From an uncultured Bacteroidota bacterium (GTDB taxonomy: Bacteria > Bacteroidota > Bacteroidia > NS11-12g > UBA9320): a DNA stretch of 64,000 nt. Positions within the stretch are counted from its first letter, which is position 1. Each line of letters begins with the position of its first letter. Where the stretch lies: contig CAKZLB010000046.1 of assembly GCA_937124965.1 (NCBI GenBank), positions 226,776-290,775 of the forward strand. Direction: 5' to 3'. The position numbers were made by a program, and so were the translations under genes. Shown one piece after another: positions 1 to 64,000 of this stretch. A model generated the notes under the pieces. It worked only from the letters and a program-made list of their open reading frames with translations. It was not told the origin of the DNA and made no database searches.

Positions 1-846
1 TTTAAGGGAAGTTTAAAATTTAACCAAGATTTAAAAGGCGATTCGCTTATTTCCAATCAACATTTAGAAAAGTTCGGAAATTACATCAATGAGCTTTCTG
101 ACTCTGGAGAATTACTTTTTTCTTTCGATTCTGCAAAGTTTTACTCAGACCTTTCAGACGGAATGAGTTTCGACTCAAGTATTCCACAAGGGTTTGGTGT
201 TGGTAGTTCTGGTGCGTTGGTTGCTGCGATTTATGATCGATATTCGACCGACAAAATTGATTTCGACAAAAAGCCAAGTAGTAATCAAATTGCAAAATTA
301 AAATCCATCTTCGGACAAATGGAAAGTTATTTCCATGGAAAAAGCTCTGGACTTGACCCATTAATTTGTTATTTAAACTTACCAGTTCTTATTAAGTCCA
401 AAGAGAATATGGGAACCGTTGGATTGCCTTCTGCCAATGAGAATGGTAAAGGTGCAATCTTTCTTATAAACAGCGGACAGCCAGGTAAAACCGAACCGAT
501 GATCAACATCTTTATGGAAAAGATGAAAAATGAAGGCTTCCGAAACATGTTGCGCAAAGAATTTAAGAAGTATAACGATGCGTGTATTCAGTCTTTCTTA
601 AAACGAGACATTGCACCTTTGTTCTCCAATATAAAGGAACTATCTAGTCTTTTATTAAAGAACTTCTCTCCAATGATTCCAACTGTTTTCCATAACCTAT
701 GGAAAGAAGGTATTGAATCAAATGCATACTACTTAAAGTTGTGTGGAAGCGGTGGAGGTGGATATTTCTTAGGTTTCACACAAGATATTGACGAAGCTCA
801 AAAAAGACTGAAAGACTACCCTCTGGAAGTTGTATTCACATTCTAA
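1..846 (+). CDS. GHMP kinase, mevalonate kinase-like (5' end outside window)
   Basis: Likely phosphorylates mevalonate in the cytoplasmic isoprenoid pathway. The frame is open from base 1, and 281 codons are visible, so the true start lies upstream; the first visible ATG (163) lies just before the ATP-binding motif and is not credible. The GHMP glycine-rich phosphate loop is seen as PQGFGVGSSGALVAA, and a late glycine-rich motif reads CGSGGGGYFLG near the C-terminus, which is the third GHMP motif. Family members are about 300 residues, so roughly the first 30 are missing. It is followed after 2 bases by a UbiA-type prenyltransferase, the usual neighbour of mevalonate-pathway kinases in Flavobacteriia. 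It could be another GHMP kinase; the mevalonate assignment rests on this context. Confidence 0.8.
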   Translation, partial: FKGSLKFNQDLKGDSLISNQHLEKFGNYINELSDSGELLFSFDSAKFYSDLSDGMSFDSSIPQGFGVGSSGALVAAIYDRYSTDKIDFDKKPSSNQIAKLKSIFGQMESYFHGKSSGLDPLICYLNLPVLIKSKENMGTVGLPSANENGKGAIFLINSGQPGKTEPMINIFMEKMKNEGFRNMLRKEFKKYNDACIQSFLKRDIAPLFSNIKELSSLLLKNFSPMIPTVFHNLWKEGIESNAYYLKLCGSGGGGYFLGFTQDIDEAQKRLKDYPLEVVFTF

Positions 847-848
847 TT

Positions 849-1730
849 GTGGCTGTTGTAAGCCGTAAAGTTCGATATTTTCTATTCAAAGTTTTTGGTC
901 TGCTTTCAATTGTGCGGTGGCCAAATGTTCTTTTTACAATCATTACTCAATACATCGCTGCTGTATACATTTTCGCACCGAACAAAAGGTACTGGGCAAT
1001 ACTCAAGGACTTTGAACTACACTTTATCGTTGCGTCTTCTGCATTCATAATCGCTGCTGGATTTATTATCAATAGTTTTTACGATTACGAAAAAGACTTA
1101 GTCAATAGACCACACAAAACACTATTTGATCGAGTTGTAAGTAAGGAGTTTTGTTTAAATACCTACTTCGTGCTAAACGGAATAGGGCTATTCTTCGCTG
1201 CTCTAGCATCATGGCGTGTATTGCTCTTTTTTAGTGTTTTTGCCTTTGGACTCTGGTTTTATTCTCATAAGTTACAGAAGCTACCAATCATACGAGAAGT
1301 TACAGCATCTATATTATCCGTTTTATCTGTTTTTAGTATCGTTTTGTATTATCAGCAGCTAAACTTAGTTATGGTTATCTATGGTAGTTTTTATATGTGC
1401 CTACTTCTCAATCGGGAGATTATAAAAAACTTACGAAACATTGAAGGTGATATTGTCGTAGGAAATAGTTCCATTTCTACGGTTTGGGGCAGCAAAACGA
1501 GTAAACACATTTTTGGAATTGTATCTGTGTTAATGGGATTACTCGCATATAGCTTTTATGTTATTTCGGATGGTAGTTACGTTGTAGAATTTGTAGTGAC
1601 TACATCAATTATTTTACTAGTGACATGGCTTTTATTAATAACCGCCAAAACACAACGTCAATATCAAATTGCTCATTCGCTTTACAAACTACAAATGGCC
1701 ATCAGTGTATTATACCTAATGATCTATTAA
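849..1730 (+). CDS. UbiA-family prenyltransferase (geranylgeranylglycerol-phosphate geranylgeranyltransferase-like)
   Basis: Integral-membrane prenyltransferase of 293 residues with about eight hydrophobic segments. The aspartate-rich motif NSFYDYEKDLVNRP that binds the Mg-prenyl diphosphate is visible at about residues 75-90, and a second conserved segment (NREIIKNLRNIEGD) lies near residue 185. The start is GTG, 2 bases after the kinase stop codon, so the two are probably co-translated. Bacteroidota homologues are usually annotated as geranylgeranylglycerol-phosphate geranylgeranyltransferase, but the acceptor cannot be read from sequence; a quinone or other polyprenyl acceptor is possible. 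Its stop codon overlaps that of the convergent gene at 1727. Confidence 0.85.
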   Translation: MAVVSRKVRYFLFKVFGLLSIVRWPNVLFTIITQYIAAVYIFAPNKRYWAILKDFELHFIVASSAFIIAAGFIINSFYDYEKDLVNRPHKTLFDRVVSKEFCLNTYFVLNGIGLFFAALASWRVLLFFSVFAFGLWFYSHKLQKLPIIREVTASILSVLSVFSIVLYYQQLNLVMVIYGSFYMCLLLNREIIKNLRNIEGDIVVGNSSISTVWGSKTSKHIFGIVSVLMGLLAYSFYVISDGSYVVEFVVTTSIILLVTWLLLITAKTQRQYQIAHSLYKLQMAISVLYLMIY

Positions 1731-4108
1731 TCTATTTTTAAGATTTTCTTCTGATATACTAAGCCAAACTCGTCAGTAATCTCGATAATATAAACGCCTG
1801 AAGTATAGTTGTTCAGCGACACGTTGACTTCCGAGCGTACATGTGATGGCTCCAGTTGCTGCATTATAACTCCTTGAATATTTTGAACATTAACCCGTGC
1901 AATTCTTAAACTTGAACTACGTATGGTAACGTCATTTTGGGTTGGGTTTGGAAAAACTTTTAACTCAGAAACAAAGACATTACGGACACTGCCCCAGAGG
2001 AGAGATAACGTGTCGCTAGTATATGTGCACCCTTCTGCTGAGATGAATTTTACAAAACCTTCGGAATACTGGGTATCGGCATGTTGTGAGTTCATTGAGT
2101 AGTCCATAACAGGAAGACTACTAAACGTGTCGATAGCAACGGCAGAACCATTATTTCCCATTAGGTATAAAACCACCTTAGTGTTGTTTGGTAAAATTCC
2201 ACTAACTCCGATTTTATTGTCTGAATTGTTACCAGTTCCTGAGATTTTGTGAAGTTCGCCTTCTGGTAATTCGTTGTTCTTTACCGATTGCATAGCGCTA
2301 GATTCGCATCCAAAAACATTGTAAACTTTTAACGCATATTGATAAATTCCTGCCTCCGTTGAAGTAAAGTTTGGCTCTTTTACTGATGAGTCATTCAAGT
2401 ACGTTTTGGGAGACCATGAATACTTCAATCCTGTATCTGCATCTACTTCAAAAGTCGTTTGGTCCGTAGCACACAGTATAATTGAACTGTCTAGTATGGT
2501 TACCTTTGGAATTGGATTTACTGTAACATCCACAGAATCAAAACCTTTACATCCTGTTGATGTATCTAACACGTTCACAAAGTACCGCTGATTGACATTT
2601 CCGCTAAAATCAGGATTTGTCGACGTCGAATCTGTAAGTCCTTTACGTGGTGACCAAGTAAATGCATATGGGGAGTTATTCACACCGATCGAAGCCGTAT
2701 CTCCATCACAAAGGGATACTGATTTCTTTAAGTTAGGAAGTTCAATATCTGGATTTACATCCACTTCAACTTTTATACTGTCTACACAACCATAACTTGT
2801 ATTGGTTAATTTAAACCAGTATGAGAAGGTTCCGGTATCGGACGCTGTAAAGGTGGGGTTCGCTGTATTTTCATTCTCAAGAAAAGTAGTTGGCAGCCAT
2901 GACCCAGATTCATTTTTTATGATGTGTTTTCCCAATTTAACTTCAGACCCTTTACACAAAGTCCACTTGTCAACAACGTTACTAAAGTCTGGAGAAGTGT
3001 AGGCAAGAACCATTTTGGTCGAACTGTAAATCTCTGGACTTGTTGACTTTATGCGATACACATGATTGAAGCCATAATTTCCTTTGGGAATAACACATCG
3101 AATGCTGGATGGCTTCGAACTTTGTTTAACACTCCCAAGTGTTATTGGTTTTTTAAAGTCTCCGTTGTTATCAGACATCTCTACCACAAACGAATTTCCA
3201 GAATTATACGTTCCTATCCCATCCGCAGTAATAGATAAGTTTACATCAAATGAGTCTCCAGGACAAGCTCCTACTGTTCCGGATGGTTCAAAGTAATGTA
3301 GCTTATGAAACTCCATTTTATTACAGAAATGGCATAAGACAATCAATAAATCTAAATCAGTATTCACTGCCATTCCAGCAGGTTTGTTATACGATGTTAG
3401 TTTTTTTAAGTTCTTGAAATCTTTATCGCATCGGTACAAATAGCTGTCATCCCAATTTGTAATAAAATAGTTGCCTTCGTTATCTTGAACAATGCTATTT
3501 AGGCTATCTAAACCTGTGTCCATGTATTTAGTGAGCTTTCCTGATGCAGTGTCAATTTTGTAAATTTTCCCTGCCGTGTCGTCTGTTACTACCAACAATT
3601 CGTTTTTAGAATTAAACGTCAATCCTTTTGGTCGACTAAGTCCGGTCGTAACTAAGTTTGTAAAACTCGGAGTATAAAATGGTGGACTACCCACTTTTCC
3701 TTTAACAATTCTATTGGCTCCGACATCCGACAAATAGAAATACTGCGGATCACGTGGATCAACCTCTATATCATCTATATCCATACCCGTAGCTTTAGAA
3801 ATGTCAAAGGCTATTACCCTATTATAGCCAACCGCATCATAAACCACAACCTGGTTATTATCGATTAGTAATAAACCTTTGTTCGCTCCAACACTCCCAA
3901 CAATTAAATCACGTGGATCTTTCAAGCCAGTTATTACCGTTGAAACTTTATAATTTGAGTCCATTTCAAGGACTTTCCCATCTCCCCTATTTGTGATTAA
4001 ATATGATTTTTTTGCAGCATTATACGCTACTCGATAGGGTCTACTGTACTGAGCATAGATGCTCGTTATGAACAGCGTGAAGAAAAGTACTAATCCTAAT
4101 TTTTTCAT
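1727..4108 (-). CDS. secreted beta-propeller/PKD-like protein with T9SS type A sorting domain
   Basis: Extracellular or surface protein of 793 residues. Order of parts: a signal peptide (MKKLGLVLFFTLFITSIYA, residues 1-19); a six-bladed NHL/SMP-30-like propeller (about 25-265, recurring DPRD, RPKGLTF and KPAGMAV blade motifs); PKD/Ig-like cysteine-containing modules (about 280-620); and a T9SS type A sorting domain in the last 80 residues (VFPNPTQNDVTI, then SGVYIIEITD, then a lysine-containing tail). The ATG overlaps the stop of the upstream RmlD-like gene as ATGA, suggesting translational coupling. No catalytic motif is visible. It is probably an adhesin or structural surface protein, and the function is unknown. 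Confidence 0.85.
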   Translation of the reverse strand: MKKLGLVLFFTLFITSIYAQYSRPYRVAYNAAKKSYLITNRGDGKVLEMDSNYKVSTVITGLKDPRDLIVGSVGANKGLLLIDNNQVVVYDAVGYNRVIAFDISKATGMDIDDIEVDPRDPQYFYLSDVGANRIVKGKVGSPPFYTPSFTNLVTTGLSRPKGLTFNSKNELLVVTDDTAGKIYKIDTASGKLTKYMDTGLDSLNSIVQDNEGNYFITNWDDSYLYRCDKDFKNLKKLTSYNKPAGMAVNTDLDLLIVLCHFCNKMEFHKLHYFEPSGTVGACPGDSFDVNLSITADGIGTYNSGNSFVVEMSDNNGDFKKPITLGSVKQSSKPSSIRCVIPKGNYGFNHVYRIKSTSPEIYSSTKMVLAYTSPDFSNVVDKWTLCKGSEVKLGKHIIKNESGSWLPTTFLENENTANPTFTASDTGTFSYWFKLTNTSYGCVDSIKVEVDVNPDIELPNLKKSVSLCDGDTASIGVNNSPYAFTWSPRKGLTDSTSTNPDFSGNVNQRYFVNVLDTSTGCKGFDSVDVTVNPIPKVTILDSSIILCATDQTTFEVDADTGLKYSWSPKTYLNDSSVKEPNFTSTEAGIYQYALKVYNVFGCESSAMQSVKNNELPEGELHKISGTGNNSDNKIGVSGILPNNTKVVLYLMGNNGSAVAIDTFSSLPVMDYSMNSQHADTQYSEGFVKFISAEGCTYTSDTLSLLWGSVRNVFVSELKVFPNPTQNDVTIRSSSLRIARVNVQNIQGVIMQQLEPSHVRSEVNVSLNNYTSGVYIIEITDEFGLVYQKKILKID

Positions 4109-5019
4109 TGACTCTGTGCGGTTAAAAATTGTTGGTAAATGGTTTTTATTCCCTCTTTGAAACTGTGTGGTTCGTAACCAAGTTCTTTTCTACTTTTCGT
4201 CAAATCAAATCCGGTTATAGGTGGTCGTTTTGCTGGTTGATTTAAACTTAAGCTATCAATTCGGGTAACGTGTTCCATGCTAAGACCAAAATAGTCTGCA
4301 ACACGCTGCACCAGCTCATAAATATTCATTTGATCTTTTCCAGAAATATTAAAAATCCCTTCAGCTTCTTTGCGCTCAATCAAGTAACATCCTTTAGCAA
4401 GGTCTTCTGCAAGTGTTGGTGATCGGTATTGATCATCAACCACATTTATTTTCTTTTCATTTGCTAAACTTTCCCTAGCCCATAAAACAATATTGCTTCT
4501 ACTCATATCTGCAACAAGTCCGTAAACCAAAACTGTTCGAGCAATTGCCCATTTTTTAGCTTGAGCTTGCACAACCTGTTCGCCTTTAAGTTTGGAATGG
4601 CCATAGATACTTAACGGATTTGGTTCATCTTCTTCTTTGTAAGGTCCACTAGTTCCATCAAAAATAAAATCGGTAGATACGTTTATAAAGTGGGCATTCA
4701 CCTTATTGCTTGCATCTACTAAATATTGGGTTGCTTTAACGTTCAACAACTCACAACCTTCTGGGTCAAGTTCGCACGTGTCTACATTCGTCATAGCTGC
4801 AGTATGGATTATCGAATCTGGTGAATGTTTCGAAATTACTCTATCAACATCGATAGGATTTGTAATATCCATCTCTTCATAAACATAACCTGATTTCACT
4901 GGATGACGATTGTCTCCTCTTGCCGTAGCAATCAATTGGACTTCCTTTTCGTTTAAATATAAATCCGTTAGTTTTTGGCCCAACAAACCGTTACTACCTG
5001 TTACTAAGACTTTTTTCAT
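4105..5019 (-). CDS. RmlD-like sugar-nucleotide reductase (SDR superfamily)
   Basis: Cytoplasmic NAD(P)H-dependent reductase of 304 residues, resembling dTDP-4-dehydrorhamnose reductase, the last step of dTDP-L-rhamnose synthesis. The Rossmann motif TGSNGLLGQ lies at residues 7-15, the INVSTDFIFDG segment follows, and the catalytic YGHSKLKGE (YxxxK) is present. The start at 5019 (MKKVLVTGSNG) is preferred over an in-frame upstream codon at 5067 because the family begins directly with the first beta strand. No rmlA, rmlB or rmlC is visible here, so the substrate could be another dTDP- or UDP-sugar. The 4-base overlap with the downstream T9SS gene implies co-translation. Confidence 0.8.
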   Translation of the reverse strand: MKKVLVTGSNGLLGQKLTDLYLNEKEVQLIATARGDNRHPVKSGYVYEEMDITNPIDVDRVISKHSPDSIIHTAAMTNVDTCELDPEGCELLNVKATQYLVDASNKVNAHFINVSTDFIFDGTSGPYKEEDEPNPLSIYGHSKLKGEQVVQAQAKKWAIARTVLVYGLVADMSRSNIVLWARESLANEKKINVVDDQYRSPTLAEDLAKGCYLIERKEAEGIFNISGKDQMNIYELVQRVADYFGLSMEHVTRIDSLSLNQPAKRPPITGFDLTKSRKELGYEPHSFKEGIKTIYQQFLTAQSQ

Positions 5020-5082
5020 AGATACTACACAAAGCACGTTGAAAGTGACCTGAATTGCAAGCAACAAAGAGTATATGACAAA

Positions 5083-5098
5083 TCAGTTAACTAACTGA
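5083..5098. repeat. short inverted repeat between giant gene and rmlD-like gene
   Basis: TCAGTTA and TAACTGA are separated by 2 bases in the 150-bp gap after the giant gene's stop. It could be a weak hairpin or an operator for the leftward rmlD-like gene. No T-tract follows on the minus strand, so it is not a convincing terminator. Confidence 0.35.
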
Positions 5099-5169
5099 AA
5101 ATCACAATGAGAATAGTCGCATGTATCAATTAAAAAGAAAAACTTGTGCGACTTTAGTTGAGAATAGAA

Positions 5170-8100
5170 TTATCTAATAATACTAATCTCGCCTTTTTTG
5201 TGGTGCTTCATTCCACGCAAATCAGTAATGGTCATTATATAGACATAAGAACCCATTTGCACTTTCTCCCCCATATAGGTTCCATCCCACTGCTTAAAGT
5301 CCTCAGATTCAAATATGCGTTCGCCCCATCGGTTAAATATTTGGATTATTATGTTTTCATATCCCAAACCAACCACTTTAAAAACATCGTTGTTGCCATC
5401 GCCATTTGGGCTAATAGCATTAGGTATAAATACCAATAACTCATCATTCACAATCAGTGTTTGCTGAGTTGTATCCAAACAGCCTTTGTCGTTTTCAACA
5501 ACCAAGGTTACTGGATATTCTCCACCTTCTGTGTATGCATGCTTCGGATTTTGATTTGTTGATGATTCAAAATCCCCAAAATTCCAATCCCACGCCACAA
5601 TGTTCAATACCGAGAGATCTTTAAATGTTACAAGCGGATTTGACAAATAAATATCGGTTGGAGAATAATTAAAACTTGCTGTAGGTTTGGGGAAAACATC
5701 TATCGACGTATCCTTTGTGATGTCACAGCCATTGGTTCCAAAAACTCTTAACTGTATTGGATACAAACCCTTGTCAAAGGTTTTACTGAAATTATATTGA
5801 TCATTTTCAAACTGACCTAATATATACCAACTTACGCTGTCTTCATTCCCAACTTTCTCAGTTGAAATAAACACAGGAAGTGGTTCACAACCTTCATGAG
5901 GATTTAACAGAATGGTATTTGTTGGTAACGATAAAACTTCAACCTCTATTGAATCTGACGCACTGCAATTTGAGGCGTTTGTAAGCGAGTACACAACCTT
6001 ATTTGTACCAATGACAGCATCCTCAGGCGTAAACAAACCTGCACTTGAGACATACTGACCACCGCTAAATAACCCTCCCATTGAATTTGGTATTATTTGG
6101 ACTGGATTATCATTTAAGCAAAGTGGGTTGATTGGGGTAATAGTTGCATCTGGGTTGTCATTTACAATAACTTGAATTGAATCCGTTGATAAGCATGTAT
6201 TACCATCTGTAAAGGAATAATAAATTCTATGATTTCCTGACGTTGCTATGCCTGGTTCAAAAAGACCAGTAGCTGATGTCCCATTACCACTAAAAGCACC
6301 TCCACTATTGGTTTGTGCAACTAATTGCTGTGGCAAATCATTTACACAAAATGGTCCAGCTGCTACTATTGACGCATCAGGTATCGTGTCTACAGTAATT
6401 TGCAATGAATCTTTGTTCGAACATCCATTGCCATCCAACACAGAATATAAAACCCAATGTTGACCACTCGCCGCAATTTTCGGATCAAAAGTACCAGTTG
6501 AGGTTAAATATGTTTCGACTCTAAATGATCCAATTGAGTTAAACAATGCTGAAATTGTTTGTATTCCCCCATTTTCACAAAATGGCCCAGCTGGAGCAAT
6601 TTGTGCGTTAGGAATTGAATCCACTTGAATTGTGGTTGAGTCTATATTCGAACACCCGTTACCATCTGTTGCGGTGTAGAAAATTTTATGGAGCCCGACA
6701 TCTGCAACCGTTGGATTAAAATTCCCTGACGTATCTAAATAACTTGTTGAGGAGAATCTTCCATCTCCAGCGACTACAGATTCTAACAACTGAATAGTGT
6801 CGTTTTTACAGAATGGTCCGGCTGGAATAATGGCTGCATTTGGGAAAGAATCAACCTTAATTATGGCAGAATCCATTGCCCAACATCCATTACCATCCGT
6901 TAGTTGATAATATATTTTGTGATCACCAGTACCTGCAATGATTGGCCGAAACACACCATTTGTATCAATAACCGTGGACGCAATAAACTTCCCTCCGATT
7001 AAATTCTCTGGTTGAATTACCTGATTTCCAGCATTAGGACAAAATGGTCCTGCTGGTTTAATAGCGGCATTTGGAATACTGTCAACAACCACCGTATTTG
7101 AATCAATATTCAAACATCCGTTTCCGTCTTCATTTTGATAATAAACCCAGTGAGTTCCTGCCTTAGCTATAGCTGGATCAAACAAACCATTAGAATCCAA
7201 ATAGGTCGTTTCAACAAACCTTCCACCAGCTACTACAGGAATTAACCGCATAGTATCAGCGTTTTCACATACCTTCATTGGGTTAATCGCAGCATTAGGA
7301 ATACTATCCACCCTTATCTCCAAAGAATCTAATCCACTACAACCAGCACCATCGTTTATTTCATAATAAATTCTGTGGCTACCGATTCCGGCAATTTGAG
7401 GATCAAAATTACCAGCAGTATCTATGTAAGTAGTAGCGACAAACTTTCCACCAACGATTTCTGGTTCAATCAGTTGAATCCCACCATTTTGACAAATTGC
7501 ACCCGGGTCTTTTATTGAAGCGTTTGGTAAAGAATCTACTCGTATAGAAGATGAATCAGTATTGCTACAACCATTCCCATCGGTGTAGGAATAATATATT
7601 TTATGATTACCTACGTCAGCAATCATTGGGTCAAATCTACCTGCAGAGTCAATATATGGCAATGGCCCGAATTCTCCACCTGCGCTTACAACAGCTGCCA
7701 AGGTTTTAACACCTGAATTAAAACAGAACGGACCTGCCTGAGCAATACGTGCATCTGGAATTGTATCAACTATTACAGTATTCGAATCAATATTCGAGCA
7801 ACCTTTACCATCCGTATAAGAATAGAACACTTTATGGTTTCCGTTTTTAGCAATTGTTGGGTTGAACAGGCCAGTCGTGTCAAGATATGCCGTTTGTATA
7901 AACTTCCCACCAACAACCTCAGTAGTTAAGCGAATCGTATCAGCATTTTCGCACACTTTTAATGCATTGATCGTTGCATTTGGTATGCTATCAACTATAA
8001 CTGAAATGGAATCTAGCCCAATACATCCTGCAGTGTTTGTTATTTCATAAAAAATCGTAAACGAACCAACACCTGCAATTTGCGGATCAAAATTTCCTGC

Positions 8101-11100
8101 AGTATCCAAATAACTGGCGGTAATAAACTTTCCTCCTGATAACTCTGGTTTAATTACTTGAACTCCTGCATTTTGACATATAGATCCTGGATCTATAATC
8201 GAAGCATTTGGCAATGAGTCGACAGTAACTATGGTTGTATCGGCATTACTACAACCATTTCCGTCGGTGTACGAGTAATATATTTTATGCGCACCAACAT
8301 CTGCAATCATTGGATCAAATCTCCCGGCAGAATCTATGTATGGTAATGGTCTAAATTTACCTCCTGTATTCACAGCTGCAAGAATAGTTTGTACTCCGGC
8401 ATTTAAGCAAAATGGTCCAGCCGGCTGAACGCTTGCATTTGGCAATGAATCGACAGTGACTATGGTCGTATCTGCAGATGTACACCCATTGTTATCGGTA
8501 AAAGTATACGTTATAATGTGGCTTCCAGCTTTCGCGATAAATGGATCAAATTTTCCTGATGAATCTATATATGCAGTTTTCCCAAACGTCCCGCCAGAAT
8601 TGGTCACTGGTCTAATTGTTTGAATACCAGCATTCTCGCAAAACGGTCCAGCAGACTGAATGCTCGCATCTGGTAACGTATCAACGGTTACAAATAGAGA
8701 ATCACTTGCGGAACACCCGTTAGCATTCTGAATTGTATATATCACCTTATGGTTACCTGGCGTGGCACTGTATGGATTAAAATATCCGTTTGAATCGATA
8801 TACGTTGTTGGAGTAAATGTACCACCGTTACTAACTGTGTTTATGCGCTGAACTGTGTCGTTGACACAAAAAGGTCCAGCAGGGTTTATAGCTGCATTTG
8901 GTAGGCTATCGACAGATATTACGATTGAATCTTTATTCGAGCATCCGTTTCCATCGGTAACTTTATACACAGCTTTGTGTTTTCCAGCTAACGCAATTTT
9001 TGGGTTAAATCGCCCATTAGTATCAAGATAACTAGTTTGAACAAACTTCCCAAACGTATTTACACTCCCTGTGATTATTTGAATTGAATCATTTTCGCAG
9101 TAAGGCCCAGAAGCTGAAATTGCGGCATTTGGCAGACTATCTACCCGAACAAAAACGGTATCTCGACCAATACATCCAGAACCATTTTCTCGTTCATAAA
9201 CTACCTCATGACTACCTATACCTGAATAGGCAGGATTAAACCATCCGCTCGTGTCGTTATAAGCTGTTGCAACAAAACGACCACCACTGAACAATGCTGT
9301 AATTTTTATCGAATCATCGTTCAAGCATAAATCGCTAGGTTGAACTAGTGTAGCACTTGGTAAGCTGTCTACATAAATTACTGTAGATGCATAGGTTATA
9401 CACCCTTTACCATTTGTCTGAGTGAAATTAATACTGTGAGATCCTTGACCAGCAATGGAAGGATTAAAATTACCTGCAGAGTCAATATATGTTCCTCCCG
9501 AAAAATATCCACCCAAAAATGGACTCGCCGTTAGTTTGCTGACAGTATCATTCAAACAGTATGGTGAAGTGGTGTTAATCGTTACTGGTGTTGTCGTGTC
9601 AACTTGAATAACTGCACTGTCAACTGCAACACAACCATTGCCATCGGTAAAGGTATAATACACTTTATGACTTCCTTTTTGCGCAACAAATGGATTAAAT
9701 ACACCTGCCGTGTCGATATAAGCCCCCCCTGAAAAGGAACCACCTGAATTGATGAGTCCTATCAGTGTATCTTTTGCACTATTCACACAATATGGCTGAT
9801 TAGAGCTAATAGATACAGAAGGGATTGAATCAACTGTGATGTATGTTGAATCAGTATTCGAACACCCATTGCCATCTGTAATGGCATATTGAGCCAAATG
9901 AGTTCCAGTATTCGCTATACTTGGGTTAAAGTTACCCAAACTATCGAGATATGCTGTTTTAATAAAAGTGCCCGAAGTACTGCCGATAGGTTGAAGTACC
10001 TGAACTCCAGAATTCTCACAAAAAGGACCAGCCGGTCGAATTGATGCATCTGGAGTCGAATCGACCACAACAATAATCGAATCTGTATTACTACAGCCAC
10101 TGCCGTTAGTCGTTGTATAATACACCGTGTGACTGCCAGCTAGCGCAATGCTGGGATCGAACTTTCCAGTTGAGTCTATATATGCACCTTGAGTAAATAA
10201 TCCTGATGTTGCAGAGACGGGATATAATTGGAAAATTGTGTCATTTTCGCAGAACGGTCCTGCAGGTATTATACTTGCACTTGGTATTGTGTCAACTACG
10301 ATATCAATAGAGTCAATAGCTTCACAATCGGTAGAATACGTTTTATAATACACTCTATTTACGGATTGATTGGTCAACGACGGTGTAAATAAACCGCTCG
10401 AATCAACATAAATTCCGCCGAAGTAGTATCCATCTGTATGATTCACAACGAGTTGAACTGACGAATCGTTCTTACACAATGTGTCAACAGGGTTAAACAC
10501 GAGTGTTGGAATCGAATCAACTATAAAAAAGCCAGTATCCAACGCCAAGCAGCCGTTGGTATCTATTACCGAGAAGTATACTGAATTGCTACCAAAAGAT
10601 GCTGAATCAACAACTACTAAACCTGTACTATCAACTGCATTGTTTCCATAAAAATAGCCATTAGTATCTGGTTTTGTTAATGTAAAAGAATCAAGCAATG
10701 AACAAATGTTTTCATCTGAAGTAAACAAGCTATCAATTTTCGGAAATTGAGTTACTTCAATACTATCGGTGTTGCTCTCACAACCAAAACCATCCACAAC
10801 AGAAACAACTAATTTTTGTATTGGACTTAAATACTTAACTGAATCAGAGGATGCATCGGACCATGTGTAATTATATTGCCTTTCAGACTGAGGAGTAATA
10901 ACAACTAGTTCACTATTGTTTTTAGATAGTTGGAAATTCTTTAGTCGATACGCATTGTTGTAATAACTTCTTGCCCCAACGCCAAACTTGAACCCAGTTT
11001 GTGTTCGAGTGATTCCGTCTGTATAGCTTAAGTAAAGCACCCCATCTATGTAAATTTCAACATATTGATTTCTATAATAAATCTTCACATTGTGCCAACC

Positions 11101-14100
11101 ACCGTTATCCAAGTCTATCCCTGTATTGTGGGTGTTTAATCTAGCATTATTCCATTCAAATTGAAGTTGGTTATTTCCATCAAACGCAAACGAATATCCT
11201 CCACCAGAGAAATCCTCATTTGTAGGGGTCGTGGTATTAAACAAATAGAACCATAACGCATAGTAGTTCTTTCCAGAACTAAAGTAATCAAAGGTTACCG
11301 TAAAACTATCGGTCAAACTCAAGGTTGAGTCCTCCCATTCTATTTGACCATTTCCACTAAATATATCTTCAGAAGTTAATTGAACATACCCATCGCTTGC
11401 ACTGTGTGTCGCATTGTTTTTCACAGATCCTGTTATTGAGGAATTCATCGAATCTTTAACTAAATACGGACTAAAGTATGTAACCGTAGGACGGATTGCA
11501 ATTGAATCATTGGCGCAGATTGTCGTATCTGAAGGCAAGCTGACCACTGGGTACGGGTTGACTTGAACATAAACACTATCAACGTATGGGCACGCCGAAC
11601 GCATCTTAACTTTTAAGAAATCAAAAAATGTGTAACTCGTGGTAGTACTTGTATTGACTTTATTTGATTGTAAAATAACTCTAAGCTTCCTTGATGTTTT
11701 TGGGGTCGTTCTAGAATGCTCAAGATATTGCCAATCATTATTGTAGTTTTTCAACCCAGACTGATAAATGGCTAACAAATTATTATTTGCATCTAGATAC
11801 TGCAGTATAATCTGACCTTCGTCTTCATACGACGAATGCCCTTTTATAAATCCAGTAATTGAAGTTTTTGCAATCCCGGAATCTATTTCTACCGAGTCTG
11901 AAGAAATATCAATATCTTGGTATGCTTCCAATACACCCGTTGATGCGGCAGCCGAATGACTTGCATAACCAACATAACTTGAGTCTCTTGGACTGTAACT
12001 GCTCGTCCTATTCCAATTTCCCGAATTAATTGTCCAACCATAACTTGCCATGTCTTTTTCTAAACTAGCGTTCTCCAACAAATGAGGTTTATCCTGCATT
12101 TTGTAGAAATACGTACCTGTAGAATTTACCGTTATTGAGTTCGAAGAATCTCCTGTACTCCAAACTCCATCACCGTGCGACAACACAGCTGTTAACGTAA
12201 CACTATCGCCCAAGCATAAATTTGTATCGTTTTGAAGGATGTCTAAATTCGGTGCAAAAGGCACGTCAATTACAATCTCAATGGAATCTTTACTTCGGTA
12301 CTCAATTTGCTCAACGACAAGTTTTACAGTATATGACTTTTCTTCACTAGATGGTGGGTATATTACTACTGGGTTAAGCGCAGTATCCGTAAGCCCATTG
12401 TACCCAAAATCCCAGAAATAGCGGATCGAGTCCCCGCGAGAGGATGTATTCACAAATTCAATTACATTTTCAGGGCAACCTGTGTTGTAGTAAAAAGCCG
12501 CATTCGGTTGGAATATATCGACAGGATTACACGTTGTATCGGTGTTAACCTTAGCTTCGGCAGACATTTCCAGTTCACCTTTGGCACCGTCAGGGGTAAC
12601 GATTTGAACATAATAGGTTCCTTTTCGAATACAATCGAGAGTGAACGTGGTAAGTGCATTGTTGTTGCACGGACCTGAAGTCAAACTTTTACAATTCCCA
12701 TAGTATGTTCTGTATCGTATTTCGCTGGCAGTTGCATCTGTGTATTCACCAAGTTTAAACTCCAAATCTACTTTTGTTGTATCCGTATAATCAACAACAA
12801 ACCAACTTGATTTATAATCTTTAGGTCCATATAAACAACCCATATCACTACCATCCTCGCCAAAGTCCGTTCCAATTGTATGACAATCAACGAGCAATCG
12901 ATCCTTCACTAATCCTAACGAATCCAATCTTAATGGAACGGCAGTTTCACAAAAGTCTCCAGTATGAAAGTCAAAAACAAGTTGTGGGATTACATAATCA
13001 CTGCAAGCATGTTGATCACATTTATTTATTTGAATATAATAAGTCCCTGGGTTTACGCAGATGTAATATGCTGTTCCATTACTCATCAAAGACCTGTATT
13101 TATTTGAAGAACTGATTGGCGGAATTCGGGTAAGTCCACTAAGTGAGTCACCAACTGCCGTTGACCGATATACTCTAATTCGATTATTATCGTAACTCGT
13201 TCTGGTTAGTGTATTGGTGCCTGATAAATAGCTGTACAAGTAGTTATAATGTAGGAATCCCGTTGAGTCAACATCAAACTTGTACCACACCGTTCCAGCC
13301 GTTGCTGAATTTCCACAGTTGCTGTAATATGTTCGATTATAATCGGTTGAGTCTAATGTTGATCCTGCGAAATAGGTCAAATCTCCTTGATACAAACGTT
13401 GACCAGCAAGTGGTGCTGGATTATTCTTGTTTGGCGTTGAAATCCGCAAATCAAAATCGTCAAAATAGACATCGTTGTAATTGTTCGACGACTTATATAG
13501 TGCTTCTAACTGTACTCGAATTTTAACCGTTCCTGTCGGAATCGTACGGCTATCAGAAACTGATTGCCATCCACCTATGGACTTTACCCATGAACTTGTA
13601 AATTGTGAAATCACACCACCAGACGAGTTTATATATTGAAGTTTTATTCTTCCTTCGTCTGGGTTTGTTTCGTTTTTGGACTGAATGTAACCTGAAAGGC
13701 TGGATGTTGCAGATCCTGCGGCAATAAAACTTGCATACGCCGACACGTCAACGTCCTGATAAATTATCCCTGTATCTCCCTTAGATTGATACGGTTTGTA
13801 ATACGCCCAAACGTGCCCTCCGCTAACTGGCGTAACATCACTTCTATTATACGTCCAACTCCCACTTGTACTAGTCCAACCAGTTGTGGCGTCAAACCCA
13901 CCATTAACCAAGAGGTTTGCATCATTCAACCCATTAATGTCATTCGCTGTTGAGTAATAGTCAAACTCTGTGTCTGGAATATATAGACTATCGTATTTTA
14001 TCTCTAACCAAATATTATGGTTTAAGTTGGGAGATTGACGTTGGTTGTAATAATTCGTTGTTTCTACTAAAACATAATAGCGTCGCGGTTTTACTTTTTC

Positions 14101-17100
14101 ACACGATGAGATGGCAAACGTGGCAGACAAGTCAGACGTATAGTAGCAATACGTATAGTCACGGTCAACATAAGTTAATCCATCATTTTTAGTTGAGTCA
14201 ATTTTGCCGGAAGATTTTAAAGATGCTAAACTTAAACTTCCGTCTTCGTCAGATTCATAAATTGCAAAACGCACAGATTGGTTTAAGCCATTGATGAGAT
14301 TTGACGTGTTCCCTTTTAAATCAACCGTTACGTTACCACGACCTTCAACCACAAAGCTGTACCACAAGTTCCGTCTTACAGGACTACCCCAAGGATAATA
14401 CGTTGTGTTATCGCTGTATCGATAACTGCTTGAGTCATAAAGAAAATAACCTGCATTTGTATCCTTTGAGTAGACATATGGACTCACATGACCGTAACAT
14501 CCTACTTCGGTTGGGTCGGTTCGTTGTGCGCCGGTTCTGCATGTAATCATGTCATGACTGGCAGGTAAACTTGTGTCTTTAGGATGAAAGTCACCTATTT
14601 TACCATCATAAAACGAGCTATTACCAGGTATTTTTCCAAAATCGTACGCATTAGAAGCATGATCAAATCTCGAGTCTGCCACGCTATCCATATGTAAAAC
14701 CGGCTGCACGGTAGCTCGTGTTCCAGCGGTTCTTTTACAATAATATACCACTGAATAGGTGCCAGCTAGTAAATTACAAAAAGCTATATAGTTTGCATCA
14801 TAATTACAGTCTTGTATTGGTGTTGCGGTAGCTAGCTTAGCTGAATCCTTTCGTACGTCAAAGTCGTACAACTTAACATCCCATGTCCCGCCAGACTTAT
14901 TGGCATAAATGCGCACATATGCATCTTTAGCAGTTGTGAAAGTATAATAAACAATATCAGTTGTGTTGGTATCGCAAAGTGTTGACTTCGGATGATGATT
15001 CAATGGCGTATCCAAATCACATTCTAAAATTTCTTTTGGGAATGTGTACTTTGCTAAATTTAAGTACATTCCACTAATCGCACTGTAGTTCGTATCGTAG
15101 CTTAATGACTTGTTGCCATTTACTAAACTATCAATAAAAGCCGCTTTTGAGGGACGGTAAAATTTAGGTGGAGTAATTGAACTAGCTCGTGTCGTAATAG
15201 TAATATTATGCGGATACTGAAAAAGTCCAGTACTATTACCTGATTGATACCTATTTGCCGAATCATAGTCTATGTCCCAATCGTTGCTTACCACGACGGT
15301 ATACCAGCCCGCTTCTAAAGGCTTACAATCAGAAGTTGTTCTGTAATATCCTGTACATGACCAATCTAAACCGTCGTCATACAGTTTTAACCCCGACTTA
15401 CCGTTTCGTATGTCTCCAGAAAACAATGAAAACCTAGCGCCTCCATAATGGTAAGGATAGTACCCAACATTGATTGTCGTAACAGCAGTACTGTCTAAGT
15501 AAAACACACGGTAAGCATTTCGCTTCCCACAATACTGACCATCTATGGTGTCTGGATTTACATTGCAATTAAAGGTATCTACTTCTCCTGTGTACGTACC
15601 ATACGAAGTTATGGAGTCAATAAATTGTGCCTTCGAATAGGTGTTAAATTTACGTTTGGCACTATAAAACTGAAACCTTGGTGTTTCTGTCCTAGATATT
15701 CCAATACTATCAAAATATGAGACTAGCGTATATGTTCCCGGTTCAAGACAACCTGAAGCTGCTGATGTAGATTGAGCAAAACAGTCTGAATGTGCTGTCA
15801 GACCAGTCAAAGTATCTGGATATCCGCTAACAGATTGTGTTGAACGCAATGCTAAAGCGTCTCCTTTATAAATTCTATGCCAAGCGTTGTAATCATAGTA
15901 AGGATAGCCACGATACACCGTTTGCCAACTACTCATATACAACATTCCACTATCCGCTAAACCATCATTATCCGCATCACCAATGACAAAGGTTCGGTAC
16001 ATTGCCTTTTTATATGCTGAATCACAAATTTCTAGCGGACGCACAGCATCATTACACGAAATAGTATCAATTTGCCCGTTAACGGTAGTGTACTTAGGCA
16101 AATCATTTAAACTGTAAATGGAATCTCCTTCTCCAACATTGGTTAAGGCAAATCGATTTGCCACTGGTAAACGACTTTGATTTAGGTTGAACTTGTAGTC
16201 TCCTCCAAGATGCATGCTTCCAGAGCATGGCCAGTTTGAGTAATCTCGTACTGTGTCTGTTCCTAATAGCTGTATAGTATACTTACCTGGCTCCAAGCAA
16301 TCAACTGTGTATGTTCCATTTCCTGTTGCTTTGATTAATACATTGTTTGTGTCTATTCCTGTGCAACTTGACGTAACTGTGTCCTTAAATAAGCGAAACG
16401 CTAGCTGTTGATATCGTTTGTAATTGCCGTTGCTACCATAGGTCGCTTGCACGGATAATTTTGACTGTTGATCTAGGGTAAACTCATACCATTGAGCCAT
16501 GTTGTAATCATACCCCCCGATTGCGATTGACGTTGAATTAGCATTCCCACATGTATTCTGAGTGATGTAAGAACCACAGGAAAAACCCGTATTAAATGAG
16601 TTGTTACCACGAATAATTCCAAGGTCTTTAGCATAACTAGAGTTAGGTTGATATCTGCCAGAATCATACTGTGATGTTTGATCTGAAATTCGAAACCGCA
16701 TGGTTTTAATTAAATCCTTGTGATACAGAAGCTGAACGGAATATGTTTCACCAGAATCAAACAAACATTTGTAGTCTCTTACAATTTCACTGCAATTAGT
16801 GTAACACGTATTTGCGGCTCTCCAGTCGCTATACATTGAGTCTAACAGTTGTAAACTTCCTCCACCTCGAGAATCCCCTTTAAACAATCGAAACGCCACT
16901 GTATCCGTGGTAGAGCAACCACTTTTATGACTCAGTTTTAGTTGTGTGTTGTCATGATCTCGATTTGCCTTAAAAACAAACCATGCGCTTTGATTGTACG
17001 CTAAATAGTTTGAACCAAGATCTTTAAAAAATTCTGTGGAATCACTTATCGTATAACACCCCATCTCGTAGTCGACATAGGCAGACTGCGACCCATATTT

Positions 17101-17715
17101 TCCAACTATTTGGTCTCCAAAATCATAAGCGCTGTCTTGATCATCGTATTCCGCATTAACTACCGCAGGGTATTGATGAGGGTATATGGTGGTAATCTCC
17201 AAATAGACTTTTCCCATGGCGCGAGCCTTGGAACTTACCTGAACTAAATACCAACCTGGATCCATACATGGGTGAAATGAACTTCCAAATTGATTTAAGG
17301 TCGTCAGTTTTGCATTTGTTGCCGCTGTAGATGCGGGAAGACATTGATCTGTTAAGTATGTGGTGAATCCAACATCCTTCGTTGCAATGGCGTTGGCATT
17401 CTGCTTTAATTCTATATTAACCCCGCGACGCGCCGGAATATAAAATTTAAACCAAATGGTTTTTTTATCATTTCCAGAGGAGACTAAAGACGAGTGAAAA
17501 TATTCTCCAACTTGAAGAGTTGCACTATCTATGTTTATTGAATCACTTTGGAACGTCCCTATGGAAAACCCTCCGGTACCTAACCCAATTTCTATGGCAT
17601 TCTGGCAACTGTCGTTTTGTGGAAGCTGAGCGAAAACATCGCCTGCTAAAAAAATGCTACTGCTAAAAAGTAAAACTCTATAAAGGTATTTTAAATAGTA
17701 CTTCAAACGACACAA
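5170..17715 (-). CDS. giant secreted repeat protein (4181 aa) with T9SS type B (CHU_C) sorting domain
   Basis: Very large surface protein, likely adhesive. Order of parts: a signal peptide (about 1-29, ending GDVFA); nine related modules of 130-220 residues (about 30-1720), each with a [W/Y]xxF-type strand, paired cysteines and a late [P/A]GxYx[V/I/L] strand; a carbohydrate-binding-like insert (about 1265-1425, starting LLVNGGFDATTGW); PKD (about 1730-1870); a second carbohydrate-binding-like insert (about 1875-2040); a LamG/L-type-lectin-like domain (about 2090-2260); about 21 tandem 75-78-residue repeats (about 2325-3932); two PKD domains; and a gliding-motility-type C-terminal domain (about 4093-4181, FIPNAISPNGDGNNDVFKV, then FNRWGERIFES). 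There is no ATG near the signal peptide. The start is TTG at 17715 or, equally possible, TTG at 17706 (MKYYLKYLYR). No enzyme motif is seen. Confidence 0.9.
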   Translation of the reverse strand: MCRLKYYLKYLYRVLLFSSSIFLAGDVFAQLPQNDSCQNAIEIGLGTGGFSIGTFQSDSINIDSATLQVGEYFHSSLVSSGNDKKTIWFKFYIPARRGVNIELKQNANAIATKDVGFTTYLTDQCLPASTAATNAKLTTLNQFGSSFHPCMDPGWYLVQVSSKARAMGKVYLEITTIYPHQYPAVVNAEYDDQDSAYDFGDQIVGKYGSQSAYVDYEMGCYTISDSTEFFKDLGSNYLAYNQSAWFVFKANRDHDNTQLKLSHKSGCSTTDTVAFRLFKGDSRGGGSLQLLDSMYSDWRAANTCYTNCSEIVRDYKCLFDSGETYSVQLLYHKDLIKTMRFRISDQTSQYDSGRYQPNSSYAKDLGIIRGNNSFNTGFSCGSYITQNTCGNANSTSIAIGGYDYNMAQWYEFTLDQQSKLSVQATYGSNGNYKRYQQLAFRLFKDTVTSSCTGIDTNNVLIKATGNGTYTVDCLEPGKYTIQLLGTDTVRDYSNWPCSGSMHLGGDYKFNLNQSRLPVANRFALTNVGEGDSIYSLNDLPKYTTVNGQIDTISCNDAVRPLEICDSAYKKAMYRTFVIGDADNDGLADSGMLYMSSWQTVYRGYPYYDYNAWHRIYKGDALALRSTQSVSGYPDTLTGLTAHSDCFAQSTSAASGCLEPGTYTLVSYFDSIGISRTETPRFQFYSAKRKFNTYSKAQFIDSITSYGTYTGEVDTFNCNVNPDTIDGQYCGKRNAYRVFYLDSTAVTTINVGYYPYHYGGARFSLFSGDIRNGKSGLKLYDDGLDWSCTGYYRTTSDCKPLEAGWYTVVVSNDWDIDYDSANRYQSGNSTGLFQYPHNITITTRASSITPPKFYRPSKAAFIDSLVNGNKSLSYDTNYSAISGMYLNLAKYTFPKEILECDLDTPLNHHPKSTLCDTNTTDIVYYTFTTAKDAYVRIYANKSGGTWDVKLYDFDVRKDSAKLATATPIQDCNYDANYIAFCNLLAGTYSVVYYCKRTAGTRATVQPVLHMDSVADSRFDHASNAYDFGKIPGNSSFYDGKIGDFHPKDTSLPASHDMITCRTGAQRTDPTEVGCYGHVSPYVYSKDTNAGYFLYDSSSYRYSDNTTYYPWGSPVRRNLWYSFVVEGRGNVTVDLKGNTSNLINGLNQSVRFAIYESDEDGSLSLASLKSSGKIDSTKNDGLTYVDRDYTYCYYTSDLSATFAISSCEKVKPRRYYVLVETTNYYNQRQSPNLNHNIWLEIKYDSLYIPDTEFDYYSTANDINGLNDANLLVNGGFDATTGWTSTSGSWTYNRSDVTPVSGGHVWAYYKPYQSKGDTGIIYQDVDVSAYASFIAAGSATSSLSGYIQSKNETNPDEGRIKLQYINSSGGVISQFTSSWVKSIGGWQSVSDSRTIPTGTVKIRVQLEALYKSSNNYNDVYFDDFDLRISTPNKNNPAPLAGQRLYQGDLTYFAGSTLDSTDYNRTYYSNCGNSATAGTVWYKFDVDSTGFLHYNYLYSYLSGTNTLTRTSYDNNRIRVYRSTAVGDSLSGLTRIPPISSSNKYRSLMSNGTAYYICVNPGTYYIQINKCDQHACSDYVIPQLVFDFHTGDFCETAVPLRLDSLGLVKDRLLVDCHTIGTDFGEDGSDMGCLYGPKDYKSSWFVVDYTDTTKVDLEFKLGEYTDATASEIRYRTYYGNCKSLTSGPCNNNALTTFTLDCIRKGTYYVQIVTPDGAKGELEMSAEAKVNTDTTCNPVDIFQPNAAFYYNTGCPENVIEFVNTSSRGDSIRYFWDFGYNGLTDTALNPVVIYPPSSEEKSYTVKLVVEQIEYRSKDSIEIVIDVPFAPNLDILQNDTNLCLGDSVTLTAVLSHGDGVWSTGDSSNSITVNSTGTYFYKMQDKPHLLENASLEKDMASYGWTINSGNWNRTSSYSPRDSSYVGYASHSAAASTGVLEAYQDIDISSDSVEIDSGIAKTSITGFIKGHSSYEDEGQIILQYLDANNNLLAIYQSGLKNYNNDWQYLEHSRTTPKTSRKLRVILQSNKVNTSTTTSYTFFDFLKVKMRSACPYVDSVYVQVNPYPVVSLPSDTTICANDSIAIRPTVTYFSPYLVKDSMNSSITGSVKNNATHSASDGYVQLTSEDIFSGNGQIEWEDSTLSLTDSFTVTFDYFSSGKNYYALWFYLFNTTTPTNEDFSGGGYSFAFDGNNQLQFEWNNARLNTHNTGIDLDNGGWHNVKIYYRNQYVEIYIDGVLYLSYTDGITRTQTGFKFGVGARSYYNNAYRLKNFQLSKNNSELVVITPQSERQYNYTWSDASSDSVKYLSPIQKLVVSVVDGFGCESNTDSIEVTQFPKIDSLFTSDENICSLLDSFTLTKPDTNGYFYGNNAVDSTGLVVVDSASFGSNSVYFSVIDTNGCLALDTGFFIVDSIPTLVFNPVDTLCKNDSSVQLVVNHTDGYYFGGIYVDSSGLFTPSLTNQSVNRVYYKTYSTDCEAIDSIDIVVDTIPSASIIPAGPFCENDTIFQLYPVSATSGLFTQGAYIDSTGKFDPSIALAGSHTVYYTTTNGSGCSNTDSIIVVVDSTPDASIRPAGPFCENSGVQVLQPIGSTSGTFIKTAYLDSLGNFNPSIANTGTHLAQYAITDGNGCSNTDSTYITVDSIPSVSISSNQPYCVNSAKDTLIGLINSGGSFSGGAYIDTAGVFNPFVAQKGSHKVYYTFTDGNGCVAVDSAVIQVDTTTPVTINTTSPYCLNDTVSKLTASPFLGGYFSGGTYIDSAGNFNPSIAGQGSHSINFTQTNGKGCITYASTVIYVDSLPSATLVQPSDLCLNDDSIKITALFSGGRFVATAYNDTSGWFNPAYSGIGSHEVVYERENGSGCIGRDTVFVRVDSLPNAAISASGPYCENDSIQIITGSVNTFGKFVQTSYLDTNGRFNPKIALAGKHKAVYKVTDGNGCSNKDSIVISVDSLPNAAINPAGPFCVNDTVQRINTVSNGGTFTPTTYIDSNGYFNPYSATPGNHKVIYTIQNANGCSASDSLFVTVDTLPDASIQSAGPFCENAGIQTIRPVTNSGGTFGKTAYIDSSGKFDPFIAKAGSHIITYTFTDNNGCTSADTTIVTVDSLPNASVQPAGPFCLNAGVQTILAAVNTGGKFRPLPYIDSAGRFDPMIADVGAHKIYYSYTDGNGCSNADTTIVTVDSLPNASIIDPGSICQNAGVQVIKPELSGGKFITASYLDTAGNFDPQIAGVGSFTIFYEITNTAGCIGLDSISVIVDSIPNATINALKVCENADTIRLTTEVVGGKFIQTAYLDTTGLFNPTIAKNGNHKVFYSYTDGKGCSNIDSNTVIVDTIPDARIAQAGPFCFNSGVKTLAAVVSAGGEFGPLPYIDSAGRFDPMIADVGNHKIYYSYTDGNGCSNTDSSSIRVDSLPNASIKDPGAICQNGGIQLIEPEIVGGKFVATTYIDTAGNFDPQIAGIGSHRIYYEINDGAGCSGLDSLEIRVDSIPNAAINPMKVCENADTMRLIPVVAGGRFVETTYLDSNGLFDPAIAKAGTHWVYYQNEDGNGCLNIDSNTVVVDSIPNAAIKPAGPFCPNAGNQVIQPENLIGGKFIASTVIDTNGVFRPIIAGTGDHKIYYQLTDGNGCWAMDSAIIKVDSFPNAAIIPAGPFCKNDTIQLLESVVAGDGRFSSTSYLDTSGNFNPTVADVGLHKIFYTATDGNGCSNIDSTTIQVDSIPNAQIAPAGPFCENGGIQTISALFNSIGSFRVETYLTSTGTFDPKIAASGQHWVLYSVLDGNGCSNKDSLQITVDTIPDASIVAAGPFCVNDLPQQLVAQTNSGGAFSGNGTSATGLFEPGIATSGNHRIYYSFTDGNTCLSTDSIQVIVNDNPDATITPINPLCLNDNPVQIIPNSMGGLFSGGQYVSSAGLFTPEDAVIGTNKVVYSLTNASNCSASDSIEVEVLSLPTNTILLNPHEGCEPLPVFISTEKVGNEDSVSWYILGQFENDQYNFSKTFDKGLYPIQLRVFGTNGCDITKDTSIDVFPKPTASFNYSPTDIYLSNPLVTFKDLSVLNIVAWDWNFGDFESSTNQNPKHAYTEGGEYPVTLVVENDKGCLDTTQQTLIVNDELLVFIPNAISPNGDGNNDVFKVVGLGYENIIIQIFNRWGERIFESEDFKQWDGTYMGEKVQMGSYVYIMTITDLRGMKHHKKGEISIIR
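7069..7752 (-). repeat. 684-bp higher-order repeat, second copy
   Basis: Three consecutive units of 77, 76 and 75 residues (228 codons) that match, class by class, the three units at 7753-8436. Diagnostic strings are LPYIDSAGRFDPMIADVG in unit one, ICQN with TAGNFDPQIAG in unit two, and KVCENADT with NIDSNTV in unit three. The unit classes alternate in the same order in both copies. Confidence 0.85.
7753..8436 (-). repeat. 684-bp higher-order repeat, first copy
   Basis: First copy (in the reading direction of the gene) of the three-unit block. It has the same length as 7069-7752 and the same succession of 77-, 76- and 75-residue units, which points to a duplication of 684 bp rather than independent single-unit growth. 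Confidence 0.85.
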
Positions 17716-17774
17716 ATACGTTGTTTGTACAAAGTAAGGAATAAGATTTAATTATTTCTAGTTAATAGTTGGGA

Positions 17775-18695
17775 TTATAGCGACTCACGAAAGAAGTTTT
17801 TCTCAAAATCCTCAAGAGCGTGCTGTCGTTTGAGTGAAAACCTTTCCGATGCAGCAGTATTTTCGTTTAATATCTTATGACCAAGCAATGATGAAACACG
17901 CTTCCACTCATCAAGCATAGCTTTAGTCTCGTCATCTAAAAATGTTTCAACAAATCGTTCCCATACATAATCAATGGCTAATTGGTTTGGATGAATTAAG
18001 TCTCTTTCAAAAAAACGATAATCCCGCAACTCATCATTTACAATTTCATACGAAGGAAAATAAGATGCATTTGTATGATTTGACACAAGTTCATCAACCG
18101 CAATTAATAAAGTAGCTTTATTCCTGTTGTTTTCTATCAACCCATATTTGGTATATCGAACCGGACTAACTGTGAAGATAAATTTATTTGACTTGAACTT
18201 TTCTAGTATTGCGTCAAATCGTTTTACAATATCGTTTACATGCAATCTTTCTTGTTTAAACTTTGAGGCAGGTAGTTTATGACAATTTGCAACAACTTCC
18301 CCACTGTAACTATATGTCGTTGCAGTCCCAAAGGTTATTGCAATAGATGTCCCTTCCGTTTGGAGTGCATTGTCGAACAGACTTTTTTCTTCGTGAATCT
18401 TGCTTAATACAGCTTCTTTATTTGGATTCGAGAATCGGCCATGATGATTCCAAGAGTGCCATAAGTCATTGTAATAAATCAGATCACTATCCTCGTGATT
18501 TGACGATTGGTTGAAAACGTTGGCTATTGAAATTGGGTTGTACAGTATTCCGTTTGGATTAGAAACGACGGTGAATCTATTTTCAATAAGTTTTTGGGCA
18601 ACAGATTCTGCAAAACATGACCCCAGAGTTATGATTGGATTCCTATAGTTTATAAGAACGTCAGGTGTAAATGTAAAATCAAGTTTAAACAGCAT
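17775..18695 (-). CDS. GSCFA domain protein
   Basis: Protein of 306 residues, named after its N-terminal motif, here LGSCFAESVAQKL (about residues 25-37). The family is SGNH-hydrolase-like, and the conserved late block ERDLIHPNQLAIDYVWERF is also present, as is TVSPVRY in the middle. Activity in this family is not established; by fold analogy it may be an esterase or acyltransferase. No signal peptide is seen, so it is presumably cytoplasmic. It lies 59 bases upstream of the giant surface-protein gene on the same strand, and a terminator hairpin separates it from the lipoprotein gene upstream, so its own promoter must lie in the short space at about 18696-18710 or transcription must read through that terminator. 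Confidence 0.85.
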   Translation of the reverse strand: MLFKLDFTFTPDVLINYRNPIITLGSCFAESVAQKLIENRFTVVSNPNGILYNPISIANVFNQSSNHEDSDLIYYNDLWHSWNHHGRFSNPNKEAVLSKIHEEKSLFDNALQTEGTSIAITFGTATTYSYSGEVVANCHKLPASKFKQERLHVNDIVKRFDAILEKFKSNKFIFTVSPVRYTKYGLIENNRNKATLLIAVDELVSNHTNASYFPSYEIVNDELRDYRFFERDLIHPNQLAIDYVWERFVETFLDDETKAMLDEWKRVSSLLGHKILNENTAASERFSLKRQHALEDFEKNFFRESL

Positions 18696-18710
18696 ACCTA
18701 CAAAAATAAA

Positions 18711-18745
18711 GGCCTTCTATCATTTGATAGAAGGCCTTTGCTAGT
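18711..18745 (-). terminator. Rho-independent terminator after lipoprotein gene
   Basis: GGCCTTCTATCA at 18711-18722 pairs with TGATAGAAGGCC at 18725-18736. Read on the minus strand, it is followed by a TTTATTTTTG tail, so it ends transcription from the gene at 18760-19551. Confidence 0.85.
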
Positions 18746-18759
18746 TTATTAAAACTTAC

Positions 18760-19551
18760 TTATTCGCAAGTGTAAGTCATTGCTATATTTAGAGTCTCCC
18801 CTAAAGCATTCATTGATCCTTTCGTAGGATAATTATCACTGTTGTACTCGTACGTTGCAGTTATTGGTAATTCTAAATCTTCATTACCAATTGTTGCTGC
18901 ATTAATATTGTTTTTAGTTAAAGACAACATATCTGTAAAGTCCATCAAATAAGAAGGGATACCATAAAATGGGTTAATCTTATCGTCAACTGCTTTAATT
19001 TTATAGGTAGTGTATTCGTCATCACCATCTAAGTCACCGTCTTCATCCGAATCAACAGTCTCTGTGAATTCTTGTAATCTACCATCGGCATATGTGTATT
19101 CGATACCAGACCAAAGCACATCAGCCATGTCCTCTTTGTAGAAATTATCAACCATCATTAGTGTACCATCTGTGTTCCACTTAATGTTATAATATTCATA
19201 CACTTCACCATCTTCAGACACATCTACTCGAGAAACCTTGTCGCCATCGTACACAATCGTGTAGGTAACAATGTCTCCATCCCAATCTTCAACGATTTCG
19301 GTAAGTTTACCACCTTCATAGTTGTAGTTGTAAGTTGTAGTTTCTCCATCTGATTCTTCAACAACTTTTGTGATATTATCACCATCCCAAGTGTACATTA
19401 CCGTTCCATCTTCATCAGATGTAGATGCAATTTTACAATTTTTTGTAGTACCTTCTCCTGGTACTGGATCCGTTGTGTCGTCGTTACACGCACCTAAGAA
19501 CAGCATGCTACATACTGCCCCCATTAAGACTAATTTTTTTACGTTTTTCAT
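18760..19551 (-). CDS. hypothetical acidic lipoprotein
   Basis: Lipoprotein of 263 residues with a signal peptide and lipobox (LFLGAC, lipidated Cys22), followed by a short acidic and glycine/threonine linker. The mature part is a run of beta-strand repeats of the kind YTWDGDNITKVVEESDG and YDGDKVSRVDVSEDG, like those of Bacteroidota YD/RHS-like or DUF4595-type lipoproteins. It is very acidic, with a D/E-rich stretch (DSDEDGDLDGDDE) that could bind calcium. No enzymatic motif is seen. It is probably exposed in the outer membrane. It is a single-gene unit with its own terminator downstream. Confidence 0.75.
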   Translation of the reverse strand: MKNVKKLVLMGAVCSMLFLGACNDDTTDPVPGEGTTKNCKIASTSDEDGTVMYTWDGDNITKVVEESDGETTTYNYNYEGGKLTEIVEDWDGDIVTYTIVYDGDKVSRVDVSEDGEVYEYYNIKWNTDGTLMMVDNFYKEDMADVLWSGIEYTYADGRLQEFTETVDSDEDGDLDGDDEYTTYKIKAVDDKINPFYGIPSYLMDFTDMLSLTKNNINAATIGNEDLELPITATYEYNSDNYPTKGSMNALGETLNIAMTYTCE

Positions 19552-19880
19552 TTCGATTTTACGTTATTATTCGTGGTGCGAAAGTACAAATTATAACTCT
19601 CAATAGACTGTCACTATAATCTTAAAAAACGCACTTTTACCTAAAAATTCAATCTATTTATCTAAACCTTGAATTACAGCAAGAACAATTAAGTCTAAAC
19701 GTAACACAGCAATTTTCATAAACTATTATTTTTAGCCTAGTCTAAAAATAACTGTGCAATGCAAAATCGCTACAATTATTTGTTTGTCAATATTCTCGAC
19801 AAAAAGAATCTTAGACACGACAACTTCTGACAGTTTGTCACACAAAACTATATCTTTGCAACTTTACTGTTTAAACCTTT
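19552..19880. other. AT-rich divergent intergenic region, no gene seen
   Basis: This 329-base gap separates the leftward lipoprotein gene from rightward miaB. I see no RNA gene or plausible small ORF. It must hold both promoters: a TATCTTTG element for miaB at 19851-19858, and a weaker TACTTTCG-like element on the minus strand at 19579-19586. Confidence 0.6.
19834..19858 (+). promoter_or_regulatory. putative Bacteroidota promoter of miaB
   Basis: The -7 element TATCTTTG (19851-19858) matches TAnnTTTG and lies 22 bases before the ATG. A TTTG at 19834-19837 is only 13 bases upstream, shorter than the usual 17-23, so the -33 element is uncertain. Confidence 0.5.
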
Positions 19881-21308
19881 ATGGGAAATATTAATAACAA
19901 AAAATTATACATAGAAAGTTATGGTTGCGCAATGAACTTCGCTGATAGTGAAGTGGTTGCTACGATTATGGCTGACAATGGTTATACAACTGTCAATTCT
20001 GAACACGATGCAGACATTGTTTTTATAAATACATGTTCAATTCGAGATAATGCTGAGCAAAAAATCCGTCATCGTTTAACCGGTTTAAAAGGCACTAAGC
20101 GAAAGAACAAGGACTTAGTCGTTGGGATTTTAGGCTGTATGGCAGAACGTCTAAAAGATCAACTTATAGAAGAAGAAAAATTAGTAGATATTGTTGTTGG
20201 TCCAGATGCTTACAGAGATTTGCCAAGTTTAGTTGCAGAGGTTGATGGTGGTTCAAAAGCGGTGAATGTGTTATTGTCACTGGAGGAAACATATGGAGAA
20301 ATTACCCCAACACGATTACATAGCAACGGCGTAACAGCTTTTATATCAATTATGCGTGGGTGCGACAATATGTGCAGTTTCTGCGTTGTTCCGTTTACTA
20401 GAGGTCGCGAGCGCAGTAGAGACCCTCAAACCATCGTTGAAGAAGCTACCGATTTATTTAATAAAGGATATAAAGAAGTTACACTTTTAGGTCAAAACGT
20501 TGACAGTTACTTGTGGTATGGTGGTGGTCCGAAAAAGGAGTTTAAAAAACTTTCACAAGAAGAAAAAGATAGTTCGGTTGATTTTGCAAAATTGTTAGAC
20601 ATGGTTGCCAAGGTTGATCCAACCCTGCGTATTCGATTTTCAACGTCTCACCCAAAAGATATTGTTGACGACGTACTGCACGTCATGGCAAAACATAAAA
20701 ACATCTGTAATTACATTCACCTACCTGCTCAATCTGGAAACTCTAGGATTTTAGACAAGATGAATAGAACCTATGATCGAAAGTGGTATAAAACTAAAGT
20801 TGAACGCATACGAGATATTATTCCAAATTGCAGTATTAGTTGCGATATAATTGCTGGTTTCTGTACAGAAACAGAGGAAGAACATCAAGATACTCTTTCT
20901 TTGATGGAATGGTCTGATTTTGATTTTTCTTACATGTATTATTACTCAGAACGACCTGGCACTTTAGCAGCTAGAAAATACTCCGACGACGTACCGTTGG
21001 AAGTTAAAAAAAGAAGACTTACAGAAATCATTACACTTCAAAATAATATGTCAGCCCGAAAGAACAAAGAGCGAGAGGGGACGGTGGTTACAGTTTTGAT
21101 TGAAGGTAAATCTAAAAGATCAGATGATGACTTTATGGGAAAATGTGATGAAAATATTAGCACAATCTTTCCACGCGAAAATTACAAGGTTGGACAGTAT
21201 GTTGATGTTTTAATCGAACGCTCAACATCAAATAGTATAATGGGTAAAGCATTGGGGTTGAATGAATATTTCGAAAAAGAAACCCTTGAAAAAGCATTGG
21301 TATCTTAA
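19881..21308 (+). CDS. miaB: tRNA-2-methylthio-N6-dimethylallyladenosine synthase MiaB
   Basis: Radical-SAM methylthiotransferase of 475 residues that adds the 2-methylthio group to i6A37 of tRNAs. The N-terminal UPF0004 domain carries the second-cluster cysteines (SYGCAMN, Cys16; [16 protein letters not shown]). The radical-SAM CxxxCxxC is at Cys161, Cys165 and Cys168 ([19 protein letters not shown]), and a TRAM domain is at the C-terminus. It resembles RimO, but FTRGRERSR and the N-terminal signature identify MiaB. It heads the run miaB, sigma-54 activator, lptE, repeat protein, secG; its TAA overlaps the ATG of the next gene by one base. Confidence 0.95.
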
Positions 21309-22561
21309 TGAATTTACAGCAAATTAAAAATCGATTTAGTATTGTTGGGAACTCCCCAAGACTGAACTATGCCCTTGAAACTGCTGTAAAAGTTGCTCCA
21401 ACGGACATTACAGTGTATATCCAAGGAGAAAGTGGTGTTGGTAAAGAATCATTTTCCAAAATAATCCATCAATTAAGCAACCGTAAACACGGACCTTTTT
21501 TCGCATTAAACTGTGGCGCGATTCCAGAAGGAACTATTAATTCTGAGCTATTCGGTCATGAAAAAGGCGCGTTTACCGGAGCAATCGACAATCGTAAAGG
21601 GTACTTTGAAACGGTTAATGGTGGAACCATTTTCTTAGATGAAATAGGTGAACTACCGCTCGAAACCCAATCACGACTTTTGCGATTATTGGAGAATGGA
21701 GAATTTATTAAAGTCGGTTCTTCTAAAGTCTTAACAACTGACGTACGAATTATTACTGCAACTAATAAAGACCTATTTGAAGAAACGCAAAAAGGGAAAT
21801 TTAGGGAAGACCTTTATTATAGACTATCAACGTTGCCAATAAAAGTGCCTGCATTACGTGAAAGACATCAGGACATTTACCTTCTATTTAGGAAATTTGC
21901 CGCCGACCTTGCGGAGAAATATAAATCTCCAGAAATGGAGCTTGACGCTGAAGCTGAAAACCTCCTGTTAAAATACTCATGGCCGGGAAACATTAGACAA
22001 CTAAAAAACTTGACAGAGCAATTGGCTGTTTTAGAACAAGACTCATTTATAACCGCCGATACTTTAAAAAAATACCTTCCAGAACAACGTTCATCATTGC
22101 CGGCACTTACGTCAAAGCAACAATCAAGTGGCAGTTCCGATTTTTCAGAAAGAGATATCTTTTATAAGATACTTTTTGATATGAAAAATGAAATGTCCGA
22201 CCTGAAAAAAATTGTTTTAGAGCTTTTGAAAAAGTCGAACTCAAAAGAAGAAATATTAGAGGGAAATGAAGCGATCATTCAGCGCGTACTTTCCGAAGCT
22301 GCTAGTCAAAATGATGTCTCGTCTGAAATTACGATTCGTAGAAATGAAAATGAATCTGCCGACGACGACGACCATCATTACATAATCGAACCAGAAGATT
22401 CAGTTAATTTGGAAGAAAACCTTTCACTGGAAGATAAAGAAGAAGAGCTCATTAAGAAAGCGTTATTGAAGAATAACGGAAAAAGAAAAAGAGCCGCTCA
22501 AGATTTAGGTATTTCTGAAAGGACCTTATATCGTAAAATAAAGCAATATGAACTCGATTAA
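21308..22561 (+). CDS. sigma-54-dependent transcriptional activator without sensory domain
   Basis: Enhancer-binding AAA+ activator of RpoN RNA polymerase, 417 residues. Walker A is GESGVGKES (about 40-48), the sigma-54 contact loop GAFTGA is at 87-92, Walker B is FLDEIGEL (about 110), and a FIS-type helix-turn-helix closes the protein (KRKRAAQDLGISERTLYRK). The AAA+ domain begins within the first 20 residues, so the usual N-terminal receiver, GAF or PAS domain is absent. A low-complexity acidic segment (about 340-375) separates AAA+ from the DNA-binding helix. Regulation must therefore come from expression or a partner protein. It overlaps miaB by 1 base and lptE by 14 bases. Confidence 0.9.
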   Translation: MNLQQIKNRFSIVGNSPRLNYALETAVKVAPTDITVYIQGESGVGKESFSKIIHQLSNRKHGPFFALNCGAIPEGTINSELFGHEKGAFTGAIDNRKGYFETVNGGTIFLDEIGELPLETQSRLLRLLENGEFIKVGSSKVLTTDVRIITATNKDLFEETQKGKFREDLYYRLSTLPIKVPALRERHQDIYLLFRKFAADLAEKYKSPEMELDAEAENLLLKYSWPGNIRQLKNLTEQLAVLEQDSFITADTLKKYLPEQRSSLPALTSKQQSSGSSDFSERDIFYKILFDMKNEMSDLKKIVLELLKKSNSKEEILEGNEAIIQRVLSEAASQNDVSSEITIRRNENESADDDDHHYIIEPEDSVNLEENLSLEDKEEELIKKALLKNNGKRKRAAQDLGISERTLYRKIKQYELD

Positions 22562-23054
22562 ACTATTATTCGTCATTGCATTGGTTGCGTTTCAGGCATC
22601 ATCTTGCGGCTTATATAGCCTCAATGGGGTTACGATTCCCGCCGAAGTAAAGTCAGTAAGTGTTGCATTTATTGAAAACAAAGCTCCAATCGTTGCACCT
22701 AGTCTTAGTCCAACATTGACAGACAAATTGCGCGACAAGTTTTTAACCCAAACGAATCTGAGTCTCATCGAAAACAACGGTGATTTTGCGTTAGAAGGTC
22801 ATATCGTCGACTACTCGATTAACCCTGTTGGTGCTGCGGACAATTCTTCTGCTTCTAAAAATAGACTTCAAATTGCGGTTCAAATAACTATGGCGTGTGA
22901 AGTTGCTCCAAACTTGGCTTTTGATCAACGTTTTACACAATTTGAAGACTTCGACGCATCAACTTCATTAGCAGATGTAGAAGCAAGTTTAATCGAATCA
23001 ATCTCCGAGAATTTAGCTCAAGAAATTTTTAACAAAGCCGCTTTAAACTGGTAA
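22548..23054 (+). CDS. lptE: LptE-family LPS-assembly lipoprotein
   Basis: Outer-membrane lipoprotein of 168 residues that partners LptD in inserting lipopolysaccharide. The signal peptide ends at a lipobox (FQASSC, Cys20), followed by the typical GLYSLNGVTIPAEVKSVSV start of Bacteroidota LptE and a C-terminal helix (ESISENLAQEIFNKA). It starts inside the last codons of the sigma-54 activator gene (14-base overlap). Homologues occupy this position between the activator and secG in Flavobacteriia. No LptD is in the window. Confidence 0.85.
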   Translation: MNSIKLLFVIALVAFQASSCGLYSLNGVTIPAEVKSVSVAFIENKAPIVAPSLSPTLTDKLRDKFLTQTNLSLIENNGDFALEGHIVDYSINPVGAADNSSASKNRLQIAVQITMACEVAPNLAFDQRFTQFEDFDASTSLADVEASLIESISENLAQEIFNKAALNW

Positions 23055-23055
23055 T

Positions 23056-24519
23056 TTGGAAACTGAAAAGATCATATCGCTTTTAAACAACTATGAGTCA
23101 ATCGGTGCAAGCCATTTGGCTGAAATTAGTGAGCTAAAGAAAAAGTATCCTTGGTTTTCGACTTTGCATGCATTAGAAGCTAAATGTCTTAAAAACGACA
23201 ATAAATTTGGTCTTAAGAAATCAGTAAAATCAGCTTCCCTATTTGCAGGTGATAGGGAACACTTGTACGATTTTCTGCATGATCAGTTAAAATTTGAGGT
23301 AGACCTAACGGCAAGTAAGGTTGATGAGAGGGTAACAATCGCACCTGTTGGCAATGATTTACAACAAGAGATTCTTGAACAAGATCCTAATAATGAGCTT
23401 TCTACGACTGAAAAGTCTCGTAATGAAGAACCTACAGAACAAAACAATAAGGTTGATGAAGTTTCAGAAGAAGAATTAAAAATAGTAGAAGAAACCCAAC
23501 CAAAAATTGAGACTGACACCTCTGAAGCAGAAAACGATGATCGTGAAGGAATAACTGAATCGGATACAATTACCTCTGAACATGAAAAAGAGGAACTTGA
23601 ACAAGGTATCAAGGTTGATTCCTTAACGGTCGAAAAAGATCTTGAACAAGAGCCTAGAAGTGAGTTTCCTTCTTCTGAAAAGGCTCATAATGAAGAACCT
23701 ACAGAACAAAACAGTAAGGTTGATGAAGTTTCAGGAGAAGAATTAAAAATAGTAGATGAAACCCAACCAAAAATTGAGAATGACACCTCTGAAGCAGAAA
23801 ACGATGATGATGGTGAGGAAATAACTGAATCGGATACAATTACCTCTGAACATGAAAAAGAGGAACTTGAACAAGATATCAAGGTTGATTCCTTAACGGA
23901 CGAAAAAGATACGACAGAAGATAGTATCCAACTTCTTGAAGGTACTTCAAATATTGAAGAAAAGGTAGAAGAAACTAAGGAAGAAGTTGAAGAAGCAACC
24001 CCGACTAAACCGAAGAAAAAAGGCGTTGAAATAATTTACGACCCATTGGTAGAGTTACAATCTCAGGTCGACAATTCATTACCCAAAAAACCAGTCATAG
24101 CTTACGACCCATTAGTTGAATTAACAAAATTAGAGCAGGACGAAGAAAAGAAGGACAAGCTTGACTTTTTCTCATGGCTTGACAATCTCGAAGAAGACAA
24201 ACCAAAGGAAACGCCAAAACCTCGAAAGCTTGTTATGACAGAAGAGGCAAGTCAGTTACTGGAAAACTTTATTAAGAACAGACCTCGTATAACTAAAATT
24301 CGGAAAGATATCGATCGGTTGGAAGTGTACACTTCAAAAAAAGAAACTCCTGAATTTGAATTAGTTACAGAGTCTTTAGCTAAACTTCATATCAAACAGC
24401 AACGTCCTGAAAAAGCTATTGAAATTTATGAAAAATTGAGTTTGCAAAATCCCGAAAAGTTCTCGTATTTTGCAGCCCTGATTGAAAAAGTCAAACAGGA
24501 TTTTAACTTAGAAGAATAA
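23056..24519 (+). CDS. acidic repeat protein of the lptE-secG locus, C-terminal TPR-like
   Basis: Protein of 487 residues with no known activity. The N-terminus (about 1-85, helical, with KKYPWFSTLHALEAKCLK) and the C-terminus (about 360-487, DFFSWLDNL, then a TPR-like helix pair AKLHIKQQRPEKAIEIYEKL) match the pattern of conserved flavobacterial proteins found next to lptE. Between them lies a very acidic, probably disordered region containing two nearly identical 89/90-residue repeats, and then the motif YDPLVEL twice. The start is TTG, directly after the lptE stop; no suitable ATG exists and the N-terminal motif fits, so I accept it. No signal peptide is seen; it is probably cytoplasmic. 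Confidence 0.75.
   Translation: METEKIISLLNNYESIGASHLAEISELKKKYPWFSTLHALEAKCLKNDNKFGLKKSVKSASLFAGDREHLYDFLHDQLKFEVDLTASKVDERVTIAPVGNDLQQEILEQDPNNELSTTEKSRNEEPTEQNNKVDEVSEEELKIVEETQPKIETDTSEAENDDREGITESDTITSEHEKEELEQGIKVDSLTVEKDLEQEPRSEFPSSEKAHNEEPTEQNSKVDEVSGEELKIVDETQPKIENDTSEAENDDDGEEITESDTITSEHEKEELEQDIKVDSLTDEKDTTEDSIQLLEGTSNIEEKVEETKEEVEEATPTKPKKKGVEIIYDPLVELQSQVDNSLPKKPVIAYDPLVELTKLEQDEEKKDKLDFFSWLDNLEEDKPKETPKPRKLVMTEEASQLLENFIKNRPRITKIRKDIDRLEVYTSKKETPEFELVTESLAKLHIKQQRPEKAIEIYEKLSLQNPEKFSYFAALIEKVKQDFNLEE
23374..23640 (+). repeat. in-gene tandem duplication, copy 1 (267 bp)
   Basis: Encodes 89 residues from LEQDPNNEL to LTVEKD. It is near identical at DNA level to 23641-23910, with long runs such as that encoding ITESDTITSEHEKEELEQ unchanged, so the duplication is recent. 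Confidence 0.9.
23641..23910 (+). repeat. in-gene tandem duplication, copy 2 (270 bp)
   Basis: Encodes 90 residues from LEQEPRSEF to LTDEKD. It differs from copy 1 by substitutions and one extra codon in the acidic ENDDDGEE stretch. The frame is maintained. Confidence 0.9.
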
Positions 24520-24521
24520 AC

Positions 24522-24890
24522 ATGTATCTATTCATAATATTAATCATTGTTGTTTGTGTTGCCTTAACCTTTATTGTGTTGATTCAAAAACCTAAAGGTG
24601 GTGGGATTGCATCAAACTTTTCGTCGGGATCTCAAATCATGGGCGTGAAAAGAACAAATGAACTTGTTGAAAAAGCAACATGGGGATTGGCAATTGCATT
24701 ATTGGTTCTTTCGTTATCGAGCAACATGTTTTTCTCAAGTTCTTCAGACAGTGCTGAAAAATCTGTGATTCAAGAACAAATCGACAACAATGAGTTGCCT
24801 GAGCCTTTGCAATTTGCACCACAACGTGATCCAAATGCACAACCTGGTGGAGATGCTCCAGCTCCAGCAGAAGGAACTCCTGAAGGGTAG
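24522..24890 (+). CDS. secG: preprotein translocase subunit SecG
   Basis: Small inner-membrane protein of 122 residues that assists SecYE/SecA in export. It has two transmembrane helices (about 1-21 and 50-70) flanking the conserved cytoplasmic loop QKPKGGGIASNF, and the Bacteroidota-type Pro/Ala/Gly-rich tail that follows the second helix. It starts 2 bases after the preceding gene's stop and closes the run that begins at miaB; a 197-base gap separates it from groES. Confidence 0.92.
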   Translation: MYLFIILIIVVCVALTFIVLIQKPKGGGIASNFSSGSQIMGVKRTNELVEKATWGLAIALLVLSLSSNMFFSSSSDSAEKSVIQEQIDNNELPEPLQFAPQRDPNAQPGGDAPAPAEGTPEG

Positions 24891-24970
24891 TTTTGTTATC
24901 AACCTATGCTCAGCCTTGTTACGTAGGGTAAAACGTGACATCCACCAACTACTTCTTTGTCATACTCAGC

Positions 24971-24998
24971 TTTTAAGTTATGACAATGTGACTTAAAA
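24971..24998. repeat. inverted repeat upstream of groES
   Basis: TTTTAAGT (24971-24978) and ACTTAAAA (24991-24998) are separated by 12 bases. The arm extended to ACTTAAAAAC recurs as a direct copy at 25058-25067. This could be an operator for the groESL operon; it does not match the CIRCE element. Confidence 0.4.
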
Positions 24999-25005
24999 AC
25001 TGTCG

Positions 25006-25038
25006 TTGTCAGTTCTTTTACAAATCGTTTTTCATTTG
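25006..25038 (+). promoter_or_regulatory. possible groESL promoter
   Basis: TTG (25006-25008), 22 bases, then TTCATTTG (25031-25038), one mismatch from TAnnTTTG, 49 bases before the groES ATG. The overlapping TTGGCAC resembles a sigma-54 -24 element, but the -12 half is poor. Confidence 0.35.
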
Positions 25039-25087
25039 GCACAACTTGTGACCATAGACTTAAAAACAATTTAGTTTCAATATCATT

Positions 25088-27039
<1,952 letters not shown>

Positions 27040-27063
27040 TCCACCACGATATTTTATTAAATA

Positions 27064-27100
27064 AAAGAGGCTGTCTCATAAGTAGGCAGCCTCTTTTTTT
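27064..27100 (+). terminator. Rho-independent terminator after groEL
   Basis: AAAGAGGCTG (27064-27073) pairs with CAGCCTCTTT (27087-27096), and the T-run continues to 27100. It lies 25 bases after the groEL stop. Confidence 0.92.
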
Positions 27101-27218
27101 TATTCTATTTCTATATTTGATTGTCAATACTGACCAACAAGATAAGTATTAAGGCTTACAGTTGATGGTGATAGGATAGCTAGATCAAGAAAAAACAGCC
27201 ATTAAAATCATTTCTGCT

Positions 27219-28280
27219 TTAGAACGGATCTGAAAATTTAGGATTGGTTAGAAAAGTTTCGTCTGTCAAGGTATGCAAGAATGCTTTCAAGTCTTCCATT
27301 TCGTTAACGGATATTTTATTCCTTGGGGCAATTTTCATATCTTCAGGTGCATTTGCGTTCACCGGTAAATTCAGATTAGGCATAACGTCTTCATAAAACC
27401 TCACTACTTCCTCAATCGTCTCAAATCTACCATCGTGCATATAAGGGCCAGACACCATAATATTCCTGAGTGAAGGTGTTTTAAACTTGTGTCGATCTTC
27501 ATAATTTTTTGTAAATTCTTGCAAGCCAAGATCCGTTGGATCTTTATCTAAGGCTGTATTGTGAGACTTGTTATCGTGCAGAAGAGAAGATGAGTGACAA
27601 TTAAAACATCCTTTAATTTTTAAGACATCAAATCCACGCAGTTCTTTTTCTGTAAGAGAGACCTCACCACGATTTGCCTTATCAAATTTTGAATTATCAG
27701 AGGTTATGGTCAATAAAAACTGCTCCAAGCCTTTCGCCAAATGTTCTTCCAAGATTGTGTCAACACCAAACGCATTTTTGAATTTCTCCTTGTACATTGT
27801 TGAATTATTAAGTCGCACAAGTACATCTTCGATTCGAGCGTCCATCTCAATTGGGTTCTCAATAGGCATAGTGGCCAATTCCCTTAAGCTCCCTGCCCTA
27901 CTATCCCAAAATAAATCTTTCGACCACATTAAGTTAAAAATAGACATCGTGTTTCGATTACCAAAATCTCCACGAATACCCTCACTTACTGCGTTTCCGT
28001 TATCGGTAAATGCCAGCTTTTGATTGTGACATGTAGCACATGCTTGGGTTTGATCCCCACTGAGTAACTTGTCATAAAACAAATGACGCCCAAGATCTAC
28101 TCCCGCCACAGTTAATGGATTGTCGGGTGGAATAATCAACGGAGGTAATTCAGTTACATCAATTAAAGTTGTATCATTCAACCCTCCGCCTGGAGGAATA
28201 ATTTCTGGTGGAGGTTCAGGCCCACAGCTAGACAGAGCGATTGCGAATCCAGCAATTAAGGCGATGAACAGTTGTTTCAT
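27219..28280 (-). CDS. diheme cytochrome c peroxidase, lipoprotein (CcpA/MauG family)
   Basis: Periplasm-facing enzyme of 353 residues that reduces hydrogen peroxide using two c-type hemes, or a MauG-like oxidase. The lipobox is ALSSC (Cys19), followed by a proline-rich linker. The two heme sites are CATCH and CFNCH, and the family block LFYDKLLSGDQTQACATCH and the late TPSLRNI and YMHDGRF motifs are visible. It lies 46 bases downstream of the T9SS propeller gene on the same strand, so the two may be co-transcribed. Peroxidase and MauG-type activity cannot be told apart here. Confidence 0.9.
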   Translation of the reverse strand: MKQLFIALIAGFAIALSSCGPEPPPEIIPPGGGLNDTTLIDVTELPPLIIPPDNPLTVAGVDLGRHLFYDKLLSGDQTQACATCHNQKLAFTDNGNAVSEGIRGDFGNRNTMSIFNLMWSKDLFWDSRAGSLRELATMPIENPIEMDARIEDVLVRLNNSTMYKEKFKNAFGVDTILEEHLAKGLEQFLLTITSDNSKFDKANRGEVSLTEKELRGFDVLKIKGCFNCHSSSLLHDNKSHNTALDKDPTDLGLQEFTKNYEDRHKFKTPSLRNIMVSGPYMHDGRFETIEEVVRFYEDVMPNLNLPVNANAPEDMKIAPRNKISVNEMEDLKAFLHTLTDETFLTNPKFSDPF

Positions 28281-28326
28281 TTGAATGTCTTTTGTCTTGA
28301 AAATAATGTGAGCAAATTGCGAAGAA

Positions 28327-29685
28327 TTACTCTACAATCAATTTCTCAAACAGTACTTCTGCGCCATCAGAGTGAATTTCAAGCATGTACATTCCTGTTA
28401 CCAAGTTTGACACATTTATAGAGTTACTTAATTGCTCTGATTGAACCACTACATCTTTCACTTCTTGTCCTAAGTTATTTAGTACGCGAATTCTAGTCAC
28501 TTTAGTTAATGAAATTGTTTCTACTGTTACTTCATCAACTGCTGGATTAGGGTATACTTTAACAATATTTCCAAATGCGTCAGCAGCAGAAGTCGACACT
28601 GGAGCTTTAAACTCAAAGTCAACTTTACTTTGATTGCTTCTTTGCTTTTCGCTAACCAATGTAAAATCTGTTGTAAATGTATAGACGTACTGAATGTCAC
28701 TTTTTGATTTTACAACATATAATGTTCCCGTTGCTTCGTCTAATTCTATGGAACCATCTGTAATTACTTCCTCGTCAGAAGTTAGTTCTCGTACCAAAGT
28801 AGAGTTCGTTATAGACTTTGATGTCAAATCTAAATCACCAATTCTTAGCTCATTTCCTCCTTCAAGGTTTTTAATGTATAAAGCTTTAACAAGCTTACTT
28901 TCTTCATCATAAACCATATCAAGGATGTTTCCTGAAAGTTGTGACTGACTTACAAGTGTTCCATTATTTAAGTCGAAAACAAAAAGTCTGTTGATCCCCA
29001 TTACATCTCTACCAGCAAACAAAAGTCTTTTGCTAGAACTAACGTAACATGGCGACCCAATGGATATCATTGTTTTTCCGTCAGTGCCAAACCCATTAAT
29101 TGTCCCCGTTTCAATTTCACCATAAAATGGAGCGGTAACTCCGCCAAAAGAAAGTGAAGGTAACTTTATCTTGTGTGCTACTTCTCCAGTATTAATGTTA
29201 AATACCACAAGAGAATTATTTTCATCATTATTACCATAACCATTATGAGATTGTTCCGTAGAAACAAACCCTACTTGACCCTCTTCGCTAATCACAAACG
29301 GTGCAACAAATGCAGAATTTAAAAACGGAATCTCTCTCACAACTTCACCGGTTGATGCATTCGCTAACAACAATCGTTGTTGGGCGGAGAATGAACCGAA
29401 TCTAATATCTTTATTAAAATTAGCAGACTGTGTAAAGAAGTACATTGAATTATCATCTTTCACGTAAGTCAACGAATTTGGAATATATGCTCTACCCGTA
29501 CCTAGGTCTACACGATTAATTAGTTTTGTCGTTGATCCGTCGGATGGATTTACTGATACAATTTCCGCCACACTTGGAGTGGCCTCTGTCCATGATATAG
29601 CACGAACATTTTCGCTTTGTCCTTGCGCCGAACTATTAACAGTAAATAAAGCGATACCTGCGATGAGTGTAGTTTTGATTTTCAT
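28327..29685 (-). CDS. secreted propeller-like protein with T9SS type A sorting domain
   Basis: Surface or extracellular protein of 452 residues. It has a signal peptide (about 1-20, ending NSSAQ), a repetitive beta-rich body (about 25-360) with strand motifs like YVSSSKRLLFAG and LVVFNINTGEV typical of a quinoprotein/YVTN-like propeller, and a T9SS type A domain in the last 75 residues (VYPNPAVDEVTV, then TGMYMLEIHSDG). No PQQ-ligand or catalytic motif was recognised. Ligand and function are unknown. It is the promoter-proximal partner of the peroxidase gene. Confidence 0.8.
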   Translation of the reverse strand: MKIKTTLIAGIALFTVNSSAQGQSENVRAISWTEATPSVAEIVSVNPSDGSTTKLINRVDLGTGRAYIPNSLTYVKDDNSMYFFTQSANFNKDIRFGSFSAQQRLLLANASTGEVVREIPFLNSAFVAPFVISEEGQVGFVSTEQSHNGYGNNDENNSLVVFNINTGEVAHKIKLPSLSFGGVTAPFYGEIETGTINGFGTDGKTMISIGSPCYVSSSKRLLFAGRDVMGINRLFVFDLNNGTLVSQSQLSGNILDMVYDEESKLVKALYIKNLEGGNELRIGDLDLTSKSITNSTLVRELTSDEEVITDGSIELDEATGTLYVVKSKSDIQYVYTFTTDFTLVSEKQRSNQSKVDFEFKAPVSTSAADAFGNIVKVYPNPAVDEVTVETISLTKVTRIRVLNNLGQEVKDVVVQSEQLSNSINVSNLVTGMYMLEIHSDGAEVLFEKLIVE

Positions 29686-29728
29686 ATGTATAGGTTTTTA
29701 ATTCTATATTTTACAATTTGTTGTTGGC

Positions 29729-29760
29729 GCAATTTACAATCCTAGATATATACCACCAAA
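29729..29760 (-). promoter_or_regulatory. putative promoter of the T9SS propeller gene
   Basis: On the minus strand, TTTG (29757-29760), 20 bases, then TAAATTGC (29729-29736). The spacing is ideal, but the -7 element departs from TAnnTTTG at its end. Confidence 0.45.
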
Positions 29761-29838
29761 CCATTTGGGCTATTCATAAGTCATTTTTTCATCGTTTATT
29801 TCAATATTTTGGGGACAAAACACAAGAATTTCAAAACA

Positions 29839-29870
29839 TTTGTTTTTCGAAAAACTAAATAATACCTTTG
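29839..29870 (+). promoter_or_regulatory. promoter of rpsA
   Basis: TTTG (29839-29842), 20 bases, then TACCTTTG (29863-29870): a perfect match to the Bacteroidota housekeeping promoter. Transcription should begin near 29877, which rules out a start codon at 29868 and places the GGAGG site within the first ten transcribed bases. Confidence 0.8.
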
Positions 29871-29882
29871 CGCCCGCTCAAA

Positions 29883-29887
29883 GGAGG
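29883..29887 (+). promoter_or_regulatory. GGAGG ribosome binding site of rpsA
   Basis: GGAGG ends 10 bases before TTG 29898. Strong Shine-Dalgarno sites are uncommon in this phylum, and this one supports initiation at 29898 or, less well, at ATG 29919. Confidence 0.6.
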
Positions 29888-29897
29888 ACACATTGAT

Positions 29898-32186
29898 TTG
29901 ACAGAACAAAACAACGAAATGGAAAACACTAACGTTTCCAACGAAGCAGTAGAAGCCAAGGATGTTTCTACAGAAACTTCAAACCAGACAGAAAAACCGA
30001 CATCTGAAACACCATCATCAGAAAAAGTAGAGGAACAAGTTACTGCATCTACCGAAGAAGACTCGGAAGATGAGGACGTGCAAGTTGTGACTAAAAAGGA
30101 TCACAATGACGTACCTGATCCAGTACATGATGAATCAACTTTTGATTGGTCTATGGACAAAGAAGGTTTCAGTCAGTACGACGATTCTAACCGTTCAGAG
30201 TTAGAAAGTTTGTATCAAGGAACTTTTAACACAGTTGAAGAAGGCACTATCGTAACGGGTAAGGCTGTATCTATTAACAAAAAGTACGTGGTAGTAGACA
30301 TTGGGTTTAAATCCGATGGACTAGTAAACCGTACTGAGTTTAAGAATCAACCAGACTTAAAAGTTGGTGACACTGTTGAGGTTTATGTCGTTGAGACAGA
30401 AGACGACCTTGGTCAGTTAGTATTATCAAGAAGAAAAGCTCTTGCAGAAACTGCATGGCAAGTGGTAACATCCGCTCAAGAAACTGGTGAAATCGTTACA
30501 GGTTTCGTTAAATCACGAACCAAAGGTGGTTTAGTGGTTGACGTAAACGGGTTAGACGCATTCTTGCCAGGTTCGCAAATAGACGTTAAACCAATCCGTG
30601 ATTACGATCAATACGTTGGTCAAACCATGGAGTTTAAAGTCGTTAAAATCAACGAAACATTCAAAAACGTTGTAATTTCACACAAAGCACTTATCGAAGA
30701 TGATATCGAAGCTCAAAAAGGTGAAATTTTATCTCGACTTGAAAAAGGTCAAGTACTAGAAGGAGTTGTTAAAAATATGACTTCATTTGGTGTATTTATC
30801 GATCTTGGTGGCCTTGATGGCTTACTACACATTACAGATGTTTCTTGGGGACGTATTAACCATCCAGAAGAAGTTCTTGAACTTGACCAGAAAATTAACG
30901 TGGTTGTTCTTGACTTTGATGATGACAAAAAACGTATCTCTCTTGGATTGAAACAATTAAGTGCTCATCCATGGGAAAGTCTTGGTGAAGATTTAAAAGT
31001 AGATGCTAAGGTGAAAGGAAAAGTAGTAACGGTTGCCGATTATGGTGCATTCGTTGAAATCGCTCCTGGAATTGAAGGCCTTATTCACGTTTCAGAAATG
31101 TCTTGGTCTCAACACTTAAGAAATCCACAAGATTTCATGAAGGTTGGAGACGAAGTTGAAGCTGTAATTCTTACATTGGAAAAAGAAGAGCATAAAATGT
31201 CTCTCGGAATCAAGCAATTGACTCCAGATCCATGGGAAAACATCGAAACAAAATACCCAGTTGAAAGTAAACATAAAGGTATTGTCAGAAACCTTACAAA
31301 CTATGGTTTATTCGTAGAGCTTGAAGAAGGTGTTGACGGACTTGTTCACGTTAGTGACTTAAGCTGGAGTAAAAAAATCAAGCATCCTGCAGAATTCACT
31401 AAGAAAGGTGAAGAGCTAGAAGTAATCGTTCTTGAAATCGATAGAGAAAATAGAAGATTAAGCCTAGGCCATAAGCAATTGGACGAAAACCCTTGGGATA
31501 CGTTTGAAAGCATTTTCACTGAAGGTTCGGAACACAAAGGAACAATCCTTGAAGTTTCAGACAAAGGATGCACTGTGTCGTTGCCATACGGTGTTGAAGG
31601 TTTTGCTCCAAACAAACACATTAAGAAAGAAGATAAGTCTACTGTAAAACCAGAAGAAGAATTAGACTTCAGAATTATTGAGTTTAACAAGGATCAAAAA
31701 CGTATCATTGTTTCGCACACAGACATCTGGAAAGAAGAAGAACGAGCACGAATAGATTCTGAAACAGATGCTAAAAATAAGGCCAACAAGCAAACAACTA
31801 AGATTGTTAGCAAATTGAACAAATCTAAAGATGTATCTACCCTAGGTGAACTTGACGGTTTGGCACAATTAAAGGCTAAAATGGAGGCTGAAAACAGAAA
31901 AACTGCTGAGGCAAAACTTTCTAAGAAAGAAGATGAAAAAGCAGCTCCTAAAACTCCAAAAGCTGAAAAATCTACAGCATCAGAAGGTGGTGACGATTTG
32001 AAAAAACTTAATGGAGTTGGTCCAGCATTAGAAAAAAAGCTTATTGAAGCAGGTTACACAACCTACAAACAATTAAGCGACTTGACTGCTGAACAAATTG
32101 CAGAACTAGAAACAACTATTGGCAAAGCAGACGCTTTCGACAAAAATGGTTGGGCCGATCAACTTAAAGAGCTAGCAGCGAATTAA
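29898..32186 (+). CDS. rpsA: 30S ribosomal protein S1 with extra C-terminal helix-hairpin-helix domain
   Basis: Binds mRNA on the 30S subunit during initiation. Six S1 RNA-binding repeats are visible (for example GVFIDLGGLDGLLHITDVSW, and GAFVEIAPGIEGLIHVSEMSW split over repeat four). They are preceded by an acidic Glu/Ser/Thr-rich leader of about 85 residues and followed by a charged linker and a C-terminal HhH-like domain (LKKLNGVGPALEKKLIEAGY, then TTYKQLSDLTAEQIAELE). Total length is 762 residues; Bacteroidota S1 is usually about 600. The TTG start at 29898 is chosen from promoter and ribosome-site positions; ATG 29919 is the alternative. It is monocistronic and followed by a terminator. 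Confidence 0.93.
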   Translation: MTEQNNEMENTNVSNEAVEAKDVSTETSNQTEKPTSETPSSEKVEEQVTASTEEDSEDEDVQVVTKKDHNDVPDPVHDESTFDWSMDKEGFSQYDDSNRSELESLYQGTFNTVEEGTIVTGKAVSINKKYVVVDIGFKSDGLVNRTEFKNQPDLKVGDTVEVYVVETEDDLGQLVLSRRKALAETAWQVVTSAQETGEIVTGFVKSRTKGGLVVDVNGLDAFLPGSQIDVKPIRDYDQYVGQTMEFKVVKINETFKNVVISHKALIEDDIEAQKGEILSRLEKGQVLEGVVKNMTSFGVFIDLGGLDGLLHITDVSWGRINHPEEVLELDQKINVVVLDFDDDKKRISLGLKQLSAHPWESLGEDLKVDAKVKGKVVTVADYGAFVEIAPGIEGLIHVSEMSWSQHLRNPQDFMKVGDEVEAVILTLEKEEHKMSLGIKQLTPDPWENIETKYPVESKHKGIVRNLTNYGLFVELEEGVDGLVHVSDLSWSKKIKHPAEFTKKGEELEVIVLEIDRENRRLSLGHKQLDENPWDTFESIFTEGSEHKGTILEVSDKGCTVSLPYGVEGFAPNKHIKKEDKSTVKPEEELDFRIIEFNKDQKRIIVSHTDIWKEEERARIDSETDAKNKANKQTTKIVSKLNKSKDVSTLGELDGLAQLKAKMEAENRKTAEAKLSKKEDEKAAPKTPKAEKSTASEGGDDLKKLNGVGPALEKKLIEAGYTTYKQLSDLTAEQIAELETTIGKADAFDKNGWADQLKELAAN

Positions 32187-32215
32187 GATTGACTAAACTT
32201 TTTAATATATAAACT

Positions 32216-32247
32216 AAAAATCCCATCTTTGAATGGGATTTTTTTTT
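32216..32247 (+). terminator. Rho-independent terminator after rpsA
   Basis: AAAAATCCCAT (32216-32226) pairs with ATGGGATTTTT (32233-32243), with further Ts to 32247. It lies 30 bases after rpsA and 18 before the EVE gene. Confidence 0.9.
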
Positions 32248-32264
32248 GACAAAAAAGAACAAAA

Positions 32265-32669
32265 ATGAACTATTGGTTAGTAAAATCAGAACCGTATAAA
32301 TATAGCTGGGATGATCTTGAAAAAGATGGCTGGACTTTTTGGGATGGAGTGCGTAACTATGCAGCCAGAAACAATATGAAAGCAATGGAAGTTGGAGATT
32401 ATTGTTTCTATTACCACAGCAATGAAGGCAAAGAAATCGTAGGTATTTCCGAAATAATTAAAGAGCATTATCCAGACCCTACAATTGAAGGAGACCGGTG
32501 GGTAGCAGTAGATATGAAACCTTTGGTCAAGTTTAAAAATCCAGTCACTTTAGCTCAAATAAAAAGTGACCCAAACCTCAGTGGGATGGAAATGATCCGA
32601 CTTAATCGATTATCCGTATCTAAAGTCACAGAGGAAGAGTTTAATTACATTAAAAAACTAGGGCTGTGA
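32265..32669 (+). CDS. EVE (PUA-like) domain protein
   Basis: Single-domain protein of 134 residues from the EVE family, which in characterised members binds modified bases in RNA or DNA. The family start MNYWLVKSEPYKYSWDDL, the WDGVRNYAARNNM segment that forms the pocket, the Y-FYYHSNEGKEIVGI strand and the late GMEMIRLNRLSV motif are all present. It is the first gene of a tight run with pyrR, pyrB and ansA, and its stop TGA overlaps the pyrR GTG start. Its ligand is unknown. Confidence 0.9.
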   Translation: MNYWLVKSEPYKYSWDDLEKDGWTFWDGVRNYAARNNMKAMEVGDYCFYYHSNEGKEIVGISEIIKEHYPDPTIEGDRWVAVDMKPLVKFKNPVTLAQIKSDPNLSGMEMIRLNRLSVSKVTEEEFNYIKKLGL

Positions 32670-33202
32670 ATACAAAACGGTTAATTTTAGATTCTGATCA
32701 ACTTGCTATCACTCTTACGAGAATGGCTTTTGAGTTGCAAGAAAATCATACGGATTTTTCTCAGTGCGCCATTATTGGACTTCAGCCACGAGGAGTAGCT
32801 CTTGCAAGCAAAATTAAGTCTATTCTAGAAACTACTTTTAATCAACCAGTGAAACACTATGGTGAGTTGGACAGTACCTTCTATCGCGACGACTTTAGAA
32901 GAAACGAAAAAATTCTAATTCCGAACTCCATAGAACTTGAGTTCCCTATCGACAATTTGAATGTTGTTTTAATTGACGACGTATTATTTACTGGTAGGTC
33001 AGTTCGATCCGCCTTGAACGCATTGTCCGACTTTGGCCGGCCTGCATCTACCGAATTGTTGACGCTGATTGACCGAAGGTTTAAACGAGAACTACCAATT
33101 CAGCCAGACTATGTCGGGTTAAATGTAGACACGCGTGCCAATGACAAAGTAATTGTAGATTTAATAACAGAAAATAAAGTTTGGATTCAAACAGAACAAT
33201 AA
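32666..33202 (+). CDS. pyrR: bifunctional pyr operon regulator / uracil phosphoribosyltransferase PyrR
   Basis: Cytoplasmic phosphoribosyltransferase-fold protein of 178 residues. The PRPP-binding loop VVLIDDVLFTGRSVRSAL is clear, with IIGLQPRGVALASKI in the N-terminal half. In Bacillus it binds UMP and pyr mRNA to attenuate transcription and has weak uracil phosphoribosyltransferase activity; whether it regulates here is not shown, and I found no attenuator structure before pyrB (only 4 bases lie between the genes). The start is GTG, overlapping the EVE stop as GTGA. Confidence 0.9.
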   Translation: MNTKRLILDSDQLAITLTRMAFELQENHTDFSQCAIIGLQPRGVALASKIKSILETTFNQPVKHYGELDSTFYRDDFRRNEKILIPNSIELEFPIDNLNVVLIDDVLFTGRSVRSALNALSDFGRPASTELLTLIDRRFKRELPIQPDYVGLNVDTRANDKVIVDLITENKVWIQTEQ

Positions 33203-33206
33203 ACGC

Positions 33207-34142
33207 ATGACAAGGCTTTCTTCCAATCATCTTTTAGGTCTCAAAAATCTCACATCAGAGGATATCCAATTAATCTTTGAAACTGCCGACAATTTTAAAG
33301 CTGTTTTAAACCGTCCGATTAAAAAGGTTCCCTCACTAAGAGATATCACCATTGCGAATGTGTTTTTTGAGAATTCAACACGTACAAAAATTTCCTTTGA
33401 ATTAGCGGAAAAAAGATTATCTGCTGATATTGTAAATTTTTCAAGTGGTTCTTCATCAATTTCAAAAGGCGAAACACTTATCGACACAGTAAATAATATT
33501 TTGTCGATGAAGGTTGATATGGTTGTAATGAGACACCCTGCACCCGGAGCAGCACTGTTTTTATCAAAAAATGTAGATGCTCAAATTATTAATGCTGGTG
33601 ACGGTACTCATGAACATCCAACCCAAGCCTTATTAGACGCATATTCTATTCGAGAAGAACTCGAAATCGACGACTTTAAAGGGAAAAAAGTTGTTATCGT
33701 TGGAGATATATTACACAGTCGAGTTGCGCTATCAAACATATATTGCTTATTGAAGTTAGGTGCTGATGTGGCAGTATGCGGCCCCCCTACCCTAATTCCT
33801 AAATACATTTCAGCACTTGGTGTTACGGTATTTTTCAACCTGCAAGAAGCTTTAAACTGGTGTGATGTGGCCAACATGTTAAGAATTCAAATGGAGAGGC
33901 AGGACACAAAGTACTTTCCTAGTTTGCGCGAATACTCAATGCAATTTGGATTAACAATGAATCACCTTGAGGCTTTAGATAAGAAAATCACCATTATGCA
34001 CCCAGGCCCAATTAATCGCGGAGTTGAAATAAGTTCAGAAGTCGCAGATTCAGCACAGTCAATCATCTTGAATCAAGTTGAGAATGGGGTAGCTATTAGG
34101 ATGGCAGTATTGTATTTGTTGGCTGCTCAACGAGAAGCATAA
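33207..34142 (+). CDS. pyrB: aspartate carbamoyltransferase catalytic subunit
   Basis: Condenses carbamoyl phosphate with aspartate in the first committed step of pyrimidine synthesis. It has 311 residues, full length. The carbamoyl-phosphate loop FFENSTRTKISFE, the SKGETLIDT segment, the HPTQALLDAYSI motif and the MHPGPINRGVE aspartate-binding loop are all intact. No pyrI regulatory subunit is present nearby. It lies between pyrR and ansA; its TAA shares one base with the ansA ATG. CarA, which supplies its substrate, is encoded 20 kb away at 53165. Confidence 0.96.
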   Translation: MTRLSSNHLLGLKNLTSEDIQLIFETADNFKAVLNRPIKKVPSLRDITIANVFFENSTRTKISFELAEKRLSADIVNFSSGSSSISKGETLIDTVNNILSMKVDMVVMRHPAPGAALFLSKNVDAQIINAGDGTHEHPTQALLDAYSIREELEIDDFKGKKVVIVGDILHSRVALSNIYCLLKLGADVAVCGPPTLIPKYISALGVTVFFNLQEALNWCDVANMLRIQMERQDTKYFPSLREYSMQFGLTMNHLEALDKKITIMHPGPINRGVEISSEVADSAQSIILNQVENGVAIRMAVLYLLAAQREA

Positions 34143-35194
34143 TGGAACAAACCCGAATATTAATCTTATATACTGGTGGCACCATTGGTATGGGACCAAA
34201 AGATCCATCCAAACTTAATAGTCCATTAATTCCTCAAAGTTGGGAGCAACTTCAATTCTACATGCCTTCCATTCACCCAGAAGGATACTTTAGCAAAATA
34301 AAAAATATTGAATTCGAGTATTCAGCATTTGATGAACTTCTTGATTCTTCACAATTTGATATTTCACATTGGGCTAAAATGGCTGAGGTGATACAGCATC
34401 ATTATGACAACTTTGACGGGTTTATTATTATCCATGGGACGGACACAATGGCGTATACTGCTGCTGGATTGAGTTTTATGTTCGAAAACCTTTCTAAACC
34501 TGTCGTACTAACTGGGTCTCAATTACCAATTTCACACTCTCGAACTGATGCGATATCAAACTTTAGTAATGCAATTCACATCGCTGGAGCCAAGGCATTT
34601 AGTCTTCCGGTAATAAATGAGGTGGTCATATGCTTTAACGATCGGTTGTTTAGAGGTAATCGGTGTACCAAGGCAAGTACCAACGATTTCCATGGTTTTA
34701 TTTCTCCGAACTATCTTCCATTAGCAGAATTGGAAGAGTCAATTCGAATCAAAAGCCATAGAGTTTTACCTCTACCCAATGGACAATTTAATGTCAATTA
34801 CTCGTTGAATCCAAATGTTATCGTATTGACCTTATTTCCTGGATTTCAGGTCAAGAATTTACAAAAGCTAATTCAAGACGATGAAATTGAAGGATTGATA
34901 ATTAAGACTTATGGAAGTGGAAACGCACCAGCATCTGAATCATTTTTGAGTGCGCTGCGACAAGCTAAGAGCCAAGGAACAACCATTTTGTTTACGTCGC
35001 AGTGTCTAGACGGAGGTGTTACGTTAGGAAAGTATGAAGCCAGTGATGTGTTTCTGCCTATTGGTGTGATTTCTGGAGGAGACATGACATCCGAAGCAGC
35101 ACTAGCAAAAATGATGTGGGTTTTAGGGCAGAACGGTTCAGAAAAAGAGAAGGAGAAAATGCTGCAAACAAGTCTTCGAGGTGAGATCTCGTAA
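34142..35194 (+). CDS. ansA: type I (cytoplasmic) asparaginase
   Basis: Hydrolyses L-asparagine to aspartate and ammonia. It has 350 residues and no signal peptide, as expected of the cytoplasmic type I enzyme. The two catalytic threonine motifs are LYTGGTIGMG near the N-terminus and IIHGTDTMAYTAAGLSF in the middle; TSQCLDGGVTLGKYEA is also conserved. As the last gene of the EVE-pyrR-pyrB-ansA run, it could supply aspartate to the neighbouring carbamoyltransferase; that link is inference. Confidence 0.92.
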   Translation: MEQTRILILYTGGTIGMGPKDPSKLNSPLIPQSWEQLQFYMPSIHPEGYFSKIKNIEFEYSAFDELLDSSQFDISHWAKMAEVIQHHYDNFDGFIIIHGTDTMAYTAAGLSFMFENLSKPVVLTGSQLPISHSRTDAISNFSNAIHIAGAKAFSLPVINEVVICFNDRLFRGNRCTKASTNDFHGFISPNYLPLAELEESIRIKSHRVLPLPNGQFNVNYSLNPNVIVLTLFPGFQVKNLQKLIQDDEIEGLIIKTYGSGNAPASESFLSALRQAKSQGTTILFTSQCLDGGVTLGKYEASDVFLPIGVISGGDMTSEAALAKMMWVLGQNGSEKEKEKMLQTSLRGEIS

Positions 35195-35228
35195 CTACTA
35201 GTAAAATCAAGGTTTTTCGTTTATTTAT

Positions 35229-35237
35229 TGTGGATAA
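35229..35237 (-). promoter_or_regulatory. DnaA-box-like 9-mer upstream of gyrB
   Basis: TGTGGATAA, the complement of the consensus TTATCCACA, lies in the 112-base gap before gyrB; a near match, TTTTCCACT, follows at 35247-35255. A perfect 9-mer is expected about once per window by chance at this base composition. Confidence 0.4.
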
Positions 35238-35243
35238 CAATGA

Positions 35244-37259
<2,016 letters not shown>

Positions 37260-37278
37260 GCAATAGTTAAAATCGTTT

Positions 37279-37308
37279 AAAAGCTGTCGTAACTGACAGC
37301 TTTTTTTT
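37279..37308 (+). terminator. Rho-independent terminator after gyrB
   Basis: AAAAGCTGTC (37279-37288) pairs with GACAGCTTTT (37295-37304) around the loop GTAACT, with Ts to 37308. Confidence 0.93.
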
Positions 37309-37387
37309 GTTCATGGGTGTTCTAAACAATCTCCACGAACTTCAACCTTGCGTATATTTTTCGTATATTCAACCAAAATTCAATTCT

Positions 37388-37780
37388 ATGAAAAAGCAAA
37401 TTACCATTCTGTGTTTGTTGGTTATAAGCTTCACACTTATCAGTTTTACTAGTAACAAGGATACAGTTAGGCCTAAAAGTCAGTTTAAGGGAATTATTGG
37501 AGACGAAATTTCAATAGCACAACTTGAGTCATTGGAAGCTTTAACACTTGAAACTGATCAGGAGAATTCAAATGTGATTTCGTTTCGATTTGTTTATGCT
37601 CCAAAGCAAGGAGATGCATATATGAGTGCCTCCAGTGGAAACAAAATCAATGAGAATATGTTAGTCAGAATAAAGAACTCGATTGCAGGTGATCGAATAC
37701 TCATAGATAAAGTAACGGCACAGTATAACAATGGACTCAAGACGTTTTGCGAGCCAGCTATGTATACGGTAATTGAGTAA
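37388..37780 (+). CDS. small secreted protein resembling the GldM/PorM C-terminal domain
   Basis: 130 residues with a signal peptide (MKKQITILCLLVISFTLISF). The mature part follows the pattern of the last domain of the gliding/T9SS protein GldM: GxxISxxxL (GDEISIAQLESLEAL), a VxSFxxxY strand (VISFRFVYAPKQGD), an S-G loop, then IKNSIAGDRILIDKVTAQ, which resembles the VKKGxKVYIEDIKA strand. The resemblance is judged by eye only. The ATG at 37388 is used because the longer frame begins inside the gyrB terminator. It is a lone gene between gyrB and rpmB, and its function is unknown; it could be a secreted scaffold or cargo partner. Confidence 0.6.
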   Translation: MKKQITILCLLVISFTLISFTSNKDTVRPKSQFKGIIGDEISIAQLESLEALTLETDQENSNVISFRFVYAPKQGDAYMSASSGNKINENMLVRIKNSIAGDRILIDKVTAQYNNGLKTFCEPAMYTVIE

Positions 37781-37915
37781 ACAAACCGGACATTATTTGG
37801 CAAACTAAATACGCTGTTATAAGCAAATGTTTCACCACAAATAGCTAATGACAACACCATAGTTAGTTAATCATTCATCAAGCTAAAAACTTTATTACTT
37901 TTTTATCTAAATTCG

Positions 37916-37947
37916 TTTGCAAAGTCTCGGAAAAAAGTCCAACTTTG
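37916..37947 (+). promoter_or_regulatory. putative promoter of rpmB operon
   Basis: TTTG (37916-37919), 20 bases, then CAACTTTG (37940-37947), 20 bases before the rpmB ATG. Spacing is ideal; the -7 element has C-A for T-A in its first two bases. Confidence 0.55.
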
Positions 37948-37967
37948 CACTCCTTAAAATTTAAGCG

Positions 37968-38201
37968 ATGTCTAGAATTTGTGACTTAACGGGAAAGAAG
38001 GCTTTGAAAGGTCATCACGTATCCCATTCAAATATTAAAACGAAAAGAAGATTCTACCCGAACCTTCATACGAAGAGATTTTACATACCTGAAGAAGATC
38101 GTTGGATCACTTTAAAGGTATCTACATCTGCGTTGAGAACAATCAACAAAAAAGGCATTACTGCATGCTTAAAGGAATTTGGTAAAAACGGTAAGATATA
38201 A
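37968..38201 (+). CDS. rpmB: 50S ribosomal protein L28
   Basis: 77-residue large-subunit protein, full length. The start MSRICDLTGKKALKGHHVSHS and the TKRRFYPNLHTKRFY segment are family hallmarks. Only one cysteine is present, so it is the form without a zinc site. It is the first gene of rpmB-rpmG-DUF4295, with 6 bases to rpmG. Confidence 0.96.
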   Translation: MSRICDLTGKKALKGHHVSHSNIKTKRRFYPNLHTKRFYIPEEDRWITLKVSTSALRTINKKGITACLKEFGKNGKI

Positions 38202-38207
38202 TCTATC

Positions 38208-38390
38208 ATGGCTAAGAAAGGAAATCGAGTACAAGTAATTTTGGAGTGCACTGAGCACAAAGCAAGTGGAATGCCTGGCACAAGTCGGTACATCACTACC
38301 AAAAATAAAAAGAATACTACTGAGCGATTGGAATTGAAAAAATTCAACCCAATCATGAAGAAAGTAACTGTTCACAAAGAGATTAAATAA
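38208..38390 (+). CDS. rpmG: 50S ribosomal protein L33
   Basis: 60-residue large-subunit protein. [20 protein letters not shown] and [19 protein letters not shown] are typical. Only one cysteine remains of the four that bind zinc in C+ forms, so it is the zinc-independent type. It is followed after 8 bases by the DUF4295 gene. Confidence 0.95.
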
Positions 38391-38398
38391 TATAAGAC

Positions 38399-38548
38399 AT
38401 GGCAAAGAAGGTAGTTGCAACACTAAAAACTGGAACTGGTAGAGATTGGGCCAAAGTTATAAAGGCCGTAAAATCACCAAAAACAGGTGCTTACACGTTC
38501 AAAGAGGATATTATCCCAACTGACGCGGTAAAAGAATATTTTAAATAA
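38399..38548 (+). CDS. DUF4295 family small basic protein
   Basis: 49-residue lysine-rich protein (MAKKVVATLKTGTGRDWAKV at the start, KEYFK at the end), too short for many gene finders. This family is known from Bacteroidota directly after rpmG; its role is uncharacterised, and ribosome association is a natural guess from size, charge and position. The ATG is 8 bases after the rpmG stop, and the gene is followed 22 bases later by a terminator, so it ends the ribosomal-protein operon. Confidence 0.88.
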   Translation: MAKKVVATLKTGTGRDWAKVIKAVKSPKTGAYTFKEDIIPTDAVKEYFK

Positions 38549-38570
38549 TTCATTTTATAAAAACTTTTCT

Positions 38571-38604
38571 AAGCTTCCTTGTTTTCAATAGGAGGCTTTT
38601 TTTG
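38571..38604 (+). terminator. Rho-independent terminator after DUF4295
   Basis: AAGCTTCC (38571-38578) pairs with GGAGGCTT (38591-38598), including one G-U pair, followed by Ts. It lies just before ftsY. Confidence 0.75.
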
Positions 38605-38615
38605 TTTTAAGAAAT

Positions 38616-39566
38616 ATGGGAATTTTTGATCTTTTCAAACGGGAAAAAACTGTTGAGTCAAAACAACAGTTAGATAAAGGTTTAGAAAAAACTAAATCAT
38701 CGCTATTTAGCAAAATTTCCAAAGCTCTTGTTGGAAAAAGCTCTGTAGATGAGGAATTTCTAGACGAGTTAGAAGAAATACTTATCACTTCAGATGTTGG
38801 TGTTGAAACAACACTTACAATCATTCAGCGTTTAGAAAAAAGAGTAGCCGAAGATAAATATGTTGGTGCGGCTGCCCTCAACGAATTATTGAAAGATGAA
38901 ATAAGCCATTTACTTTCCGAGAACTCAAATAAAGACATAAATGCTAATGCAAAGCCATATGTAATTATGGTTGTAGGGGTGAATGGTGTAGGTAAAACAA
39001 CCACTATAGGCAAACTAGCTAATCTGTATTCTAAAGCAGGCAAAAAAGTGCTATTGGGTGCCGGAGATACCTTTAGAGCGGCAGCCGTTGATCAATTGAA
39101 AATATGGGGCGAACGCGTTCAAGTTCCTGTTGTTTCTAAAGGAATGAATACAGATCCTGCAGCTGTAGCTTTTGATACGGTAAAGCAAGGCGTAGATAAT
39201 GATGTTGATCTTATTTTACTTGACACTGCTGGTAGATTGCACAACAAAGTAAATTTGATGAATGAGTTAAGTAAAATTAAACGTGTGATGAGTAAGGTGA
39301 TCCCAGATGCTCCTCACGAAGTTTTACTTGTTTTGGATGCCAGTACTGGTCAAAATGCTTTTGAGCAAGCTAAACAATTTACAGCAGCTACAGAGGTCAC
39401 TTCGTTGGCGTTGACTAAGCTTGACGGAACAGCCAGAGGTGGAGTAGTCTTAGGAATTTCTCATCAGTTTAAAATTCCAGTTAAATATATTGGAATTGGT
39501 GAAGGTGTTGACGACATTCAACATTTTGAGCCAACAGATTTTGTTGAATCACTTTTCTCAAATTAA
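38616..39566 (+). CDS. ftsY: signal recognition particle receptor FtsY
   Basis: SRP receptor GTPase of 316 residues that docks ribosome-SRP complexes at the membrane. The short acidic N-terminal region is reduced, as usual in Bacteroidota. The NG domain shows GVNGVGKTTTIGKLA, the ALTKLDGTARGG guanine-specificity motif, DTAGR and the insertion-box motif AGDTFRAAAVDQL. It starts 12 bases after the terminator, so its promoter must lie within or upstream of the ribosomal-protein genes. It is followed after 2 bases by rimO. Confidence 0.96.
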   Translation: MGIFDLFKREKTVESKQQLDKGLEKTKSSLFSKISKALVGKSSVDEEFLDELEEILITSDVGVETTLTIIQRLEKRVAEDKYVGAAALNELLKDEISHLLSENSNKDINANAKPYVIMVVGVNGVGKTTTIGKLANLYSKAGKKVLLGAGDTFRAAAVDQLKIWGERVQVPVVSKGMNTDPAAVAFDTVKQGVDNDVDLILLDTAGRLHNKVNLMNELSKIKRVMSKVIPDAPHEVLLVLDASTGQNAFEQAKQFTAATEVTSLALTKLDGTARGGVVLGISHQFKIPVKYIGIGEGVDDIQHFEPTDFVESLFSN

Positions 39567-39568
39567 TC

Positions 39569-40882
39569 ATGCGCACAAAAGACTATAGAAGCAATAAAGT
39601 TGATATTATCACTTTAGGTTGCTCTAAAAATATTGTAGATTCTGAGGTTTTGCTTACTCAGTTAAAAGCCAACCACATTGAAGCAAGTCACCAATCTGAA
39701 AAAGGTGAAGCAAATATCATCGTTGTAAATACATGTGGATTTATTGAAAACGCAAAACAAGAATCCATTGATACCATTCTACAATACATTGATGAAAAAG
39801 AAGCAGGAAACATCGACAAACTTTATGTAACTGGCTGTTTATCTCATCGATACAAAGAAGATCTTCAGTCAGAAATGCCAGAAGTTGATGCTTTTTTCGG
39901 AACAATGGAACTTCCAGGTTTGTTGCAAAAGTTAAATGCCGATTACAAAAAAGATTTACTTGGAGAACGAATAACCACGACACCGTTTCATTACGCTTAT
40001 CTTAAGATTTCTGAGGGTTGTAACCGTCCCTGCTCATTTTGTGCAATTCCTCAAATGAGGGGTAAACATGTTTCAAAGTCTATCGAGCAACTCGTATTAG
40101 AGGCAGAAAACTTAGCAAAAAACGGGTGTAAAGAGTTAATGCTTATTGCTCAAGATTCTACATATTATGGTTTAGATATTTACAACGAACGGAAACTAGC
40201 AGATTTAATGTCGTCTCTTTCAGATGTTAACGGCATTGACTGGATTCGTTTGCATTACGCCTATCCGTCACAGTTCCCAATGGATGCATTAGATGTAATA
40301 AAAAACAAATCAAGCATTTGTAATTATATGGATATGCCTCTTCAGCACATTTCCGATAATGTTCTAAAGTCAATGAGGAGAGGGATCAGCAAGCGAAGAA
40401 CTGTTGAACTCGTTGAGCATATAAAAACACATAATCCTGAGCTTGCCTTTAGAACTACAATGTTAGTTGGTCATCCAGGAGAAACCGAAAAAGACTTCAT
40501 GGAGCTTTGTGATTTTATCGAAGAATATAAATTTGACCGTCTAGGTGTATTTACATACTCTCACGAAGACGGCACTCACGCTCATACGCTGGAAGACAGC
40601 ATCCCTCAAGAAGAAAAAGAAGCAAGAGCCAGCCATATAATGGAAATTCAAGAGCAAATTAGTTTTGACTTGAATCAGAAAAAAATTGGAAACACGTATA
40701 AGGTTCTTGTTGACAGAATTGAAGGAGATTACTTTGTAGGAAGAACCGAAGCGGACTCACCTGAAGTAGATAATGAAGTTCTTATCACTTCGTCAAATGA
40801 ATATTTGCGTATCGGAGATTTTGTAAATGTAAAAATAGACTCAGCAAAAGAATTTGATTTATATGGCACAAGCGTTGGATAA
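39569..40882 (+). CDS. rimO: ribosomal protein S12 methylthiotransferase RimO
   Basis: Radical-SAM enzyme of 437 residues that methylthiolates an aspartate of ribosomal protein S12. The N-terminal cysteines (LGCSKNIVDSE, NTCGFI, VTGCLSHRY), the radical-SAM Cys151, Cys155 and Cys158 (SEGCNRPCSFCAIPQMRG) and the C-terminal TRAM domain are visible. CAIPQMRGKHVS distinguishes it from MiaB (19881). It lies between ftsY and bshC, overlapping bshC by 20 bases. Confidence 0.95.
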   Translation: MRTKDYRSNKVDIITLGCSKNIVDSEVLLTQLKANHIEASHQSEKGEANIIVVNTCGFIENAKQESIDTILQYIDEKEAGNIDKLYVTGCLSHRYKEDLQSEMPEVDAFFGTMELPGLLQKLNADYKKDLLGERITTTPFHYAYLKISEGCNRPCSFCAIPQMRGKHVSKSIEQLVLEAENLAKNGCKELMLIAQDSTYYGLDIYNERKLADLMSSLSDVNGIDWIRLHYAYPSQFPMDALDVIKNKSSICNYMDMPLQHISDNVLKSMRRGISKRRTVELVEHIKTHNPELAFRTTMLVGHPGETEKDFMELCDFIEEYKFDRLGVFTYSHEDGTHAHTLEDSIPQEEKEARASHIMEIQEQISFDLNQKKIGNTYKVLVDRIEGDYFVGRTEADSPEVDNEVLITSSNEYLRIGDFVNVKIDSAKEFDLYGTSVG

Positions 40883-42488
40883 CAAATCGATAAATCACAT
40901 CCCTTTACTAGAAACTGATTTTTTAAATCCAATAGTAAAGCGCTATCAAACCAACGACAATTTCCCTGCCGAGTTACTGAATGAATCACCTTATGCGGAT
41001 ATTGCCGAATCAATTAAGAGCCAAAAGAACTTCAACTTAGAATATCGAAACCAACTCGCTGACCTTATTATAAGTCAATATGCTGACTCTCAAATCACCC
41101 TTGAACCAGATTCCTTAGTCCTTAAAAATATTGAAAAACTAAGAAAGTCAAATACAGTAACCGCAACAACCGGTCAGCAAATACATATATTTCTCGGCCC
41201 ATTTTTCGTGGTCAACAAACTACTGTCGTGCTGCGCTCAAGCAAAGAGAATTGAAACTGAGTTAAATAATATAGACTGTGTTCCTATTTTTTGGATGGCA
41301 ACAGAAGATCATGATTTTGAAGAAATAAACTCAGTCAATCTTTATAACGAAGTATATACTTGGGACATAGAGTCACACGGTCCAGTTGGTCGAATTCCAC
41401 CACAGTCCCTTTTACCTCTTGTCGAGCAAGCAAAAAAGAGAATAGATCAAACTCCTAAAAATTTAGAGTTTATTGAAATCTGTGAATTTGCATACAAAAA
41501 TTGCAGAACGTTTGCGGATGCCAGTCGTTACATTATACATCAACTCTTCAAAAGTACGGGTATCGTTGTAATCGATCCAGATAACGCTTATTTAAAGCAA
41601 CAGTTTTCTGACACCATCAAGAGTGATCTCTTTGAACATAGCGTATCGAAACACATTGATGAGGCCATTGATACCATGAAGACATTTGGTATTAAAGCTC
41701 CAATCAATACGAGACCTATCAACCTTTTTTATATTGAAGACAGCCGAAGAACCAGAATTGAGCGTATCAATGAAATAGAATTTCAATTATTAGATGACAA
41801 TACAAAACTAAACTCAGAGGATATTAAGGACTTACTTAAAGAATCACCCGAAGTTTTTAGTCCTAATGCTTTGTTGAGGCCTTTGTTTCAACAAACGATA
41901 CTTCCAAACGTTGATTATGTATGTGGAATGAGTGAATTTGTGTATTGGTTGGAAGTTGGCAGTGCTATAAATTATCATGGTTCTACCATGCCAAAACTCT
42001 CGCTTCGAAAGTCAGCATTCTTCACTAATAAGAAGAATATTGATTATCTTATTCAGAACAACATTCCTATTTCGTATATATTTCTAGACGAAGAAACTTT
42101 TGTTCTTTTGTCAAGTCAAAAACTAAATGAAAAAAGTTTGTTATTACAGGAAAGCTTTGATCGGTTAAAAACAGATATAAATATTCTTACCACAGAATTT
42201 GAAAGCAATCCAAGTTTACACTCTCAACGTGCCGTTAAATATAGGACTCAGCTTATTGAAGAAGTTGAAAAATTACTGATTGAACACTCTGAATTATCAT
42301 TGTCAGAAAATAAAACTTTGACCAAAATACAAAAGTTTAAAAGTAAAATATGGTCGCAAAACTACGTTCAAGAACGAAATGTTTCGATTATTCAAATGGT
42401 AAATGAAATGCTATTTTGCATCAACAATTCGATTCACAACAACAGTATTTTTGTGGATAACACGTTAATAACGTTGGCCGAAAATTGA
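40863..42488 (+). CDS. bshC: putative bacillithiol synthase BshC
   Basis: Proposed cysteine-adding enzyme of bacillithiol synthesis; 541 residues from ATG 40863 (MAQALDNKSIN). The family signatures TGQQIHIFLGPFFVVNK and PIFWMATEDHDFEEIN are present, as is a C-terminal coiled coil (about 410-490). A TTG at 40854 would add three residues and is less likely. It overlaps rimO by 20 bases. BshA and BshB are not in the window. The family assignment is firm; the biochemical role of BshC is inferred from genetics in Bacillus. Confidence 0.9.
   Translation: MAQALDNKSINHIPLLETDFLNPIVKRYQTNDNFPAELLNESPYADIAESIKSQKNFNLEYRNQLADLIISQYADSQITLEPDSLVLKNIEKLRKSNTVTATTGQQIHIFLGPFFVVNKLLSCCAQAKRIETELNNIDCVPIFWMATEDHDFEEINSVNLYNEVYTWDIESHGPVGRIPPQSLLPLVEQAKKRIDQTPKNLEFIEICEFAYKNCRTFADASRYIIHQLFKSTGIVVIDPDNAYLKQQFSDTIKSDLFEHSVSKHIDEAIDTMKTFGIKAPINTRPINLFYIEDSRRTRIERINEIEFQLLDDNTKLNSEDIKDLLKESPEVFSPNALLRPLFQQTILPNVDYVCGMSEFVYWLEVGSAINYHGSTMPKLSLRKSAFFTNKKNIDYLIQNNIPISYIFLDEETFVLLSSQKLNEKSLLLQESFDRLKTDINILTTEFESNPSLHSQRAVKYRTQLIEEVEKLLIEHSELSLSENKTLTKIQKFKSKIWSQNYVQERNVSIIQMVNEMLFCINNSIHNNSIFVDNTLITLAEN
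42452..42460 (-). promoter_or_regulatory. DnaA-box-like 9-mer at 3' end of bshC
   Basis: TGTGGATAA again; a one-mismatch copy, TGCGGATAA, lies at 42526-42534 in the AT-rich gap before the OmpA-family gene. This may be chance. Confidence 0.3.
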
Positions 42489-42560
42489 TTTTCTTGCTTA
42501 TTATCAGTTTCTTATCTATTTTTGCTGCGGATAACTACAAACACATATTTATAGATTGAA

Positions 42561-44123
42561 ATGAAAATGAAAAGCTTTAAAATTACCTTGGTAATTGCTG
42601 CCATGTCGTTTAGCCATTTGGCTAGTGCACAAATTGGAAATTATTTCGACAAGTTTAGACCCGCGAAACGTTGGTCACTTGGTTTACAAATTAGCCCAAC
42701 ACATACAATGAGTGATGCCGATGATTACCGTGTAGGTATGGCATTTGGTGGTCATGTAAAATATTCAGTTTCTCAAACATTTGGGCTTAAGGTAAACGGA
42801 AATTTTGGTACCTTAACTGGCTCTAGATTGGAGCAAGACATTAGTGGAAATGGTGATAATGGTAGAAATACTACCTCAGTTCCAGATAATCAGACGACCT
42901 TCAACCCAGGGAATCAAGCACCATCTGAAGATTCATACTTTTTCAAAAACAACTTTAAAGATTTTAATGTTACAGCACATTTGACGTTAGGTAATATCTC
43001 TTTCTTACGTCCACTTCGTAAAGTTCAGATGTACTTTTTTACAGGTTTTGGTGTTGTTTGGAGTGACGTTACTGGTGGTTTTGAAAAAACAGCTGACGCA
43101 TTTGTTTATTACGATGAATGGGGAGACAACTATTTCAAAGCTATATATGATAACAATGGCAACTTTATTGATGCTGAGACATCATTTAAAGGTAATAACT
43201 TCACTGTGCCATTTGGAGTAGGTTTTAAGAGAAACTTAGGACGTTTATTTGATGTTGGAATTGAATATAAGAATCATTACACTAGAAATGACAACTTAGA
43301 TGGATTCTCTTTCCCAGTATGGAGAAACAGAGTATTTGATTTTTATGGCTTGTTAAGTTTTCAAGCAAGTATCAAACTAGGCGGAAAAGACGGTAACAAA
43401 GAACATTACGACTGGTTGAATCCAGTAGAGTCGATCTACACAACTATGGATAGTCTTAAGTTAATACAAGAAAAAGTAGACTTACTACTTATAGATACAG
43501 ACGATGACGGTGTGGCAGACTATTGGGATAAAGAACCAGATACTGAAAAAGGATCTTGGGTTTGGGGAAGTGGAGAAGCTGCCGATATCGATATGGATGG
43601 AATTCCTGATCACAAAGACGCTGAACCATTCTCCGAAAGAGGTGCAATCGTAGATGTAGATGGTATCATGATTGACGTTGACAACGATGGAGTACCGGAT
43701 TACCGAGACGAAAACACTAAAACTCAAACTGGTGTTCTAGTTAACCCAAGAACTGGGACTGAGGTAAAAGTTAACACTGCAACTGGCGGTGGCGGAACTT
43801 GCTGCGATTGCGAAGATGTAATGCTACCATCGATAATTTTTGATGCAGGAAGCGATCGTATCAAACCTGAATTTTACGGATCATTATATAATATCGCAGA
43901 AAAATTAAAAGCTTGTCCTGACCTTAAAATTTTAACCACAGGTTATGCAGTAAGAAGCAAGTCCGGCTCTCAAATAGCATTTAAACGTACAACTGCCATC
44001 ATAGATTATTTAAATGCAAACTATAACATTCCAAGAGATCGCTTTAGTATGGACACTGAAGGAGAAGCGCCTGCTGGGTTAGATTACGCATCAAGACGAA
44101 TTGATTTATTCAAATTGAGATAA
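42561..44123 (+). CDS. OmpA-family outer-membrane protein with thrombospondin type 3 repeats
   Basis: Outer-membrane protein of 520 residues that probably ties the outer membrane to peptidoglycan. Order of parts: a signal peptide (about 1-24, ending LASAQ); an eight-strand barrel-like domain (about 30-280, alternating aromatic strands); a short coiled segment; three Asp-rich calcium-binding type 3 repeats (DTDDDGVADYWDKEPD, DIDMDGIPDHKDAEP, DVDNDGVPDYRDEN); a cysteine cluster CCDC; and a C-terminal OmpA peptidoglycan-binding domain whose late NxxLSxxRA-like segment is degenerate (SQIAFKRTTAIIDYL). It is monocistronic and followed by a strong bidirectional terminator. Confidence 0.9.
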   Translation: MKMKSFKITLVIAAMSFSHLASAQIGNYFDKFRPAKRWSLGLQISPTHTMSDADDYRVGMAFGGHVKYSVSQTFGLKVNGNFGTLTGSRLEQDISGNGDNGRNTTSVPDNQTTFNPGNQAPSEDSYFFKNNFKDFNVTAHLTLGNISFLRPLRKVQMYFFTGFGVVWSDVTGGFEKTADAFVYYDEWGDNYFKAIYDNNGNFIDAETSFKGNNFTVPFGVGFKRNLGRLFDVGIEYKNHYTRNDNLDGFSFPVWRNRVFDFYGLLSFQASIKLGGKDGNKEHYDWLNPVESIYTTMDSLKLIQEKVDLLLIDTDDDGVADYWDKEPDTEKGSWVWGSGEAADIDMDGIPDHKDAEPFSERGAIVDVDGIMIDVDNDGVPDYRDENTKTQTGVLVNPRTGTEVKVNTATGGGGTCCDCEDVMLPSIIFDAGSDRIKPEFYGSLYNIAEKLKACPDLKILTTGYAVRSKSGSQIAFKRTTAIIDYLNANYNIPRDRFSMDTEGEAPAGLDYASRRIDLFKLR

Positions 44124-44141
44124 TTAAATCTCTAACAATAA

Positions 44142-44176
44142 AAAACGCCACATTGATTTATTCAATGTGGCGTTTT
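44142..44176. terminator. bidirectional terminator between ompA-like and lipoprotein genes
   Basis: AAAACGCCACATTGA (44142-44156) pairs perfectly with TCAATGTGGCGTTTT (44162-44176) around the loop TTTAT. Both ends are T-rich on their own strand, so it serves both convergent genes. Confidence 0.92.
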
Positions 44177-44232
44177 CTATTTAATACATACTTACGTTGG
44201 CAGATGATGCACTAAGGACTAAATAACTCGAG

Positions 44233-45390
44233 TTAATTAAACTGTCTATAATAACGATTTAATGAACTAATTACTTGGTTGTAAATAGGTTGTGTAAACT
44301 CAACAAACAAATCTTGTGGACTCGGTGGAAATGCTTCTCTCTGTCTTGTTAAAGCCAACTGATTGTCTGACAATGCTTCTTCTTGACCATTAAAACTAGC
44401 CCAATCTGTTTTCCAAACAAACGTACCTGGCAACTTTCTTTGTTGAATAGTAGATCCAGTAGTCGCATTGATTATTTGGAAATCCAGTAAACCACTTGAT
44501 ACTAATGTTTTTTCAAATGTTGTTAATTCTGCTTTAACGGTACCAAAAACAGGCTTTTCTCCGTCACTAGTCTTAACTGTACCAACTTTAACACTATCTC
44601 TTTCAATTAATTCTACGCGCTCTTTAATGAGTGTTTGACCAACCACGAAATCATCAAATTGCATAATTACCACTTCATCAGGAACAAAGTCTGCAGTTAA
44701 AACATCCGCCTCACGATAAAATTGAACAAACGTCAGATTCAAATTTCGAACATGCTCTAAAATTGAATTTTGAAAAAACTCATTGGTTAAACTCAGTGAA
44801 CGAGAATGAACTGGAATGTCTTCGATTAGTACATGGACGGTTCCCTTTGCTAACGCATCTTCAATATATGTATCGATTCCTGTGTACTCTGGAGTGTAAT
44901 CCTTTGCCGTCAGGAACAACTTATATGCTGCTCGTGCCGACTCTTTGGTCTCTTTTTTAAGCTCAGTCAATCCAGACTCAAAATAAACCTTTGAAGCCGC
45001 CAACTTTGCTGAATTTAGTTCTGACTGAAAAACTTTTGGGTTTTTAACGATAGAAAGGCAACCCGGACATCTGGTTATCTCATCATGGAGCATATTTAAC
45101 TGGCTATAATGAGTCACTACCCCATCCCATTTATACAAGTCTGAGCTGGCTTTTAATTGCTTAATTCGATTTAAGTGAAAGTCCAATGCATGCTGATAAG
45201 CCAACGGCAAATATTGTCTGGCCTTTTTACTATCGGGGTTGTTTCTCAACCTTTTAATTGCCTGGAGTGTGGCGGCATCATAATCGCCTCTTTCGAATCG
45301 CTTTTTAGCAGAAACACATCCCGTAACAATCAGAAGTGTTGAAAGTATAAATAACAGGCCGAGTCTTTTTGGGTAAATTAATCGTTTCAT
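44233..45390 (-). CDS. hypothetical lipoprotein with N-terminal TPR-like region
   Basis: Lipoprotein of 385 residues with a lipobox (LIVTGC, Cys25) in a typical signal peptide. The start is ATG 45390 (MKRLIYPKRLG); an ATG at 45399 adds three residues. The mature N-terminus (RFERGDYDAATLQAIKRLRN) looks like one or two TPR helices, followed by a beta-rich region with no recognised family (about 200-385). The outer membrane is its likely place. It lies downstream of tpiA on the same strand, separated by a 12-bp-stem inverted repeat. Function unknown. Confidence 0.75.
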   Translation of the reverse strand: MKRLIYPKRLGLLFILSTLLIVTGCVSAKKRFERGDYDAATLQAIKRLRNNPDSKKARQYLPLAYQHALDFHLNRIKQLKASSDLYKWDGVVTHYSQLNMLHDEITRCPGCLSIVKNPKVFQSELNSAKLAASKVYFESGLTELKKETKESARAAYKLFLTAKDYTPEYTGIDTYIEDALAKGTVHVLIEDIPVHSRSLSLTNEFFQNSILEHVRNLNLTFVQFYREADVLTADFVPDEVVIMQFDDFVVGQTLIKERVELIERDSVKVGTVKTSDGEKPVFGTVKAELTTFEKTLVSSGLLDFQIINATTGSTIQQRKLPGTFVWKTDWASFNGQEEALSDNQLALTRQREAFPPSPQDLFVEFTQPIYNQVISSLNRYYRQFN

Positions 45391-45449
45391 AATTGCCATT
45401 ATTAGTATTGAGTAAACATAAAACAAAAACTGTCCCATACTTAGAAGTC

Positions 45450-45482
45450 ATTATTTAATGGGAAATTACACCATTAAATAAT
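45450..45482. repeat. perfect 12-bp inverted repeat upstream of lipoprotein gene
   Basis: ATTATTTAATGG (45450-45461) and CCATTAAATAAT (45471-45482) are separated by 9 bases, 33 bases beyond the tpiA stop and 60 before the lipoprotein ATG. No T-run follows on the minus strand, so an operator or RNA hairpin is more likely than a classical terminator. Confidence 0.6.
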
Positions 45483-45515
45483 CGTTAGCTGAAAGATTTT
45501 GTTCAAAAAAATGGG

Positions 45516-46271
45516 CTATGCTCGAATAATTCCAGCAAAGCTATTGGCATCTAGCGCAGCCCCACCAATTAAACCACCGTCAATATCCGCCATTCCAAAT
45601 AATTCCGATGCATTTCCAGGCTTAACACTACCTCCGTAAAGTATACGAGTGTTGTTCGCTACAGTTTCATTCGCTATTTGTTTGATTAACGTACGTGCGT
45701 GTTTGTGAATTTCTTGAGCCTGCTCTGCTGAAGCGGTTTTCCCTGTGCCGATGGCCCAAACAGGTTCATAGGCTATTGTTACTTTCGACCAATCTTCTGC
45801 ATTTAAATGACCTAAACCATTTTTAATTTGCGTTTCCACAACTGCAAAATGATCTCCTCCTTCACGTTGTTCTAAGGTTTCTCCAAAACAGTAAATGACA
45901 TCTAGCCCATTGCGCAAGGCAACGGTTACCTTCTCCGCAAGAATTTCATTCGTTTCGTTGCAGTATTCTCGTCGCTCCGAATGACCAACTAGCACTGACT
46001 GAACAGGAACGGATGCAAGCATCTCAGCAGAAACCTCTCCTGTATATGCCCCAGAATCTTTGTGGTGACAATTTTGTGCACCTAAAACTATTCCACTTCC
46101 ATTTAGTGAGTTGTGAAAGACTTTAAGGTGTGTGAATGGAGCATATACATGCACATCACATGATTTAAGGTCATCTTCCTTTATTTCGCTCAATAAGTCT
46201 TTCAGTAACAAATAACCGCTGTTCATATCGGTATTCATTTTCCAGTTTCCTGCAACAAGTCGTTTTCTCAT
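45516..46271 (-). CDS. tpiA: triosephosphate isomerase
   Basis: Interconverts dihydroxyacetone phosphate and glyceraldehyde 3-phosphate in glycolysis; 251 residues, full length. Catalytic Lys11 (GNWKMN), the histidine in VLVGHSERR, the catalytic glutamate in AYEPVWAIGTG and the phosphate loop LYGGSVKPGN with GGLIGGAAL are all present. It lies 7 bases downstream of the GlmU-like gene on the same strand, so the two are likely one transcript. Confidence 0.97.
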   Translation of the reverse strand: MRKRLVAGNWKMNTDMNSGYLLLKDLLSEIKEDDLKSCDVHVYAPFTHLKVFHNSLNGSGIVLGAQNCHHKDSGAYTGEVSAEMLASVPVQSVLVGHSERREYCNETNEILAEKVTVALRNGLDVIYCFGETLEQREGGDHFAVVETQIKNGLGHLNAEDWSKVTIAYEPVWAIGTGKTASAEQAQEIHKHARTLIKQIANETVANNTRILYGGSVKPGNASELFGMADIDGGLIGGAALDANSFAGIIRA

Positions 46272-46278
46272 TCTTCGT

Positions 46279-47457
46279 TTATTTATTTAAATCCCAGTTT
46301 CTGTTGGTTTTTGTAATTTCAAAAATATGCATCAAAATATCTCGTTCAATTTGATCAAGGGCCTTACCCCTACGCTGCATCACTAACTCTGCTGTTTCAA
46401 AGGCTTTGTTTGTTTGGTACGTAGCAAACCCATTACCTCCACCCCACGCAAAAGATGGTATAAAATTTCTAGGAAAACCAGCACCAAAAATATTTGATGA
46501 AACTCCAACGACAGTACCTGTATTAAACATGGTATTAATTCCACATTTACTATGGTCGCCCATTATTAAACCGCAGAACTGTTTACCTGTTTTACGAAAC
46601 CTCCCCGTTGGATAGTCCCAAAGCTTAACCTCTGCATAATTGTTTTTAAGGTTAGAGTTATTACTGTCAGCACCAATATTACACCATTCACCGATAACAC
46701 TGTTTCCTAAGAAACCATCATGTCCTTTATTTGAATATCCAAGAATGACACTATTGTTTATTTCCCCTCCCACTTTAGAATGAGGCCCAATAGTAGCCGA
46801 ACCATACACTTTCGCGCCTAGTTTGAGGGCAGCACCGTCACACAAGGCTAAACTACCTCGAACGAGAGCGCCTTCCATGATTTCAGCATTATGTCCTACA
46901 TAGATAGAACCTGAACTTGCATTAAGCATAGCTCCTTCAACTGTTGCTGAATCCTCTATAAATATTCTACCGTTTCCGACTATTGTATTTGTGTCAGATA
47001 TTTTTGCTGACTTCCTTCCTTCAGTAAGTAAATCAAAGTCTTTTTCTAACTCCTCCCCATTTAACGTAAATATGTCTTCAGGGTAATTTATGAATGTTGC
47101 TGAATGCGATTTTTTGTTGATTTCGTTTTCTTGAAAATTGAAATCCCTTGAATAAGCAGCGACTAAACGACCTGAATCATCTAGCAATACGTCCCCAAAT
47201 TTTAAAGACTTTATTTCTTCAATCAACTCTTTAGTCGGAAGACATGCCGCATTAACGAAAAGATTTTGATCAGTTAAACTTGCCGGATACTTTTTGACCA
47301 AATGTGGAGCTGTCAAATAACTCACATCAGCATTCAAATACTTGGACCATTTATCTGCTATAGTTAAAATTCCAACTCTAATTTCTGCTATAGGTCGAGT
47401 GAATGATAATGGTAATAAGTTCTCTCGAAAATGATCGTCGAATAAGACTAAATTCAT
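46279..47457 (-). CDS. GlmU-like protein (putative sugar nucleotidyltransferase with left-handed beta helix)
   Basis: 392 residues. The N-terminal half starts NLVLFDDHFRENLLPLSFTRP, the signature of a Bacteroidota GlmU-like family, and lacks the canonical nucleotide-binding LxAGxGTRM motif, so its transferase activity is doubtful. The C-terminal half (about 165-350) has hexapeptide repeats of a left-handed beta helix (for example GSIYVGHNAEIMEGALVRGS), as in acyltransferases such as GlmU. Homologues are often annotated as glucose-1-phosphate thymidylyltransferase; the substrate is unknown. It sits directly upstream of tpiA. Confidence 0.75.
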   Translation of the reverse strand: MNLVLFDDHFRENLLPLSFTRPIAEIRVGILTIADKWSKYLNADVSYLTAPHLVKKYPASLTDQNLFVNAACLPTKELIEEIKSLKFGDVLLDDSGRLVAAYSRDFNFQENEINKKSHSATFINYPEDIFTLNGEELEKDFDLLTEGRKSAKISDTNTIVGNGRIFIEDSATVEGAMLNASSGSIYVGHNAEIMEGALVRGSLALCDGAALKLGAKVYGSATIGPHSKVGGEINNSVILGYSNKGHDGFLGNSVIGEWCNIGADSNNSNLKNNYAEVKLWDYPTGRFRKTGKQFCGLIMGDHSKCGINTMFNTGTVVGVSSNIFGAGFPRNFIPSFAWGGGNGFATYQTNKAFETAELVMQRRGKALDQIERDILMHIFEITKTNRNWDLNK

Positions 47458-47490
47458 CGCACGAAGTTATGTAATAATGATATAAAACAA

Positions 47491-47517
47491 ACAAAGCCCT
47501 CGAATTGAGGGCTTTGT
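47491..47517 (-). terminator. Rho-independent terminator after rpmE2
   Basis: ACAAAGCCCTC (47491-47501) pairs with GAGGGCTTTGT (47507-47517). On the minus strand the hairpin is followed by TTGTTTTAT, ending the L31 transcript. Confidence 0.85.
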
Positions 47518-47535
47518 AATAGACTGATATCTAAT

Positions 47536-47787
47536 TTATTTCTTTTTACCGTAACGTTTGTTGAACTTATCAATTCTACCAGCAGAATCAACGAAGTTCA
47601 TTTTACCCGTATAAAATGGGTGCGACGTATTTGATATTTCTAATTTGTACAATGGATACTCGTTACCATCTTCCCATTCGATGGTTTCTTTAGTATCAAC
47701 GGTAGATTTAGTAATGAACATGTGCTCATTTGACATGTCTTTAAAAACTACTAATCTATAATTTTCTGGATGTATTCCCGCTTTCAT
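47536..47787 (-). CDS. rpmE2: 50S ribosomal protein L31 type B
   Basis: 83-residue large-subunit protein at the subunit interface. The start [19 protein letters not shown] and the late [21 protein letters not shown] are type B hallmarks, and none of the four zinc-binding cysteines of type A is present. In other bacteria type B replaces type A under zinc shortage; in Bacteroidota it is often the only form. It is a monocistronic unit with its own terminator. Confidence 0.95.
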
Positions 47788-47812
47788 CTCTTTAACTATT
47801 TTTGAAGGACTG

Positions 47813-47820
47813 CAAAGGTA
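47813..47820 (-). promoter_or_regulatory. putative -7 element of rpmE2
   Basis: TACCTTTG on the minus strand, 25 bases before the rpmE2 ATG, matches TAnnTTTG. No clear TTTG is seen at the expected -33 distance. Confidence 0.45.
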
Positions 47821-47859
47821 ATAGATATTTTAAAAGTACCATCACTTTTTTAAACCATT

Positions 47860-49692
47860 TTGAACAAAGCAATTCGCCACTTTTTTTCAATGTACTTCCC
47901 AACCATTTTGGTTGATTACATTCTAACCTTAAGCGTATTTACCGCACTGCGAATTTCGTTTATTTTATTAAATCCTTTAGAGACACTGCACCATTCTTCA
48001 CATCTTTGGCTAACCGCTTTCTTTTTTGGTTTACGCCTTGATTTGATTATCACGTTTTATGTGGTTTCAATTATACACCTTACTGCAAAACTCACTAGAT
48101 TACCTTTCATTCGAAAAGCTGGTCTATTTGTGTTTCTTACCATAGCAATAATTTTCTCGTTTATCGACACACACTATTACAAATTTGCAAAGGAGCGTAT
48201 CGGATATGAGTTATTTTGGCAGTTATCCGGTAATAACAATATACCTCTCACAACCTATTTTTCTGGGTATTGGTTGTCAATAATACTGATCCTTCTGACT
48301 GGCATAGTCTTGTTTTTTACTATTAAGAAACTACCCTCTATTAACAAGAAGCACTACTGGGTACCTACCATACTTGCCCTTTGTGTTACATTTATTTTAG
48401 CTCGCGGTGGTATAAGATTGAAGCCAATACGAACTGCAGATGCAACACTTTACGTTTCACCAGAATACATACCCTATTCGAATAACACTCTTTTAAATAT
48501 TATCGAATCATGGTCTAACCCTATGATTGCGCCTGAATTTATTAAAGATAATCCAACAACTTCACTGACCAAAAACTTTTCTGCCGACACATTAGCTACA
48601 TACAATTTTGTCATCATCGTTTTGGAGAGTTTTGGAAAAGAGTATACTGGATTGAATAGAGGTTTCACCCATACATATACCCCTTTTCTCAATTCGCTTT
48701 TTAGTAAATCGATTGTTTGTCACAATGCATATGCCAATGGCTTAAAATCTGTTGATGCTGTTCCCGCCATTTTTGCTGGCATCCCTAAATTAGGTCCATC
48801 TTCTTTTATAAATTCGTCAAAATCAATTTCTAAAAACTCATCTTTATTTCTTCACTTAAAAGAATTGAACTACACTTCATCGTTTTTTCATGGAGCAGAT
48901 AATAATTCAATGGGATTTCGATCTTTTCTGTTGAGTCAAGGCCTTGACCAATACTATGGAATTAACGAATACCCTAACAAAAAAACCGATTATGATGGTC
49001 ATTGGGGAATTTTTGATCAACCATACTTTGATTATGTTGCTGATATCATTTCGGAACAAAAACAACCTTTTATTTCTGGTATTTTTTCACTCTCGAGCCA
49101 TCATCCATATGTCCTACCAGATTCATTAACCCGCAAGTTTATTAAGGGTGACATACCTATTCATAGAAGTGTTCAATATACCGATTTTGCTTTGCAAACG
49201 TTTTTTGAGAAAGTAAAAACTAAACCATGGTTCGACAATACAATTTTTATTATTACCGCCGATCACAGTGGCGAGAATTTACTGCATTCATACAGAACAC
49301 CATCGGGAAAATACGAAGTCCCAATGATACTTTATGCTCCAACTATTTTTGAACCTAATAACTTCCGTAATACTGTGTCTCACATTGATATACCTCCCAC
49401 TATTTTAGACATAGTCAATTCTCCTAAACCTATTAATCTTCTTGGTGAAAGTATTTTCAACAACAGCAAACCGCGTTCAGTATTTCATTACGACAATAAC
49501 ACGTATCACTCTACTCAAGACTCGATAAACATTGGTATTAATGGAAAGGACGTTTTATTTCATTACAATAAGTCGAATGATATCAATTGCCTCATCAATC
49601 TATCTGGGACTGATACAGCCACCGAACAAGAGTTTACCCAAAACATTAAACAATCTGTGGCCAACTATTATTACTTCCTAAGTAAGGATTAA
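47860..49692 (+). CDS. LTA synthase-like sulfatase/phosphoethanolamine transferase family membrane enzyme
   Basis: Inner-membrane protein of 610 residues with about five N-terminal transmembrane helices (to about residue 190) and a periplasmic alkaline-phosphatase-fold domain. Visible metal and nucleophile motifs are VIIVLESFGKEYTG, the GLKSVDAVPAIFAGIP region expected to hold the Ser/Thr nucleophile, and ITADHSG. The family transfers phosphoglycerol, phosphoethanolamine or similar groups to cell-surface lipids or glycans; Gram-negative members do not make lipoteichoic acid, so the acceptor is unknown. The start is TTG 47860 (MNKAIRHFFSM), which keeps the basic residues before helix one; ATG 47890 is the alternative. 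Confidence 0.85.
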   Translation: MNKAIRHFFSMYFPTILVDYILTLSVFTALRISFILLNPLETLHHSSHLWLTAFFFGLRLDLIITFYVVSIIHLTAKLTRLPFIRKAGLFVFLTIAIIFSFIDTHYYKFAKERIGYELFWQLSGNNNIPLTTYFSGYWLSIILILLTGIVLFFTIKKLPSINKKHYWVPTILALCVTFILARGGIRLKPIRTADATLYVSPEYIPYSNNTLLNIIESWSNPMIAPEFIKDNPTTSLTKNFSADTLATYNFVIIVLESFGKEYTGLNRGFTHTYTPFLNSLFSKSIVCHNAYANGLKSVDAVPAIFAGIPKLGPSSFINSSKSISKNSSLFLHLKELNYTSSFFHGADNNSMGFRSFLLSQGLDQYYGINEYPNKKTDYDGHWGIFDQPYFDYVADIISEQKQPFISGIFSLSSHHPYVLPDSLTRKFIKGDIPIHRSVQYTDFALQTFFEKVKTKPWFDNTIFIITADHSGENLLHSYRTPSGKYEVPMILYAPTIFEPNNFRNTVSHIDIPPTILDIVNSPKPINLLGESIFNNSKPRSVFHYDNNTYHSTQDSINIGINGKDVLFHYNKSNDINCLINLSGTDTATEQEFTQNIKQSVANYYYFLSKD

Positions 49693-49709
49693 ATCCATTA
49701 TCAAAACAG

Positions 49710-49717
49710 TATTTTTG
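49710..49717 (+). promoter_or_regulatory. -7-like element immediately before hisS
   Basis: TATTTTTG fits TAnnTTTG and ends 4 bases before the hisS ATG, which would give an almost leaderless transcript. No -33 TTTG is seen at the right spacing. Confidence 0.3.
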
Positions 49718-49721
49718 CGCC

Positions 49722-51083
49722 ATGCAAAAGGCTTCACTTCCTAAAGGAACACGAGATTTTTCTCCTTCTGTCATGAGAAAACGCTTACATATTTTGAGTG
49801 TTATTCGATCTATATATGAGCGTTATGGTTTTGACCCAATAGAAACTCCAGCAATGGAGAACCTGTCTACTTTAACTGGAAAATACGGAGACGAAGGAGA
49901 TCAGTTGCTCTTTAAAATATTAGATTCTGGCGACTATCTCAAAAAAGCCGACCCAGAAGTGTTAAAGAATAAGGAATCGAACAAACTCATTCCTTCAATA
50001 AGTGGAAAAGGGTTACGTTACGACTTAACGGTTCCTTTTGCTCGATTTGTTGTTCAAAATCAGACTGAAATTACATTTCCGTTCAGACGTTACCAAATGC
50101 AACCCGTCTGGAGAGCCGACCGACCTCAAAAAGGTCGATATCGAGAATTTTGGCAATGTGATGCTGATGTAATTGGAACAAATTCTTTGCTATGTGAAGC
50201 AGATTTCCTTTCAATATATCATGAAGTATTCACCGCATTAGAGTTGCATGGGTATAACGTCCGTATCAACCATCGTAAAATATTAGAAGCTATTGCCAAA
50301 ACATGTCATTTCGAAGGAAACTTTACTGACTTAACCGTTGCCATTGACAAATTAGATAAAATTGGTTGGGAAGGCGTTTCAAAGGAATTACTGTCTAAGG
50401 GCATGAACCAAGAGAACTTAGACACCTTAAGAACATTTCTATCTAGAAGAACTTTTGACAACTCAACAATCGAAGCCCTTGAAAAAGAATTGATTGATTG
50501 TGATGAAAAATCCACAGGTATTAGGGAACTTAAAAGTGTGTTAAATTACAACACAAATTCAGATGTGAAGGTGTCTTTAGACTTAAGCCTTGCACGTGGA
50601 CTTGATTATTACACCGGGTGTATATTTGAGGCAGTGATAGAAGACTCTGGAATCGGAAGTGTTTCTGGCGGTGGACGATATGATGACTTAACAGGAATTT
50701 TTGGATTAAAAGACGTTTCAGGTATTGGAATATCTTTTGGGCTTGACCGATTGTTTGATGTCATGACCAGTTTAGATATTTTCTCAAACGATGAGTCAAA
50801 CTCGAGATTGCTTTTTTGTCATTTTGATGAAAAGGCTTTTGAGTTTTGTGTTAAAGCAGCAGCTAAATTGCGTCAATCAGGACTAACATGCGTTGTTTAT
50901 TCGGATAGAAAAAAAATCAACAAGCAATTTGACTACGCAAATAAAGCTGGATTTGATTGGGTTGCAGTGGTCGGAGATAATGAAATCGCAGAAGGTGTAG
51001 TCCAATTGAAAAATATGAAAACTGGTGTTCAAGAAAAATATTCGTTGGATGCACTAACAGAACGGTTAACGAATGAAACATAG
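49722..51083 (+). CDS. hisS: histidine-tRNA ligase
   Basis: Class II aminoacyl-tRNA synthetase of 453 residues that charges tRNA-His. Motif 1 (GTRDFSPSVMRKR, then PIETPAMEN), motif 2 (FRRYQMQPVWRADRPQKGRYREFWQCD), the histidine-specific ARGLDYYTGCIFE and motif 3 (GIGISFGLDRL) are visible in segments, and the anticodon-binding domain lies at about 355-453. It overlaps the next gene, a pseudouridine synthase, by 11 bases, which makes a small translation-related pair. Confidence 0.96.
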   Translation: MQKASLPKGTRDFSPSVMRKRLHILSVIRSIYERYGFDPIETPAMENLSTLTGKYGDEGDQLLFKILDSGDYLKKADPEVLKNKESNKLIPSISGKGLRYDLTVPFARFVVQNQTEITFPFRRYQMQPVWRADRPQKGRYREFWQCDADVIGTNSLLCEADFLSIYHEVFTALELHGYNVRINHRKILEAIAKTCHFEGNFTDLTVAIDKLDKIGWEGVSKELLSKGMNQENLDTLRTFLSRRTFDNSTIEALEKELIDCDEKSTGIRELKSVLNYNTNSDVKVSLDLSLARGLDYYTGCIFEAVIEDSGIGSVSGGGRYDDLTGIFGLKDVSGIGISFGLDRLFDVMTSLDIFSNDESNSRLLFCHFDEKAFEFCVKAAAKLRQSGLTCVVYSDRKKINKQFDYANKAGFDWVAVVGDNEIAEGVVQLKNMKTGVQEKYSLDALTERLTNET

Positions 51084-51792
51084 ACGCTTCCAAGATTTAA
51101 TACTACTCGAAGACGAAAATCTTATTGCAATTAATAAACCTAGTGCAATTGCAAGTTTGCATGATCGATTTGGCACCGAGCCAAGTATACAAAGTATGGC
51201 TCAAGACTATTTTGAGGACGCTCAGTTGTGTCATAGACTTGACAAGGAAACATCTGGTGTTTTGTTAATCGCAAAAAATCCAGACACGTATCGATCCATG
51301 TCGATTTCTTTTGAAAAAAGGGAAGTTGACAAAACATACTGGGCCATTACTGATGGACGGCATTATTTCAAACAGTTAACCGTGGACATTCCTCTTGCTG
51401 TTAGCTCAAAAGGTCGAGCTAAAGTGGATAAGCAAGGTGGAAAAATAGCCGAGACCGTTTTCACCGTTATGGAAACCTTTAGACACTTTAGTTTGGTTGA
51501 ATGCAAACCGATAACAGGGAGACTGCATCAAATCAGGATTCATCTTGCGACACAAAATGCTCCAATATCAGGTGACACAACCTACGGTGGTGAGCTTCCT
51601 TATTTAAAATCCATTAAGAAAAATTATCAACTTAGTAGAGATGGTGAAATTAGGCCGATGATTCAGCGCGCAGCCCTACATGCCAAATCAATCCAGTTTT
51701 CTCTACATGATAAAGATTACTTTATCGATGCAGACTTACCAAAAGATATGGCTGTATTTCTAAAACTTTTAAGAAAATATGATTGTGAATAA
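51073..51792 (+). CDS. RluA-family pseudouridine synthase
   Basis: RNA-modifying enzyme of 239 residues that isomerises uridine to pseudouridine in rRNA or tRNA. The catalytic-aspartate motif CHRLDKETSGVLLIAKN and the GRLHQIRIHLA motif are present. There is no S4 domain at the N-terminus, so it is a short RluA/TruC type and the exact target base cannot be assigned. It overlaps hisS by 11 bases and the downstream hydrolase by 14. Confidence 0.9.
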   Translation: MKHRRFQDLILLEDENLIAINKPSAIASLHDRFGTEPSIQSMAQDYFEDAQLCHRLDKETSGVLLIAKNPDTYRSMSISFEKREVDKTYWAITDGRHYFKQLTVDIPLAVSSKGRAKVDKQGGKIAETVFTVMETFRHFSLVECKPITGRLHQIRIHLATQNAPISGDTTYGGELPYLKSIKKNYQLSRDGEIRPMIQRAALHAKSIQFSLHDKDYFIDADLPKDMAVFLKLLRKYDCE

Positions 51793-53098
51793 AGCTGCTT
51801 GTATATTCTTGACAGTCGTTCTTCTGCTTTTTTCTCCAGTTGGATATGCCACTGAATCAGACATAGCATTAACCACCGCAGAAAACCTCACTAAACATAA
51901 ATTTTCTAAGGTTTATAAAAGCTTTGACAAAAAAGTCAAAAAACAAATTTCAAAACCAGCACTTGAAAAGCTTTGGATAGATAAAGAAAAAGGCTTAGGA
52001 GAGTACAAGTCAATAGGAAAAATTACAACAACAACAGTGCAAGGTTTTCGAAAATCAACTATTCAGATAAAATATGAAAATGGTCAATTTGAGCTCACAC
52101 TTTATCTCACTAAAAAGAATAAAATTGCTGGATTAAGTTTTAGTATACCTGAATATTCTCCTCCCCCCGAAGCTGTTAATAAAGTCTTTGGCCGAGAAAA
52201 GATTATCGTCCAAACCGATACTTTTAAAATGAAAGGAGAATTATTGTTACCAGAAGATTGCAATCAGTGTCCAGTTGTAATTATACTTCAAGGGTCTGGT
52301 CCATCAAATATGGATGGTAGCAATCCAACGAATCCCAATAGACCTTATTTAGATCTTGCATATGGTTTTGCTTTAAGCGGTATTGCAAGTATTCGTTTCG
52401 ACAAGAGAACCTACACATATGGTAAAAACGCGATGCCAGAAGGTAAAGTTTCATTGGAGTCTGAATATATCGAAGATGCTTTGTCTGCAATTAAACTAGC
52501 TAAATCATACCCATTTTTAGACTCTACAAAAATTGCAATAGTTGGCCATAGCCTAGGAGCGTACAGTGCACCATTAATTGCAGCACGAGATACAAGCCTT
52601 TCGGGTATAGTTGTTTTATCTGGCCCAGTTAGACCTGTATTTGAGGTAATTCCTGATCAGTATGAGTTCCTTCTTCAATTGGACAATAAATACACCGACG
52701 ATGAAAAAGCTCTTGTTGATTCAATGCGACAAGAGGTGTTGTTGATTCAAAAAAAGCCTTCGACCGTAAAAGAATTAAAACACCTTGGCACGAACGCAAT
52801 GCTGCCTTACTATGACTACATGATTAATTACAACCCGATTGATACTATCAAAAAACTTGATTGCAAAGTGCTGATTGCACAAGGGAATCGTGATTATCAA
52901 GTACGATATGATCAAGAATACAATCGTTATTTCAACAGTCTCAACACATATGATCACGTTAGTTTTAAGTTATTTGAAGGGTTAAATCACTTGTTAATGT
53001 TTGGGACAAAGCCCAGCACACCTTCCGAATATTATGTCCCTGGAAATGTAGATGAACAGGTTACAAAGTACATTGCTGAATGGATGTTAAATAAGTAA
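51779..53098 (+). CDS. secreted alpha/beta hydrolase with N-terminal DUF3887-like domain
   Basis: 439 residues with a signal peptide (about 1-25, ending PVGYATES). The N-terminal part (about 26-125; LTKHKFSKVYKSFDKKVKK, then GEYKSIGKI) matches the DUF3887 pattern, and the C-terminal part is a serine hydrolase fold: an oxyanion-loop-like LQGSGPSNMDGSN, the nucleophile elbow GHSLGA, and a late DH-like pair region (GLNHLLM). It probably acts in the periplasm; the substrate is unknown. ATG 51779 overlaps the pseudouridine synthase; a GTG at 51785 is also possible. Confidence 0.82.
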   Translation: MIVNKAACIFLTVVLLLFSPVGYATESDIALTTAENLTKHKFSKVYKSFDKKVKKQISKPALEKLWIDKEKGLGEYKSIGKITTTTVQGFRKSTIQIKYENGQFELTLYLTKKNKIAGLSFSIPEYSPPPEAVNKVFGREKIIVQTDTFKMKGELLLPEDCNQCPVVIILQGSGPSNMDGSNPTNPNRPYLDLAYGFALSGIASIRFDKRTYTYGKNAMPEGKVSLESEYIEDALSAIKLAKSYPFLDSTKIAIVGHSLGAYSAPLIAARDTSLSGIVVLSGPVRPVFEVIPDQYEFLLQLDNKYTDDEKALVDSMRQEVLLIQKKPSTVKELKHLGTNAMLPYYDYMINYNPIDTIKKLDCKVLIAQGNRDYQVRYDQEYNRYFNSLNTYDHVSFKLFEGLNHLLMFGTKPSTPSEYYVPGNVDEQVTKYIAEWMLNK

Positions 53099-53119
53099 CA
53101 AGCAACTTTTCAACAACCC

Positions 53120-53149
53120 TTTGCAAAAAAACATCGTAGATTACCTTTG
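53120..53149 (+). promoter_or_regulatory. promoter of carA-eno operon
   Basis: TTTG (53120-53123), 18 bases, then TACCTTTG (53142-53149). The same TACCTTTG octamer occurs before rpsA. Transcription should begin near 53156, leaving a leader of about 9 bases before the carA GTG. Confidence 0.65.
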
Positions 53150-53164
53150 CACAAATAGTTTAAC

Positions 53165-55551
<2,387 letters not shown>

Positions 55552-55578
55552 TTCCAAGCAACGAATCAAGTCAATTAT

Positions 55579-55600
55579 GAGTCTAACTAATGTTAGACTC
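55579..55600. terminator. hairpin after eno (no T-run)
   Basis: GAGTCTAAC and GTTAGACTC form a perfect 9-bp stem with a TAAT loop 27 bases after eno. A T-run is missing, so it may be a stability or Rho-type 3' end rather than an intrinsic terminator. Confidence 0.5.
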
Positions 55601-55687
55601 GGTAATATCAATTATTTGTAAACCTTGCATCAGTATTTGGTATTCAAGAAGTCTAGGGATATCTTGTAACACCGAAATAAAAATGCA

Positions 55688-58600
55688 TTGGAAAAAATAA
55701 GAATTTATCTAAAGACTGTTGCCACGTTTCTCATCCTTTTTAGTTCCAATTTTGCATTTTCACAATGCACAATCGTATCTTCTGACTTCACCTGTGTAGA
55801 CGACTTAATTGGTTTTAGTGCAAATTCAACCAATGGCGTAACATCTGTTTCGTGGCAATTTGGAGATGGAAATACAAGTACAACTGCAGCACCTAAACAT
55901 CGATACGCTTCAGCCGGAACATTTACCGTAACGGCAACAATTGTTCAAAACAATGGAGCCACTTGTACTGTAAACAAAACTGTTGAAGTTTTTAATCCTC
56001 CCAATGTTCAATTTGAAATTGACGCTAGCACAAAGTACTGTTTTACTGAAAACGAAATTTGCATAATAGACAAATCAACGTCTGGGAATTCTTCAACAAA
56101 AAATGTTAAGCGCATAATCTTGTGGGGAGACGGTGATAAATCCGAAACAAATAGCCCTAAACTAAATGACAAAATTTGTCACACATACCAAAATCCGGGA
56201 AAGTATTCGATAAGTGTCGAAGTATCAAATGATAAAGGGTGTGAGGCAATTAAAACAACTTCAACCGACATCGAAATATTACATGATTTTCTGGGAACTT
56301 TTATGACTGGTAGGCAAAGCAAGGACTGTGATGTTCAAAAAAACTGGTTTTCCCTTGATACAAGTTGGTTAAAGTATAAAAGTGAAATCTCTTTGGCGGT
56401 TATTGATTATGGTGACGGCACTAAAGACACGTTAAAAAGTATAAACGACTCTACATTTTTTCATGATTACAAGGCAAATGGAAATTACTCGGCCGATTTG
56501 CACCTAACATTTAAAAACGGTTGCCAAACTGTTTTCAAAAAACCAATTGGTATAAATTTAGACAAAGTAACAATTGATCATTCAATTTCAGATACGGTTA
56601 TTTGCTACCCAGAGGTTGTTGAATTTTCACATAAAAACATAGCCGGTGCACTTTTCTCATGGACAGCCCTAGACACTGCAATGGAGATTATTCAAAATTT
56701 TGGAGGCTCTAGAGTGGCTTACTATAGACCTCCTAATCCCGGTAAGTTTTTTATTGAAATTCGAGTAAAAAAAGGTGATTGTATTTCTTTCTTAAGAGAC
56801 TCAATTGAAGTTGTTGGGATAAAGGCTCAAGCCGAATTGTTGAACTCGTCACAATGTGAAGCGAAGGATACTGTTTTGTTTTGTGATAGAAGTATCATTC
56901 ACAGATCGAACGACATAAGCTATTTATGGAAGTTTCTTGATGACAGGGCAGAACCATGTACAACTAATACAGATAAAGGTATAAACACGAACAAAAACTG
57001 CAACTTTTCTGTAGACCAAAACGCCAAGCACTTTTATGATACAACCATGTGTAACGAAACATGGCTGTACGTTCAAGACAATGAAAACGGCTGTCGAGAT
57101 AGCGTACGAAACTATATTGTTATAAAAACACCGATTAAAGATGATTTTATCGCCGAACCTAAGGTTCCATGCGAATTGGCATCTGTTGACTTTATAACAG
57201 ACGAGTGTTATACAAATCTTCAAATCAATTATGACTCACTGTGCGGAAAAGATAAATTCGAAGAGTTTCGAACACCACGTATTTATAGTAAAACATGTGA
57301 CACTAGCGGTTGGGTAACATTTGGAATTGTTGCAATTACTGGTGATGAGAAGATTTATAGGTCCTGCGACCCTAACGACTTTTATATTGACAAGGATAGA
57401 GTGTGTAATGATACTTTTTGGTTTCACAAAGATTTTCGGTTAAACGAAGCTCCAAGACCTCAAGCAGGATTGAGTTTTACTGGCTGTCTTCCTGCCACAC
57501 TAAAAGGTCAATTTTACACACCAAATCAAACGTCCGTAACGCAAATTACGTTTGATTGGGGAGATGGAACCACAGACTCGATTGTAGGTGTTAAAGATTC
57601 TCTTAAACTACCTTCGTTCACTAAAACATATACTAAAAGTGGCGAATATTCTGGTGCTATTACCATGTTTACCGATTCAGGTTGCATGGCATCTACGTAT
57701 TTCGATAGAAAAATAGGTTTCTATAACGATTTCGATTTTTTGAAGCCTGTTTGTCCTGGGTCTACGGTTCAGTTTGTTGATTCGGTGGTGTATTGGGACG
57801 ACACTAATCAGTATTGGCGATGGGAACCGCCTTTACCTGACAGAAGTGAAAAAATTTATTGGGATTTTGACGATGGAAACGGGTTTACTGGACATCAATT
57901 TCTTCCAACTCATGTCTTTAAAGATCCAGGCACTTATACAGTCAGAATGGCACCAAAAGACGAAACAGGTTGTTCTGACACTACTACTAAAATTGTAGTT
58001 GTTGAAAATATTAGAGCTGGAATTAAAGATATAGGTAAAAAACTATTGTGTGATGACATTCTACAACTATTTGACTCTTCAAGTGTAGTCGACACAGTTT
58101 TTGATGAAATTGTTAAATATTATTGGGATTTTGGAGACGGGAAAGCGCCAAGTTATCTTGTAAATCCATTTCATTACTATTCAAGTTATGGTTCATTTAC
58201 TATTACCCATGTTGCTGAAAATAAGGTTGGGTGCACAGATACTGCTACTATTTCGATCAATATCGACGGCCCTTTGCCGAGGTTCAATATTTTATCAGAC
58301 ACTGTTTCGTGTGTACCACATACGGTTGAATTTGAAAATCTATCTCAAAAAGCAACAGACTATATTTGGTACTTTGGCGACACCTCGTCCACAAATAATA
58401 CATTGAGTACTCAATCTGATTCGAATGTGAGCTTTACGTACACAAAGCCCGGCACATACTATGTTTATTTATATGCTGGAGATAGTGTTACCAACCCAGA
58501 TAATGGAGGTAGCGTTTACTATTGTAACTCTACCTTCCCCGACACAACAGCTGTGATTCGAGAAGTAAGAAGAATCGTCATTTTGCCAATTCCATTGGTT

Positions 58601-59413
58601 GATTTTAGTTATACGGGAAGTTTATGTCAGGGTAAAACGTTAACCTTAGTCGACGAATCTGACACGATTTATTCGACATATAAATGGTATTGGGACAGCG
58701 ACTCTCTTGTATCGAACAACAACATTGAAAATTTAGTATTAACGGATACTGGAAAATTTAGAATAGTCTATAAACCAACCTATACACCAGAGGGTCCATA
58801 CCAACGCAAATGTTATGACAGCACGTTCAAAGACATTGAAGTATTTAGCAATAAAGCTGAATTTACATTTATACAAGATAGTATTTGCCCAAACTTTCAA
58901 TTCAACGCGACCACTACTGAGGGAGATAAATTAAGATGGGATTTTGGACATCCTGCTAGCGGCTCTAAAAATTCATCTACAATAGTGAATCCATTTCATA
59001 GCTATACTCCTGATAAAGGAGCCTTCAACGTCTGTTTAATCTCTGAAAGTGATAAAGGTTGCCTTGACACTGCGTGCACAGAAATACAAAGTGACTATCA
59101 ATTCGAAATGATGATTCCAAATGTCATAACCCCAGACGGTGATGGATTGAATGATGAACTTGATATTGAAATGATTGGCGAGGACATATTTGAATTAAGT
59201 ATCTTTAATCGTTGGGGAGAATTAGTATATCATACTAAAAATGACTATGAATATAATTCAGGTTTTAACTGGAACGGAAAAATAAATAATGAAGGTGCAG
59301 AATGCCCTTCTGGAACTTATTTCTACGTTTTTAGATTTAGAGAAGTCTGCAATTCTCAGGCTGATATTGAAGAGTATAGTGGAACTGTAACGGTAATTCG
59401 TGACAATAAATAG
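55688..59413 (+). CDS. large PKD-repeat surface protein with T9SS type B (CHU_C) sorting domain
   Basis: 1241 residues: a signal peptide (about 1-25, ending NFAFSQC); about eight PKD-type domains, several with the WxFGDG signature (WQFGDGNTST near 50, FDWGDGTTDS near 625, YWDFDDGNG near 725, YYWDFGDGK near 815); many paired cysteines; and a C-terminal gliding-motility-type domain (MIPNVITPDGDGLNDELDI, then FNRWGELVYHT). It is secreted by T9SS and surface attached, probably as an adhesin. The only usable start is TTG 55688 (MEKIRIYLK); the ATG five bases upstream is out of frame and meets a stop after four codons. It converges with dnaX, with only 8 bases between the stops. Confidence 0.88.
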   Translation: MEKIRIYLKTVATFLILFSSNFAFSQCTIVSSDFTCVDDLIGFSANSTNGVTSVSWQFGDGNTSTTAAPKHRYASAGTFTVTATIVQNNGATCTVNKTVEVFNPPNVQFEIDASTKYCFTENEICIIDKSTSGNSSTKNVKRIILWGDGDKSETNSPKLNDKICHTYQNPGKYSISVEVSNDKGCEAIKTTSTDIEILHDFLGTFMTGRQSKDCDVQKNWFSLDTSWLKYKSEISLAVIDYGDGTKDTLKSINDSTFFHDYKANGNYSADLHLTFKNGCQTVFKKPIGINLDKVTIDHSISDTVICYPEVVEFSHKNIAGALFSWTALDTAMEIIQNFGGSRVAYYRPPNPGKFFIEIRVKKGDCISFLRDSIEVVGIKAQAELLNSSQCEAKDTVLFCDRSIIHRSNDISYLWKFLDDRAEPCTTNTDKGINTNKNCNFSVDQNAKHFYDTTMCNETWLYVQDNENGCRDSVRNYIVIKTPIKDDFIAEPKVPCELASVDFITDECYTNLQINYDSLCGKDKFEEFRTPRIYSKTCDTSGWVTFGIVAITGDEKIYRSCDPNDFYIDKDRVCNDTFWFHKDFRLNEAPRPQAGLSFTGCLPATLKGQFYTPNQTSVTQITFDWGDGTTDSIVGVKDSLKLPSFTKTYTKSGEYSGAITMFTDSGCMASTYFDRKIGFYNDFDFLKPVCPGSTVQFVDSVVYWDDTNQYWRWEPPLPDRSEKIYWDFDDGNGFTGHQFLPTHVFKDPGTYTVRMAPKDETGCSDTTTKIVVVENIRAGIKDIGKKLLCDDILQLFDSSSVVDTVFDEIVKYYWDFGDGKAPSYLVNPFHYYSSYGSFTITHVAENKVGCTDTATISINIDGPLPRFNILSDTVSCVPHTVEFENLSQKATDYIWYFGDTSSTNNTLSTQSDSNVSFTYTKPGTYYVYLYAGDSVTNPDNGGSVYYCNSTFPDTTAVIREVRRIVILPIPLVDFSYTGSLCQGKTLTLVDESDTIYSTYKWYWDSDSLVSNNNIENLVLTDTGKFRIVYKPTYTPEGPYQRKCYDSTFKDIEVFSNKAEFTFIQDSICPNFQFNATTTEGDKLRWDFGHPASGSKNSSTIVNPFHSYTPDKGAFNVCLISESDKGCLDTACTEIQSDYQFEMMIPNVITPDGDGLNDELDIEMIGEDIFELSIFNRWGELVYHTKNDYEYNSGFNWNGKINNEGAECPSGTYFYVFRFREVCNSQADIEEYSGTVTVIRDNK

Positions 59414-59421
59414 AATTAAAA

Positions 59422-61164
59422 CTACTTAATAGTTAGGTTTAATTTTTCTTTTAGAGATTGCAAGGATGGATTTTTTTTCGCCATCACTTCAAATTTTTCT
59501 TGTCCAGTATACGCTCTGGTTCCTTCTGCTTTTCGTTTTACCTCTACAACTTCAAGTTGTAGCTGGCTAACTTTCATGTCTTTACGTAAAAATTGAAGCA
59601 ACTCAACTTTTAACTCTTCCAATTGAATTCTATGTTGTTTAATCAACTTTAAAACAACCTTCCCATCCTCCCAAATAGGGTTAACAAATGAAAAAAGGGA
59701 TACTTGTATGACCCGTTCTTCAGACTTTAGTTTTTCGACAAAATTCTTAAAGGCTTGGTTAACATCATCTTGATTAACTTCTTTGTGCGGATGTTCTTCC
59801 TCAATAGACTGCTCACTTGGTTCTTCCGAAGTATCTTTAGCATTTACGTCTGTCGATGTTGAAATCAAAATATCATCAAGATTTCCTAAGCGAGCCACTC
59901 CCGAATCTTTGACCTTTTTGATCTTTTTGACGGGTTGGGTTGAATCACCCTTTTCTTGAGTAGATACTTCTTTATCTGTCTTTTTTGTTACTTGTACGAC
60001 TGCTTCATCAGAATCCGCCTTTTTTTTTGTTTTAACAATAGGCTGTGCTTCGGCAATCTGGGGATTTAACTGCGAATCAGACTTTTTTTTTTGATCTGTT
60101 TTTAACAGACTTGGTAAATAGCAGATTTTTATCAATCCTAATTCAACGTGTAAACGCTGATTTCGACTGAGTTTGTAGTTCTGATCAAATTGATTTACTA
60201 TAGAAATTGCATTTACTAAAAACCCTTGACTTAACGTTTTTGCCGTGTCAATGTATTTTTGATGTACGTGCGGTGGAACATCCAATAACTTAACCGTATC
60301 TGGAGTTCTGCCTACCATTAAGTCTCTGAAATGGTTTGCCAGGCCGTTTAAGAAAATCTGCCCATCAAATCCGTTAGACAGAATTTCATCAAAAATGAGT
60401 AAAACCGAAGCAATATCCTGTGAAGAGAACGCATCCGTTATTTTGAAATAATAATCGTAATCAAGAACGTTTAGGTTCTTAACTACATCTTCATATCTCA
60501 AGTGCTTATCCGACGAAATACTAACCATTTGATCAAAAATGGAAAGTGCATCTCTAAGTGCTCCATCTGCCTTCTGGGCAATTATATGCAGAGCTTCTTC
60601 CTCCATTACTAAGGATTCTGCTTCTCCGATTCCCTTAAGGTGAGCAATGATGTCCGGTACAGTGATTCTGTTAAAGGTAAAGACCTGACACCGTGATAAA
60701 ATCGTCGGTAGAATTTTATGCCTTTCTGTCGTTGCTAAAATAAATATAGCGTAAGAAGGAGGCTCTTCTAGTGTTTTCAGGAATGCGTTAAATGCCGCGG
60801 CAGACAGCATATGTACCTCATCAATAATATACACCTTGTATTTACCAACTTGAGGAGGAATGCGAACTTGTTCATTCAGTAGTCGAATATCTTCAACGCT
60901 ATTATTAGAAGCAGCATCTAATTCAAAAATGTTATACGAGAAATCGTATTGATCATCCGTTATGCTCTCTTTGTTTATCTCTTTAGCAAGAATACGTGCG
61001 CAGGTCGTTTTCCCAACACCTCGTGGTCCATTAAACAAAAAAGCTTGTGCTAACTGATTATTTTTTATTTCATTGATCAGAGTTTTAGTAACATGTTCTT
61101 GACCAACAACAGTGTTGAAGGTCTCAGGTCTATATTTCCGTGCTGATACAACGAAGTTTTCCAT
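59422..61164 (-). CDS. dnaX: DNA polymerase III gamma/tau subunit
   Basis: Clamp-loader ATPase of 580 residues. Walker A GPRGVGKTTCARILA, the DEVHMLS Walker B, the sensor LATTERHKI and the arginine-finger region LSRCQ are present. The cysteine-rich zinc module usually placed between Walker A and ELDAASNN is missing; that stretch is a short acidic loop (ITDDQYDFSYN). The C-terminal third (about 365-580) is Lys/Glu-rich and then folds into a tau-like domain that should contact the polymerase. It lies downstream of the two-component pair on the same strand, 88 bases away. Confidence 0.95.
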   Translation of the reverse strand: MENFVVSARKYRPETFNTVVGQEHVTKTLINEIKNNQLAQAFLFNGPRGVGKTTCARILAKEINKESITDDQYDFSYNIFELDAASNNSVEDIRLLNEQVRIPPQVGKYKVYIIDEVHMLSAAAFNAFLKTLEEPPSYAIFILATTERHKILPTILSRCQVFTFNRITVPDIIAHLKGIGEAESLVMEEEALHIIAQKADGALRDALSIFDQMVSISSDKHLRYEDVVKNLNVLDYDYYFKITDAFSSQDIASVLLIFDEILSNGFDGQIFLNGLANHFRDLMVGRTPDTVKLLDVPPHVHQKYIDTAKTLSQGFLVNAISIVNQFDQNYKLSRNQRLHVELGLIKICYLPSLLKTDQKKKSDSQLNPQIAEAQPIVKTKKKADSDEAVVQVTKKTDKEVSTQEKGDSTQPVKKIKKVKDSGVARLGNLDDILISTSTDVNAKDTSEEPSEQSIEEEHPHKEVNQDDVNQAFKNFVEKLKSEERVIQVSLFSFVNPIWEDGKVVLKLIKQHRIQLEELKVELLQFLRKDMKVSQLQLEVVEVKRKAEGTRAYTGQEKFEVMAKKNPSLQSLKEKLNLTIK

Positions 61165-61252
61165 GTGCTCACAAAAAAAGAGATTTTAACATAAAATGTT
61201 GCATGGATTTGGATTTAAATTTTCTAACATATCAACTCAAGAGTAATCCACA

Positions 61253-62275
61253 TTAAATCGCTTTTTGAAGTGTAAAGCCAAAAGTTGACCCTTTGCCAAG
61301 TTCACTCCGAACATTGATGGACTGTCCGTGGGCTTCAACTATATGTTTTGCAATACTCAAACCTAATCCTGATCCGCCCTCAATACGATTTCGACTTTGT
61401 TCAACCCGATAAAATCGTTCAAAAAGACGTGGAAGTGCATGTTTCGGAATACCTTCTCCTTTATCAGAAATTTCAATCAAAACATTTTTATCCATATCAT
61501 AAAAACCGCAGAGTACTTTTCCACCGTTTTCTCCATATTTCAAAGCGTTTACGATTAAATTGGTTAATACTTGTTTAATTCGTTTGCGGTCTGCATTAAC
61601 TTTAAAGTCAACATCTGCACTTTGTTTGAAACCAAAACGAGCGTTATGTTCTTTTGCCAAAAACTCGACATCATCAAACACCTCTTCCACCAATGTTCTA
61701 AGATCAAAAACAGATTTTTCCATTTTCAAATCACCAGATTCAATTTTATTTAAATCTGTTAAGTCCTCTACCAGTTCTATTAGTCGATCAACACTGTTAG
61801 ATGCTTTATTTAAGAACGTATAATTGACCTTTGGATCCGATAGTGCCCCTTCAATTAGCGTATCTATGTAACCTTGCATCTGAAAAATGGGTGTTTTTAG
61901 TTCATGTGATACATTCCCAACAAACTCTCTTCGAAACGCTTCTTGTTCTTTCAGTAAATTAATTTCATCTTTTCTCTCTTTTGCCCAAGCAGAAACTTGA
62001 TCCGAAACTTGGGAAATTGGGTCAAATTCTAAAGTGTCTTGTAGTTTTTCTGTTTTGCTGGTATGAATACTTTTATAGATAATTTTAATCTTTCTATATA
62101 TAAAGCGTTCGAGCAAATACAATGTAATTAAGAAGGAAAACAAAAAAGTGAGAGATATAACTATCGCTATATGCCACCAAACAAAACTCAAAATTCCAGT
62201 GAGTATCGCAGGAACTATTGACGTTAATCCTGCAGAGAGTAAGGCTATTTTACGGGGGGATGAATTAGTATTCAA
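61253..62275 (-). CDS. sensor histidine kinase without extracellular sensor domain
   Basis: Membrane kinase of 340 residues, PhoR-like in its catalytic part. Two adjacent transmembrane helices (about 10-55) leave almost no periplasmic loop, then a coiled linker, HisKA with the H-box FVGNVSHELKTP, and HATPase_c with the N-box (NLIVNALKYGE), DKGEGIP and GGSGLGLSIAKH. No PAS, GAF or HAMP domain is evident. It is transcribed 34 bases downstream of its likely partner regulator. The signal is unknown; membrane state is a possibility for kinases of this layout. Confidence 0.92.
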   Translation of the reverse strand: MNTNSSPRKIALLSAGLTSIVPAILTGILSFVWWHIAIVISLTFLFSFLITLYLLERFIYRKIKIIYKSIHTSKTEKLQDTLEFDPISQVSDQVSAWAKERKDEINLLKEQEAFRREFVGNVSHELKTPIFQMQGYIDTLIEGALSDPKVNYTFLNKASNSVDRLIELVEDLTDLNKIESGDLKMEKSVFDLRTLVEEVFDDVEFLAKEHNARFGFKQSADVDFKVNADRKRIKQVLTNLIVNALKYGENGGKVLCGFYDMDKNVLIEISDKGEGIPKHALPRLFERFYRVEQSRNRIEGGSGLGLSIAKHIVEAHGQSINVRSELGKGSTFGFTLQKAI

Positions 62276-62309
62276 TAAGACAAAGTTATGAATAAATCCA
62301 AAAGATCAG

Positions 62310-62990
62310 TTAACCTACAAACTTGTAGCCGACACCTTTAATTGTCTCTATTTTGGTGTCACCTATCTTTTCGCGAATTTTACGAATATGCACATCAATC
62401 GTTCGATCAACTACAAAAACATCTGTTCCCCAAACTTTTCTAAGTATCTTTTCTCGAGTAAATACCTTAGAAGGTTTGCTAGCTAATAAGTACAATAAAT
62501 CGAACTCCTTTCGTGGAAGATTTAAGGAAACGTCACCTAATTTAACGACGTGTTCGTTAGGATTGATCGTTAAATTACCGTTTACCAAGACATCCGCTGT
62601 ATCAGACTCAAGGTTTGAGGTATGTCGCTTCATAATAGCATTAACGCGACTTAGAAGAGCTCGAGGTTTTATAGGTTTTGTAACATAATCATCACCTCCA
62701 GCATCGAATCCAGCTATTTCACTGTACTCTTCGCTTCTTGCAGTTAAGAACATGATAAATGTATTCGTGAGTTCTTCGTTTTCACGAATTTTTCTGCACG
62801 CTTCAATGCCATCCATGTGGGGCATCATAACATCCATTATTATTAAATCCGGCTTAAATGATTTGGCCTTATCAACTGCTTCAGATCCATTATGAGCGAT
62901 TTGAACTTCATAGCCTTCTTTCTCTAAATTATAGCTAATGAATTCAACAATGTCCGCTTCGTCATCAACTACTAAAATTTTGGAGCCCAT
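62310..62990 (-). CDS. OmpR/PhoB-type response regulator
   Basis: 226 residues. The receiver domain has the acidic pocket VVDDEAD, phospho-acceptor Asp53 in LIIMDVMMPHMDG and the conserved threonine and lysine (FLTAR; VTKPIKPRAL). The C-terminal winged helix has LPRKEFDLLYLLA and VFVVDRTIDVHIRKIREKIG. It is probably phosphorylated by the kinase encoded just downstream. PhoB of phosphate control is the closest general resemblance, but no pst genes are near, so no symbol is given. Confidence 0.93.
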   Translation of the reverse strand: MGSKILVVDDEADIVEFISYNLEKEGYEVQIAHNGSEAVDKAKSFKPDLIIMDVMMPHMDGIEACRKIRENEELTNTFIMFLTARSEEYSEIAGFDAGGDDYVTKPIKPRALLSRVNAIMKRHTSNLESDTADVLVNGNLTINPNEHVVKLGDVSLNLPRKEFDLLYLLASKPSKVFTREKILRKVWGTDVFVVDRTIDVHIRKIREKIGDTKIETIKGVGYKFVG

Positions 62991-63063
62991 GTTTTGTATA
63001 TGTTAAGAGCGCAAGTAACTAAAGTATGACGACAACTAATCCAGTTTTAGTATTAACAAATGG

Positions 63064-64000
63064 TTAATTGAATATCTCCGCAAGTTTGGCTTCTAGCTGA
63101 TACCCTCTTAAATCTTTTGCTAAGATTCGGCCATTTCTATCTAACAAGAACGTTTTTGGAATTCCTGAAACTTGATATAATCCAGCAGCAGAGCTTTTCC
63201 ATCCTTTTAAATCACTAACATGTGTCCAAGTCAATCCATCCTGAGCAATAGCAGCCTTCCACCGACTAGCATCGTTGTCCAGCGATACACTAAATACTTC
63301 AAATCCTTTGTCGTGGTATTCGTTATAAACCCTCACCACGTTAGGGTTTTCTTGTCTGCAAGGTCTACACCATGATGCCCAAAAATCAATTAATACAACT
63401 TTACCTCTTAACGAAGATAACTTTACGAGTTCACCTGTTGGGCTTGCTAGTTCAATTTCTGGAGCCAACCCACCAATATCTAAAGCCCCAATTGAATTAA
63501 GTCTATCTTCCAGTTTTTTAGTAAATGAGCTTTCAGGAGCATCCTTTTTTAATTTAGATAAGGCGCTTTCAAGCAAAGTTCCATCTGGCTTAGGAACAAC
63601 ATAGGTTGCCGCAAAATATGTAGCTGGACCACCTTTATGTTCGTTAACAAAGTTCAGAATGTCCGAACTCATTGTTTTCTGCAAACTTGTATATTCTGTA
63701 TTGAATGCGAACTTAATACTATCGCTTACGTTTGCTGGATTTAAATTGGAGTAGCGTTTTTGTAACGCTGCGTTCGCTTTGTTATGACTTAAGTACAAGT
63801 CGTATAAAGCCTTTAACTCGTCATTATTATCATCCCCTTTTACAGTGGTTTCGATAAACTCCCCTATGGTTAGGTTTAGTTCCACTGATTTACCATCTTC
63901 CAAAATTATTGGTACCCCTGGAGGTTGATTTGAGTTAATCGTTACGTAGTAAAATTTCATGTCAGTGATGGTTGAATTAAGTTCATACCTTCCTTTATCA
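63064..64000 (-). CDS. TlpA-like thiol-disulfide oxidoreductase (5' end outside window)
   Basis: At least 311 residues visible; the frame stays open to the right edge, so the start lies beyond 64000 (the ATG at 63960 is internal). The N-terminal part (GRYELNSTITDMKFYYV, then LEDGKSVELNL) resembles the end of a DUF4369 domain. The C-terminal half (about the last 145 residues) is a thioredoxin/AhpC-TSA domain with the redox motif FWASWCRPCRQENP and a cis-proline region VSGIPKTFLLD. Such proteins act in the periplasm, reducing disulfides or maintaining cytochromes. A signal peptide cannot be checked because the N-terminus is missing. Confidence 0.88.
   Translation of the reverse strand, partial: DKGRYELNSTITDMKFYYVTINSNQPPGVPIILEDGKSVELNLTIGEFIETTVKGDDNNDELKALYDLYLSHNKANAALQKRYSNLNPANVSDSIKFAFNTEYTSLQKTMSSDILNFVNEHKGGPATYFAATYVVPKPDGTLLESALSKLKKDAPESSFTKKLEDRLNSIGALDIGGLAPEIELASPTGELVKLSSLRGKVVLIDFWASWCRPCRQENPNVVRVYNEYHDKGFEVFSVSLDNDASRWKAAIAQDGLTWTHVSDLKGWKSSAAGLYQVSGIPKTFLLDRNGRILAKDLRGYQLEAKLAEIFN

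Follow-up and report, generated by a model that had tools for sequence, protein, structure and literature searches.

An old three-domain duplication probably underlies a repeated block in the array of a giant, putatively T9SS-secreted protein from an uncultured Bacteroidota bacterium

The window, that is, the whole stretch of 64,000 nucleotides from an uncultured Bacteroidota bacterium that was analysed, contains on its minus strand a giant open reading frame, in which an array of 21 Ig/PKD-like units lies upstream of a PKD domain and a C-terminal T9SS type B sorting domain. Units are numbered from the high-coordinate end of the array (u01) to its low end (u21), and the array of this reading frame is referred to as WIN. 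Two adjacent blocks of three units, u11-u12-u13 and u14-u15-u16, delimited by unit lengths, pair identities, a permutation test and excess pairs, are the subject of this report.

5170-17715, minus strand: giant open reading frame of a predicted secreted, surface-type protein that carries the array (4181 aa from a TTG start; 4193 codons open)
5188-5430, minus strand: C-terminal T9SS type B sorting domain (PF13585 CHU_C / TIGR04131; E=2e-19 and E=1.7e-13, above the curated cut-off)
5461-5628, minus strand: PKD domain between the sorting domain and the array (PF18911, E=6e-14)
5938-10737, minus strand: array of 21 Ig/PKD-like units of 72-77 aa (protein residues 2327-3926)
7087-7770, minus strand: second three-unit block, u14-u15-u16 (77/76/75 aa)
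7771-8454, minus strand: first three-unit block, u11-u12-u13 (77/76/75 aa)
7042-8421, minus strand: approximate full extent of both copies as judged from excess similarity (maximum-scoring segment, 232 aligned residues)
10966-11352, minus strand: Laminin_G_3 (concanavalin-like, LamG-like) domain upstream of the array (PF13385, E=1e-8)

Because of its sorting domain, the T9SS translocon protein SprA encoded by the host genome (TIGR04189, 2362 bits) and the approximately 31 type B sorting domains above cut-off in the same genome, the protein is predicted to be a secreted surface or extracellular T9SS type B cargo. Curated Pfam families do not seem to describe the array unit well, with three-unit stretches matching Cadherin_5 and Big_9 (bacterial Ig-like) weakly and one stretch barely above cut-off. 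The AlphaFold2 model of u14-16 (mean pLDDT 87, pTM 0.57) is all-beta, of the beta-sandwich type, save for one short helix per unit, and the structures that match it best are Ig-like domain arrays; as the pTM is low, the angles between units in the model are unreliable. On this structural basis, the 21-unit array would best be read as a rod.

The N-terminal 2300 residues of the protein (10738-17595 of the window) are better conserved between relatives than the array (about 75% versus 53% identity to the congeneric genome G001), and in other families of the same class part of this region occurs with no array attached. Among homologs from the wider class, the N-terminal region is shared and the array is absent, so these homologs are uninformative on periodicity.

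An earlier note on this DNA had described two adjacent blocks of exactly 228 codons, in which unit classes of 77, 76 and 75 residues recur in like order, and this arrangement was recovered in full: the lengths are found twice, in blocks of 684 nt each at 7069-7752 and 7753-8436, and all the class-specific strings that had been named are present. The domain boundaries are offset from these blocks by 18 nt, which gives 7087-7770 and 7771-8454. Pairwise comparison of the two blocks, which the note had proposed, yielded an identity of 67.5% in DNA and likewise 67.5% in protein. Similarity is class-dependent and not equal across unit pairs, as same-class units are 69% (u11/14), 67% (u12/15) and 65% (u13/16) identical in protein, versus 62% for the next best core pair u10/11 and 40-55% for most core pairs (background about 45%). 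Upon correction for unit-specific means, these lag-3 pairs rank first to third by excess similarity, and the best three-unit diagonal lies at lag 3 in protein and DNA alike (P=0.001, the lowest value attainable with 1000 shuffles of unit order). An alignment-free self-comparison of the protein gave 228 residues as the best offset after 77. Tandem Repeats Finder reported no repeat, as is expected for copies only about 67% alike. The lag-3 signal is restricted to u11-16, and since it represents a single local block, lag modulo 3 is not significant over the entire WIN array (P=0.20 for protein, 0.34 for DNA). The duplicated segment comprises about 232 residues; as the similarity begins within u11 and ends within u14, the breaks being about 12-15 residues into the unit, the break points appear to lie off the domain boundaries.

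The origin of the two blocks was assessed with one genome per species. The congeners of WIN, G001 and G002, possess a single matching segment, at positions 14-16, and the duplication is absent from both. As a unit-level tree could not resolve class A from so few columns, it was set aside and a tree was built from concatenated three-unit blocks, which places u11-13 and u14-16 as sisters (support 97/99) and rejects the grouping of u14-16 with the congener segments instead (p-AU 0.004). In line with this topology, 34 sites are common to both WIN copies versus both congeners, with 18 and 11 for the alternative groupings; with the A and B units alone, neither placement is significant (p-AU 0.13-0.15). 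As judged from this phylogeny, the two blocks demonstrably descend from one three-unit segment, which would have been duplicated after the split from G001 and G002.

WIN did not become longer than its congeners through the duplication, because the orthologs without it also have 21 units. The proposal of the earlier note that the protein lengthens in three-domain steps is not borne out for this gene, while for the family such steps are suggested by the lag-3 and lag-6 blocks found elsewhere. Besides WIN, G001 and G002, which belong to one genus, G009 of another genus has 21 units; the same-genome paralogs C16 and C74 have 18 and 16, the four genomes of genus g3 have 12 each, and G075 of another family has 24. 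Three full-length paralogs are present in one genome, namely L023 (18 units), L024 (16 units) and the window reading frame 5170-17715 (21 units). The array is interrupted by contig ends in L030/L031 (G051), L032/L033 (G015) and L034 (G003), and as contigs break inside the array, its lengths in draft genomes are probably underestimated.

The equal length of 21 units in WIN and its congeners calls for a matching loss of three units, a separate gain on the congener side, or gene conversion that overwrote existing units. Either three units would have been gained per lineage on an ancestor of 18 units, or an array of fixed length would have been overwritten by conversion. Gene conversion, whereby in an array of always about 21 positions u14-16 were copied in register over u11-13 with the length unchanged, is the rival explanation that survives best, although we consider it tentative and clearly less probable than tandem duplication. 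It would account for the 21 units in WIN, G001, G002 and G009 despite their differing internal blocks, and for positions 11-13, which carry the A-B-C copy in WIN, whereas those of G001/G002 resemble units 5-7 (lag 6, P=0.002-0.008). Moreover, in the paralog C16 (L023, G000:C16), unit 5 and unit 15 constitute a dispersed lag-10 copy of a single unit (82% identity), which is conversion-like in character and suggests that single units are copied to dispersed sites or undergo gene conversion. On the other hand, unit number does vary, with 12, 16, 18 and 24 units in other members of the family, and adjacent three-unit copies in the same order are the simplest outcome of a tandem duplication.

Three-unit periods are also found in relatives of WIN. 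In G009 (L025, G009:C6), units 8-16 comprise three rounds of a three-unit period of 693 bp (P=0.003-0.007), with a DNA identity of 82-93% and exact matches of 63-100 nt. This higher-order repeat is genuinely recent, and the G009 array is a better system than the window for the study of length change. In G075 (L036, G075:C56), units 3-21 of 24, that is, 19 closely similar units, display a clear period of 3 (P=0.0002-0.0006), and the mean DNA identity is 0.85-0.88 at lags 3, 6, 9, 12 and 15 versus 0.80-0.83 at other lags (P=0.0002). The same trend is seen in G051 from the genus of G075, where the array is split across contigs (P=0.02-0.05). No shared three-unit phase was detected among WIN, G009 and G075 (P=0.40, 0.63 and 0.21), which favours separate origins, so that three- or six-unit periods apparently arose in separate lineages.

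A three-class pattern inherited by all arrays of the family as an ancestral higher-order repeat, with no separate duplications, is improbable in the light of these data. Some phase agreement of WIN with its close kin G002 (P=0.006) and C16 (P=0.013) would be in accordance with such common inheritance, but the agreement goes undetected between WIN, G009 and G075, and an ancestral period should span the whole array, whereas the signal in WIN is confined to the two blocks.

Assuming independence and a chance of 1/3 each, the probability of a lag divisible by three in four lineages is 0.012, and that of unit counts divisible by three in 5/6 lineages is 0.018; both values were computed post hoc on few, incompletely independent lineages and are to be read as suggestive. 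The three-unit rule is not exclusive, as single-unit steps (lag-1 runs in G001/G002) and the lag-10 copy in C16 occur too, and the genomes of genus g3 gave no block signal. Three as a genome-wide habit was rejected, since other giant repeat proteins of the same genome have periods of 285, 169 and 165 residues. Likewise, the long repetitive reading frames of genus g10 were rejected as family members, as they carry different arrays, one with a 451-residue period. A reading frame of 4238 residues with PKD-like domains (L058, G018:C4) has a strong 451-residue period and a run of unknown bases inside its array.

Divergence between the two blocks of WIN bears on the age of the duplication. Codon positions 1, 2 and 3 are 76, 85 and 42% identical between blocks, whereby third positions range from 39 to 43% with about 32% expected by chance. 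At 68 of the 154 identical residues, both blocks have the same codon, with 65 expected from codon usage, and 22 of the 69 four-fold sites are identical. Synonymous sites between the blocks are saturated, and the use of the same codon at chance level together with the four-fold sites indicates that the duplication is old. As the longest exact DNA match between the blocks is 14 nt, current homologous slippage between them is unlikely. Third-position identity of u14 to its congener counterparts (0.40-0.45) is similar to the between-block value, and for this reason the duplication may be only slightly younger than the species split.

Consequently, of the recent block duplication put forward in the earlier note, the block duplication stands, given the sister placement of the two copies, while its recency is lost to synonymous saturation and the short longest match. 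That a recent duplication still drives length variation among strains could draw on the exactly kept order and lengths of the blocks and on the existence of relatives with 82-93% identical blocks, but it is contradicted by the DNA divergence within the gene and by congener orthologs at a similar third-position identity, and we regard it as very improbable. Equally remote is convergence, by which same-class units would have become alike with no block copying, through binding one and the same partner every three positions along a twisted rod, since, despite the three-unit periods in several lineages, the three adjacent units are similar jointly over an unbroken run of about 232 residues whose ends can be defined.

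The feature is thus most probably the product of an old tandem duplication, in which a three-domain segment was copied within the stalk of a giant fibrous protein that is Ig/PKD-like and T9SS-secreted. Recombination between staggered units would add and remove array segments, whereby the duplicated stretch would often be three units in length, and an established three-unit period could be maintained by further in-register exchange. The array may function as a rod that keeps the N-terminal modules off the cell, with the block as a spacer; in this genome, it would now be too diverged for ready length change via homologous slippage. A more speculative and rather doubtful extension is that the array family changes in multiples of three as three units make up one structural repeat, for example one full twist, in which case block changes that leave the faces in register along the fibre would be retained by selection. 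Arrays of 12, 18, 21 and 24 units and, in about four lineages, lags of 3 or 6 are consistent with multiples of three; the 16 units of the diverged paralog C74 are an exception.

Taken alone, the window presents an ordinary old duplication. Across the family, however, relatives of one gene carry block duplications of both old and recent date, and the family can be used to test whether a fixed three-domain step reflects recombination or fibre geometry. Domain arrays in giant secreted proteins are frequent in Bacteroidota, and to our knowledge the length change of such arrays has rarely been traced.

Among characterized surface proteins, SprB-type gliding adhesins were not adopted as the family of the protein, as PF13573, the family of the SprB repeats, was absent from the matches of the whole protein listed at E<=0.1 and from those of the units at E<=10, with filters that can drop weak matches. 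GhpA (Grappling hook protein A) of Aureispira sp. CCB-QB1 is likewise a giant Bacteroidota protein with arrays of Ig-like domains, and fragments of it provide the best match to the whole three-domain arrangement of the model, several at 4.1-4.5 A over 212-215 residues; their Z scores of 7.3-9.2 throughout are near the level of common arrangements and their identity is 13-19%. Membership in a GhpA family was not adopted, as a sequence match to GhpA was found neither with the unit profile at E<=10 nor with the full protein at E<=1, and the resemblance may serve as a lead on shape, not membership.

The protein shares with fibrillar adhesins (PMC9210967) the N-terminal modules on a long repetitive stalk; unlike those, it has a C-terminal T9SS type B sorting domain, and no characterized adhesive domain was identified. 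Periscope Proteins and WIN are alike as single-chain rods of the bacterial surface with tandem beta-sandwich domains and potentially variable length, but Periscope Proteins are defined by repeats highly identical at the DNA level (PMC8201768, PMC9704523), whereas the units of WIN are mostly 40-55% identical in amino acids and its duplicated block reaches 67.5% in DNA.

A literature search on bacterial surface proteins with Ig-like domains found nothing direct on higher-order repeats, and the closest parallels come from nebulin and titin. Joint duplication of several domains, often in mid-array and in numbers typical of the family, has been described (Bjorklund, Ekman and Elofsson, 2006, PMC1553488), with nebulin and its seven domains as an example. 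The seven-domain blocks of nebulin and the super-repeats of titin are likewise tandem domain arrays with joint multi-domain duplication, and its hallmarks, a similarity peak at a lag >1 over consecutive units and copies that derive from one block, are found here. Unlike the regular series in those proteins, this window holds one old duplication, in a bacterial, intron-free gene whose family displays an apparent preferred number of three in few lineages. WIN can therefore be viewed as a bacterial instance of the known multi-domain duplication, with an apparent preference for three.

Follow-up and report, generated by a model that had tools for sequence, protein, structure and literature searches.

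Layout of the gene and its protein

The stretch of DNA analysed here (the window, 64,000 nucleotides), from an uncultured member of the Bacteroidota, contains a single ORF on the minus strand (5170–17715) that encodes a protein of 4181 residues; all of the features below lie on the same strand. The start of the protein is hydrophobic as judged by eye, and we take this segment for a putative signal peptide and a candidate for Sec export. The N-terminal half (aa 31–1735; 12511–17625) is composed of divergent modules with weak Pfam matches to a T9SS-associated galactose-binding-like domain (GBD_T9SS_assoc, E 2.8e-4) and to PPC (E 1.1e-3), both under the cut-off. Where compared, this half is well kept between orthologues: aa 31–345 share 83, 81 and 65% identity with three of them; an AlphaFold2 prediction for the same residues using four sequences reached a pLDDT of only 44.4. 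A single tblastn match (37% over 9% of the query) lies in a 642-kb uncultured phage.

The remainder of the protein is dominated by a chain of 26 domains in the order PKD, X, Y, 21 repeat units, Z and PKD, characterised by two recurrent cysteines that we refer to as C1 (in PxCxN) and C2 (in NGCSN); the protein has 25 of each, 50 in total. The first PKD-like domain (aa 1736–1822; 12250–12510) matches PKD_4 with E 0.002 and 18.6 bits, below the cut-off of 27, and possesses C1 (residue 1747) without C2. Ig-like domain X (aa 1823–2050; 11566–12249; C1 1834, C2 2042) harbours an insert that looks carbohydrate-binding-like by eye and is without a Pfam match. Ig-like domain Y (aa 2051–2322; 10750–11565; C1 2067, C2 2312), whose borders were set by eye, contains as an insert a laminin-G-like lectin fold (Laminin_G_3, PF13385; aa 2122–2250; 10966–11352; E 7.1e-9, 36.4 bits against a cut-off of 27.6), a match which suggests that the protein may be a giant surface adhesin; its stalk of repeated domains is as expected of a fibrillar adhesin, with the laminin-G-like fold as the candidate target-binding part. 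The 21 units (aa 2323–3926; 5938–10749) are followed by Ig/PKD-like domain Z (aa 3927–4004; 5704–5937; C1 3943, C2 3997) and by the last PKD domain (aa 4005–4091; 5443–5703), which has C2 (4079) without C1 and accounts for the best stretch (aa 4030–4085) of the whole-protein PKD_4 match (E 6.2e-14). The protein ends in a T9SS type B sorting domain with zero cysteines (aa 4097–4180; 5176–5427), identified by TIGR04131 (50.5 bits, cut-off 35) and by PF13585 (CHU_C, E 2.1e-19). The genome encodes T9SS machinery including SprA (2362 bits) and GldM (297 bits), and six of its seven PorP-family matches exceed the cut-off. No PorP/SprF-like gene lies beside the gene, which is located at about 232–244 kb of contig C46, the one match listed for this contig being at 172688–173602.

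The array itself agrees well with the preliminary description, which had placed about 21 tandem repeats of 77 residues at 5920–10740 without assigning a strand: there are 21 head-to-tail units on the minus strand, from u01 (10522–10749) to u21 (5938–6165), its ends lie within 20 bases of those proposed, and the unit length was about right, the measured range being 75–77 residues. The conserved cysteine pair is likewise real, since C1 (unit position 16) and C2 (position 68) occur without exception in all 21 units, as do G32 and G44. Each unit matches a profile made from the same 21 units with E between 4.7e-21 and 9.3e-36, so the array is not a product of chance. The units share on average 42% protein identity (range 21–69%) and 51% identity at the DNA level, where Tandem Repeats Finder at a score threshold of 40 reported no array, and at that level the repeat is old. 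A block of three units has been duplicated internally, units 11–13 being identical to units 14–16 at 69, 68 and 64%.

Fold of the units and their relatives

A known repeat family was sought by comparing the whole protein with Pfam and NCBIfam, the units with Pfam and the unit profiles with PDB sequences, and was rejected because these searches returned only Cis19 and weak matches. None of the 21 single units reached a Pfam cut-off; the best match was to Big_6 (E 0.0068, 17.1 bits against 27.6), and Big_9 matched five units (best E 0.023, again under the cut-off). The absence of an exact family had been anticipated, as had a likeness to PKD and Ig-like repeats, and both views hold: AlphaFold2 predicts a tandem Ig/PKD-like fold for three units with high confidence (pLDDT 95.1, pTM 0.74), and fold searches agree with it. 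The general fold is that of PKD, Big and CHU_C-associated Ig_7 domains, with the PKD domain of collagenase G (2y72) aligning with a Z of 8.3 and an rmsd of 2.1 over 74 residues, whereas none of the PKD, Big_6, Big_9 and Ig_7 models of Pfam attains its gathering cut-off on the units.

Among PDB sequences, the units match Cis19 (All3314; 7b5h) best, with E 9.9e-14 for a three-unit profile; one of its repeats aligns both cysteines and the next aligns C1. Cis19 is not known to be a T9SS cargo. It is the crown protein of the thylakoid-anchored contractile injection system of Anabaena, and according to excerpts of its description the upper domains could not be modelled (PMC8894136), so that it has no bearing on the disulfides.

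SprB-type giant adhesins, which are T9SS type B proteins (CHU_C/TIGR04131), resemble the protein in their sorting domain, the T9SS genes of their genomes and a very long repetitive stalk, but differ in that the units described here carry a conserved cysteine pair each. Pfam includes a model of the SprB repeat, and in this Pfam-level comparison it was absent from the matches of the whole protein and of the single units.

The best fold match is the grappling hook protein A of Aureispira (GhpA; 9flp–9fly, 9g8b), which aligns over nearly the full length of the three-unit model, and it raises the question of whether several copies of the protein stand side by side with the array as the shaft of a prey-catching hook. 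Segments of GhpA are the top Foldseek matches (9g8b, E 3.3e-7, TMq 0.63), 9fly and 9flw give VIA Z scores of 9.7 and 9.5 (rmsd 8.2 over 219 and 4.2 over 214 residues), and GhpA is likewise a giant T9SS-secreted protein of Ig-like beads, as far as the cited extracts describe it (PMC13319060, PMC11205867). However, the match is one of fold: identity in the fold alignments is only 15–22%, neither the unit profiles (E limit 10) nor the whole protein (E limit 1) retrieved a GhpA chain, and other Ig/PKD folds give similar Z scores. The T6SS would provide a link to ixotrophy, and a search of the genome with the sheath model PF05943, which a divergent sheath could escape, was without a match. GhpA is a heptamer with a hook in the same extracts (PMC13319060, PMC11205867); for the protein in the window we regard a hook of this kind as unlikely.

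Cysteines along the chain and at its ends

The reading that we favour, a stalk whose neighbouring beads are bonded to each other, turns on the position of the cysteines. In the three-unit model DSSP assigns strand A to residue 9, B to 22–26, F to 54–63 and G to 69–79, with C16 (C1) between strands A and B and C68 (C2) in the F–G turn. On this modelled strand topology C1 and C2 lie at opposite poles of one unit, with C1 of each unit directed towards C2 of the unit that follows; the two cysteines of a unit are thus probably too far apart to bond, the outcome that the preliminary description had named as counting against its own proposal, while those of neighbours probably are not.

The ends of the chain show the same polarity. 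Among homologues that represent one lineage, all 10 whose sequences cover the start of the chain have a first PKD domain with C1 alone, and all 12 that cover its end have a last PKD domain with C2 alone, although two of these 12 (G009 and G015) possess an odd cysteine in the sorting domain despite a last PKD domain without C1. Chain-end classes, all assigned by eye and unblinded, extend the pattern to the other 33 TIGR04131 proteins of the genome, whose terminal domain lacks C1 in 13, retains it in 11, is complex in 2 and is not Ig/PKD in 7. A further cysteine in the linker or sorting domain accompanies all 11 terminal domains that keep C1, compared to a downstream cysteine in only 1 of the 13 without it (Fisher 9.6e-6). 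In distant genomes seven terminal domains are without C1 and three have it, all three with a downstream cysteine. At the opposite end, eight proteins outside the family have an Ig/PKD chain starting near the N terminus; two are without C2, and the six that keep it each have an extra cysteine beside the presumed mature N terminus. The cysteines missing from both ends of the chain fit a pairing of C1(n) with C2(n+1).

Co-occurrence within the chains points in the same direction. With positions extrapolated for both pairing models and a tolerance of ±5 residues in the final junction calls, C1(n) and C2(n+1) are both present at 141 junctions of the same and distant genomes, mismatched at one and both absent at two, whereas C1 and C2 of the same domain are both present in 216 cases, mismatched in 32 and never both absent, giving mismatch rates of 1/144 across junctions and 32/248 within domains. 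Strict alignment columns yield nine junction mismatches, and in 9/9 a cysteine sits just outside the aligned stretch. The internal co-loss rests on the two empty junctions, one of which (L089) is doubtful in view of a C1-like cysteine just beyond the aligned site and a C2 that may have been displaced; a window of ±6 weakens the test (p = 0.04), and the distant set alone shows no variation.

A disulfide between C16 and C68 inside each bead, which would stabilise the beads singly and leave the junctions flexible, was the pairing proposed initially. Of 291 rows, 28 with a gap at either position were dropped, and 262 of the remaining 263 family units indeed keep both cysteines (which are contained in the profile itself); the 262 include 33 units without an adjacent unit match. 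Within-domain pairing was first read from these 33 isolated two-cysteine units and was dropped on the chain-end data; the 33 may in fact adjoin Ig/PKD domains that the profile missed. The sole exception (L036, also labelled L104), which has lost C2, is the first domain detected in its chain, where bonds between neighbours predict such a loss, even if earlier domains may have escaped detection. Given the single cysteines of the homologues' terminal domains, the mismatches within domains and the opposite poles, one disulfide per domain is probably the wrong pairing and we consider it improbable. Bonds between neighbouring copies of the protein, for which regularly spaced invariant cysteines would be suited as lateral cross-links of a bundle, predict no rule at chain ends, and are very improbable given that the loss of C2 first and of C1 last, with the spare cysteines, fits pairing within one chain.

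A predicted stapled stalk and its unit number

Pairing between neighbours suggests the following model. Each 76-residue unit would be an Ig/PKD-like bead, and, under the oxidising conditions of the periplasm, C1 in the AB loop of one bead (n) would form a disulfide with C2 in the FG loop of the next (n+1), so that every junction is stapled and 26 domains with 50 cysteines give 25 predicted staples. Interleaving of the staples would reduce the shortest covalent route to about 25 residues per two beads, on account of which the stalk could hardly lengthen even with its beads unfolded; we infer that it would be nearly inextensible. The stalk would keep the lectin-like domain and the conserved N-terminal half at a fixed distance from the cell, with the unit count being kept while the unit sequence drifts. 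We give this reading as a whole, a stapled Ig/PKD stalk of fixed unit number that holds these parts off the cell, a probability of roughly three in four. Of the stiff extended stalk proposed in the preliminary description, the extended row of Ig/PKD-like beads is borne out by the model and the fold matches, whereas stiffness through one disulfide per domain is not. Extender repeats of RTX adhesins also form a long stalk of beta-sandwich beads that is rigid at the linkers, owing to calcium according to the portion of the source cited (PMC7493085), whereas the stalk described here would owe its rigidity to predicted disulfides.

We lean towards a wider version of this reading, in which T9SS Ig/PKD stalks of Bacteroidota as a rule carry interleaved inter-domain disulfides from the AB loop of a bead to the FG loop of its successor, with spare end cysteines as caps, and act as straps that do not stretch under load, a different solution from stiffening by calcium, and in which the family in the window keeps its unit number as the units are renewed block by block. 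TIGR04131 comprises more than 35,000 UniProt proteins in the part of the survey cited (PMC11205867). If their Ig/PKD stalks follow the rule, a simple look at the end cysteines would predict how the chains that carry the loads of gliding and adhesion are covalently built; should the bonds arise in the periplasm, the cargo would cross the T9SS pore pre-bonded, which has consequences for what the pore must let through. Inter-domain disulfides in T9SS Ig/PKD arrays are a topic unnamed in the titles and abstract openings among the literature matches listed.

The constant unit number, kept despite the turnover of blocks, makes the family well suited to the question of whether selection acts on stalk length. 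Four species belonging to two genera have 21 units each, a constancy that rests on three lineages, two further arrays being truncated at the end of a contig, and four species from a third genus have 12; despite the constant count, inner units have been replaced since the species diverged.

Architecture and fold of the stalk

The giant ORF on the minus strand (5170-17715) encodes a protein of 4181 residues, of which residues 2323-3926 (window 5938-10749, minus strand) form 21 tandem units of 75-77 residues each. The units share a mean identity of 42% at the protein and 51% at the DNA level, and Tandem Repeats Finder reported no array in this region. Two cysteines are invariant across all 21 units, one in PxCxN at unit position 16 (C1) and one in NGCSN at position 68 (C2). 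Upstream of the array lie first a PKD-like domain, whose PKD_4 score is below the cut-off, and then two Ig-like domains with inserts, one insert being a lectin fold of the Laminin_G_3 family (36.4 bits; cut-off 27.6). Downstream, one Ig/PKD-like domain and a PKD domain precede a C-terminal T9SS type B sorting domain identified by profile searches (TIGR04131 with 50.5 bits, cut-off 35, and a CHU_C match too). The genome encodes SprA, GldM and PorP-family T9SS proteins and holds 36 TIGR04131 matches, 31 of them above the cut-off. The protein is of an ordinary kind, a T9SS stalked surface protein, with a predicted covalent architecture of which no description was found in the open-access literature among the matches listed.

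AlphaFold2 modelled units 8-10 from 40 alignment rows with a mean pLDDT of 95.1 and a pTM of 0.74. The top six Foldseek matches are segments of the Aureispira grappling hook protein GhpA (E-values from 3.3e-7 to 8.6e-7; query TM-scores 0.59-0.66), followed mostly by cadherins. VIA-align gave Z 9.7 for 9fly (rmsd 8.2, 219 aligned), 9.5 for 9flw (rmsd 4.2, 214 aligned) and 8.3 for the collagenase PKD domain 2y72 (rmsd 2.1, 74 aligned). The matches point to tandem beads of Ig/PKD type, a fold that GhpA and the units have in common; Z values lying so near each other do not establish kinship with GhpA.

Probable pairing of cysteines between neighbouring units

The preliminary description had suggested one disulfide per domain; the strand order of the model points to a probable bond between neighbours instead. 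DSSP places C1 after the first strand (residue 9) and before the strand 22-26, inside a two-residue strand (15-16), and C2 in the turn joining the long strands 54-63 and 69-79. Where Ig-like domains follow one another in tandem, the AB turn of each domain is at its C-terminal pole and the FG turn at its N-terminal pole. On this strand topology the two cysteines within a unit should be separated by roughly the length of a domain, and we therefore infer that C1 of unit n should face C2 of unit n+1.

Pairing of C1(n) with C2(n+1) requires a first domain without C2 and a last domain without C1, whereas the reverse pairing, C1(n) with C2(n-1), requires the opposite chain ends. The first PKD domain is C1-only in all ten homologues showing that end, and the last is C2-only in 12/12, which supports the C1(n)-C2(n+1) pairing and contradicts the reverse. 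From residue 1747 on, the window protein contains 50 cysteines, 25 C1 and 25 C2. The exceptions to a perfect rule are two of the 12 homologues (G009, G015), with one sorting-domain cysteine each and no evident partner.

Other chain ends were classified by eye across the genome's full set of 36 TIGR04131 proteins, three of which are the homologues. Among the remaining 33, the terminal Ig/PKD domain lacks C1 in 13 and keeps it in 11, two (L084, L089) are too cysteine-rich to call and seven end in a non-Ig/PKD domain. All 11 C1-keeping ends have at least one more cysteine, located in either the linker or the sorting domain, compared with a downstream cysteine in 1/13 C1-less ends (Fisher p 9.6e-6); these extra cysteines could be partners of the retained C1. 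In 20 stretches from distant genomes, with cut proteins, other terminal domains and last detected domains lying over 330 residues before the C terminus set aside, ten C ends were callable. Seven lack C1, including both L104 proteins, whose terminal domain is short and of another type; a downstream cysteine accompanies all three C1-keeping ends and also two of the seven (L100 and the first L101 protein).

At the N terminus, 11 chains out of 58 begin ahead of residue 130, and three of these are contig-cut homologue pieces. Of the other eight, L083 and L089 have a first domain without C2, and the six that keep C2 (L084, L085, L087, L092, L097 and the PKD protein at 55688-59413) all carry an extra cysteine beside the presumed mature N terminus. 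The last of these, encoded on the plus strand, is a second T9SS type B protein of the window (1241 aa, six PKD stretches, cysteine-rich ends) and matches the cap pattern, with an extra N-terminal cysteine and two cysteines in its sorting domain. Downstream of the giant gene, a type A protein of 793 aa (1727-4108, minus strand; Ig_7 match, Por_Secre_tail sorting tail) has, by eye, a last Ig-like domain with C2 and no C1. In the unrelated chains L095, L104 (two proteins) and L075 the first detected domain is C1-only, and earlier domains may be missed.

Inner junctions agree with the C1(n)-C2(n+1) pairing, with smaller weight than the chain ends. They were called in own-genome and distant proteins outside the family, with profiles from cysteine-masked sequences and positions within 5 residues. 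Across junctions, 141 had both cysteines, none C1 only, one C2 only and two neither (Fisher 2.9e-4); within domains, 216 had both, 11 and 21 had one and none had neither (Fisher 0.61). One 'neither' junction is doubtful (L089) and the other clean (L092, residues 1506-1669). With positions allowed within 6 residues the junction test weakens to p 0.04; the distant proteins, taken alone, do not vary at the junctions. A stricter first pass gave nine mismatches, each with a cysteine just beyond the aligned stretch.

At each of the 23 measured junctions, a stretch of 24-26 residues links C2(n) with C1(n+1). If the bonds form, the shortest covalent path would be 25 residues per two beads, some 9.6 nm fully stretched compared with about 55 nm unbonded (0.36 nm per residue), and two interleaved covalent load paths would run along the stalk. 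A folded pair of Ig-like beads is expected to span roughly 7-8 nm, and the stalk would therefore be nearly inextensible.

Unit turnover and conservation of the N-terminal part

The array has 21 units in the window protein and in its counterparts in G001, G002 and G009, and in all of these 255 residues follow it; in another genus, four species carry 12 units each, followed by 260 residues; two paralogues in the genome have 18 and 16 units. These counts leave out the G003 and G015 arrays, which are broken or cut at a contig end. Assembly breaks fall inside the array there (G015 contigs C3 and C29, G003 contig C88), so that unit counts can be lost in draft genomes.

A window unit and its best match share a position in 7/21 (G001), 6/21 (G002) and 3/21 (G009) cases, compared with 20/21 between the close pair G001 and G002; the inner units have turned over. 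In G009 (L030), three-unit blocks 89-91% identical span the nine units 8-16, pointing to recent homogenisation with a period of three. The window protein has a copied block (units 11-13/14-16); in G001 and G002 such a block is seen at lag 6. A constant number despite turnover, in just three independent lineages, would be explicable by block replacement (gene conversion) or by balanced gain and loss under length selection.

An N-terminal sample (residues 31-345) is 83, 81 and 65% identical to the orthologues, compared with 47-62% for the array against L028 and L029 (eight 200-residue blocks, residues 2401 to 4000). The sampled part is far better conserved, as one would predict were the stalk chiefly a spacer for a functional head. 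From block counts and lengths, the L028 and L029 orthologues, of 4016 aa, are without about 165 residues (about 1270-1435 of the window protein), which by eye hold a first carbohydrate-binding-like module there. Relatives of the two minus-strand genes upstream, a GSCFA-family gene (17775-18695) and a 263-aa ORF without a Pfam match (18760-19551), adjoin the orthologue in L028 and L029; none were found in L030.

Relatives of the units

The unit profile has 59 matches in the genome, 55 of them in the window protein and the paralogues C16 (4137 aa) and C74 (3790 aa). It matches 31 of 38 family genomes searched, this one included, and at least 49 of 395 genomes sampled evenly across the phylum, with just 14 candidates per genome scored. 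L028, L029 and L030, from uncultured Bacteroidota, lie on contigs equal in length to those of G001, G002 and G009 and were treated as the same loci, each pair counted once. The best sequence relative in the Protein Data Bank is Cis19 (All3314, 7b5h; E 9.9e-14), a cyanobacterial injection system protein that bears the same unit family (chain AA, residues 930-1258); in its last aligned repeat C1 is replaced by F and C2 retained, consistent with the chain-end rule. A 642-kb uncultured phage record (LR756502.1: 416912-417313) encodes about two units, 37% identical.
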